In this document: positions 1 to 29,522 of the stretch, piece after piece | Layout of the letters: each line of letters starts with the position of its first letter | Numbering within the stretch: the stretch's first letter is position 1 | From: a virus | Strand: one strand, 5' to 3' | DNA: 29,522 bases | Virus record (IMG/VR): IMGVR_UViG_3300034403_000134 | Location: 1 to 29,522 of that record | Made by a program: the position numbers and the translations under genes | The notes under the pieces: generated by a model | Told to the model about the DNA's origin: nothing | The model's database searches: none | Seen by the model: the letters and a program-made list of their open reading frames with translations, nothing else

Positions 1-379
1 GGTATAATACATGGTCAAATATATTACTAAAAATAAAATCAAAGGAAGCCTCCGTAAAAGGAATATCATGAACATCTCCTTCTATTACCAAAGGAGGGTC
101 ATCATTTAAGTCTATGCCTATAGTATCCAAGAGTCCTTGTTCCTGCAAAACCGCTACCTCCTGGCCTGTCCTAGCTCCCAGGCACAAGCCTTTGTTTAAA
201 GAAGCTAATAATTTTTTATGATTACTAAAAATCTGTCTAAACCCAGAACAATCTGAATCCCAGGAGCTACCTCCTTTTGACAGAGCTTTGTGTAGGTCGC
301 TTCCATGAGGAGCTTTTGATTTTTGATGAGACACATACTCTTCATAGCTGCTATATTCTTTAATTTCTATTTTATTCAT
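1..379 (-). CDS. SAM-dependent methyltransferase, partial (3' end beyond the left edge)
   Basis: I translated this frame by hand from the ATG at 379; it stays open to base 1, giving the first 126 residues. It resembles a class I Rossmann-fold methyltransferase: a glycine-rich motif I (LCLGARTGQEV, about residues 65-75), an acidic loop after strand 2 (GIDLNDD, about 88-94) and a strand-4 region (GDVHDIPF then SFDFIFSN, about 101-119). The start overlaps the stop of the fucosyltransferase-like gene upstream as ATGA, so it is the next gene of the sugar operon. By context it may methylate a sugar of the glycan or its lipid carrier, but the substrate is unknown because the C-terminal half is missing. 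DNA or protein methylation cannot be excluded. The methyltransferase call is fairly firm; the role is inference. Confidence 0.75.
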   Translation of the reverse strand, partial: MNKIEIKEYSSYEEYVSHQKSKAPHGSDLHKALSKGGSSWDSDCSGFRQIFSNHKKLLASLNKGLCLGARTGQEVAVLQEQGLLDTIGIDLNDDPPLVIEGDVHDIPFTEASFDFIFSNIFDHVLY

Positions 380-1206
380 GATAATATCCTTGATATTTCA
401 CAGAAGGTACTCTCTGGGTGGTATATTTGTATATCAGTTTTAGCTAATAAATACATATCAACTATAGAGTCTTGAGATTTCTCCTTTGATATTACAAAAT
501 TATAATCCCAAAGCTGTTCTTTGTCTTCTTTTGTAATATGTTCCCTGCCTTGTCTAGTAATTACACGATCTTTAAAGGTGCTACAAATTTCTTTTTCATA
601 CTCCAAATCGTCTGTAGACAAAAAGAATTTCGCAGAACCTCCATAGTCATGCATCTGATTTATATAGTAACCAACATCAACATTAAAATCAGTACCTCTA
701 GCATGCACACCTATAACATTATTATCCAAACCTAACTCAACTGTTTCCTTATCAATCTTCTCTTGTATGAGGGGGATGGGCCTTAAGCTTTTAATGAACT
801 CATGGCAAAACTCTCTATTAGTATTTGGGATGAAATTATTACAATAGAAAATAATGTTATCTTCATTATCGTTTGGGGTGTATGATCCCCTAGGAGACAT
901 GCTTCCTATGCCCTTCCCAGCTAAGTGTCTTAAATCATGACAACCATACTTTGACGATAAACGGTTTATACTACTAATCTCTGAATAAATCTTATATGAT
1001 TTTAAATTATCTAAGTCTTCGGAAGAGAGTTCTATAATGTCATTCTCAAATAACTCATTAAACTTTGCTAAGGACCCATTAGTAGTTTTGGAATCCCAAT
1101 ATTGGCATAAAGTCCTACCAGACTCCTTTGCTGCTGCGTATGCAGAGGAGAGCGGTCGCAATCTATTCCCTAATCCCCCTGTTGTATAGTTTATAACAGT
1201 TTTCAT
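376..1206 (-). CDS. Fucosyltransferase-like glycosyltransferase (NodZ / O-FucT type, GT-B)
   Basis: A 276-residue protein with the layout of GDP-fucose-dependent alpha-1,6 and O-fucosyltransferases. It has an N-terminal glycine loop GLGNRLRPLS (residues 11-20), the HxRgtD peptide (HARGTD, 168-173) that in this superfamily contacts the GDP-fucose phosphate, the FLSTDD segment (195-200) and a C-terminal DMYLLAKTD...STFCEIS region (250-272), which matches the 'D..LLA..D..i...SSFs..a' end motif. No signal peptide or membrane helix is visible, so it should act in the cytosol. It is the second-last visible gene of the sugar operon and has a 50-base gap in front of it, with a CTATAATA box. It could transfer another GDP-sugar; the superfamily call is good, the exact linkage is unknown. 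Confidence 0.75.
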   Translation of the reverse strand: MKTVINYTTGGLGNRLRPLSSAYAAAKESGRTLCQYWDSKTTNGSLAKFNELFENDIIELSSEDLDNLKSYKIYSEISSINRLSSKYGCHDLRHLAGKGIGSMSPRGSYTPNDNEDNIIFYCNNFIPNTNREFCHEFIKSLRPIPLIQEKIDKETVELGLDNNVIGVHARGTDFNVDVGYYINQMHDYGGSAKFFLSTDDLEYEKEICSTFKDRVITRQGREHITKEDKEQLWDYNFVISKEKSQDSIVDMYLLAKTDIQIYHPESTFCEISRILS

Positions 1207-1254
1207 TTAAAGAAGGATAATGACCTATCATCCACGGGTAAATTGCTCATGATA

Positions 1255-1262
1255 TATTATAG
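1255..1262 (-). promoter_or_regulatory. CTATAATA promoter box upstream of the fucosyltransferase-like gene
   Basis: On the minus strand this octamer overlaps the TAA stop of the preceding gene and ends 48 nt before the ATG at 1206. It matches the -10-like octamer found before gp32, dnaB and other genes in this window. No TTGACA-like -35 is evident. The role is inferred from recurrence. Confidence 0.45.
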
Positions 1263-1928
1263 TTGAGACTTCCACCTAACCTGTGGCAAATATGGATTTT
1301 GTTTTAGTCCATTGTTAGCATACCCCTCAAACATATGGGGGATAGTCCCCATTTTCCATAGGATGAAAGGTAAACCTATTTGATCTCTTGAGGAGTACTT
1401 GCAAGTTAACTCCCACCATTTTAAATTAAGTTCTTGCACATTTAGAGTGTTTTTACGGACAAATGCTGGTAACTCATAGAGCCCATGATTTTTTGGGAAT
1501 CCACAAGATTTGTAATAACTAAGTTGATTGGATATTAATGCGGGATCATCGTAACCTAATTTGATCACCTCACTAGCTTCCTCGAAAGCGCATACCCTAT
1601 GAGGGTGCTTAAACAACCCAATATCATTCTCGCCCAGGTTTGCACAAATCTTTAAAGGATCCATAATTGGTTCATGGGTGGGATCTACCCAAATCCAATA
1701 ATCATAATCAGGTAAGAATAAATGAGGAAGAATTTTATATATCTTTGCATCCCGTCTTCCTTTATACTTCTCATCTAAACTAAAAGGAACGGACTGTATT
1801 TGCTTCCAAACATTACAGTCATGGTGCCTGTCAACAAAAGCATAATAATCTGCTGAATCAAATGATACCGCAGGAGGATGAAGATTTTGGTTTGTTCCGA
1901 AAATAGAAGTAATTATAGCAATCTTCAT
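1257..1928 (-). CDS. TOD1/MUCI70-like (DUF616) putative glycosyltransferase
   Basis: A 223-residue protein that I place in the TOD1/MUCI70 (DUF616) glycosyltransferase-like family. Supporting landmarks in order: an N-terminal beta strand (MKIAIITSIFG), a basic stretch before RDAKIYKILPH, the acidic strand YDYWIWVDPTHEP (about residues 76-88, the likely metal/nucleotide site), GLFKHPHRVCAFEEA (about 104-118), a Y-K-S-C-G-F-P turn, and near the C-terminus a Trp-rich LNLKWWEL followed by SSRDQIGLPFILWK (about 177-192). That SxRDQ...W pattern is typical of the family. The plant members act in wall polysaccharide or mucilage synthesis. The start ATG overlaps the upstream stop as ATGA. The donor and acceptor sugars cannot be told from sequence. 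Confidence 0.65.
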   Translation of the reverse strand: MKIAIITSIFGTNQNLHPPAVSFDSADYYAFVDRHHDCNVWKQIQSVPFSLDEKYKGRRDAKIYKILPHLFLPDYDYWIWVDPTHEPIMDPLKICANLGENDIGLFKHPHRVCAFEEASEVIKLGYDDPALISNQLSYYKSCGFPKNHGLYELPAFVRKNTLNVQELNLKWWELTCKYSSRDQIGLPFILWKMGTIPHMFEGYANNGLKQNPYLPQVRWKSQL

Positions 1929-2620
1929 GAATATTTCTCCCTAGTATATGCAACCTCTTTATCAATGATATCTTGCGTAATTTGTGTTGTAGATATTTGC
2001 CCATCCCACAACCTATTAACAACTAAAATCCTCTCAATAATTTCAGGTAATCCATACTTATCAAACAGTCTCTTATAGTAATCTACATCCATTAACCAAG
2101 ACAAGCTCTCATCAAACTCCAACACATCTTTATTCCTAACGGCTAACACAGACGGAGAACTAATAGTGTTATTGCCTAAGTATATATTAGAATTATACTT
2201 AGGAATCATAGGATTAAAAAAGTCTACCTTGTCTGATGTATGCACAGTGCCAGTAACTAACCAATTAACCTGAGGTTTATTAAATCTTTCATAAATTACC
2301 TTCAAGCAATCTATATCGCAGAGGTAATCATCCTGAAATAGAATTTTGATCACTTCACCTATAGCACACTTTATAGCATTATTTATATTAGCTGAGGAGG
2401 ATCCTCTTCCACTCGTATTTCTAAAGTAGTTTATATCCATAGAACTCTCTTTTGCTACCGACTCACAAAAGTTCTTTATGTTATCATCCTTGCTGTGATC
2501 AGAAATAACTATCTCAAAATCCTTAAGCGTCTGCATCCTTAAACCTAGGAAGGATTGCTCTAAAAACTCAACACCCCTACCTCCCATCTCATAGGTAGGA
2601 ATACACACAGACACTTTCAT
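1925..2620 (-). CDS. Family 2 glycosyltransferase (GT-A)
   Basis: A 231-residue protein with a GT2 (GT-A fold) N-terminus: strand 1 VSVCIPTYEMG (residues 3-13), the EIVISDHSKDDN segment (36-47) that normally holds the first nucleotide-binding aspartate, and FQDDYLCD (about 94-101) as the DXD-like metal site. The C-terminal part holds a DVDYYKRL motif (about 183-190), typical of small phage and bacterial GT2 enzymes. It is predicted cytosolic, using a nucleotide sugar. It starts with ATG overlapping the stop of the GT10 gene (ATGA), and its own stop overlaps the next start, so it sits in the middle of a tightly coupled operon. The sugar is unknown. Confidence 0.8.
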   Translation of the reverse strand: MKVSVCIPTYEMGGRGVEFLEQSFLGLRMQTLKDFEIVISDHSKDDNIKNFCESVAKESSMDINYFRNTSGRGSSSANINNAIKCAIGEVIKILFQDDYLCDIDCLKVIYERFNKPQVNWLVTGTVHTSDKVDFFNPMIPKYNSNIYLGNNTISSPSVLAVRNKDVLEFDESLSWLMDVDYYKRLFDKYGLPEIIERILVVNRLWDGQISTTQITQDIIDKEVAYTREKYS

Positions 2621-3393
2621 CTAGCCTCCTCCAAGAATCTAGTAATCTCCTTATCGACTCTACCGTGGAAATTGCAGTAGTTTAAAGCTGTATTATAATT
2701 TTTCTCTATAACTTCTTCTAACTCTTTGTATTCATTAGGGACTAATGTGTTTAGTATTTTCTCTAAACCACTCAAGTTTTGGAACGAAAGCATTCCCTCC
2801 TCATCAAAGAACTCTCCCACATTGGGGGCTCCCCAATAAATAGGGACGGTTTTTGTTATAAAACAATCAATAAGTTTTTCTGTTATCCAATTAGGCGTAG
2901 ATTCATTCTCAATAATAATTGAATACTTAGCGTTTTTAAATATCAATTCTTTATTATCAATTCTTGGGGGAGTTCTAATACTTCTAACAGAAAAATTGTT
3001 TATCTCCTCTTTGTCCTTTAAATACTCAAAAACAGCTTGTCTGAGTTGGTGTCCTGGTGCCCAGGATTTATCGCTGGTTAAGAAGGATACCTCGTCTTCC
3101 TTGTTACTCCAACAATTAGAGGGACTATTTATCCAGCAATCTCCATAAACAAACTTCCTAGCATTGTCGCAATTATCTAAAATATCAGGATGCCAAGCTA
3201 AAATAAGATCAAAGGCATCATGATGAGCAATGGTTGTGGATCTAAGATCCTTAACAGATGGGGGCTCAAGCTGTATGAAAACCTTCAAATCTGCTGTAGC
3301 ATCAAGTTGTAAAAAATCAATGGCTATACTAACCTTCTGTTCTCTATCTTGAAAAGCATTAGAAACATCTTGGCTATACAGTATAGGCTTCAT
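2617..3393 (-). CDS. GT10 alpha-1,3/1,4-fucosyltransferase
   Basis: A 258-residue protein when started at the ATG at 3393, which overlaps the upstream stop as ATGA and has AAGGAG upstream. An in-frame GTG at 3405 would have no room for a ribosome binding site. The C-terminal half carries the GT10 donor-binding signature: NAKYSIIIENE (about 154-164), WITEKLIDCF (about 169-178) and TVPIYWGAPN (about 182-191). Known family members transfer fucose from GDP-fucose to GlcNAc or glucose in Lewis-type glycans. No membrane anchor is visible, in keeping with the bacterial enzymes. It lies directly after a GT11 fucosyltransferase, which suggests a multiply fucosylated product. The family call is strong; the acceptor is unknown. 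Confidence 0.88.
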   Translation of the reverse strand: MKPILYSQDVSNAFQDREQKVSIAIDFLQLDATADLKVFIQLEPPSVKDLRSTTIAHHDAFDLILAWHPDILDNCDNARKFVYGDCWINSPSNCWSNKEDEVSFLTSDKSWAPGHQLRQAVFEYLKDKEEINNFSVRSIRTPPRIDNKELIFKNAKYSIIIENESTPNWITEKLIDCFITKTVPIYWGAPNVGEFFDEEGMLSFQNLSGLEKILNTLVPNEYKELEEVIEKNYNTALNYCNFHGRVDKEITRFLEEAR

Positions 3394-4112
3394 ATGACTA
3401 ACCACTCCTTACAGTATACATCTTTAGTATTATAGCCCTTTTTAGCTGGCCCAAACCATTTTTTAGGGGCTACCACCTTCTTACCCTTGTTCCCCCCTAG
3501 CCAAGCACCCCACCAACTAAAAGAGCTATTAGCCATGATATGATGATCACATAAGCTCATTAGCTGTAAATCCTCAAGGGGGTCGGTGTTGAGGGATACT
3601 TCGCAGCTTTCTTTAGTAAAATTATCCTGGCACCATTGCTTATCATCGGAAAAGATAAGAAACCTGCAATCCTTAGGGAATTCATTCATAGCCCTCTTGT
3701 AGTAGTCGAGGGAACATACTGGGTGATGGTCAGAAAGATTTAGATAGTCTCCTCGTCTAACATGAACGCTAACAGTATTGGTACTAAGAGCTTCAACCTT
3801 TTTCTTAAAAGTAAATTCTTTTCTAACTTCATCAGCAAAATCAGCAAAATATTTTTCAGACTGAAAGTAGCCGTATAACTTCATGTCCTCATGCGGGATG
3901 GGCAGAGAAGAATATGAAAAACTCTCCTCAAAATAAATGGGCGAAGGGTTAGACTTTGTTTTAGCAGAAAGATTAAATACTTCGTGCAAGTTAGGGGTGT
4001 TTTCTGGGAAGGCGCAGGTTGTCCCTGATCGTAAACTTAATGCATATGTCGCAGCGTACTGAAACATTTGATTGCCTAGCCAACCAAAATAACCATCAAC
4101 AAAAGAAATCAT
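3390..4112 (-). CDS. GT11 alpha-1,2-fucosyltransferase
   Basis: A 240-residue protein with all the usual GT11 landmarks: N-terminal GWLGNQMFQYA (residues 10-20), the HVRRGDY peptide (117-123) that defines alpha-1,2-fucosyltransferases, FSDD (154-157) and the C-terminal ANSSFSWWGAWLG (194-206). Bacterial members (about 280-300 residues) transfer fucose from GDP-fucose to a galactose in O-antigens; this copy is compact but keeps every motif. It should be soluble and cytosolic. Its ATG overlaps the upstream stop (ATGA), as does its own stop with the GT10 gene. This is one of the firmest assignments in the sugar operon; only the acceptor is uncertain. Confidence 0.93.
   Translation of the reverse strand: MISFVDGYFGWLGNQMFQYAATYALSLRSGTTCAFPENTPNLHEVFNLSAKTKSNPSPIYFEESFSYSSLPIPHEDMKLYGYFQSEKYFADFADEVRKEFTFKKKVEALSTNTVSVHVRRGDYLNLSDHHPVCSLDYYKRAMNEFPKDCRFLIFSDDKQWCQDNFTKESCEVSLNTDPLEDLQLMSLCDHHIMANSSFSWWGAWLGGNKGKKVVAPKKWFGPAKKGYNTKDVYCKEWLVI
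3428..3435 (-). promoter_or_regulatory. CTATAATA box upstream of the GT10 gene
   Basis: The octamer lies inside the 3' end of the GT11 coding sequence on the minus strand, 34 nt before the GT10 ATG at 3393, with an AAGGAG ribosome binding site between them. The same spacing is seen at gp32. It is a candidate internal promoter of the sugar operon; being within codons, chance is a real alternative. Confidence 0.35.
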
Positions 4113-4831
4113 CTATCTAGTGAAGAGTAGGCGGGTAGGGATCTACCGTGCTGGGCGAGGAAGAAGTTAGAGGCAGCTTTAGGGCCTTTGTGTTCATTTA
4201 GTGGATTACCTTCATTGTAAACATAATTAACATCATCAATAAACAGCGTGTGGTCCTCTCCTGCCATCTCAATCATAGGAAGCATGAAAAAGATATCTCC
4301 TGCCGCACTAGCATAAGAACCCTCCCACTTTAAGTCTTCTTGTTTAATACTTCTCCAAAGAAAGGCTTTCCAAGTTCTTAAGTGGCTTGCAGTAAATACT
4401 GAGCCCCTTGTTTGGTTAGTGGGAACCCACTTAGCAAACCCTGGTCTACCGTCACTATATTTAAACTGTCCATAAGTAATCCAAACATCATGATCAGAAT
4501 AATACTTTACAACCCTTGAGAATACATCGTTATCGGGTAGCCAATCATCCCCATCAACCTCAACAATAATATCATCGTCATCAATGCTATAGTTACTCCT
4601 AATTACGCTGTCGTAATTTCCAGTTTGATATAGCTTCTCAGTATTATTAATAATTTTAAACCTATCATCATCTCCCACAGTCTCCTCTGCCACAGCTACG
4701 GTATTATCAGTTGATAAATCGTTTGTAATGTAGCAAATGAAATTCGAATACTTTTGAGATTTTATGCTTAACAAGCATTGTTTGATCCACTCTTCGCAAT
4801 TGTATGCTGTGGTAATAATAACTAACTTCAT
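4109..4831 (-). CDS. Family 2 glycosyltransferase (GT-A), possibly from a leaderless mRNA
   Basis: A 240-residue GT2 protein. Strand 1 is KLVIITTAYNCEEWI (residues 2-16), followed by ITNDLSTDNT (about 35-44) and the metal site VEVDGDDWLPD (about 90-100), a canonical D-x-D-D. Further on, a Trp-rich stretch around TWKAFLWRS and an AAGDIFFMLPMIE region (about 177-189) resemble the acceptor side of phage GT2 enzymes. It begins with ATG overlapping the stop of the preceding GT2 gene. A CTATAATA box ends only 4 nt before this ATG, so if that promoter is used the transcript would have no leader. Sugar and acceptor are unknown. Confidence 0.83.
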   Translation of the reverse strand: MKLVIITTAYNCEEWIKQCLLSIKSQKYSNFICYITNDLSTDNTVAVAEETVGDDDRFKIINNTEKLYQTGNYDSVIRSNYSIDDDDIIVEVDGDDWLPDNDVFSRVVKYYSDHDVWITYGQFKYSDGRPGFAKWVPTNQTRGSVFTASHLRTWKAFLWRSIKQEDLKWEGSYASAAGDIFFMLPMIEMAGEDHTLFIDDVNYVYNEGNPLNEHKGPKAASNFFLAQHGRSLPAYSSLDR

Positions 4832-5628
4832 GGTTTATTATAGATGGGGGCTCTATGTAATTCCTTTAGATCTTCTGATTGTTTTTCGTACTCAGCCATT
4901 AGTTTAGGGTCACCTTCTGGTTCGTAGTGACTACCGATAACTTCCTCAACTCTGAAGAAGGTTAGATCCTCTTCTGCCATTTTAATATACAACTCATGAT
5001 CAGCGACATAACCCCCCCGAATATTGTACATCCCTAAATCCAGGAAGCTCTGGTTCTTAATTAAGGGTGAGCATCCACAAAAATTCTCTTCAATTAATGC
5101 TTTTTTGGAATACTCAGGCCAGTTCTGATACCCTATAATATTCGCGTGTTCTTTATCATCTACTAATTTGAAGTTGCCGTAAAACAAATCAACATCAGGA
5201 AATTTGTCAGCGTAGGCTAAATAATTCCTTAAAGCACCTCGGGTTAACCTGTCTGAGATATTTACAGGACACACCCACCCATCTGCGTACATAATATGGT
5301 TAATATAGGCTGCACGATTTAAAGCTTGGAAGGGCGTTAAAGGTTCTTGGAACCACCTAAACAATATACCAGGGCGAGGTACATACTTTTTAATTTTTTC
5401 CCAAGTGCCATCTGTAGAGCCTAGGTCAACAATGGTGAGATCAAATCTTACCAAGGTTTGATTAGTTAGCGACTCAAAGAAACCATCAATAAAATCTATA
5501 TTATTATATGAGAACGCTATTAGCTGTACCTTTGCAGGAAGCAGGGTAGTTGCATTTTTCTCAGTCAGTCCTCTTTTAAAAGGGATGCCAGAAGCATCCT
5601 CCTCTATAGTATGATATTCTTCTTCCAT
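4828..5628 (-). CDS. Family 2 glycosyltransferase (GT-A)
   Basis: A 266-residue GT2 protein with an acidic N-terminal extension of about 30 residues before strand 1 (VQLIAFSYNNIDFI, about 33-46). LTIVDLGSTDGTW (about 63-75) is the classical nucleotide-binding segment. The usual DXD is degenerate: WVCPVNISDRLTRGA (about 118-132) occupies its place. YNIRGGYVADHELYIKMAEE (about 201-220) corresponds to the ED/D acceptor helix of GT2 enzymes. The first 24 bases overlap the preceding GT4 gene in another frame. Activity is likely, but the changed metal site leaves room for an altered or lost one. Confidence 0.75.
   Translation of the reverse strand: MEEEYHTIEEDASGIPFKRGLTEKNATTLLPAKVQLIAFSYNNIDFIDGFFESLTNQTLVRFDLTIVDLGSTDGTWEKIKKYVPRPGILFRWFQEPLTPFQALNRAAYINHIMYADGWVCPVNISDRLTRGALRNYLAYADKFPDVDLFYGNFKLVDDKEHANIIGYQNWPEYSKKALIEENFCGCSPLIKNQSFLDLGMYNIRGGYVADHELYIKMAEEDLTFFRVEEVIGSHYEPEGDPKLMAEYEKQSEDLKELHRAPIYNKP
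4836..4843 (-). promoter_or_regulatory. CTATAATA box 4 nt before a start codon
   Basis: The octamer sits in the last codons of the upstream GT2 gene and ends 4 nt before the ATG at 4831. Transcription starting about 7 nt past the box would begin at or next to the ATG, giving a leaderless mRNA. It lies within coding sequence, so it may be coincidental. Confidence 0.3.
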
Positions 5629-6413
5629 AGTTCTAAAATATCCTCTTTAGGTAAGTAACTTGCGTCCGTATCAGCGGTATCCAAACCCCTGTAACTTACA
5701 CCCGTCTTCTCACATTCAGCTTTAACAAAATTAAAGGTTTCTCTTTGTGATGAGTGATACACAGCATCAATAGAATCATACATTTTCTGCTTATCATCTA
5801 CATGACCCTGGTAATGAATGTTATCAGGGTACTTAGCTAATAGCGGCTCTAAATATAATTTAGCATATGCAGGATCATTAAGAAGACCAAACAAGTAGAT
5901 CTTTTCCCACCCATCCCATAAAGCTCGTTGGATGGAAACATGAGCCTGTTTATGTGAATCTAAACTTCCAATGATGCCGCAAGCCTTGGTCCCCAAGGGG
6001 CTAGGTTTAAGATCGCTAACAATATTAGGGATTACAAAATTAGGGTGATTAACTGATTGCCACTTCTTTTGTGTGTTGCTTACATAATGAATGGCATCGT
6101 AACCTGTTAGATCTATATCCTTTAGTGGGAACATATTAGTCTCATGACAAGATAGAATATGTAAGCAGTCGTTAGCTTTTAATTCCTCCGCATTAACTCT
6201 AACATAATGAGATATAATAGTATCGCCTTGTTCAACTTCTATTTCCTTTTCGGTGCCTGATTTACATTTATCTAAGTGCCAATCATGCGGTCCATACATG
6301 GTGCAATCTATACCGTTTTCATTAAACAGATTACATAGATTTATATGCGCGATAGTTGATCCCCCTGGGTTAGACCAACCTGTAACAATTTTTATTTTTC
6401 CTGTTCTTGACAT
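5604..6413 (-). CDS. GT4-like glycosyltransferase (GT-B)
   Basis: A 269-residue GT-B type protein, short for family 4 (usually 350 or more). The N-terminal loop IVTGWSNPGGSTIAHINL (about residues 9-26) matches the GT4 glycine-rich acceptor loop. IHYVSNTQKKWQ and FVIPNIV (about 107-133) mark the crossover into the C-terminal domain, which has GIIGSLDSHKQ, IYLFGLLND and VYHSSQRETFNFVKAE (about 215-230). This last piece corresponds to the ExxxfG..aEa nucleotide-sugar motif, with the final glycine replaced by Asn-Phe. Its start lies inside the end of the neighbouring GT4 gene (22-base overlap). The sugar is unknown. Confidence 0.7.
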   Translation of the reverse strand: MSRTGKIKIVTGWSNPGGSTIAHINLCNLFNENGIDCTMYGPHDWHLDKCKSGTEKEIEVEQGDTIISHYVRVNAEELKANDCLHILSCHETNMFPLKDIDLTGYDAIHYVSNTQKKWQSVNHPNFVIPNIVSDLKPSPLGTKACGIIGSLDSHKQAHVSIQRALWDGWEKIYLFGLLNDPAYAKLYLEPLLAKYPDNIHYQGHVDDKQKMYDSIDAVYHSSQRETFNFVKAECEKTGVSYRGLDTADTDASYLPKEDILELWKKNIIL

Positions 6414-7588
6414 ACTATTTTCTCCCGTGCTTCAAAGCAAACATCATACAACCCTATCCTACTACCCGCAACTTTGTTAAGATCAAATAATTCCTCGGTA
6501 ATAGAATGCAGGTTTTCACCCAATTCCATGCGGTGTTTTTTGTCCTTGGCTAACCTCGTCAAGACCTTCACCCACTCAGACTTGGGTGCATCTGGGTCAA
6601 GTAAATAGCCTGTTTCCCCGTTAATAATAGTATCGCTGTAACAACCCACATTGGAAGCTACGAGGGGGACTTTATACCTACCACACTCAGCAACTTTGAT
6701 ATCTGATTTACTATCATTAAAGTTATTCATCTGTAGTGGAGCTAGAGCAACATCCATCCTAGAAAAGAAGTACCCATAGTCTTCTGCTCCAACTGCGTTG
6801 TAAATTTGCCAATTCTGTGAACCTTTAAACCCTGATAGAAGAGTATTTTTGTAGTTCTTCCATACATCTAATTGCCATGCCTCTTTTTTATCGTCTGGTG
6901 CTACAGGTGGGCATCCATAAAAATCCCATTGGACTCTCTCTCGTCCAGCCTTGCAATTAACTAGGTGGGGGATACCAGCAAACTCTTTTACATCTTCTTC
7001 GTGATGAATCCCTCCTGCCCAACCAAACCTGCACACATTTTTACGGGGAGATGGCTGCTTAACACCATTCCAACTAGGCATGAGATAATCAATAGCATTT
7101 TTAACAACTGCAAGAGTTCCTGCTCCCATAAAAGGAACTACTCTGTCTGCAAACTTCTTCTGAGTTACAGTAACTAAATCAGAATTGTTATAAATAAACT
7201 TAGTTAGCTCCTCAAGACCCTTATCCTTATACACTTGTTTAAGTCGGTGTCCATCATAAAGATCAGTAAGAAGATCGTCTGTATCATAATGAACAAACTT
7301 ACCAAACTCCTTAGCCTTCCCTACGATCCTAGCTGTATACTGACCACCAAAGTTTGAGATGTTCTGAGTCATGACGATATCAGCCCAATGCATATCTTCA
7401 AACTTCCAGTTCTGCTTCCACCTTCCTGCGTTCTGGCCTGTTTCTTCTAACCCTAAAGGGTTCTTATTGAACCTAACCTCCACGCGATCTGGGTAGCGTT
7501 CCTGAAGCTTTTTAAATGGTCCCCAGGCTCTGTAATAAGCACACCCACCGTCATTGGCAGGACAAACGAGTATCTTGTATTTTCTCAT
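6392..7588 (-). CDS. GT4-like glycosyltransferase (first gene of the sugar operon)
   Basis: A 398-residue protein when started at the ATG at 7588. A longer frame from 7627 would translate through a terminator-like hairpin and adds nothing family-like. The N-terminus KILVCPANDGGCAYYRAWGP (after the Met) has the GG-x-AyyR pattern seen in phage GT4-like proteins. ADIVMTQNIS and VHYDTDDLL follow. The C-terminal domain has RFGWAGGIHHEEDV, DVALAPLQMNNFNDSKSDIK and a conserved AECG...PLVASNVG...INGETGYLLD region, typical of the GT4 donor site. No ribosome binding site is evident in front of the ATG, which follows directly on the T-run of the hairpin. It opens the sugar operon. Confidence 0.78.
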   Translation of the reverse strand: MRKYKILVCPANDGGCAYYRAWGPFKKLQERYPDRVEVRFNKNPLGLEETGQNAGRWKQNWKFEDMHWADIVMTQNISNFGGQYTARIVGKAKEFGKFVHYDTDDLLTDLYDGHRLKQVYKDKGLEELTKFIYNNSDLVTVTQKKFADRVVPFMGAGTLAVVKNAIDYLMPSWNGVKQPSPRKNVCRFGWAGGIHHEEDVKEFAGIPHLVNCKAGRERVQWDFYGCPPVAPDDKKEAWQLDVWKNYKNTLLSGFKGSQNWQIYNAVGAEDYGYFFSRMDVALAPLQMNNFNDSKSDIKVAECGRYKVPLVASNVGCYSDTIINGETGYLLDPDAPKSEWVKVLTRLAKDKKHRMELGENLHSITEELFDLNKVAGSRIGLYDVCFEAREKIVCQEQEK

Positions 7589-7591
7589 AAT

Positions 7592-7625
7592 AAAAAAGGG
7601 GGAGGGAACATTAAGCTCCCTCCCC
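7592..7625 (-). terminator. Rho-independent terminator between the lipoprotein gene and the sugar operon
   Basis: On the minus strand a 9-bp perfect GC-rich stem (GGGGAGGGA with TCCCTCCCC, 7625-7617 and 7607-7599) closes a 9-nt loop and is followed by C and six T residues. It lies 22 bases past the stop of the lipoprotein gene and touches the start of the GT4 gene. A CTATAATA box overlaps its upstream edge. Confidence 0.85.
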
Positions 7626-7626
7626 A

Positions 7627-7634
7627 TATTATAG
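7627..7634 (-). promoter_or_regulatory. CTATAATA promoter box for the sugar operon
   Basis: This intergenic octamer on the minus strand ends 38 nt before the GT4 ATG at 7588, the same distance as at gp32. Initiation about 7 nt downstream would fall inside the left arm of the hairpin at 7592-7625, so new transcripts would escape the terminator that stops transcripts arriving from upstream. Confidence 0.5.
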
Positions 7635-7647
7635 TCCTAAGGTGTTG

Positions 7648-8196
7648 TCAAGCTTCTTCTTCTTCTTCCCATTCTTCCTCTTCAACAAACGCTGCTTCCG
7701 AAGTAGCAGACGAGTGTGACATACCAAGTGCTGAAGCGATGCTGCCAACAGCCCCACCAAAGTCCACATTCTTATCCATAGGCACGATGGCTTTAATAGC
7801 CTTACCATAGTGCTTACGCTTGCGTGAGCTAAAGAGAGTAACAATACCCTCCCATGCAGCTAGACCAGGGAGGAAAGCAGTAGCGATCCCGAAACCAGCG
7901 TCAATGATACCGCCCAAGGCGTTTCCATCAATCTCACCCCCAGCAGGGACAAAGGCAGCATTATCTTTAAGTTGATCTTTGTTTGCCAGGACAAGAGTAG
8001 TTCCTTCAGGGAACTTTTCTTTGATCGAATCAGGAAGTTGGTCGAGGGGGATGATAGCTCCCATTTCGCCTTCCACAAGTTGATCCGTTGTCGTAAATAC
8101 AGTACCTTCTCCGAAGAATCCTTCAAGAGCGGCGCAGGAACCCAAGCCCATGCCAAGTGCTGTAGTAAGTAAGAGGGTTAGAATAATATTTTTCAT
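7648..8196 (-). CDS. Predicted phage lipoprotein with hydrophobic glycine-rich segment
   Basis: A 182-residue protein I do not recognise. It starts with Lys at position 3, a hydrophobic stretch to about residue 18 and an LGSC lipobox (Cys21), so it should be a secreted lipoprotein. A short linker follows, then a globular-looking region (about 25-85), a glycine-rich hydrophobic stretch with the look of a membrane-inserted segment (about 90-120, GGIIDAGFGIATAFLPG), a basic patch (SSRKRKHYGK) and a very acidic tail of about ten Glu residues with one Trp. It follows gp32 by 6 bases and is closed by a strong terminator. Phage lipoproteins are known as o-spanins and superinfection-exclusion proteins; the internal hydrophobic segment argues against a simple spanin. 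Function is unassigned. Confidence 0.7.
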   Translation of the reverse strand: MKNIILTLLLTTALGMGLGSCAALEGFFGEGTVFTTTDQLVEGEMGAIIPLDQLPDSIKEKFPEGTTLVLANKDQLKDNAAFVPAGGEIDGNALGGIIDAGFGIATAFLPGLAAWEGIVTLFSSRKRKHYGKAIKAIVPMDKNVDFGGAVGSIASALGMSHSSATSEAAFVEEEEWEEEEEA

Positions 8197-8202
8197 AGTT
8201 AA

Positions 8203-8895
8203 TTAATTTTGCAGTCGGTCGAGAAGATTACCATCAGAGTTTTCAGCAACTACATTCATAGCAGCAGTTTTAACTTCATCGTAATCCTCAAGTTTAACCA
8301 GTTCGTGAACCATATGTAGGGAATCCATGTATGCAGCAATTTCTGCTTGGGTTCCCGTAGGTTCGGATTTAGGACGAGGCTGTGACTGGTCATACTTAGG
8401 CCATTGTCCTTCCATTGTTTTGATGATTTTAAAATCAAAACCATCTTGAAGATCGGTGATATCACCAAAGTCTTCATCCAACATAGCAGCAACAATCTTT
8501 TTAAAGAGGATTACGCCAACGGAAAGAATCTTAACCTCACCACTATCACGATCAAGAATGTTCATGTAGTAACGAGCGCGAGGCTTAATTTGCCTCGCCA
8601 GATCCTTATCGGAATCTTTATCAGTCTTCCAAAGACCGAAGTAAGTATCACAAAGGGGACAAGCCTCTCCATGCATCTTTCGACAATGGAAGTTCTTAGC
8701 CATACCATCGGAACCAACAATACGATGCAATTTAGTTTCTGCATAGAATTCGGTTTCATCGTCCTTCGCTGGAAGGATGCGAACAAGGGTTGTCCCTTCT
8801 TTGATTTGGAGGTAGTGGGAAGATCCTCCCCCTCCTTGTGTAGATTTGCTGAGTTCAGCGTGTTTTGCCCGAAGGGCGTTAAGATCAATAGCCAT
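8203..8895 (-). CDS. 32: Single-stranded DNA-binding protein, gp32-like
   Basis: A 230-residue homologue of the T4 gp32 family, which coats single-stranded DNA during replication and recombination. A basic N-terminal helix (LNALRAKHAELSK) is followed by a Gly/Ser linker. The OB-like core begins with HYLQIKEGTTLVRILPAK (about 27-44). A putative zinc knuckle, HCRKMHGEACPLC (70-82: Cys71, His75, Cys79, Cys82), sits where T4 gp32 binds zinc but with much tighter spacing. The protein is shorter than T4 gp32 (301 residues), and the acidic C-terminal tail that T4 uses to contact partner proteins is reduced. AAGGAG precedes the ATG, and a CTATAATA box lies 39 nt upstream. The lipoprotein gene follows after 6 bases. 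Confidence 0.85.
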   Translation of the reverse strand: MAIDLNALRAKHAELSKSTQGGGGSSHYLQIKEGTTLVRILPAKDDETEFYAETKLHRIVGSDGMAKNFHCRKMHGEACPLCDTYFGLWKTDKDSDKDLARQIKPRARYYMNILDRDSGEVKILSVGVILFKKIVAAMLDEDFGDITDLQDGFDFKIIKTMEGQWPKYDQSQPRPKSEPTGTQAEIAAYMDSLHMVHELVKLEDYDEVKTAAMNVVAENSDGNLLDRLQN

Positions 8896-8934
8896 TAAAT
8901 TAGTCTCCTTAGTGTAAATTGGTTAGCGGTAAGT

Positions 8935-8942
8935 TATTATAG
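8935..8942 (-). promoter_or_regulatory. CTATAATA promoter box of the gp32 gene
   Basis: The octamer lies in the gap upstream of gp32 on the minus strand, overlapping the last stop codon of the preceding gene, 39 nt before the ATG at 8895. A clear AAGGAG ribosome binding site lies between. No -35 hexamer is visible 15-19 bp upstream, as in T4-type late promoters. It is the best-placed member of the set. Confidence 0.6.
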
Positions 8943-9374
8943 TTAGTTAAATAGTTTTTTCTCTTCTCTTTGATGAGAACTTAATTGAATAAGCATATCT
9001 TTCTTATGGGTCAGGGACATAACGAGCCCCTTCAAGAATTCATACTTTTGTTTAGCATCAAGGTACTTATCATTGTACTCATCATAATCAGAGTGAGAGA
9101 ATACAGCATCATCCAAGTCCTTAGCAGTCATCTTGGTTGATGATTCAGATTTCATTTGCTTACGAGTCATAGCAGCAAACTTTTCTAGTCCTCTGTTAGC
9201 TTTCTCCATATCTACTTTTGCCATGCAAGCCATAGTAGAGTAGGAAGCATAAATGGAGGATTGTCGAACCATAGAATCTTCAAGGTTGTGTGGGTCAACT
9301 CGGGTAGTTTCTTCAGCGATGTCGAAATATTCCTCGACACTCATTTCTTTAAACAAGGAAATAATGTTTTTCAT
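8943..9374 (-). CDS. Hypothetical protein, possible UvsY-like recombination mediator
   Basis: A 143-residue, highly charged, mostly helical protein. It lies directly upstream of gp32, where a mediator that loads recombinase onto gp32-coated DNA would make sense. The second half reads like phage UvsY-type proteins: a helix with KANRGLEKFAAMTRKQM, a spacer with KMTAKDLDDAVFSHSDY, then YLDAKQKYEFLKGLVMSLTHKKDMLIQLSSHQREE (about 103-137), i.e. a long helix ending in 'kkd.Li.l....R.E'. T4 UvsY is 137 residues, close to this length. Overall identity is clearly low, and the call rests on pattern and position. No recA/uvsX gene is in the window. Confidence 0.4.
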   Translation of the reverse strand: MKNIISLFKEMSVEEYFDIAEETTRVDPHNLEDSMVRQSSIYASYSTMACMAKVDMEKANRGLEKFAAMTRKQMKSESSTKMTAKDLDDAVFSHSDYDEYNDKYLDAKQKYEFLKGLVMSLTHKKDMLIQLSSHQREEKKLFN

Positions 9375-9382
9375 AATTGGTA

Positions 9383-9811
9383 CTAGTAGCCCATAGGGGG
9401 TAGGGTTCTTGTGGATGTGCCTGTCGGCGTAACTGTCTCTATTGTTATAGACGCTTCGGCGGCTTTTTGTCCTGGTAAATTGGAACTATTTTCTGTAAAT
9501 AACAAACCAAACTCTCGCTCGGATATTATTTGAAGTCCTCCCGTTGATCGCTCTACTAAGTACTCCCCTGGTTTACCTATTTTTTTAGGTTTATGCGGTG
9601 CGTCAGCAGGAGCAGATCGTGAATGAATTCCGAACTTTACAGGCATTTTCCTAAACAAAGTTCCTGATCTATCTTGTCTTGTTATCGTATATGTTCCTGG
9701 GTTTGCAAAATACCACCCAGGTAAATTATTTGAAGGATTTTTTAAATAAACCGAAAAGTGGGCGAAGCCCTCATCGTTGCCATTTTTATTCCAGTAAAAG
9801 AAGTCTGCCAT
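9383..9811 (-). CDS. Hypothetical protein
   Basis: A 142-residue protein with no motif I recognise. It is rich in Gly, Pro, Thr and aromatic residues, without membrane segments. The N-terminal half (FFYWNKNGNDEG, FSVYLKNP, GWYFANPGTYTITRQDRSG) and a Thr-rich end (ETVTPTGTSTRTLPPMGY) suggest a small beta-rich domain. It has a good ribosome binding site (TTAGGAG before the ATG) and sits between the metallopeptidase and the UvsY-like gene. Its composition looks more like a virion decoration or carbohydrate-binding protein than a replication enzyme, but this is only an impression. Confidence 0.5.
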   Translation of the reverse strand: MADFFYWNKNGNDEGFAHFSVYLKNPSNNLPGWYFANPGTYTITRQDRSGTLFRKMPVKFGIHSRSAPADAPHKPKKIGKPGEYLVERSTGGLQIISEREFGLLFTENSSNLPGQKAAEASITIETVTPTGTSTRTLPPMGY

Positions 9812-9853
9812 AATAAATTATCTCCTAACTTATTTAGTGTCTTTATCCTCAAT

Positions 9854-10183
9854 TTATTCAAAAATGAATTTGAAAAGTTCTTTATTTAACCCTGCTAATT
9901 GCTGAATCATATTAGCAGTAACTGTAGTAAGAAACTCGTTACCTATAGTGGGCATCTCATCATCATCACCTAGACCATAAAGATCAAAACCGATGTGGCA
10001 GATCTCATGCAATAGAGTTGCTTTGTAATCCTCTAGGCATTGATCAGGATCAATAGTAAGAAGGGATTTGGGGAACTCAACGCAACCATATAGATTGTCT
10101 TTAGCTAAAGACTTTTGAGATATAGTAAAGGTCTTTATCCCAGTATAAACCTTTAAAGGGTGAATTTGCTTTTCATATTTCAT
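9854..10183 (-). CDS. Small zinc metallopeptidase-like protein (HExxH)
   Basis: A 109-residue protein with a textbook zincin motif, LLHEICHIGFDLYGLGDDDE (about residues 58-77). In HEICH the two His residues would bind zinc and the Glu act as base; the downstream Asp/Glu cluster may supply the third ligand. An ILTID/CVEFPKS-like strand precedes it. The size and motif fit minimal SprT/ImmA-like zincins found in phages, where substrates include repressors or DNA-protein adducts. It has GGAGAGG before its ATG, which overlaps the dnaB stop region as TAAATG, so it is co-translated with the helicase. The active-site call is strong; the substrate is unknown. Confidence 0.7.
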   Translation of the reverse strand: MKYEKQIHPLKVYTGIKTFTISQKSLAKDNLYGCVEFPKSLLTIDPDQCLEDYKATLLHEICHIGFDLYGLGDDDEMPTIGNEFLTTVTANMIQQLAGLNKELFKFIFE

Positions 10184-11485
10184 TTAATCCTCTCCGTTAG
10201 CATAGTCTGCCTGACCCATCCTCAGATTTCCGTAATCAACATTCATGGGAACAATAAATCGGGGCCGTCCATTACGGGATTTAATAACAAATGCTCTCAT
10301 CTGTCCATTATCGAATTCTTCCGTAGTTTGATTCAGAGAGATAGCGAAATCACAAGTACGAATCTTTCCGTAGGAATCCCCCAACTCTGCATCTGTAATA
10401 ATCTTTACCATCCTGCCCTGCCTGTTAGTCTGTGTCGCAGTCCACAGTAGGCAATTATGCTCCATAGCAAGACCCCGCAATTCCTCGGATATTCGCTGCT
10501 GTGCGTGATATTCTTGCTGCACCTCAGTTGTGGGCCTCAGAAGCTCCAAGTAATCAACGACAATCAAATCTGGTACAAAATCGCTATGATTTTGAAGCTG
10601 TACCAACAAAGCCCTGAGAGTGTTCACATTAGCAGTAGCAGTAGGGAATTCTTTAATAACCAGTTTGGCATTAAACTTATCTTGGAAGACTTGTAGCCTG
10701 TCCTGTACTTGCAATTGGCTACTAACTTCCTTAAGCTTGCCCTGATTATATCCAGTTATGATGGAGTCGAATCTTTGTGCTACTTTATCTTCACGCATCT
10801 CCAAGGAAATATACAAAACATTTCTCCCCTCGGTAAGCCCCATGCAAGCCTGATTAACTAGCCACAAGGACTTACCCACCCCTGGAGGAGCAACAACCAT
10901 GGCTAACTCCTTCGGACCTAAACCACCTTCTAGCGACTTGTCAAGGTCTGGAAGTAGTGTACGGTATCTCTCCTGTTCTTCTCTATCGAATACACGCTTC
11001 CACCTATCTGAGAAATCATCGAAATACTCCTGACCTACATTAACATTTCGATTAACAAGTAGAGCCTCACGAACAACAGTCTCTACAGCAGCTACATCAC
11101 CCCGCTTAATAAGTTCTAGGCTTTTATGGATAGCCCTCTTCATAGCCTCCTTCTTAGCAAAATCCTCAACCTTATCTAGGATGAACTCCTTGTTTTGGAT
11201 ACTAGAAGTATCTAAGTTGTTGATATATGATAATTCATCAGAGTAATCCGACAACAACTCTCTCTCACCTTTGAAGGGTTTGACAGACTCTAGGATAATA
11301 TCATCATTAGGAAGATTACTATACTTCTCATAATGATCTTTAATTACCCTAAAGATATTAGAGTGAGATGGGTATTCAAAGTAATCCTCTTTAACAAGGT
11401 CTGAGGAATTAATAAAGAAATCTTTATCTGATTTAGCGAGGAACAAGATTCCTCGCTGAATGTTATCGCTAAAGTTGTAGGACAT
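10184..11485 (-). CDS. DnaB-like replicative helicase
   Basis: A 433-residue replicative DNA helicase of the DnaB/RecA-fold superfamily. The N-terminal helical domain (1-110) resembles the DnaB N-domain. The C-terminal ATPase domain has Walker A in APPGVGKS (199-206), a region after it with ISLEMREDKVAQRF (DnaB motif with the catalytic Glu), Walker B LIVVDYLELL (about 305-314), QQRISEELRGLAMEHNCLLWTATQTNRQG (motif with the sensor Gln) and KSRNGRPRFIVPMNVDYGNLRM at the end, the DnaB-type 'KnRnG' arginine region. T4 uses gp41 for this job. A CTATAATA box lies 43 nt upstream of the ATG. No separate primase is visible in the window. Confidence 0.9.
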   Translation of the reverse strand: MSYNFSDNIQRGILFLAKSDKDFFINSSDLVKEDYFEYPSHSNIFRVIKDHYEKYSNLPNDDIILESVKPFKGERELLSDYSDELSYINNLDTSSIQNKEFILDKVEDFAKKEAMKRAIHKSLELIKRGDVAAVETVVREALLVNRNVNVGQEYFDDFSDRWKRVFDREEQERYRTLLPDLDKSLEGGLGPKELAMVVAPPGVGKSLWLVNQACMGLTEGRNVLYISLEMREDKVAQRFDSIITGYNQGKLKEVSSQLQVQDRLQVFQDKFNAKLVIKEFPTATANVNTLRALLVQLQNHSDFVPDLIVVDYLELLRPTTEVQQEYHAQQRISEELRGLAMEHNCLLWTATQTNRQGRMVKIITDAELGDSYGKIRTCDFAISLNQTTEEFDNGQMRAFVIKSRNGRPRFIVPMNVDYGNLRMGQADYANGED

Positions 11486-11487
11486 TC

Positions 11488-11970
11488 TTAGTATTGTTTA
11501 GTCGGATGGTTCGGGTCTAGCTTTGCCTTATTATAGGTATGCTCGGTTAATTTTCTAGCACTATTAATCTTTCGGGATACCTCTTTGTCATTCAACTTTT
11601 TAGCCCTACCACTTTCCACTAACTTATCGGGTCTTAAATACACTGGTTTATACCGCATAGACTCGTCATCTAATCGCTCCTTACTTTCTCTAATAGATCT
11701 ATGTAAAAAAGTATTCGCAGAATCTTGATCAAAACCTTCTTTTTCAAATTTCCTGTATCTCTGCTTTACAGTATGGAAGTCTCCTGCGGTAGAATTCTTA
11801 TTCCCGCACCCATCATCCTTAAAGGAAATGCCAACATTAGAATTTTGCCAATACCTTTCGGACAATTTGTTACAATTGGGGCATCTAGTCCTATCAGGGG
11901 CTTTCCCAATAGAACAGTCCCTGTCCCAGTAAGCGTTGCATTCTTTACATATCCACTCGTAATTAGGCAC
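11488..11970 (-). CDS. FmdB-type zinc-ribbon protein
   Basis: A 160-residue protein beginning, in my reading, at a GTG at 11970. The resulting start MPNYEWICKECNAYWDRDC is the usual opening of FmdB-like zinc ribbons, and GGGGGTGA lies 5 nt upstream as a strong Shine-Dalgarno. It overlaps the end of the reductase gene by 8 bases. Two cysteine pairs, CKEC (residues 8-11) and CPNC (about 31-34), form the ribbon; DRDC lies between. The rest is basic and helical (KQRYRKFEKEGF, SIRESKERLDDESMRYKP). The function of the family is mostly unknown. The position between ribonucleotide reductase and helicase points to DNA metabolism or transcription. Confidence 0.7.
   Translation of the reverse strand: MPNYEWICKECNAYWDRDCSIGKAPDRTRCPNCNKLSERYWQNSNVGISFKDDGCGNKNSTAGDFHTVKQRYRKFEKEGFDQDSANTFLHRSIRESKERLDDESMRYKPVYLRPDKLVESGRAKKLNDKEVSRKINSARKLTEHTYNKAKLDPNHPTKQY
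11529..11536 (-). promoter_or_regulatory. CTATAATA box upstream of the helicase gene
   Basis: The octamer lies in the last codons of the Zn-ribbon gene on the minus strand, 43 nt before the helicase ATG at 11485. It has the long-leader spacing seen at gp32 and the sugar operon. It overlaps coding sequence, so the evidence is positional only. Confidence 0.35.
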
Positions 11971-13858
11971 CGCAATCACCCCCAGCAAGAGAACAAGCTT
12001 CCCCTGTTTGCACCCCTTCCTCAAGGTCTGCATCTTTCATATATTTTTCTATATTATCATTAGTTAATGCAATAGCAGAGAGAGGTTCTCCCTCCTTGGC
12101 TCCTGCCCTATACACAGTAAGCCCTTTCAGGTACGGCGCATACTCTAAAGCGACCTTACTGAAGTCCTCAGGCTCCGATGTGCTGGGTAAGTTGATTGTT
12201 TTAGAGATACACGAATCCATATACTTCTGAATAGTGGCTTGTACCTTAATGTGATCTTCAGGAGAAACATCAAAAGCCCCGACAAAGTTATTTAAACGCA
12301 ACCCTTGGGAATACCACTCTTTAAATAACGGATCAACCACTAATGTCTCTTTCCAAATATTGTTATGCCTATAACGCCTGTTATACATAGCAGAGAAAAT
12401 AGGCTCAATACCTGAACTAACCCCGTGGAGCATTGAAATAGTGCCGCAAGGAGGAATGGTAAGCATAACAGCATTGCGAATCCCGTATCGTTTGATAAGC
12501 ATTCTAATACGAGCGGGTAGAGTTTTTGCAAATTCTTCATTTAAATACTTTTTATAGTCGAACTCTGGGAAAGGCTTCTTATCCCTTGCAAGATATATAG
12601 ACATCTTATACGCTTCATCCCGAATGGTTCCGAATAATCTTTCCAGAAATTCTAAGCAGGACTCACTACCGTACCGTAAACCAAGCTTGATTAGCATATA
12701 ATGAAGGCCAGTAACACCCAGGCCAACTCTGCGGGATCTCTCACCCACTTTCTTACACTCTTCTGTTGGGAAAGTATTTACAGTTAAAACATTGTCTAGA
12801 AACCTAACTCCAGTTCGGACAGTCTTTGCCAAGCGTTTCCAATCCACGCCAGTACCATCATCAAGTACCATATTGCTAAGATTAACATTACCCAAGCAGC
12901 AGTTGCCATAAGAAGGAAGGGAAATCTCGCCACACGGATTCGTTGAATCCAGTTTTTCAAAGTATGAAACACTAGTGTACTTGTTTGCTAGGTCAATATT
13001 ATATATGCCAGGGTCACCAGACTCGACTGAATTTTTCCAAATGATATCCCATAAATCTTGGGCTTTAATATCATCAATACCAGCGCATTCGAAAGTATCC
13101 TTCCAATTTTCTTTATGGAAGTTGTTAGCACGGGTTAAAGCATCGGCTTCATCTAAAGCAACCACACTAACACTCTCGGAACCATTACGAATCATTTTGT
13201 AGGAATGGTAAGCCTTATTATTAAAAGTAAAATACCAATCCTCTCCAAGCTCGATAGCTTCAAGAAACCTTTCTGTAATAGCTACAGAGATGTTAAAGTT
13301 GTTAAGCTGACCTTGATCTAGCTTGACACTAAGGAACTCAAGCACATCAGGGTGATTAACATTAAGAATGCCCATAAGAGCCGTGCGCCTATTTTTTCCC
13401 GCTCGTACATGTTCGCCTACCTCATTAATCATTTGAAGAACCGACACCGATCCTGGTGCTGAATTCTTTACACTTCCAATATCGTCACCCTTTGGACGAA
13501 TCTTGGACACATTAAATCCGACTCCCCCTCCTGCACAGGATATTCTATACATATCCTGAATTGTTTTACCTATAGAATCAACGCTATCTTCTGGAATGAT
13601 AACATAACAGTTAAGAAGGTTATGATGCCCCCTATTACGACCAGCACCATAAATGATCCTGCCTCCTGGGATAAAGTCCCCCGATCCGACAACATCATAA
13701 AAATACTTTTCAATTTTTTCTTTATCTTCATCAGTTTCTGCCGAGGCAACGACTTTAGCAATGGCCTTTGCTCTTTCAGACCATTTTGTTTCACCTGGGT
13801 AGGCGTATCGAGATTCGAATATTTCTTGTCCAAGGGGGGATAGATTGGCTATTGTCAT
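11963..13858 (-). CDS. nrdJ: Adenosylcobalamin-dependent (class II) ribonucleotide reductase
   Basis: A 631-residue monomeric reductase that converts ribonucleotides to deoxyribonucleotides for phage DNA synthesis. Landmarks: first redox Cys in NLLNCYVIIPE (Cys84), CAGGGVGFNVSKIRPKG (108-124), the radical-site segment NPCGEISLPSYGNCCLGN (307-324), giving Asn307, Cys309, Glu311 and second redox Cys320, and PPCGTISMLHGVSSGIEP further on. The C-terminal CX6C (CSLAGGDC) would be the swinging thiol pair. There is no N-terminal ATP cone and no separate small subunit nearby, which, with the spacing of the glycine-rich segment, favours class II over class I. Its start overlaps the gp46 stop (ATGA). 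The host or environment must supply B12. Confidence 0.9.
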   Translation of the reverse strand: MTIANLSPLGQEIFESRYAYPGETKWSERAKAIAKVVASAETDEDKEKIEKYFYDVVGSGDFIPGGRIIYGAGRNRGHHNLLNCYVIIPEDSVDSIGKTIQDMYRISCAGGGVGFNVSKIRPKGDDIGSVKNSAPGSVSVLQMINEVGEHVRAGKNRRTALMGILNVNHPDVLEFLSVKLDQGQLNNFNISVAITERFLEAIELGEDWYFTFNNKAYHSYKMIRNGSESVSVVALDEADALTRANNFHKENWKDTFECAGIDDIKAQDLWDIIWKNSVESGDPGIYNIDLANKYTSVSYFEKLDSTNPCGEISLPSYGNCCLGNVNLSNMVLDDGTGVDWKRLAKTVRTGVRFLDNVLTVNTFPTEECKKVGERSRRVGLGVTGLHYMLIKLGLRYGSESCLEFLERLFGTIRDEAYKMSIYLARDKKPFPEFDYKKYLNEEFAKTLPARIRMLIKRYGIRNAVMLTIPPCGTISMLHGVSSGIEPIFSAMYNRRYRHNNIWKETLVVDPLFKEWYSQGLRLNNFVGAFDVSPEDHIKVQATIQKYMDSCISKTINLPSTSEPEDFSKVALEYAPYLKGLTVYRAGAKEGEPLSAIALTNDNIEKYMKDADLEEGVQTGEACSLAGGDCGA

Positions 13859-15447
13859 GCTTTTAGTTTTGTGATTCCTTTGTGTTTAATGACTGTAAGA
13901 CGCTTTGCGGAATCCAATAAGGTCTTTAAGTGTTTGTTGTGAGTGATAACGAAAATCGTTTTATCTTTTTTAATCTCTTGCAATAGTTCATGGAGTCCAC
14001 GAACACCCTCCTCATCCAAGTTTTCAGCAACTTCATCAAAGAAAACTAAATCAGACTGGTCTTTATCTGTCAACAACAAAAGATCTTTCAATGCCAGCAT
14101 GATTGCCAGATTGATCTTCCTTTTTTCACCACCAGATAAAGATATATACTGAATAATAGTCCCGTTTGTTGTAATTTTCTCAACTAATTCGGAATCAAAT
14201 TCTACAAAATAGTTACTATTCGTAAGGTAAGAGAGGTAAAAGTTACAACGATCATTGAAATACTCTAAAACATTTCTAATAATGTACTTAATGACCCCCT
14301 GCTCGGATAAAGCCTTCTCCCAAAACCTCATAACATCATAATCTATTTTGCTAGAAGATTTATCTTTCTGATATTGCAAGATCTTCTCTGTATACTCTTG
14401 TATTAAAGAAGTAAAAGTTTCCTCATCTCGACATAAATCCTTATACTTCAAAATCTTAGAAAATTCTCTTGAGGAAATAGGAGGTTCCCAAAGAGTACTT
14501 TGTAAATCCTTTAGTTTAATCTTCATCTCCATAGTATCTATTGCGATATTTCCTATATCCAGGGCGTTCTGCTCTGGGTCATGTTTTACAACAATATCTT
14601 GCTTGCACCTGGGGCAGACTTCTACGGAGTTAGGGTGTTGAGCTTTATACTCTAGATCTTCCAACCTTTCTGTGTTAGCATCTATCTCCTTTTTATATGC
14701 TGAGATTTTAAAGTTAGTGTCCCTATACTTATTCTCACCATTTAGAATATCATCTAGAGACAAACTCAAAGTGTCCTTATTATACTTATTTGTATACCAC
14801 AAGGTATCGTCTTCAATTGCTTTTAGTTTCTTTTTAAGATCTGTAATAGATCTCTCTTGCTCACTCACTAAAGAGTCTTGTAATTTCATGGACTGGTACG
14901 CTTCTGCCTTGTGTCCTTTTATACGATCCCTCATAGAAAATACATCATCTAAGTTAAGGAATGTTTTTATGATATTTCTCTTATCATCAGCAGTAGAATC
15001 TAAAAAACTAATGTCGTTAGATTGACCGAAGAACATTGAAGACACTAACACTTTATAATTTGTGTTAAGGGTTTCATCAATAGCGGCTTGGGTTTGCGCT
15101 ACGGTAGCTTTAGTTAGATTGTTATCCCCTAATAGGAACTCAAGGCTGGACGGTTTCTTTTTCCTGGTAATAACAATGTATTCGTTATCCTTAAGTATGT
15201 GAAGTTGCACGGTACACAACTTCTTTGCTTTGTTGTTTACTAAGGAATCCTCCGTACTTTTTCTAATAGTTTTCCCTGTAAGACCGAATAAAATAGCCTC
15301 TAGTAAAACACTCTTACCAGAACCGTTAGAGCCCTTAGCGTCTTTATTAATCCCTTTGATTAGTGTAAGTCCTGAGTATTCGGACAGACACAACTCTGCA
15401 TCCCTGATAGAGTAAAAGTTTTTGATTACAATTTTTTCAATCTTCAT
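13855..15447 (-). CDS. 46: SbcC/Rad50-like recombination ATPase (gp46)
   Basis: A 530-residue SMC-type ATPase, the gp46 half of the T4 gp46/gp47 nuclease that resects DNA ends for recombination-dependent replication. Walker A is GSNGSGKS (39-46), followed by VLLEAILFGLTG. Two coiled-coil arms flank a zinc hook CPRC (278-281). The ABC signature SLSGGEKRKINLAIMLAL is at 436-453, Walker B DLVFFDEVAENLD at 466-478, and the switch His in FVITHNKHL (about 499-507). The length is close to T4 gp46 (560). It begins inside the end of the gp47 gene (11-base overlap), fitting translation in step with its partner. Confidence 0.93.
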   Translation of the reverse strand: MKIEKIVIKNFYSIRDAELCLSEYSGLTLIKGINKDAKGSNGSGKSVLLEAILFGLTGKTIRKSTEDSLVNNKAKKLCTVQLHILKDNEYIVITRKKKPSSLEFLLGDNNLTKATVAQTQAAIDETLNTNYKVLVSSMFFGQSNDISFLDSTADDKRNIIKTFLNLDDVFSMRDRIKGHKAEAYQSMKLQDSLVSEQERSITDLKKKLKAIEDDTLWYTNKYNKDTLSLSLDDILNGENKYRDTNFKISAYKKEIDANTERLEDLEYKAQHPNSVEVCPRCKQDIVVKHDPEQNALDIGNIAIDTMEMKIKLKDLQSTLWEPPISSREFSKILKYKDLCRDEETFTSLIQEYTEKILQYQKDKSSSKIDYDVMRFWEKALSEQGVIKYIIRNVLEYFNDRCNFYLSYLTNSNYFVEFDSELVEKITTNGTIIQYISLSGGEKRKINLAIMLALKDLLLLTDKDQSDLVFFDEVAENLDEEGVRGLHELLQEIKKDKTIFVITHNKHLKTLLDSAKRLTVIKHKGITKLKA

Positions 15448-16426
15448 TTTTTAATAAGCTATATCCTAGCATGATTTGTTCTTTCGTTAAACTAGTTTGT
15501 ACCGAATTAACATAATCCTCTAAGATAACTTCATTTATAGAAAATAAATCTCTAGAGGGAGAGTAATCGCTACTGTCTTCAAGAAGTGCATCACTAGTGG
15601 GATTCCATTTAATATCAATAGAAGCTACATCAATGCCTTCCAAGGATAGTTCGGTGTCATCTCTATGCCTTAGAATACGCAATAGAGTGAAGTAATTTTT
15701 ATCATTTAAAAACTCAATAAGGTCTGGGTCAGTCTGTATGCTCTCGTACTTTAAAAGAACATGGCGAGGGCCGTGAAGGACTTTATGGTAAGATACTTTA
15801 TCATCATCAATTATTGCATAGTAATTGTCTTTACCACATTCTCCAAAGTTAGTTGTGTATGGTGTTCCTAGAACCGTAACATTATCTTTCTGAACATATC
15901 GGTGAATATGCCCCAACAAACTAGGAGTCCTAAAATCAGACAACCGCAAAGAGAAATCAGCATCACCAGCGGAATTAAGGCACCCACGATAACCGAAGTG
16001 ACCAAATACCATAAACCCTTCAGGGACTTCATCCAAAGCTTTCTTAATAGTTTCTTGGTTTTCATAATGCGGAATGTACACCCTCCTTGTAGCAGGGTCT
16101 TTTGTCGTGTGTTTTATAATAGTAACATCAGTAAAACTACTCTCAAAAACAGACAATGCAGTAATACCATCATCAGCTTTAGTTTCGCTATCATGATTTC
16201 CCCGTAGGACTGTGACCGAAGAACGAGAGCTTACATAGTCTAGTATTTGTTTAAAACCTAATAACTCAGAGGGAGAAGGTCGCCTATTCATAAAAACATC
16301 ACCCATTATAATGATGTTCTCGGGTTCAGCGTCAGCACAAATTTTGATTATGCACTTCACCTGTTCATCTAAGAAGCCGTATAGCTTATTGCTTAGGTGT
16401 AAATCTGTTATTACTAATGTTTTCAT
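15437..16426 (-). CDS. 47: SbcD/Mre11-like recombination nuclease (gp47)
   Basis: A 329-residue calcineurin-type metallophosphoesterase, the nuclease partner of gp46. All five metal motifs are present: DLH (8-10), GDVF (42-45), GNHD (76-79), GHFG (about 141-144) and GHIH (about 172-175). The size matches T4 gp47 (339 residues). The C-terminal part (VILEDYVNSVQTSLTKEQIMLGYSLL) would be the capping and gp46-binding region. Its ATG overlaps the stop of the polymerase C-terminal fragment (ATGA), so the nuclease pair continues the polymerase operon without a break. Confidence 0.93.
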   Translation of the reverse strand: MKTLVITDLHLSNKLYGFLDEQVKCIIKICADAEPENIIIMGDVFMNRRPSPSELLGFKQILDYVSSRSSVTVLRGNHDSETKADDGITALSVFESSFTDVTIIKHTTKDPATRRVYIPHYENQETIKKALDEVPEGFMVFGHFGYRGCLNSAGDADFSLRLSDFRTPSLLGHIHRYVQKDNVTVLGTPYTTNFGECGKDNYYAIIDDDKVSYHKVLHGPRHVLLKYESIQTDPDLIEFLNDKNYFTLLRILRHRDDTELSLEGIDVASIDIKWNPTSDALLEDSSDYSPSRDLFSINEVILEDYVNSVQTSLTKEQIMLGYSLLKNED

Positions 16427-17484
16427 ACAAAAACCTCTTCACCATCTCCGAAGGACTTGCCGACAAGAATTTCAATCGCCAAAGGAACATCTAAATGAAG
16501 GTTAAATTGTTCTTTGATATATGGATAGTTAACTAACTCATCATGAATAAGCTTACATAGCTCTTTAACCTCTTCGTCTGGTGCGATTAGTTCAATACTA
16601 TCATGGACAGTAGCAACAATACGCGATTTCATACCTAGGTCTTTCATTCTCTTATGCAAACCAACAAGAGAACCTAAAAGTATATCGGATGCAGCACTTT
16701 GAATAGTAAAGTTAAGACCCTGGCGTAAAGATCGGCTTCGTACTTGCTTATCATTACTGTACACATCTGGGAGATTACGCCTCCTGCCAAATATAGTGTA
16801 AGCATAACCGTTAGTTCTAATAAAATCATTTATGAATTCCATAAAAGAGAATACAGCAGGATAAACCCTTTTGTAACTAGCGATGATATTCTCCGCTCTC
16901 TTAAGTGGGATTGCCATAGTCTCTGCTAAATTGAATGCGCCTCCACCATAAACAATAAGGAAGGATACCGTCTTTGCAATTTGCCGCTCTTGTTTTGAGA
17001 TATTTTCTTTATTAAAAAGGAGACGAGCAGTATAGGTGTGTAGATCAACACCCTTCTGAAAGGCATTCTGCATATTACCGTCCTTCGCAACATGAGCTAG
17101 AACGCGCAATTCCATAGCAGAGTAGTCTACGGTAATAAAAGAATGCCCCTTTGGTGCAATAAAGAAACTCCTAATATTATGTTTTGTTTCGCGTGGAAGC
17201 GTGTGGAACGAAACGCCCATACTCTTACTGGCAGTATATGCAGCGCAGGACAATCTACCCGTTGCGGTCCCATCGAACCTGTAATCAACATATACTTTGT
17301 TCTCTTCATTATATTCCATGGCCTGCTTAGTGCCTTGGATATATGTTTTCTGCAACTTCTCAGATTTTCGTAAATCTAATAACCCTTTAAGAAAAGCACT
17401 AGAAGATACTAAATCTTCAGTAGTCTTCGCAGCAATTACAGATTTACTAATCTTCTTCCCTTCGTCCCGATAGCCCCACTTCAT
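16423..17484 (-). CDS. DNA polymerase family A, fragment 3: thumb, palm and fingers
   Basis: A 353-residue protein carrying only the polymerase catalytic part of a family A enzyme. The thumb segment FLKGLLDLRKSEKLQKTYI is at 31-49, TATGRLSC at 73-80, motif A TVDYSAMELRVLAH at 118-131 (catalytic Asp120), motif B RQIAKTVSFLIVYGGG at 167-182 (Arg167, Lys171, Phe175, Tyr179) and motif C TVHDS at 292-296 (Asp295). The residue equivalent to E. coli Phe762 is Phe. It lacks the 5' part of the thumb and all proofreading parts, which lie in two upstream genes. The ATG overlaps the stop of the oxygenase gene (ATGA). All catalytic residues are intact, so it should be active, probably as a complex with the other two pieces. 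Confidence 0.93.
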   Translation of the reverse strand: MKWGYRDEGKKISKSVIAAKTTEDLVSSSAFLKGLLDLRKSEKLQKTYIQGTKQAMEYNEENKVYVDYRFDGTATGRLSCAAYTASKSMGVSFHTLPRETKHNIRSFFIAPKGHSFITVDYSAMELRVLAHVAKDGNMQNAFQKGVDLHTYTARLLFNKENISKQERQIAKTVSFLIVYGGGAFNLAETMAIPLKRAENIIASYKRVYPAVFSFMEFINDFIRTNGYAYTIFGRRRNLPDVYSNDKQVRSRSLRQGLNFTIQSAASDILLGSLVGLHKRMKDLGMKSRIVATVHDSIELIAPDEEVKELCKLIHDELVNYPYIKEQFNLHLDVPLAIEILVGKSFGDGEEVFV

Positions 17485-18083
17485 TGTTGTATATTAAAGG
17501 AAAAAAGTTGGTTTATTCTCTCATGGTCTGTGGTCGTATTTATAGAATGGAACAACCTACCACTATACAGTAGAAGCCTATTGTATTTATAATCAATTTT
17601 GTCAAGCTCTCGCCAATTAGATTTGGGGCGCACACATAACGGATCACTTGTAGGTCCGTTAATATAGCAAGAAGAAGTAAACGATTTTTGTGTACTTTTC
17701 TCTTCCCAAAACGATGTTCCGAACTCAGGAGGACACTCAGGACTTAGCATTACTACTCCTACATAGTCAGTAGAATCATGATGAACATGATTAGGAGTTA
17801 GTTTTATTTTTGGGGATATTTTATAAAAAGTCCCATTAAAAGAAGTACCATCAAGCACAATAGACTCCTCTATTTTCCTTTTACGGGTCCAACAATCGTC
17901 AACAGCAATTTTTAATTTAAGAATATCCTCAAAGAGTGGTATAAACTCGTTAGTAATAAAACTTGAGCTTCTAGTGAAATGTCGGCTATCTACTATAGAA
18001 TACTTAGTAGATAATGCCATCTCACGAACCTTATCAGGGTTCTCATAAAAATCATCTACAACTACTATATCACGATAATTCAT
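17481..18083 (-). CDS. 2OG-Fe(II) oxygenase-like protein inserted between polymerase fragments 2 and 3
   Basis: A 200-residue protein when started at the ATG at 18083, preceded by GAGG at good spacing; a TTG at 18107 is less likely. The first part VVVDDFYENPDKVREMAL (about 7-24) is the usual opening of DUF6445-like 2-oxoglutarate oxygenases. The double-stranded beta-helix follows, with HVHHDSTDYVGVVMLSP (99-115; iron ligands His101 and Asp103), the distal His in LYSGRLFHSI (His179) and the 2OG-binding Arg in ERINQLFSF (Arg189). All core residues are present. The substrate is unknown; family members oxidise proteins or small molecules. It overlaps the polymerase fragment 2 stop by 14 bases and fragment 3 by 4 bases, an exact fit in the gap. 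Confidence 0.75.
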   Translation of the reverse strand: MNYRDIVVVDDFYENPDKVREMALSTKYSIVDSRHFTRSSSFITNEFIPLFEDILKLKIAVDDCWTRKRKIEESIVLDGTSFNGTFYKISPKIKLTPNHVHHDSTDYVGVVMLSPECPPEFGTSFWEEKSTQKSFTSSCYINGPTSDPLCVRPKSNWRELDKIDYKYNRLLLYSGRLFHSINTTTDHERINQLFSFNIQQ

Positions 18084-18558
18084 TTCTGCCTCGTAGTTCT
18101 TCTTCAATATGCTCTAGTAAGATTTTTAATGTAGGTGCCGACACCGAGGGTGCGCCTTTTGAAGTACGATCAGGGGGGTAGAGTCCGAAACCCTCCTCAT
18201 TAGTATAGAGGATTTCAGATAAATTCATGGTAGAAGATAGATTATCTTTAGGCATCACCTCCTTATAGGCATACAGATAATCCTCAGTTTCTATGTTTGC
18301 CGTCTTTAGAATCTTACCTACAGATTCTAGAGTGGTTGGGCAAACCTCTAACCCCGCAAATTCAATCTCTGAGAAAATAGTATTAGCTGGAGCTAGAACT
18401 TTCTCAAAAAATGGAACTAAGCCAAGATCTGAGAACTTATCGAAAATAAGATTGAAAAGCTTTAAGGTAAAATAAGTGTCAGCAGCGTTGCCTTCGCAAC
18501 AATCAGACAACTCCATATTAGCCCAATCGAATTTTTTAGGATTTGTAACAGTTAACAT
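18070..18558 (-). CDS. DNA polymerase family A, fragment 2: exonuclease motif III and start of thumb
   Basis: A 162-residue middle piece of the polymerase. The segment CCEGNAADTYFTLKLF (20-35) corresponds to exonuclease motif III (Y-x3-D), with Asp27 as the metal ligand; the motif's Tyr is replaced by Gly23. VLAPANTIFSEIEFAGLEV (about 54-72) matches the 'ELPL...l..mE..Gv.vd' link between exonuclease and thumb. The end, TSKGAPSVSAPTLKILLEH (about 134-152), matches the thumb 'T..GapSt....L..L' motif. It stops just where fragment 3 picks up. Its ATG overlaps a TAA that would end the full-length oxygenase frame upstream (TAATG), with GAGAGG as ribosome binding site. Alone it can have no catalytic activity. 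Confidence 0.85.
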   Translation of the reverse strand: MLTVTNPKKFDWANMELSDCCEGNAADTYFTLKLFNLIFDKFSDLGLVPFFEKVLAPANTIFSEIEFAGLEVCPTTLESVGKILKTANIETEDYLYAYKEVMPKDNLSSTMNLSEILYTNEEGFGLYPPDRTSKGAPSVSAPTLKILLEHIEEELRGRNELS

Positions 18559-18635
18559 TATTTAAACCTCTCATCTCCTAACCACCATTGAACTAAACTA
18601 GTTCTCACCGCACGGGCAAGTCTCCTTTTTTCACT
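18558..18635 (-). other. Untranslated or recoded C-terminal end of the oxygenase gene
   Basis: These 78 bases continue the oxygenase frame after its in-frame TGA: 25 sense codons and a TAA that overlaps the next ATG as TAATG. The part AVRTSLVQWWLGD carries the Arg and hydrophobic strand expected at the end of a P4Hc domain. A second frame over the same stretch (from about 18645) reads VAEVKKGDLPVR, also like this family. It is either a small insertion or frameshift scar, a recoding site, or a sequencing error. Confidence 0.6.
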
Positions 18636-19193
18636 TCAGCTACCTCCAGGCTTGGGTTTAACCTCGGTAACGATGTGTGGCGTATACGATGGGAAAATAA
18701 CAGCCTGACCTTGCTTTCTTTTAATGGTATTATAACGACTGCCCAAAGTTAATAACATTAAGTCGCCTCCATCATAGGATAACCCGTCTGATAATTCAAC
18801 GGAGATACTTAGTTTTCTTCTAATGGATGGTCCACTATCCCCCATATCATGATGCCAAGAATAGTGTTCCCCACAACCATACTGCGTAAACTGTACAGCT
18901 TCGGAATGATTTACATCAAAATGATACTTATTAGTATTAACAGTCAGGATCGCATCTTTTATCCTATCTTGAACCCACCATAAATTCTCATCATCCCTAG
19001 GAAGCCAACCAACCTTAGACTTTCGGACATCTCCAGTTGCGGCTCTACCACCCGATAAGTTCCCAGGCCCCATTTTTAGCTTTTTCTCGCAATACTTCTG
19101 TATTTTAACACATTCCTCAGGGGTGAACAAATCAAGTACGACATAATCGCAGATGTTCTGATCATCCAAGTCTTTTTCTTCTTGTTCTTCCAT
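18636..19193 (-). CDS. Prolyl-4-hydroxylase-type 2OG-Fe(II) oxygenase, ending early, inserted between polymerase fragments 1 and 2
   Basis: A 185-residue protein with a P4Hc/PiuC-like fold: YVVLDLFTPEECVKI (17-31) as entry strand, then FTQYGCGEHYSWHHDMGD (102-119; iron ligands His114 and Asp116), RRKLSISVELSD and the YDGGDLML turn (140-147), and the distal His in FPSYTPHIVTEV (His173). A TGA at 18638-18636 stops the frame before the last core strand, which holds the 2OG-binding Arg. The same frame then continues open for 25 codons to a TAA at 18560-18558 and includes AVRTSLVQWWLGDERF, the expected final strand. The full gene would be about 211 residues. The 5' end follows polymerase fragment 1 as TAATG. 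Whether the short form works is doubtful. Confidence 0.75.
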   Translation of the reverse strand: MEEQEEKDLDDQNICDYVVLDLFTPEECVKIQKYCEKKLKMGPGNLSGGRAATGDVRKSKVGWLPRDDENLWWVQDRIKDAILTVNTNKYHFDVNHSEAVQFTQYGCGEHYSWHHDMGDSGPSIRRKLSISVELSDGLSYDGGDLMLLTLGSRYNTIKRKQGQAVIFPSYTPHIVTEVKPKPGGS

Positions 19194-20203
19194 TACAACG
19201 ACTCCAACTCAGTAGGGAAGTACAGCTTCACTAAATCCATAAGACCCTTCGGTAAATTTTCATTGATGATGTGGTGCATGATTTTTGTATCCCAAACATT
19301 GGTAGGTATGATATTATAGCGATAGAGGAACTTCAAATCAAATTTTGCATTGTGAAAAACTTTCTTATTTTTAGAATTTACTAGAATCCCTCTAATGTAC
19401 ATCCAAAACTTATCCTGATGGTCTAATCCCTTAAAGGGTGAGTCCTTATGATCACAAGGAACAACCCAATTCCCATCCTGGGTTGAGAAGGCTATAGTTT
19501 GTATTAAATCTGTCTTAAAATTTAAACCTGTAGTCTCAATGTCACAGGCAACGGTATCATCCGTATGTTTTAACCTTTCAAATAATGCCTCAACTTTATC
19601 AAGGCTCATTAATGTTTGGTAGGAGAAGTTCCCTTCACTCTTTTTGCCAAGTACATATTTTTCAATTGCATTATTGATATCTGTCTGGAACAGGATTGAG
19701 TGACGAGGCTCCTTAATAACGGAATAAGGATGGAAAATAGGGACAACGACACAAGTGTGCCCATTAATACTGGTGAAATCAAATGCTTTTCCTCTTTTAC
19801 TAGTAATACCACTCTTCCTAATCAACATCTTCATGGCTAGATTGCCACAAGTGAATACTACTTTAGGTTTTACCTTATCAATAGTAGCTTCTAGATGCTG
19901 CCTACAGATCTTCATGTCTGCGGGAAACATATCAGCTTCTTTAACGGTAGGACATTTAACAGAAGCGGCACAAACAAACGGTAACGATGCTGCCCTCTTA
20001 ATCGTATTATACTCAGGTGAGGAAAATGGCTTAGTCTCTCCGTACTTATATTTTAAGGAATCGGAAAGAAAAAGGATATCGGAAGTCCCCAACTTTTCAT
20101 AATCTAGTACTGTATGGCATGGTTTGCTCTTCTTTAATACAGAGCATCCTTTACATAACTCGTTGATATCACTGGAGTTATACAGTTTATCTAATTCAAA
20201 CAT
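19193..20203 (-). CDS. DNA polymerase family A, fragment 1: UDG-like domain plus exonuclease motifs I and II
   Basis: A 336-residue protein with two parts. Residues 1-180 resemble family 4 uracil-DNA glycosylases: CKGC (17-20), then Cys84 and Cys100, spaced like the four Fe-S ligands (C-x2-C ... C-x15-C), and PIFHPYSV (155-162) at the position of the conserved 'HP' motif. The usual GEAPG catalytic motif is not kept (FLSDSLKYKYGETKPF). Residues 215-336 begin a DnaQ-like 3'-5' exonuclease: motif I VACDIETTGL (218-227; Asp221, Glu223) and motif II FHNAKFDLKFL (283-293; Asp289), then VWDTKIMHHIINENLPKGLMDLVKLYF. It stops before motif III, which is in fragment 2. The ATG is 14 bp from the divergent gp55-like ATG and has no room for a ribosome binding site. 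Confidence 0.88.
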   Translation of the reverse strand: MFELDKLYNSSDINELCKGCSVLKKSKPCHTVLDYEKLGTSDILFLSDSLKYKYGETKPFSSPEYNTIKRAASLPFVCAASVKCPTVKEADMFPADMKICRQHLEATIDKVKPKVVFTCGNLAMKMLIRKSGITSKRGKAFDFTSINGHTCVVVPIFHPYSVIKEPRHSILFQTDINNAIEKYVLGKKSEGNFSYQTLMSLDKVEALFERLKHTDDTVACDIETTGLNFKTDLIQTIAFSTQDGNWVVPCDHKDSPFKGLDHQDKFWMYIRGILVNSKNKKVFHNAKFDLKFLYRYNIIPTNVWDTKIMHHIINENLPKGLMDLVKLYFPTELESL

Positions 20204-20204
20204 A

Positions 20205-20212
20205 CTATAATA
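20205..20212 (+). promoter_or_regulatory. CTATAATA box 5 nt before the gp55-like start
   Basis: The only plus-strand copy of the octamer seen. It fills most of the 14-bp gap between two divergent start codons and ends 5 nt before the ATG at 20218, so a transcript from it would be leaderless. On the opposite strand the same bases read TATATT, 5 nt before the polymerase ATG. The AT-rich core is nearly symmetrical and could serve both directions. Confidence 0.5.
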
Positions 20213-20217
20213 TAATC

Positions 20218-20562
20218 ATGGCTGGTCATTACATAAACAACAAAGAATTTGAAAAGCTCATAAGTGCATACCTTGTAGATCCTAAAAAATACGAGGATGA
20301 ACTCATGCCTTTGTTCGACAAATTAATTGAGAATATAATGCTATCCTTTAAGTTTAATGTGGATCTTGAAGACGCTAAACAAGAATGCTTCCTACTGATC
20401 TTAAAAACGCTGAAAAACTTCAACCCTAAGCATGGTAGTGCATTCAATTACTTCACAACAATCGTAGTAAATAATCTAAAATTAATATACTCTAAAAACA
20501 AGAAATATAACGAGAAGATTAAAAACTACTCAGAAGCGAAAAAAGACTCATTTAACCTTTAA
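20218..20562 (+). CDS. 55: Late-transcription sigma factor, gp55-like
   Basis: A 114-residue plus-strand protein that resembles T4 gp55, the sigma-like factor that directs host RNA polymerase to late promoters. The opening YINNKEFEKLI (5-15) parallels T4 gp55 YVNNKELLQAI. The segment DLEDAKQECFLLILKTLKNFNPKHGSAFNYFTTIVVNNLKLIYSK (about 51-95) matches sigma region 2 (helix 'e.ive...ai.k.l..fD...g..f..yl....') that recognises the -10 box. It is far shorter than T4 gp55 (185 residues) and lacks an evident C-terminal clamp-binding tail. The 3' end overlaps the convergent thioredoxin-like gene by 15 bases. If the box at 20205 is its promoter, it has no 5' leader. Confidence 0.72.
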   Translation: MAGHYINNKEFEKLISAYLVDPKKYEDELMPLFDKLIENIMLSFKFNVDLEDAKQECFLLILKTLKNFNPKHGSAFNYFTTIVVNNLKLIYSKNKKYNEKIKNYSEAKKDSFNL

Positions 20563-20859
20563 GTCTTCATAAATATGTGGAAGGTAATCCACGGAACGCA
20601 TCTTCCTACCTGTAAGAGTAACCAAGTGGGGCAACTTGGAGGTATTAAAGATTACAAAGGAGTGGGGCATATGAAAGCTGTCCACAACATAAATGTCTTT
20701 TTCAGCATCCTTAGTGGTTTGTTCTAATTTCTCTAATAAGTTATTTGAGTAAGAATCCCACAAGGACACAAATAAGATTTTAATATTAGTATTAAAAGCT
20801 TTCTGCTTTTTTAGAATTTTATTAAGCGAATGCTCTTTCTTTAAATGCAGGAATTTCAT
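20548..20859 (-). CDS. Thioredoxin-fold-like protein lacking the active-site cysteines
   Basis: A 103-residue protein with the order of elements of a small thioredoxin: strand IKILFVSLWDSYSNNLLEKLEQ (about 26-47), strand DIYVVDSF (about 55-62), the loop before a buried proline, SKLPHLVTLTGRKM (about 74-87, a cis-Pro-like KLP), and a C-terminal helix. The place of WCxxC is taken by WDSYSN, and there is no cysteine at all in the protein, so it cannot be a redox enzyme. It may be a structural subunit, as thioredoxin is for T7 polymerase, but that is speculation. It lies convergent to gp55 and downstream of another unknown gene. The fold call is tentative. Confidence 0.45.
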   Translation of the reverse strand: MKFLHLKKEHSLNKILKKQKAFNTNIKILFVSLWDSYSNNLLEKLEQTTKDAEKDIYVVDSFHMPHSFVIFNTSKLPHLVTLTGRKMRSVDYLPHIYEDLKVK

Positions 20860-20862
20860 ATG

Positions 20863-21198
20863 TCAAATGCTTTCAGCTTCAGTAACAACCTCGACAACAC
20901 CAGAGGAATCAATATCTTCCCCTTCCATATTCATTACACCTGACGCATCAGGGTTCTCCTCGATATACTTCTGTACAAGCGCAGTCAGTTCTCTATTCAT
21001 GGACTCGATGCCATTGAAAAAGATACTTTTTGCGAAGGTAGTAGAATCAACCTCTTCGGGTCTAACAGTAGTCTCAAAATTCTTGTACGCTTCAGCCTCT
21101 TCTTTGCCTAATTTGATAATAATTTTCATTCTTCCTCGTTTTCTTTGGTCTATACGGATATTCCAGTTATCGACATTTATTTTGATGGTGTCGCTCAT
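20863..21198 (-). CDS. Hypothetical protein
   Basis: A 111-residue protein with no motif I recognise. It has a basic N-terminus (RIDQRKRGRMKIIIKLGKEEAEAYKNF), a middle with RPEEVDSTTFAKSIFFNGIESMNRELTALVQKYIEE and a very acidic end. Two starts are possible: the ATG at 21198, only 5 nt after a CTATAATA box (leaderless), or an ATG at 21129, preceded by GAGG at good spacing, giving an 88-residue protein that begins MKIIIKLGKEEAEA. I list the longer form because the box supports it, but the shorter one is a serious alternative. It runs 4 bases ahead of the thioredoxin-like gene. Confidence 0.55.
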   Translation of the reverse strand: MSDTIKINVDNWNIRIDQRKRGRMKIIIKLGKEEAEAYKNFETTVRPEEVDSTTFAKSIFFNGIESMNRELTALVQKYIEENPDASGVMNMEGEDIDSSGVVEVVTEAESI

Positions 21199-21203
21199 GA
21201 TGC

Positions 21204-21211
21204 TATTATAG
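21204..21211 (-). promoter_or_regulatory. CTATAATA box between divergent genes
   Basis: The octamer lies in the 29-bp gap between a minus-strand hypothetical gene (ATG at 21198, 5 nt past the box) and a plus-strand nuclease (ATG at 21228). For the minus gene it would give a leaderless mRNA, or a leader of about 70 nt if the internal ATG at 21129 is the true start. Confidence 0.45.
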
Positions 21212-21227
21212 ACAGTACGGAGAAATT

Positions 21228-21758
21228 ATGGAAGACAATTTTGATTTAACAGAAATAACTAAAAAAACTCGCAAGAAAGTTAACAGTAGGCAAAAAGGTT
21301 CCTCGTTCGAACGGGGCATCAGTAAACTTCTTAATGATACATTTAATACAGATGAATTCTGTAGATCCCCTGGTTCTGGGGCATTTGCTACTACACATAA
21401 ATTACCAGAATATCTAAAGATATATGGAGACTTAATAACTCCAGAGAACTTTAGGTTTACTATAGAATGTAAGAAGGGATATAACAATATTAATATCTAT
21501 TCTTTATTAGATTATAGTAGCAAATTCTGGGAATTCCTTGCCCAATCCGAAAAAGATTCTAAATCTTCAAAAAAAGAGTCTATGGTTATCTTTAAGCAAG
21601 ACAGAAAACCAACTTTAGCTATTGTAAAAGATAGCACTAGGTTTAGTACATGTATTACTCACCTTACTCTTACTAAGGATACTAAAATCTATAGAATCTA
21701 TAAGCTAGAAGACATACTGGTTGAACCTATTGCTTGTTGGTTTACTGAACTTGCATAA
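21228..21758 (+). CDS. PD-(D/E)XK nuclease, putative Holliday-junction resolvase
   Basis: A 176-residue plus-strand protein with a PD-(D/E)XK core. The first helix is RQKGSSFERGISKLLND (21-37, Glu28 a candidate ligand). CRSPGSGAF follows (45-53), then GDLI (67-70, Asp68) and FTIECKKGY (77-85, Glu80 and Lys82). The K/R-G-S-x-x-E-R start and RxxxSG loop recall archaeal Hjc-type and phage resolvases, which cut four-way junctions before packaging. T4 uses the unrelated gp49. GGAG precedes the ATG. The 3' end overlaps the convergent large gene by 17 bases. The nuclease fold is well supported; junction specificity is inference. Confidence 0.7.
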   Translation: MEDNFDLTEITKKTRKKVNSRQKGSSFERGISKLLNDTFNTDEFCRSPGSGAFATTHKLPEYLKIYGDLITPENFRFTIECKKGYNNINIYSLLDYSSKFWEFLAQSEKDSKSSKKESMVIFKQDRKPTLAIVKDSTRFSTCITHLTLTKDTKIYRIYKLEDILVEPIACWFTELA

Positions 21759-24441
21759 TAAGTTTTTCAAACAACTTCTGCTGAGTATTCATCAGACTTA
21801 GAAGAGTATCAAAAGAGTTTCCTTCAAACAGGTTTTTAATTCTCTTAAGTAGATGCTGTTTCAGGAAGTTGCTATTAATATTTATCTCATAGCGTGTATC
21901 TCTAGCTAAATTATCACCACTACCCTCTCTACTTAAACTCACATACCTACCAGTATCAGGTTCTTCAATGCGTGTAGTTGATCCACCTTCGCTCGCTGCT
22001 TTGACTTCCCATTTCCCGCTAATTATTCCTTCCATTACAGGACGAATAACATCGTTTTGTGAATAGATGGCTACCTTCCCAGACACAAGCCCTCTTTTAC
22101 TGGCTAAGATCTCGTCAATTGAACCTCCAGTAAAGAATACAGTTGCAGCTAAGTGCTTCCTAGCAATCATGGCTCCAGGAGTTAGTTTACCTTTTTCTTT
22201 TCCTTCTTTATGGCGAGCGTTACAGCTTCTGTGCGTTTCATGAGCAATAAGAATTCTAGTAAGCTTTTCTCTGATCCTTCCAATCCCAGTTTCGGTAGCG
22301 GTGTCTTCATCCTCAAGTAATTCCAATATCTCTGCCCTAATGGGACTTTCAGCATGAAAGTTTAGCTGAGTTTTCTCCTTAATTCGATCCGCTATGGCTT
22401 GTGGGTTCTGCTTTATAGACTTACCCTCATCATTATCCATATACCAGTCTGTGCCTGGAAATAGCCCAAAAACCGTATCTTTTATATCGTCATAAACCTG
22501 TTGCTGCTGTCGCACCTTCCTTTTCTCAGCCTCGGTCGTAATTTTCGCTTCTTCGTAGGCTTTATCCCTAAAGGCAACCTGATCTACAGACAATCCACCA
22601 TCACCATCTTTAGTACTTAGATCTAGTCTAAAAAGATCTGATTGCTGTGATCTAATCTGCTCACCAAACTTAGTAGAGCCATCATGCACTTGATTCTTCA
22701 AACTAAGACCCATAACAAAGATTGGAGTATCGCCTCCAATATTGTGAATCTTCTTGTACATTTCAATCATATCTTCTGGTGCGCCCTGCAATACTAAATC
22801 ATCTAAAGTAGTTGGAGTAATATAAGTGGCTGCTTTCTTCTTATCAATCCCTTGATTTACCATAGCAGCTATTGCATCTTCTTCCGTCAGGTGTGCTTCT
22901 GCGTTATCTTTTCTATCACCATTCCCTACTGTTAAACCTACGGGAAGTACAATATCAGGATCCCTAGCAGCTAAGTCTTCAGCCTCTAGCTTTATAATTA
23001 TTTTATATAAATTACTACGCTGACTATTTGTTAATTCTTCTAATGTCTCTATAGCAATGATATCTTCTAAACTTTTAACATCACCACCCTGGCGTTTGAA
23101 ACCTTCCAACCTTGCTAATCCTGCTTTGTGCAGAATGTCATCACTAGATTTTGCTTCCTCTATAACAGCTTGTGCGGATTTAAACAGTAAATCTTTTTTA
23201 GCTGCGTCTTGTTCTTTACTCCACATTCTAAGAAGCAACCCACTAACGCGAAGAGATTCCACCATTTTACCTACATAATTATTAACAACCTGTGGGGTGT
23301 ATGCAAATCTACCTAAAGCACCAAAAGCACTCTTATCTTTATCTATACACCCTGGCTTGTTATCATCATCACATTCGCATCTTTTTTTAATTCTAGTAAT
23401 TGCATCAAGCTCGGGGGCTCCAGCATTCTTCACAATGCCTTCCCCATCCTTAGCGTATGAGATTCGGGTTTTGGTTCCTGACTCATCAATGGAAACCATT
23501 TTCTTTAATCTGGCACAATTTTGATTTACCTCAAATTCTCCTGCAGCCAACTTCTCAAAGAATTGTTTTGCTTGAGTAGCTTTAAGTAAAGTACCTTCAC
23601 TAACAAGTGCTTCGATAGGTCCAACTAAATTACCTTTTTCATCTCTAGCAGGATTACCCTTCTCATCTTTAGGCCATTCAATACCTTTAGCATGGGCTAG
23701 AGTATACTCCCAAGAGGAATTTGACCCTCCTGATCCTCTCATTCCTGCGTATCCTTCTGTTTTTGCCCAAGCGTCAACATTTTCACCTTTTTCACTCCTA
23801 ACTATTGCTGCTCGGGTAATAAGGCTTCTAACTATATTTTTAATCCCTTTAGTTACCTGTTGCATAATCTTCTCGTCTTCAATAACCCCAACCCTATCAA
23901 GGTAAGTACCTGATCTACTAATAGGATCCTCATCTTGAGGAGCTACGACATCCAAATTAATACCAGCATTAGTAAGATCTTTTCCAGCCTTCGCAGCCTT
24001 CGCCTTCTCATCTTCATTTTCCTCATCATCTTTTGCTGCCACACCTAAGAAATCATTTAGAATCTCTACCCAAGAAGGATTTAATCCACCACCCGCAGTA
24101 AAATCCTTACGCTTATCATCCATCCATACCCCATTCTCCATCACCTTTTTCTTACCCTTAGCCGCCATTAAGTTTGCAACATATGTAACCTTAATTCTAG
24201 ACTCCTCTCGCACCTTGTCCCACTCAGGACCCGTACCTTCGACCCCTGCTTTTCGTTCATCTCTTATATAGTACAAAAGTCTAGTGCCTCCTTCTGCTAC
24301 CAAAGGTTGAGTTTCAGGTGCTGAAACCTTAGCAACTGCTGCTGTAGCTGCTGGAATAACAGCCATCTGGTTGTCTGATAAAGCCTTTGTGGCTTCATCA
24401 AGTCTCGCAGAGTATAGTTTTTTAATTAAGTTAAATATCAT
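21742..24441 (-). CDS. Large unidentified protein, possible virion component
   Basis: An 899-residue protein I do not recognise, the longest in the window. It is mostly helical and strongly charged, with no signal peptide or long membrane segment. Features: an Ala-rich stretch (about 27-45), an acidic Lys/Glu run (about 137-155), a Gly/Ser linker, a Cys cluster RCECDDDNKPGC (about 355-366), which might bind metal, and KRKVRQQQQVYDDIKD. The end (LLKRIKNLFEGNSFDTLLSLMNTQQ) looks like a docking tail. It follows the tail-tube gene on the same strand behind a terminator, with its own CTATAATA box 7 nt before the ATG. T4 has the portal gene (gp20) after gp19, but nothing here looks like a portal. 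A virion or internal head protein is a guess from position. Confidence 0.5.
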   Translation of the reverse strand: MIFNLIKKLYSARLDEATKALSDNQMAVIPAATAAVAKVSAPETQPLVAEGGTRLLYYIRDERKAGVEGTGPEWDKVREESRIKVTYVANLMAAKGKKKVMENGVWMDDKRKDFTAGGGLNPSWVEILNDFLGVAAKDDEENEDEKAKAAKAGKDLTNAGINLDVVAPQDEDPISRSGTYLDRVGVIEDEKIMQQVTKGIKNIVRSLITRAAIVRSEKGENVDAWAKTEGYAGMRGSGGSNSSWEYTLAHAKGIEWPKDEKGNPARDEKGNLVGPIEALVSEGTLLKATQAKQFFEKLAAGEFEVNQNCARLKKMVSIDESGTKTRISYAKDGEGIVKNAGAPELDAITRIKKRCECDDDNKPGCIDKDKSAFGALGRFAYTPQVVNNYVGKMVESLRVSGLLLRMWSKEQDAAKKDLLFKSAQAVIEEAKSSDDILHKAGLARLEGFKRQGGDVKSLEDIIAIETLEELTNSQRSNLYKIIIKLEAEDLAARDPDIVLPVGLTVGNGDRKDNAEAHLTEEDAIAAMVNQGIDKKKAATYITPTTLDDLVLQGAPEDMIEMYKKIHNIGGDTPIFVMGLSLKNQVHDGSTKFGEQIRSQQSDLFRLDLSTKDGDGGLSVDQVAFRDKAYEEAKITTEAEKRKVRQQQQVYDDIKDTVFGLFPGTDWYMDNDEGKSIKQNPQAIADRIKEKTQLNFHAESPIRAEILELLEDEDTATETGIGRIREKLTRILIAHETHRSCNARHKEGKEKGKLTPGAMIARKHLAATVFFTGGSIDEILASKRGLVSGKVAIYSQNDVIRPVMEGIISGKWEVKAASEGGSTTRIEEPDTGRYVSLSREGSGDNLARDTRYEININSNFLKQHLLKRIKNLFEGNSFDTLLSLMNTQQKLFEKLIMQVQ

Positions 24442-24448
24442 GGTATTA

Positions 24449-24456
24449 TATTATAG
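24449..24456 (-). promoter_or_regulatory. CTATAATA box 7 nt before the 899-residue protein gene
   Basis: This intergenic octamer on the minus strand lies directly behind the tail-operon terminator and ends 7 nt before the ATG at 24441. No Shine-Dalgarno sequence exists in the gap, so a leaderless transcript is the natural reading. With the terminator it forms a stop-and-restart boundary like that at 7592-7634. Confidence 0.55.
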
Positions 24457-24459
24457 AAG

Positions 24460-24490
24460 AAACCCAGCACAACGAAATTGGGCTGGGTTT
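24460..24490 (-). terminator. Terminator after the tail-tube gene
   Basis: A 9-bp perfect stem (AAACCCAGC with GCTGGGTTT) closes a 13-nt loop, 24 bases past the tube stop. Read on the minus strand it is followed by CTTCT, a weak T-run. On the plus strand it is followed by TTAATTT, so it may act in both directions. Confidence 0.7.
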
Positions 24491-24514
24491 TTAATTTGAC
24501 TTTAAGATTTTTGT

Positions 24515-25042
24515 TTAACTTTTATGATCGGCAAAATCATAACGAAGTGTCATTTCAATAGTATGGAAGTCGTTAGCAGTAGAGTAGTTGTACTCGGATT
24601 CTTTCCAACCCTTGGGATACACACCATACATAGAGGTGCTTCCAACAACATTTAAATCACCATCTAACTGAACTACAGTGCATTTCTGAGCTTTTGCAGT
24701 TGTAATAGTTCCTGTAGTGTTGTCATAAATGGTTTTAAACCAAGTGTATAGTTTTTGTGATGCTCCACTATAAAGATCATCAAAAGTAATGGTCACTTCT
24801 TCAGGTGATGGCTTGCCAGGATAGAAGAATTTCTCATTAACTCTGTGAACTTCAATGTCATCAACAGAAACCCCGATTGGGCTAACTTGCTTCGCAGCAA
24901 GCGTTAACTGATCAGCACCAGGAACACCCTCAAAGTGAACCTCAAACTGATATGCTCTTACAGAATCTAATTCTGTAGAGAGTGCTGGTAGGCTAGTACC
25001 CAGGTTAGCGGGTCTAAATTGATTTTTATAATATGCTGGCAT
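24515..25042 (-). CDS. 19: Tail tube protein, gp19-like
   Basis: A 175-residue protein of the phage T4 gp19 tail-tube family (T4: 163 residues), which stacks in rings to form the inner tube of the contractile tail. Typical features are the N-terminal VRAYQFEVHFEGVPGADQLTLAAKQVSPIGVSVDDIEVHRVNEKFFYPG region, the EVTITFDDLY segment, LYTWFKTIYDNTTG, and GVYPKGWKESEYNYST...EMTLRYDF at the end. The G-x-yP..w...ey...t.d..tiemtlrYD ending is diagnostic. AGGAG precedes the ATG. It follows the sheath gene by 14 bases, the same order as in T4, and a terminator follows. Confidence 0.93.
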   Translation of the reverse strand: MPAYYKNQFRPANLGTSLPALSTELDSVRAYQFEVHFEGVPGADQLTLAAKQVSPIGVSVDDIEVHRVNEKFFYPGKPSPEEVTITFDDLYSGASQKLYTWFKTIYDNTTGTITTAKAQKCTVVQLDGDLNVVGSTSMYGVYPKGWKESEYNYSTANDFHTIEMTLRYDFADHKS

Positions 25043-25056
25043 AGTTTTCTCCTAAA

Positions 25057-27531
25057 TTAGTTTTGTATTTTTGCACTTTGGTTAGTGAGATTAACCTCAA
25101 AGACGATAATTTCAGCAGTCTTAGTTGGCTTAACCAGGATCTTACACCATAGCTCATTCCTATCTACTCTTACTGCAGTGTTTGTGGTTTCATCACAGAT
25201 TACTTTGAATTCCTGAATTCCTCTTCTCCGCTTAATATCATCCAGATCAGCAGTTAAGTGTGCTTGGATAGCAGCGTAAGTAAATTCATCATTAGGTTCG
25301 AAAGTATAGGCTCTTCCCCCCGCAAGGAGTTGTTTCCTAATTTCAATCATTAGTCTTCGAACATTAACCCTATCAAGAGCCGTTGCTGCTCTTTGAGTAG
25401 TTCTTTGACCGAAGATCATAATACCATCTTGCGGGAACTTAACAATAGGATTAACAACATTACCACCACCGTACAGAGCATCACGATCACCTTGCGAAAG
25501 GGGAACTTCAACATCCGTTGGCTTAGTAAGCCTTCCTCTTTCGAGCCCCGCAGGAGCGAACCAAGTTTCCGAAGATTTGTCCGTGAAGGCGAACTGTCTA
25601 GCAGCATAAATGGCAGGGTCATAAAAACGATCCTTCCCATCATAAGTGCTGAAGACTTTCAAGTGAGGGTAATAAATCGCAGCGTAGGAACTATTCAGCG
25701 GAGTAGTTCTACCACTTCCTAGACCATTAACAAACTGGATTGCAGCCTGAGCCCCTCCAATTGCTTCTGGGCAACTAAGAAGAGCCATGAAGTTTTGGGA
25801 TGTTTCAGCTAAGGTCACAAGGTTATTTTGCACCGTCTGAGTTTGAATGCCTGGGACAAGTGCAATACTTATACCTAAAGCATCATCAGTGAAAGCTTGC
25901 ATTCCTGTTTTCTTAGTAGACGAAACATCTACTTTACCAATAAGGGCAGTAGCTCGTTCCGATTCTGTACTTCCGATTCCACTATCACCTCCAGCAAGTC
26001 CTGTATCACTTTGTACAAGCTTAAGGAAGGGCATAGTGAACCTGTTAGCAAAGGAATTGAAACCAAACACACTCATGGTTGGTCCCCCTTGAGGAACTTC
26101 TGTAAGTTGCCAGTTGTTAGGCGCGTCTGGTAGGACTCCACCATCTTTAATCTGATAAGTTTGAGAAACCTTTCTTTCAGGATTAAACATACCGTACTTG
26201 GGATCTAAACCAGTAGCAGTGACTGGAGTACCGCTAAACCAGTGAACACCGTTATTAATGGCATTTGCTGCGCCTGTATATCGTCCAGCACCACCGAAAG
26301 CCGCAGACACGGGAACATCCATGTTACCATGAATATTTCCTGAAGCAGCCGTAAATTCAGTAAAAACATCATACCCTAGAGTATCAATAGTGGCGCATGT
26401 TTGGAACATACCTGTAACATCTAAGTTTACACCGCTCCCTTTAATAATATTACCCTTGATTATTTCCGAGGTAAGGATACTATTTTCTCCCTCATCGAAG
26501 TTAATTGCATCCTCAATAAAGGTGGCCGCAGCACTAGCATTATAGAGGCTTGTCTTAAAGTTTTCCGCTGCTACCCCACCATCTGTAATAGTGACAAGAG
26601 TATCAAGACCACCTTCAGCAGTAATTTTGAGGGAGTTGCCATTAATTTTTCCGTATGCGTCAGTTGTTTTGTTGTACCCAGATCCTGAGTAGAGCGATTC
26701 TGTTAAGTACCCTGGACCCGCTTTATCGGTAGCCAAGGGTGCTGGATACTGATAACCGTGTACTCTAACAGCAGATGTATATAATCCTGAAGTGGTAGCC
26801 TCTGAACTATCACCAGCGTAGTAACCAGTATTGCCTACTGGCTGAAGGACATTAAGACCAGTTGTAAGCCCAGCATCTGTGAACGCAGCGACATCCATGT
26901 AAGCTCCAGAGCCAGCATACTTGCCAACTAAGAATCCAGCACATACAGAAGAGGTATTTGCATCGAATTGAACAGAAACCTCATCATCACTTACTTCCCC
27001 GCCAATTCTAGACTTGAGTGCTTCTGCTTGGTTATTCCACAAAGCGTCAGGTAAAGTTCCTGCTGGAATATTGAAGGTCTTGGGTGCCGCATATTGTGCA
27101 GTACCCGTCTCATCATAAACCTGAACATGTAAGTAAAGCGATCTACCGATGCCGAAAGAAGAACCTCTTAAGGTTCCAGCATCATTAGCAGTAGATGGGA
27201 CTCCACTAACATAAACAGCAGGACAAGCACCAATGATGCCTACAGCAGAAGCATCTGCAACAGCACCTTCAACGGCTGCTCTAACATAATACAGTTGATC
27301 AGTAGTTTCTAGGATCTCCAAGGACCCTTCTATCCCTTGTCCAGGAAGACTTTCCGAGGGTTCTCCAAACATGCTAACTAATTCACCTTGATTAGTTATT
27401 AGTGTTGCTACTCCGACTGGTCCCCTGTTTGCAAAACCACACACTCCGACTGCGGTGCCTCCAGTAGTCGGAGTGTATTGGGAGTTATCCTTCTCTATGA
27501 CATATACGCCAGGACTTATAAACTTTGCCAT
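25057..27531 (-). CDS. 18: Tail sheath protein, gp18-like
   Basis: An 824-residue contractile tail sheath protein, larger than T4 gp18 (659). The N-terminal ISPGVYVIEKDNS (5-17), AVGVCGFANRGPVGVATLITNQGELVSMFG (about 27-56) and YYVRAA (about 80-85) are the family's opening. The C-terminal domain has YYPHLKVFSTYDGKDRFYDPAIYAARQFAFTDKSSETWFAPAG, GRLTKPTDVEVPLSQGDRDALY, NPIVKFPQDGIMIFGQRTTQRAATALDRVNVRRLMIEIRKQL and KRRRGIQEFKVICDETTN, all conserved among sheath proteins. The middle (about 90-560) is variable and rich in Gly, Thr and Ala, so the added length is probably in the surface-exposed domains. AGGTAAT precedes the ATG. Confidence 0.94.
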   Translation of the reverse strand: MAKFISPGVYVIEKDNSQYTPTTGGTAVGVCGFANRGPVGVATLITNQGELVSMFGEPSESLPGQGIEGSLEILETTDQLYYVRAAVEGAVADASAVGIIGACPAVYVSGVPSTANDAGTLRGSSFGIGRSLYLHVQVYDETGTAQYAAPKTFNIPAGTLPDALWNNQAEALKSRIGGEVSDDEVSVQFDANTSSVCAGFLVGKYAGSGAYMDVAAFTDAGLTTGLNVLQPVGNTGYYAGDSSEATTSGLYTSAVRVHGYQYPAPLATDKAGPGYLTESLYSGSGYNKTTDAYGKINGNSLKITAEGGLDTLVTITDGGVAAENFKTSLYNASAAATFIEDAINFDEGENSILTSEIIKGNIIKGSGVNLDVTGMFQTCATIDTLGYDVFTEFTAASGNIHGNMDVPVSAAFGGAGRYTGAANAINNGVHWFSGTPVTATGLDPKYGMFNPERKVSQTYQIKDGGVLPDAPNNWQLTEVPQGGPTMSVFGFNSFANRFTMPFLKLVQSDTGLAGGDSGIGSTESERATALIGKVDVSSTKKTGMQAFTDDALGISIALVPGIQTQTVQNNLVTLAETSQNFMALLSCPEAIGGAQAAIQFVNGLGSGRTTPLNSSYAAIYYPHLKVFSTYDGKDRFYDPAIYAARQFAFTDKSSETWFAPAGLERGRLTKPTDVEVPLSQGDRDALYGGGNVVNPIVKFPQDGIMIFGQRTTQRAATALDRVNVRRLMIEIRKQLLAGGRAYTFEPNDEFTYAAIQAHLTADLDDIKRRRGIQEFKVICDETTNTAVRVDRNELWCKILVKPTKTAEIIVFEVNLTNQSAKIQN

Positions 27532-27536
27532 AATTA

Positions 27537-27725
27537 TTACCTATTCTTGTTAGTTATTTTTAGTATTCTACGCTGTTCTAGAGTTTTAATTTGATCCGAA
27601 ATCCAACTTAACGGAACAGTAACACTCTCTCCAGGTTTTAACCAATGCTGGGATATTGGACCAGCTAAATGATTATTAAATAACAATGTCTTGCTTTGCA
27701 ACCCTTCATTAGTTATCGTTTTCAT
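27537..27725 (-). CDS. Small hypothetical protein
   Basis: A 62-residue protein with no recognised motif. A central HWLKPGESVTVPLSWISDQIKTLEQRRIL suggests a small beta-hairpin followed by a helix, and the ends are basic. It has a good ribosome binding site (GAGAGG before the ATG) and sits 5 bases ahead of the sheath gene, between gp15 and gp18. Short proteins with an 'lkpGesv.vP' segment occur near sheath genes in other phages, so a tail role is plausible, but I cannot name it. The coding call rests on the ribosome binding site and tight packing. Confidence 0.6.
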   Translation of the reverse strand: MKTITNEGLQSKTLLFNNHLAGPISQHWLKPGESVTVPLSWISDQIKTLEQRRILKITNKNR

Positions 27726-27787
27726 GTAGAACCTCTCTAAATTATTTACGCAAGATAAGCCTTTTTTAGATAAGATTTCTTATTTTT

Positions 27788-28567
27788 TTAAATGATTATA
27801 TCAGAAGTTGTAGTTTCTGTATTGTTTGAGTACACATCATACTCAACTTTGAACTCTTCGATTTGTCCAGTAGAGGTAATTAAGAACTTCGGATTAGGCA
27901 AATAGGTTTGCACTTCTATAGTTACACCTCTCTTAAGTACCCTATCTTCCTTATCCCCTGTAGCTACATCTGAATTATCAGCCTCTGTAGTTAGAAATGC
28001 TTTAGTATTTTGTGCAGTAGAAGTTTCCAAGCGTAACTCGGGGTTAAACATTAATCTTATTTGTTCTAATATTTGATCCATGTCAGCCCTATATTTTGAC
28101 CAGATATTAATGCTATAACTAATATTAATCGCTTTCGGTGCTAGTGATAAGACTCTAATAGCTCTTTCCTTATTCTTGTCCCAATATTTTTGATGAACTA
28201 TTGTTGGTTCATACCTTCGCCTAGCCACATCATCCTCGGAGGTTGTTTGAGTTATGGATATTATGGGCAACACTAGGTTAGTCTGCTCTGTCATCTTAGC
28301 TGCTATTCTCTCAGGATTACCATGAACACATTTGATAGAAACTGCCTTACCATTAGGTGCTAAGTATTTTAATTTACCAAAAATGGTTAGCAAAGAACTT
28401 AATGTATCACGATACACCAAAGGGATTTTTAAGTGCTGCTGCGATGCATTTCTTATGTATGCTTTAACCCTCATACCTGCACGAACTGTATTTGGTATAT
28501 TGGGAGGCGTATTATCAATAGCCCCTTTTAAGAAAGTCTCCACTCCACTAGTATTTAAAGTACCCAT
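27788..28567 (-). CDS. 15: Tail sheath stabiliser / tail completion protein, gp15-like
   Basis: A 259-residue protein resembling T4 gp15 (272 residues), which caps the tail and joins it to the neck. The middle is the recognisable part: LKIPLVYRDTLSSLLTI (about 46-62) corresponds to the 'vPv.yg' entry strand, LPIISITQTTSEDDVARRRY (about 99-118) to the 'lP.isi......d..R' strand and linker, and KAINISYSINIWSKYRADMDQILEQIRLMFNP (about 143-174) to the 'p....y.l.i.t....d..qi.eqil..F.P' helix. The ATG overlaps the gp14 stop as TAATG. The gene order with gp13 and gp14 upstream supports the call. Confidence 0.78.
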   Translation of the reverse strand: MGTLNTSGVETFLKGAIDNTPPNIPNTVRAGMRVKAYIRNASQQHLKIPLVYRDTLSSLLTIFGKLKYLAPNGKAVSIKCVHGNPERIAAKMTEQTNLVLPIISITQTTSEDDVARRRYEPTIVHQKYWDKNKERAIRVLSLAPKAINISYSINIWSKYRADMDQILEQIRLMFNPELRLETSTAQNTKAFLTTEADNSDVATGDKEDRVLKRGVTIEVQTYLPNPKFLITSTGQIEEFKVEYDVYSNNTETTTSDIII

Positions 28568-29133
28568 TAGTTAAACTTAACCCCCTCAGCATCGTCAGCA
28601 ACATCTGGGAGATACTCATCACTAACCTCTTCAGTATCACGGAGGAGTCTAGCATAGCAAGAGAGGTGATAAACCCCGTAAGATTCAAAGCTATCCTCCT
28701 GTACTTGATAGATCTCATATTTCTGATCTTGGAAATGAGGTTTAATTACATCCCCTTCCTCTGGTCTTCTCCCTACCTTCTGTTGGATATAGCTCTTATT
28801 AAAGACAAATACTTGGTCATTTGTAACCTCAATACCGAACTCAGTTAAATTTTCCTGTAGAACAGAGGGTTCGTAGTGACCAAACACAGTAATAGGTTGC
28901 CTGGATACTACTTTTTCCCTAACTTCCTGATAGACAGTATCAATATCTTCGTGGTCTACATAAATTTTATAAAACTCAAGCTTTGATCCAGACAATCTGA
29001 TGAGTTCATCATCAACAATATTAAACAGATTAATATCGGGGTTCGTGGGATCAAAAAGATTAAGCTCGCTCTCACTATCCATATCAGGGATAATGGGCAT
29101 CTGCGTAGTTACTCTATACTTTTTCTTAACCAT
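28567..29133 (-). CDS. 14: Neck protein, gp14-like
   Basis: A 188-residue protein I place with T4 gp14 (256 residues), a neck component that joins the filled head to the tail. The supporting stretch is FNKSYIQQKVGRRPEEGDVIKPHFQDQKYEIYQVQED (about 106-142). This 'f....fq...gr.P..GDli..p....lfeI..v' pattern is the conserved core of gp14. Before it, EPSVLQENLTEFGIEVTNDQVFVF fits the family too. The C-terminus is acidic. It sits between gp13-like and gp15-like genes, as in T4, 4 bases after the first and overlapping the second. Confidence 0.75.
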   Translation of the reverse strand: MVKKKYRVTTQMPIIPDMDSESELNLFDPTNPDINLFNIVDDELIRLSGSKLEFYKIYVDHEDIDTVYQEVREKVVSRQPITVFGHYEPSVLQENLTEFGIEVTNDQVFVFNKSYIQQKVGRRPEEGDVIKPHFQDQKYEIYQVQEDSFESYGVYHLSCYARLLRDTEEVSDEYLPDVADDAEGVKFN

Positions 29134-29137
29134 CTAT

Positions 29138-29522
29138 TTAGAATGTTGAAAATACAGGAGGCTCCTCAAACTCCTGAAGAAGTTTTTCTTCTAGTTCTTT
29201 TTTCTCAGTTTCCGACTGTTGAATCAGGGCTGTGCCATTTAAACTGGCACCTCCTCCTGGCCCAGGGATAGAGGCATACTTACTTCTAATCTGACCTAGA
29301 AGACCTTTAGCAATAGCTAAGGCATACTTTTGAATCCAATTTCTGTACGCAGGGTGGATAGTGTCAGAAGACAATGCCCTATACTCGACCATTACCGCTT
29401 GAGCCATAACAGGAGTTGGTGATAACTGCAAGAACTTGTTATTAATTATTTCCCAAGATCCCTCTTGACCTAAGACCTTCCTCATCTGCTCCATGCTTGC
29501 TTGCATTAGATAGAAATCTCCA
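29138..29522 (-). CDS. 13: Neck protein, gp13-like, partial (5' end beyond the right edge)
   Basis: The frame is open to the end of the window, so the gene starts outside it; an internal ATG at 29506 is probably not the true start (the residues before it read GDFYL). The visible 128 residues include LSPTPVMAQAVMVEYRAL (about 34-51) and HPAYRNWIQKYALAIAKGLLGQIRSKYASIPGPGGGASLNGTALI. They match the end of gp13-type neck proteins, where a Trp/Tyr-rich helix is followed by a 'k...v.lPgg..lnG..i' turn and a charged helix. Position directly before gp14 supports the name. In T4, gp13 and gp14 bind the head after packaging. Confidence 0.65.
   Translation of the reverse strand, partial: GDFYLMQASMEQMRKVLGQEGSWEIINNKFLQLSPTPVMAQAVMVEYRALSSDTIHPAYRNWIQKYALAIAKGLLGQIRSKYASIPGPGGGASLNGTALIQQSETEKKELEEKLLQEFEEPPVFSTF

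Follow-up and report, generated by a model that had tools for sequence, protein, structure and literature searches.

Why would a tailed phage keep three different kinds of fucosyltransferase gene within a few kilobases, and on what would the resulting glycan be displayed? The question is raised by a 29,522-base IMG/VR fragment of a T4-like marine phage (hereafter the window, meaning the whole stretch analysed), whose contig ends within a methyltransferase gene that follows a NodZ-type gene. The first-pass annotation had placed GT11, GT10 and NodZ/O-FucT-like enzymes in 376-4112, and this holds: the coordinates are exact, the quoted motifs are present and each of the three minus-strand genes scores above its Pfam cut-off (Table 1). 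Of the companions it had grouped with them, the TOD1/MUCI70-like gene and one GT2 gene are interspersed among the three, while the other GT2 genes, the GT4 genes and the methyltransferase lie outside 376-4112. Its suggestion that the set is enough for a multiply fucosylated and perhaps methylated oligosaccharide is supported, as the predicted enzyme families fit such a synthesis, with methylation probable.

Table 1. Features of the island and its gp32 border in the window
Feature	Coordinates	Strand	Evidence
Methyltransf_11 methyltransferase, truncated by contig end (126 aa seen)	2..379	-	Pfam E 2.4e-5, 25.3 bits (cut-off 21.2)
NodZ/FUT8-type (GT23-like) fucosyltransferase, motif HARGTD	376..1206	-	Pfam NodZ PF05830 E 1.1e-8, 34.8 bits (cut-off 28.3)
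TOD1/MUCI70-like glycosyltransferase	1257..1928	-	Pfam TOD1_MUCI70 E 3.8e-14
GT2c, GT2 glycosyltransferase, syntenic within the module	1925..2620	-	Pfam E 8.1e-16
GT10 fucosyltransferase, EN...TEK motif, GTG start, short N-terminal domain	2617..3405	-	Pfam Glyco_transf_10 PF00852 E 3e-6, 27.5 bits (cut-off 23.9)
GT11 fucosyltransferase, motif HVRRGDY (HxRRxD)	3390..4112	-	Pfam Glyco_transf_11 PF01531 E 7e-36, 124.4 bits (cut-off 23.9); phrog_2644 9.1e-69
GT2b, GT2 glycosyltransferase	4109..4831	-	Pfam E 5.3e-20
GT2a, GT2 glycosyltransferase	4828..5628	-	Pfam E 2.1e-7
GT4b, GT4-like protein, common in lineage	5604..6413	-	Weak Pfam E 0.057, below cut-off; profile from 52 homologues
GT4a, GT4 glycosyltransferase, first and most conserved island gene, near gp32	6392..7627	-	Pfam E 1.4e-7
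Small conserved ORF, lipoprotein-like N terminus, between gp32 and island	7648..8196	-	Sequence; conserved beside gp32
gp32-like single-stranded DNA-binding protein, conserved upstream border of island	8203..8895	-	PF08804 E 4.9e-16

Organization of the island

The genes overlap in one minus-strand run (1-7627) that encloses 376-4112. Across 1257-7627 neighbours overlap by 4-25 bases, and the NodZ gene is set off by a 50-base gap. Against the relative L002, pN/pS is 0.21 for GT11, 0.31 for GT10 and 0.18 for GT2c (a partial comparison), and these three genes are therefore under purifying selection, on which ground we reject the gene set as decaying cargo. The island adjoins gp32 in the replication region, away from structural genes; two complete islands show it flanked by gp32 on one border and by MazG and RecA on the other. 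Gene content inside the island differs strongly among relatives.

GT4a, the anchor of the island and its gene nearest gp32, has a relative encoded in 113 of 119 pattern stretches (the best 80 were kept). Phage isolates yield only three weak GT4a matches among 50,697 phage records. The lineage is apparently non-cyanobacterial, with psbA or psbD in 0/17 records tested, three of which (L009, L018 and L021) were fetched via the tail sheath with GT4a unchecked. The small ORF between gp32 and the island matched no Pfam family.

Three distinct fucosyltransferase families

Three distinct Pfam models, each with its own motif, exclude that one family was seen thrice. Searched as a single sequence against solved structures, the NodZ-like protein matches weakly (FUT8 chain, E 2e-4), and a 16-sequence profile reaches NodZ 2hhc at 2.2e-12. 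Its AlphaFold2 model (pLDDT 80.8, pTM 0.82) superposes on rhizobial NodZ 3siw with Z 17.8 and rmsd 3.2; the 230 residues aligned are 23% identical. Fucosyltransferases aside, no structural match exceeds Z 9.7. H168, R170, T172 and D173, which carry the conserved H-x-R-x-x-D, are invariant across the 16 sequences. By Pfam score, motif and predicted GT-B fold, the product of this gene is a NodZ/FUT8 family member, and GDP-fucose is its likely donor. The second arginine of the HxRR motif, which is important in FUT8, is missing from the window protein (HARGTD versus HVRRTD in FUT8); most cyanophage homologues read HLRATD. We see no chitin-oligomer pathway of the rhizobial NodZ type with the window gene.

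Outside viruses, a Desulfobacteraceae protein has a domain that shares 37% identity with the window protein in an alignment of 280 columns, the NodZ parts matching at 9e-60. The methyltransferase beside the window NodZ was considered as the counterpart of the one fused to NodZ in that protein, and was rejected (BLASTP E 0.39). A single-sequence pattern scan of viral contigs confirmed no close NodZ relative, and a three-sequence alignment search recovered 20 NodZ loci. The Pfam NodZ model matched 0/50 records; it likewise missed the NodZ of cyanophage S-SCSM1, so this zero reflects poor sensitivity rather than absence, and homologues were found by phmmer/hmmsearch instead.

The GT10 protein matches the H. 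pylori alpha-1,3-fucosyltransferase 2nzw (E 2.1e-10) in an alignment that takes in the EN...TEK segment, and all nine GT10 homologues listed carry this motif. The GT11 protein gave only chance lysozyme matches against solved structures.

GDP-L-fucose genes lie downstream in relatives

If the three enzymes use GDP-fucose, gmd and fcl might be expected elsewhere in the genome, as the first-pass annotation had proposed to check. Neither gene occurs within the 29.5-kb window, which ends inside the island; in relatives the check is positive. From 109 non-redundant loci, 42 had at least 8 kb downstream, the window being left out. Downstream fcl is present in 5/5 islands with a window-type GT11 and in 4/37 others (one-sided Fisher 1.5e-4, with window-type set at >= 330 bits after the data were seen and island relatedness uncorrected in the Fisher tests). 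In four of these five islands gmd adjoins fcl, and the fifth contig stops shortly after fcl. For any GT11, the fcl counts are 5/8 versus 4/34 (p 0.006), and gmd alone at the 8-kb cut is not significantly associated (4/8 versus 11/34, p 0.29). Three islands with both GT11 and GT10 (L097, L116, L130) are missing fcl. NCBIfam scores in two relatives are 392-394 bits for gmd and 227-239 bits for fcl. One fcl, in L037, was assigned by hand, as the profile step called GME yet the match to S-SCSM1 fcl is 3.3e-116; it touches the 7.5-kb row only.

A recurring module

The order GT11-GT2c-TOD1-AsnB-NodZ recurs in 12/20 NodZ-bearing viral loci, and in 7/20 the locus is interrupted by a contig end. Since L213 and L214 have identical NodZ, the 12 loci represent at most 11 independent phages. 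A relative of the window (L199, on the same contig as L035) carries the same module plus GT10, and in the window there is no AsnB between TOD1 and NodZ. The order persists down to about 25% NodZ identity with motifs intact. Bacterial NodZ homologues also adjoin AsnB or TOD1 genes (L219, L220, L222, L231). MUCI70 is a rhamnogalacturonan galacturonosyltransferase of family GT116; our guess is that the TOD1/MUCI70-like enzyme moves a uronic acid that is then amidated by the adjacent AsnB.

Comparison with known systems

The first-pass annotation held that a tailed-phage equivalent of the chlorovirus glycan would be new, and here the literature contradicts it. According to part of the published report, S-SCSM1 carries gmd, a GDP-L-fucose synthase, GT11, NodZ and an O-fucosyltransferase (ORF113), which its authors take as host cell-wall genes, and its virion proteome is already recorded by mass spectrometry (PMC9602691). 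Novelty is further undercut by the mycobacteriophages, tailed phages in which glycans are seen on the capsid and tail-tube subunits (Freeman et al. 2023, as cited in PMC12619734); the citing passage describes no fucosyltransferase set in them, and for the window, the target is one that we infer. Since a similar set has been published for a cultured cyanobacterial phage, that of the window is a variation on a known theme. What we add, relative to the open-access literature searched, is the recurring module order, the co-occurrence of fcl/gmd with window-type GT11, islands in which no multi-pass membrane protein is predicted, and the lack of above-cut-off matches to two DNA-hydroxymethylating families in 50 records.

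S-SCSM1 (MK867354.2) is a T4-like tailed phage with GT11, GT2, TOD1/MUCI70-like (E 1.9e-63 to the window protein), methyltransferase and NodZ genes in one cluster, together with AsnB, gmd and fcl. Unlike the window, it has no GT10 match, and its NodZ is only 25% identical; its host is cyanobacterial and it carries psbA, which none of the 17 records tested for the window's lineage holds. Synechococcus phage S-T4 (MH412654.1), also T4-like, has two GT11 and one GT10 gene in a single cluster; there we find no gmd match and no NodZ, and heptose-type and GDP-mannose-epimerase-like sugar genes instead. Chlorovirus PBCV-1, a virus of eukaryotic algae, encodes gmd, fucose synthase and several glycosyltransferases for a branched glycan with fucose and methylated sugar (PMC7019647, in part); there the capsid protein has been shown to bear the glycan, whereas the window system is known from genes.

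A proposed route and its rivals

We give about even chances to the best reading: a lytic T4-like marine phage uses this block as an operon for glycan assembly, and the glycan, built in the cytoplasm, is destined for proteins of its own virion. The donors and linkages, the sequence in which sugars are added, the virion target and the benefit are all things that we infer. The route would proceed as follows:

(i) GDP-mannose would be converted into GDP-L-fucose by gmd and fcl, which in relatives sit at the island's far end, past the end of this contig.

(ii) The conserved GT4 would begin the oligosaccharide or fix it to its acceptor, and the variable GT2/GT4 set would lengthen it.

(iii) The TOD1/MUCI70-like enzyme would add one more sugar, which in most relatives the adjacent AsnB-like amidotransferase may turn into an amide.

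(iv) GT11, GT10 and NodZ would each add one fucose at a different position, and the terminal methyltransferase may cap the product.

(v) All steps would be cytoplasmic, and the glycan would be put on the phage's virion proteins, so that the island's variable part would alter the particle's outer face.

A membrane scan took in 86 non-redundant islands with 701 ORFs downstream, of which 683 have no predicted membrane segment, 17 have one and a single ORF has two; none has >= 3 in this plain hydropathy scan, a crude one in which the psbA control, a protein of five helices, scored only three. With none of the 701 reaching three segments, the scan offers no candidate for a flippase, a polymerase, a lipid-carrier transferase or a Gtr membrane protein. 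Phage serotype-conversion systems, by comparison, carry membrane proteins.

One rival is that the operon alters the host surface (lipopolysaccharide or exopolysaccharide), for instance against superinfection or grazing, with the phage giving the transferases and the host giving lipid carrier, flippase and ligase. The S-SCSM1 authors' cell-wall reading of homologous genes points that way, as do the LPS gene clusters long known in large cyanophages (PMC3037559, in part), the bacterial NodZ homologues beside AsnB or TOD1, and genes of the GT25 (LPS) family in L035 and S-SCSM1; the host's own flippase or ligase could carry the product outward. Yet multi-pass membrane proteins are absent from the islands scanned and from the S-SCSM1 cluster, and a changed surface has little evident use in a short lytic infection; we consider this reading rather unlikely. 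A glycan on modified bases of phage DNA, shielding it from restriction, seems improbable to us. It would suit the position beside gp32, the gene annotated as DNA beta-glucosyltransferase in the S-SCSM1 cluster, and the precedent of a Shewanella phage with pentose on cytosine (PMC12838424, in part). However, the thymidylate-synthase/hydroxymethylase family PF00303, which includes T4 dCMP hydroxymethylase, is found in 0/50 records, most of them fragments, with the 228,827-base S-SCSM1 record included. Tet_JBP is above cut-off in 0/50 of the same mostly fragmentary set, S-SCSM1 again included, with sub-threshold matches in two. None of the six weak solved-structure matches of GT4a is a DNA-glucosyltransferase, nor is any among the matches of GT4b, whose solved relatives are weak or lacking, and a base cap needs less than three fucosyltransferases and methyltransferases.

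The strong variability of island content between relatives, and the 'stuffer DNA' raised for cyanophage LPS genes (PMC3037559, in part), would fit transient cargo without a dedicated role, acquired through genome filling or recent transfer. Purifying selection, gene overlaps, intact motifs and a module order retained to about 25% NodZ identity oppose this, and we regard it as highly improbable. With no multi-pass membrane protein predicted in the islands scanned and no known hydroxymethylating enzyme above cut-off in the 50 records, the balance tilts towards a virion protein as the target.

Implications

We tentatively propose, as a possibility that falls short of an even chance, that an uncultured, apparently non-cyanobacterial T4-like lineage makes its own GDP-fucose and uses it for a cytoplasmic, branched, methylated oligosaccharide, fucosylated at three positions (and amidated in relatives), on its virion. 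A conserved starter transferase would be combined with an exchangeable, horizontally moving GT11-GT10-GT2-TOD1-AsnB-NodZ module common to cyanophages and bacteria, and the product would be to a tailed phage what the capsid glycan is to chloroviruses. If the virion reading is right, marine tailed phages hold a glycan factory whose exchange alters the particle's face, a parallel to the chlorovirus capsid glycan arrived at through bacterial enzymes working in the cytoplasm. This would also account for the lack of export machinery, across the islands covered here, in the large 'LPS gene clusters' that marine phages carry. The old question of whether such clusters serve the host surface or the virion would become directly testable, since a cultured module-bearing phage, S-SCSM1, exists.

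Fucosyltransferase genes of the window

The first-pass annotation had proposed three fucosyltransferase types, and NodZ, GT10 and GT11 are confirmed where it placed them, each by its Pfam family. Neighbouring genes overlap by 4-25 bases across 1257-7627. GT11, GT10 and GT2c (the GT2 gene between TOD1 and GT10) are under purifying selection, with pN/pS against the related locus L002 of 0.21, 0.31 and 0.18. The NodZ assignment was at first the weakest of the three; a 16-sequence NodZ profile matches the solved NodZ at 2.2e-12, and the predicted fold of the window protein gives Z 17.8 to NodZ and up to 16.6 to FUT8, the best non-fucosyltransferase row reaching 9.7. Its motif is HARGTD; of the two arginines in the FUT8 motif, the second is missing.

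Features of the window (positions in nucleotides)
Feature	Position	Remark
Methyltransferase		Downstream of NodZ, broken off by contig end
NodZ fucosyltransferase	376-1206	Pfam above curated cut-off
TOD1/MUCI70-like gene	1257-1928	Between NodZ and GT10/GT11
GT2 (GT2c)	1925-2620	Between NodZ and GT10/GT11
GT10 fucosyltransferase	2617-3405	Pfam above curated cut-off
GT11 fucosyltransferase	3390-4112	Pfam above curated cut-off
Two further GT2 genes, weak GT4-like gene		Upstream of GT11, same direction
GT4 (GT4a)	6392-7627	Upstream, same direction
Conserved ORF	7648-8196	Between gp32 and island; lipoprotein-like N terminus; no Pfam family
Polymerase domain	16423-17484	Polymerase piece
DUF6445 gene	17481-18107	Between polymerase pieces
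Middle ORF	18070-18558	Polymerase piece
2OG-Fe(II) oxygenase	18636-19193	Between polymerase pieces
Exonuclease part	19193-20203	Polymerase piece with UDG-family match
Plus-strand ORF	20218-20562	Resembles small sigma-type regulator, by eye
Plus-strand ORF	21228-21758	

Phage lineage and host

This 29.5-kb IMG/VR fragment comes from a T4-like phage and encodes gp32, a DnaB-type helicase, ribonucleotide reductase, a family A polymerase and a tail sheath. GT4a, the first gene of the glycan island, lies beside gp32; it is common among uncultured marine contigs, where 113 of the 119 pattern stretches encode a relative of it, and is nearly absent from 50,697 phage records (three weak matches). psbA/psbD occur in 0/17 records of the lineage, a count limited by their being fragments, but in both isolates and in 4/11 viral contigs that carry the cyanophage-type module, so a cyanobacterial host is improbable.

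The polymerase is split into pieces across 16423-20203, and two plus-strand ORFs stand in a mostly minus-strand window. The ORF at 7648-8196 is the sole conserved envelope-protein candidate between gp32 and the island.

A module common to phage groups, with bacterial relatives

A NodZ alignment search yielded 20 viral loci, in 12 of which the genes run GT11-GT2c-(one gene)-TOD1-AsnB-...-NodZ. The contig of L035, with GT10, makes a thirteenth, and the remaining seven are truncated at a contig end. In the window, AsnB is not present between TOD1 and NodZ. NodZ identity is 37-41% between cyanophage subgroups and 22-28% between cyanophages and the window or L035. Bacterial relatives comprise 13 loci, including TOD1-AsnB-NodZ in Margulisbacteria and, in Desulfobacteria, NodZ as one part of a long fusion of several domains (methyltransferase, NodZ, DUF268, GT4) encoded beside AsnB. 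A 1303-residue Desulfobacteraceae protein of this composition (L219:4203-8114) has a NodZ domain 37% identical to that of the window.

Island content and GDP-fucose supply

Among the GT4a loci (138; 109 with repeats removed; 86 with downstream genes), island content varies strongly. GT11-GT10 is conserved in L002 and L003 at 76-82% identity to the window, L002 also holding the start of GT2c, and L062 conserves GT11-GT10-GT2c-TOD1-AsnB. L035 continues this order with NodZ, followed by genes for a radical SAM protein and a DegT-type aminotransferase and then by fcl at the end of its contig. The exact set of GT10, GT11 and NodZ is thus found in two contigs, L035 and the window. The last genes of the island are fcl-gmd-MazG in L078/L185 and L171/L175, with RecA beyond. 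Before fcl-gmd, L185 (229-3647) and L175 encode 3-dehydroquinate-synthase-like, class III aminotransferase, MptE-like and SIS-domain proteins, which suggests more unusual sugars or cyclitols from these phages. Radical SAM proteins, one with a SPASM and one with a B12-binding domain, and a DegT-type aminotransferase lie within islands at L035:12586-14288 and L184:1430-3358.

The GDP-L-fucose synthesis genes gmd and fcl, which the first-pass annotation had proposed looking for, are both present in relatives' islands. In the 42 non-redundant islands of which 8 kb or more was seen, fcl occurs in 5/5 with window-type GT11 versus 4/37 others (Fisher p 1.5e-4), and gmd, more loosely tied, in 4/5 versus 11/37 (p 0.047), the GT11 threshold being post hoc and kinship among islands ignored. 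For any GT11, with kinship likewise ignored, fcl stands at 5/8 versus 4/34 (p 0.006) and gmd at p 0.29. Family scans support both putative identities, at scores below the curated cut-offs (gmd 392-394 bits, cut-off 415; fcl 227-239 bits, cut-off 500, where the fcl of the cultured cyanophage S-SCSM1 itself scores 455). Three islands with GT11 and GT10 (L097, L116, L130) lack fcl. In two of these, L097 and L116, a GDP-mannose-epimerase-like gene takes its place, so that the donor of the GT10/GT11 enzymes there may be a different GDP-sugar.

Target of the glycan

Predicted membrane segments are absent from 683 of the 701 downstream ORFs; 17 ORFs have one and a single ORF has two. None is predicted for the S-SCSM1 cluster; its ORFs and those of the NodZ loci, 336 together, reach at most two, and in extension loci 3/298 ORFs have at least three, all of 138-179 aa; the controls psbD and psbA gave six and three. 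As an indirect test, this scarcity would count against a lipid-linked surface glycan, and we consider the host surface an unlikely target. DNA appears less likely still: PF00303 occurs in 0/50 records and TET/JBP in 0/50 above cut-off (two sub-threshold), which, again indirectly, would argue against it. That the genes have no dedicated role is the least probable reading. By elimination through these scans, and by analogy with chloroviruses (PMC7019647) and mycobacteriophages (PMC12619734), a virion protein is favoured, at about even confidence.

Relation to a known cyanophage cluster

The novelty claimed for such a set in a tailed phage is not borne out. The gene list in the available part of the S-SCSM1 paper (PMC9602691) includes gmd (ORF121), GDP-L-fucose synthase (ORF122), an O-fucosyltransferase (ORF113), an alpha-1,2-fucosyltransferase (ORF126) and NodZ (ORF134), so that several fucosyltransferase types with GDP-fucose synthesis were already in print. 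Its authors assigned the fucose genes to synthesis and modification of the cell wall, and they identified 45 virion proteins by mass spectrometry; that part of the paper mentions neither a recurring gene order nor a virion target, and the open-access literature searched yielded no further paper linking phage fucosyltransferases and virions.

The glycan gene set is real, well conserved and functionally suggestive, a fresh version of a cluster type known from a cyanophage; what is new here is that the module recurs, that an uncultured lineage links it to fcl, and that export genes are lacking.

Follow-up and report, generated by a model that had tools for sequence, protein, structure and literature searches.

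The 29,522-nucleotide window analysed here (IMG/VR record IMGVR_UViG_3300034403_000134, positions 1 to 29,522) encodes one family A DNA polymerase in three separate genes, F1, F2, and F3, and the same two cut sites recur in 98 distinct loci drawn from IMG/VR, none of which shows a fusion at either junction. It is very probable that these genes specify an obligate three-subunit family A replicase that assembles in trans, that its split is ancestral, and that the two 2OG-Fe(II) oxygenase genes lying in the gaps of the window are later cargo.

Three genes for one DNA polymerase

The three frames, all on the minus strand, have the order and domain content proposed in a first-pass annotation of the sequence, as borne out by Pfam and by phrog_17, a profile 1445 positions long in which F1 matches positions 544 to 785, F2 positions 794 to 927, and F3 positions 931 to 1235, placing F2 between the other two. 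F1 (19193 to 20203) carries an N-terminal UDG-like domain (PF03167) and the opening portion of the 3'-5' exonuclease (PF01612, E = 1e-18, the match ending at profile position 131 of 173), with exonuclease motifs I and II containing the equivalents of E. coli D355, E357, and D424. F2 (18070 to 18558) matched no Pfam family but supplies exonuclease motif III (the D501 equivalent) and the start of the thumb, and a profile of 31 F2 members matches Klenow (E = 1.6e-7). F3 (16423 to 17484) contains the remaining thumb, the palm, and the fingers (PF00476, E = 1.7e-78), has a conserved N-terminal extension, and retains the full set of polymerase motifs, including family A motifs A, B, and C with their catalytic Asp residues. 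Among 25 clade members, the equivalents of R668, D705, R754, K758, F762, Y766, R841, Q849, H881, and D882 are invariant in F3, as are all four exonuclease ligands, three of them in F1 and D501 in F2. The tyrosine of exonuclease motif III (Y497; DEDDy subtype), which is present in E. coli and in the four phage polymerases compared, is replaced by Gly in 25 of 25 clade members, and proofreading may therefore be weak or altered.

Break 1 maps to about residue 473 of E. coli Pol I, between D424 and D501 and hence within the exonuclease domain, so that the metal ligands are supplied by two polypeptides. Break 2 maps to about residue 614, within the thumb, where clade members have 53 to 59 residues compared with 14 to 16 in four intact enzymes, that of E. 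coli and those of three phages, and the extra stretch includes columns that are invariant in 32 sequences. Across the 98 loci, exonuclease, thumb, palm, and fingers are divided among three genes and not carried by a single chain. Because both the exonuclease site and the thumb are incomplete without F2, F2 must bridge F1 and F3. Modelled alone, F2 folded with low confidence (pLDDT 61), which fits a need for partners and equally fits a shallow alignment.

The AF2 model of F1 (pLDDT 76) resembles family 4 UDGs and Klenow/DEDD exonucleases, and family 4 UDGs were the best Foldseek matches of the F1 N terminus. Its four Fe-S cysteines (C17, C20, C84, and C100) are invariant in the clade alignment. 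The GEAPG catalytic motif of family 4 UDGs is absent, and by eye the clade has FLSDS at that place; uracil-DNA glycosylase activity of the F1 N terminus appears doubtful.

The polymerase genes are followed by co-oriented replication and recombination genes (8203 to 16426, minus strand), recognised with Pfam and PHROG, encoding SbcD (15437 to 16426), SbcC (13855 to 15447), the RNR large subunit (11963 to 13858), a DnaB-like helicase (10184 to 11485), and a gp32-like SSB (8203 to 8895). F1 and a divergent plus-strand neighbour (20218 to 20562) have start codons about 14 bp apart; the neighbour is weakly sigma-factor-like (Sigma70_r2, E = 1e-4, below the cut-off; phrog_1740, E = 0.0016).

Both breaks are shared across the clade

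The recovery from IMG/VR of about 98 loci with both breaks and none fused, together with that of L002, an independent contig from a 77% identical relative that has break 2 with the same oxygenase, rules out an assembly artefact. An intact polymerase elsewhere in the genome, which the first-pass annotation had named as the finding that would overturn its reading, was looked for in 11 records of up to 130 kb. Each of these contains one PF00476 match, one PF01612 match, and one F2, ruling out paralogous pieces and an intact second copy in those records; the PF01612 match ends at profile position 128 to 135 of 173, and none of the records matches PF00136 or PF07733. In one of the 11, F2 carries a frameshift, and psbA was found in none of them. 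One clade member lies in a contig of a single-cell genome labelled Prochlorococcus sp. AG-409-P03; an S-TIM5-like cyanophage was considered as a relative and rejected, its polymerase being intact and the similarity weak. The split is old, having arisen before the known members of the clade diverged. Since no intact polymerase turned up among close relatives, the direction of change, from fused to split, rests on distant intact homologues.

The two junctions differ in what they hold. At junction 1 (J1), F1 runs directly into F2 in 44 of 84 loci, 43 of them with an exact TAATG and one with a short overlap, and inserts are present in the other 40. The inserts are many unrelated genes, a glycosyltransferase among them, and are mostly antisense; antisense genes keep F1 and F2 apart in 31 loci. 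At junction 2 (J2), direct joins account for 86 of 88 loci. At least 17 changes of insert state fall on the polymerase tree, and overall J1 is a recurrent site of cassette gain, swap, and loss, which J2 is only very rarely. A Shine-Dalgarno-like or TATA-like sequence precedes F2, and F2 and F3 have conserved starts of their own.

The original splits may have been made by free-standing homing endonucleases that have since been lost (compare mobE and Aeh1 nrdA), an origin compatible with assembly in trans that we regard as possible, if somewhat short of an even chance. Such endonucleases are an established route to split phage genes (PMC2988022), and cassette gain and loss continue at J1, but the insert ORFs tested contained no recognisable endonuclease: the gaps of the window hold oxygenases, and representative J1 inserts gave no match. 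It is rather doubtful that the split has been kept because it is useful, with an F1-F2 proofreading module that would join and leave F3, tuning proofreading during infection, and with F1 as its own transcription unit where antisense cargo intervenes.

The oxygenase genes of the window

As the first-pass annotation had reported, each gap of the window holds an oxygenase gene on the minus strand. OX1 (18636 to 19193) encodes a P4H-type 2OG-Fe(II) oxygenase (PF13640, E = 1e-11; phrog_61, E = 1e-23), and OX2 (17481 to 18107) a DUF6445-like 2OG-Fe(II) oxygenase (PF20043, E = 9.1e-8; phrog_1644, E = 2e-24). Most of the junctions it described also stand, namely the TAATG of J1 (19191 to 19195, minus strand), in which the F1 stop overlaps the OX1 start, the 14-base overlap of F2 and OX2, and the ATGA between OX2 and F3. 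The exception is a second TAATG, listed as the junction of OX1 with F2. OX1 stops short of F2, at an in-frame TGA (18636 to 18638) some 25 codons ahead of this TAATG, which would be the OX1 stop only on readthrough. Past this TGA the frame continues to a TAA at 18558 to 18560 with the expected C-terminal RTSLVQWW. The HHD and the distal His precede the TGA and the 2OG-binding Arg (RTSLV) occurs only after it, so that no single open frame of OX1 unites HxD...H with a 2OG-binding Arg/Lys; a sequencing error is a possible source of the TGA. OX2, which can start at an ATG (18083) or a TTG (18107), has HHD, FHS, and HERIN, the complete HxD...H...R set, within one frame of 208 amino acids.

The first-pass annotation had explained the breaks by insertion of two enzymes of the same superfamily into an intact polymerase gene and had seen in the pair a sign of selection, for example for a co-translated five-protein complex in which nascent DNA or the polymerase itself would be the oxygenase substrate. 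The tight coupling at the window junctions is in line with this suggestion, as is the presence of a 52% identical OX2 relative ahead of F3 in L002. Nearly all relatives, however, are split identically without oxygenases: an oxygenase occupies J1 in the window alone and J2 in the window and L002 only, no OX1 relatives were found in IMG/VR, and the OX2 profile search recovered only L002. The other J1 inserts tested yielded no recognisable oxygenase, the glycosyltransferase and antisense genes are among the inserts at that site, and OX1 is truncated ahead of its cofactor residue. In the 11 large relatives a PF13640 gene occurs once, elsewhere in that genome, and a PF20043 gene was detected in none, in a search run without a positive control; PF13640-type oxygenases are, moreover, common among marine phages (268 records). 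We therefore consider it very improbable that the oxygenases entered an intact polymerase gene and are retained for acting together with the enzyme. In the preferred explanation, a replicase that was already split, cassettes would have come to enter J1, and very rarely J2, after the original split, and OX1 and OX2 would be such cargo.

Probable assembly in trans and known split enzymes

The carriers make up a large clade of myoviruses, uncultured and for the most part marine, whose polymerase would be replicative, with F1, F2, and F3 translated separately and then assembling in trans. The proposal of the first-pass annotation that they are separate polypeptides that must assemble is supported in that the parts are separately encoded, unspliced, and all conserved; we infer that they assemble physically and are active in polymerisation and proofreading, and likewise how the gene first came to be split. 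Replication by the host polymerase may occur instead. Decaying remnants, in a genome replicated by another polymerase, are hardly credible. The clade-wide loss of the exonuclease III Tyr and the broken OX1 of the window would agree with decay, but all three pieces are under strong purifying selection (median dN/dS 0.061, 0.042, and 0.041), the catalytic residues are invariant, and a second polymerase is absent from the records up to 130 kb. Very improbable, too, is a single chain made from a gene interrupted by an intron, an intein, or a frameshift, as phage polymerase genes often are (for example, the spliced gene of Bacillus phage Adastra), since, in agreement with the first-pass annotation, Rfam introns are absent from the window and ten relatives and the Pfam matches of the fragments include no intein domain, the reading frames differ even where the genes abut, F2 and F3 have their own starts, and the antisense genes of the 31 loci exclude frameshifting or hopping there.

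If a three-subunit replicase is correct, a family A enzyme that works in three natural pieces, with one cut through the proofreading site, would show how finely a polymerase can be cut up and yet copy a genome of about 130 kb, and its natural split points are on offer for engineered split polymerases. In ocean virology, annotation and PolA marker surveys would be catching no more than pieces of the polymerase in an uncultured group that is widespread, and J1 would be a natural record of how other genes, some of them antisense, come to dock at an essential gene.

A clade-wide three-gene polymerase was not found in the literature searched, in which two-piece phage polymerases have been published. 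The mechanism has published support in Aeromonas phage 25, whose polymerase is split into gp43A and gp43B, which purify together and carry out polymerisation (PMC2988022). In phages 25 and 44RR these are, as in the clade, separate genes with unrelated sequence between them (a seg endonuclease or IC-UTS; PMC2988022), but they form a family B enzyme in two pieces, whereas the clade has a family A enzyme in three, with non-endonuclease cargo, as a fixed trait of about 98 loci. The NrdA of Aeh1, split by mobE, is likewise an essential enzyme in pieces and is active as a multi-chain enzyme (PMC2988022), but it is a different enzyme with the homing endonuclease still in place. The OM43 phages MEP401 and MEP402 encode a family A polymerase as two ORFs, for which the authors considered an intron possible (PMC10580990). 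Like the clade they are marine, with the gene split in most of the group and a small unknown ORF in the gap, but their exonuclease is whole and the break lies inside DNA_pol_A, whereas the clade has a broken exonuclease and antisense cargo. The SPO1-like family A polymerases of Bacillus phages SBSphiC, Goe26, and Adastra, among the best annotated homologues, are about 27 to 32% identical, and the F1 match extends into their UDG-like part; each is encoded by one gene, that of Adastra holding an intron with a homing endonuclease. The analogy drawn earlier with Rhodothermus phage RM378, a myovirus of about 130 kb with a separate exonuclease gene, is to an exonuclease of the family B type (PF03104), and a family A palm was looked for in that phage and not found; RM378 was rejected as a closer relative of the split, although the helicase, RNR, and tail sheath of the window are distantly related to its own. 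At L019, a distant locus outside the clade, the polymerase lies in two frames, broken at another place, and an HNH-like ORF is found downstream.

Architecture of the polymerase genes

Five minus-strand frames in the window encode, in order, F1 (19193-20203; a UDG-like domain and DNA_pol_A_exo1), OX1 (18636-19193; 2OG-FeII_Oxy_3), F2 (18070-18558), OX2 (17481-18107; DUF6445-like) and F3 (16423-17484; DNA_pol_A). The frames, together with Pfam and PHROGs matches, confirm the first-pass annotation of a family A DNA polymerase in three genes with a 2OG-Fe(II) oxygenase gene in each gap. F2 supplies the segment of phrog_17 between F1 and F3, phrog_17 being covered in gene order (F1 544-785, F2 794-927, F3 931-1235), and a profile built from 31 F2 relatives matched Klenow (E 1.6e-7). 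One correction is needed: a P4H-type oxygenase gene does occupy the first gap, but it is interrupted by an in-frame TGA (18636-18638), the frame being otherwise open as far as the TAATG at F2, so that this second TAATG ends OX1 only under read-through. Behind the TGA lies the conserved C-terminus RTSLVQWW, including the 2OG-binding arginine; the TGA may be a mutation (making OX1 a pseudogene), a sequencing error or a read-through codon.

Wider scans yielded about 250 loci, of which 98 were distinct once repeats were removed, and fused polymerase fragments were found in none of the 98. This recurrence and an independent contig, L002, whose F3 is 77% identical to that of the window and has the same oxygenase upstream with the same ATGA, rule out an assembly artefact. 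The F1/F2 boundary (junction 1), resolved in 84 loci, is an exact TAATG in 43, a slight overlap in 1 and occupied by an insert in 40. The F2/F3 boundary (junction 2) is direct in 86 of 88 loci, the exceptions being the window, with OX2, and L055, with a frameshift within F2. The three-gene polymerase is thus fixed throughout the clade, and it is the presence of oxygenases that sets the window apart. The annotation had read the oxygenases as two insertions into one gene, suggestive of selection; nearly all relatives show the same split without them, and its interpretation is only partly supported. The scope is broader than the original finding, extending to a widespread clade, a three-gene family A polymerase and a cassette site inside the enzyme.

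Junction 1 cassettes and expression of F2

Junction 1 is a recurrent cassette site within an essential enzyme. The 40 inserts span 151-2403 bp, and their genes, with strand assigned by the largest open frames, are antisense in 31 and co-oriented in 9, the window among them. Representative products mostly lack a known family; one is a glycosyltransferase, and no endonuclease or further oxygenase was recognised among them. The junction state (direct, antisense or co-oriented) requires at least 17 changes on the polymerase tree, indicating that cassettes have been repeatedly gained and lost.

A TATA-like box, consensus TAATATATAG-NN-ATG with variants, adjoins the F2 start codon in 30 of the 31 antisense cases (immediately 5' of it at L009 2995, L061 8586, L050 9465 and 27 other sites) and is missing at F2 in all 44 direct and all 9 co-oriented cases. 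Its strict form has 19 occurrences in 1.17 Mb (both strands), all of them at F2. Frameshifting or ribosome hopping from F1 to F2 is excluded in genomes with antisense genes between them, whichever role the box has. Our preferred reading is that, with an antisense cassette, F2 has its own start, perhaps leaderless; alternatively, the box could drive transcription of the antisense gene. The start of F1 lies about 14 bp from that of a divergent sigma-factor-like gene (20203-20218 in the window), with TATATTATAG between them, and relatives have similar TATTATAG boxes upstream of F1.

Position of the breaks

Alignment with E. coli Pol I (numbering used here) and intact phage polymerases placed break 1 near residue 473, between exo motifs II (D424) and III (D501), and break 2 near residue 614, in the thumb. 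Equivalents of D355, E357 and D424 lie in F1 and that of D501 in F2; like the polymerase residues in F3, all four are conserved without exception across 25 representatives. The predicted enzyme of this widespread clade would therefore have a proofreading site common to two chains. The exonuclease may be altered, since Y497 is replaced by glycine throughout the clade. Break 2 is spanned by 53-59 residues in the clade, compared with 14-16 in the E. coli enzyme and in three of the intact phage polymerases; the S-TIM5 polymerase has 82, in a poorly aligned region. This extension, containing columns invariant in 32 sequences, is a candidate docking element. Median dN/dS is 0.061 for F1, 0.042 for F2 and 0.041 for F3. 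In the AlphaFold2 model of F1, a family 4 UDG fold is joined to a partial DEDD exonuclease whose end at the break is disordered; F2 alone yielded no confident fold. Residues 17-100 of F1, at the N-terminus of the polymerase, retain the four invariant cysteines of the family 4 UDG Fe-S site and have lost the GEAPG motif.

Probable role in replication and known split enzymes

In each of 11 records of 67-131 kb, PF00476 and PF01612 match once and F2 is present once (in two pieces in the L055 record). Neither an intact polymerase elsewhere nor a polymerase of the family B or PolIII type was found in these records, which are perhaps incomplete; the evidence that the three-gene polymerase is the replicase of the clade is consequently strong but not closed. 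Its neighbourhood in the window encodes SbcD, SbcC, RNR, a DnaB-like helicase and a gp32-like SSB. Between the replication and tail genes, an 899-aa protein (21742-24441) has no Pfam or PHROG match. No psbA was found in one clade member, L175/L057 (130,604 bp), which lies within a single-cell genome titled Prochlorococcus sp. AG-409-P03.

Split enzymes in two pieces have been published: gp43A/gp43B in Aeromonas phage 25, where the two proteins co-purify and show polymerase activity, as well as the mobE-split NrdA of Aeh1 (PMC2988022) and, in OM43 phages MEP401/402, a family A polymerase encoded by two ORFs (PMC10580990). No three-gene case was found in the open-licence literature searched, and no annotated phage matched F1, F2 or F3 at >60% identity (best matches listed, about 25-34%). 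Rhodothermus phage RM378, named in the annotation as an analogue, does carry a separate exonuclease gene, but of family B type. A distant family A polymerase (L019, 4739-6698) is broken at another position into two frames and followed by an HNH-like ORF, and that of Vibrio phage D69 (L258, 821-4700) is annotated in pieces separated by small hypothetical ORFs, perhaps reflecting unrecognised introns. The window also carries, at 376-7627, a unidirectional run of about eight genes, mostly for glycosyltransferases (GT2, GT10, GT11, group 1, NodZ-like), a density unusual for a phage.
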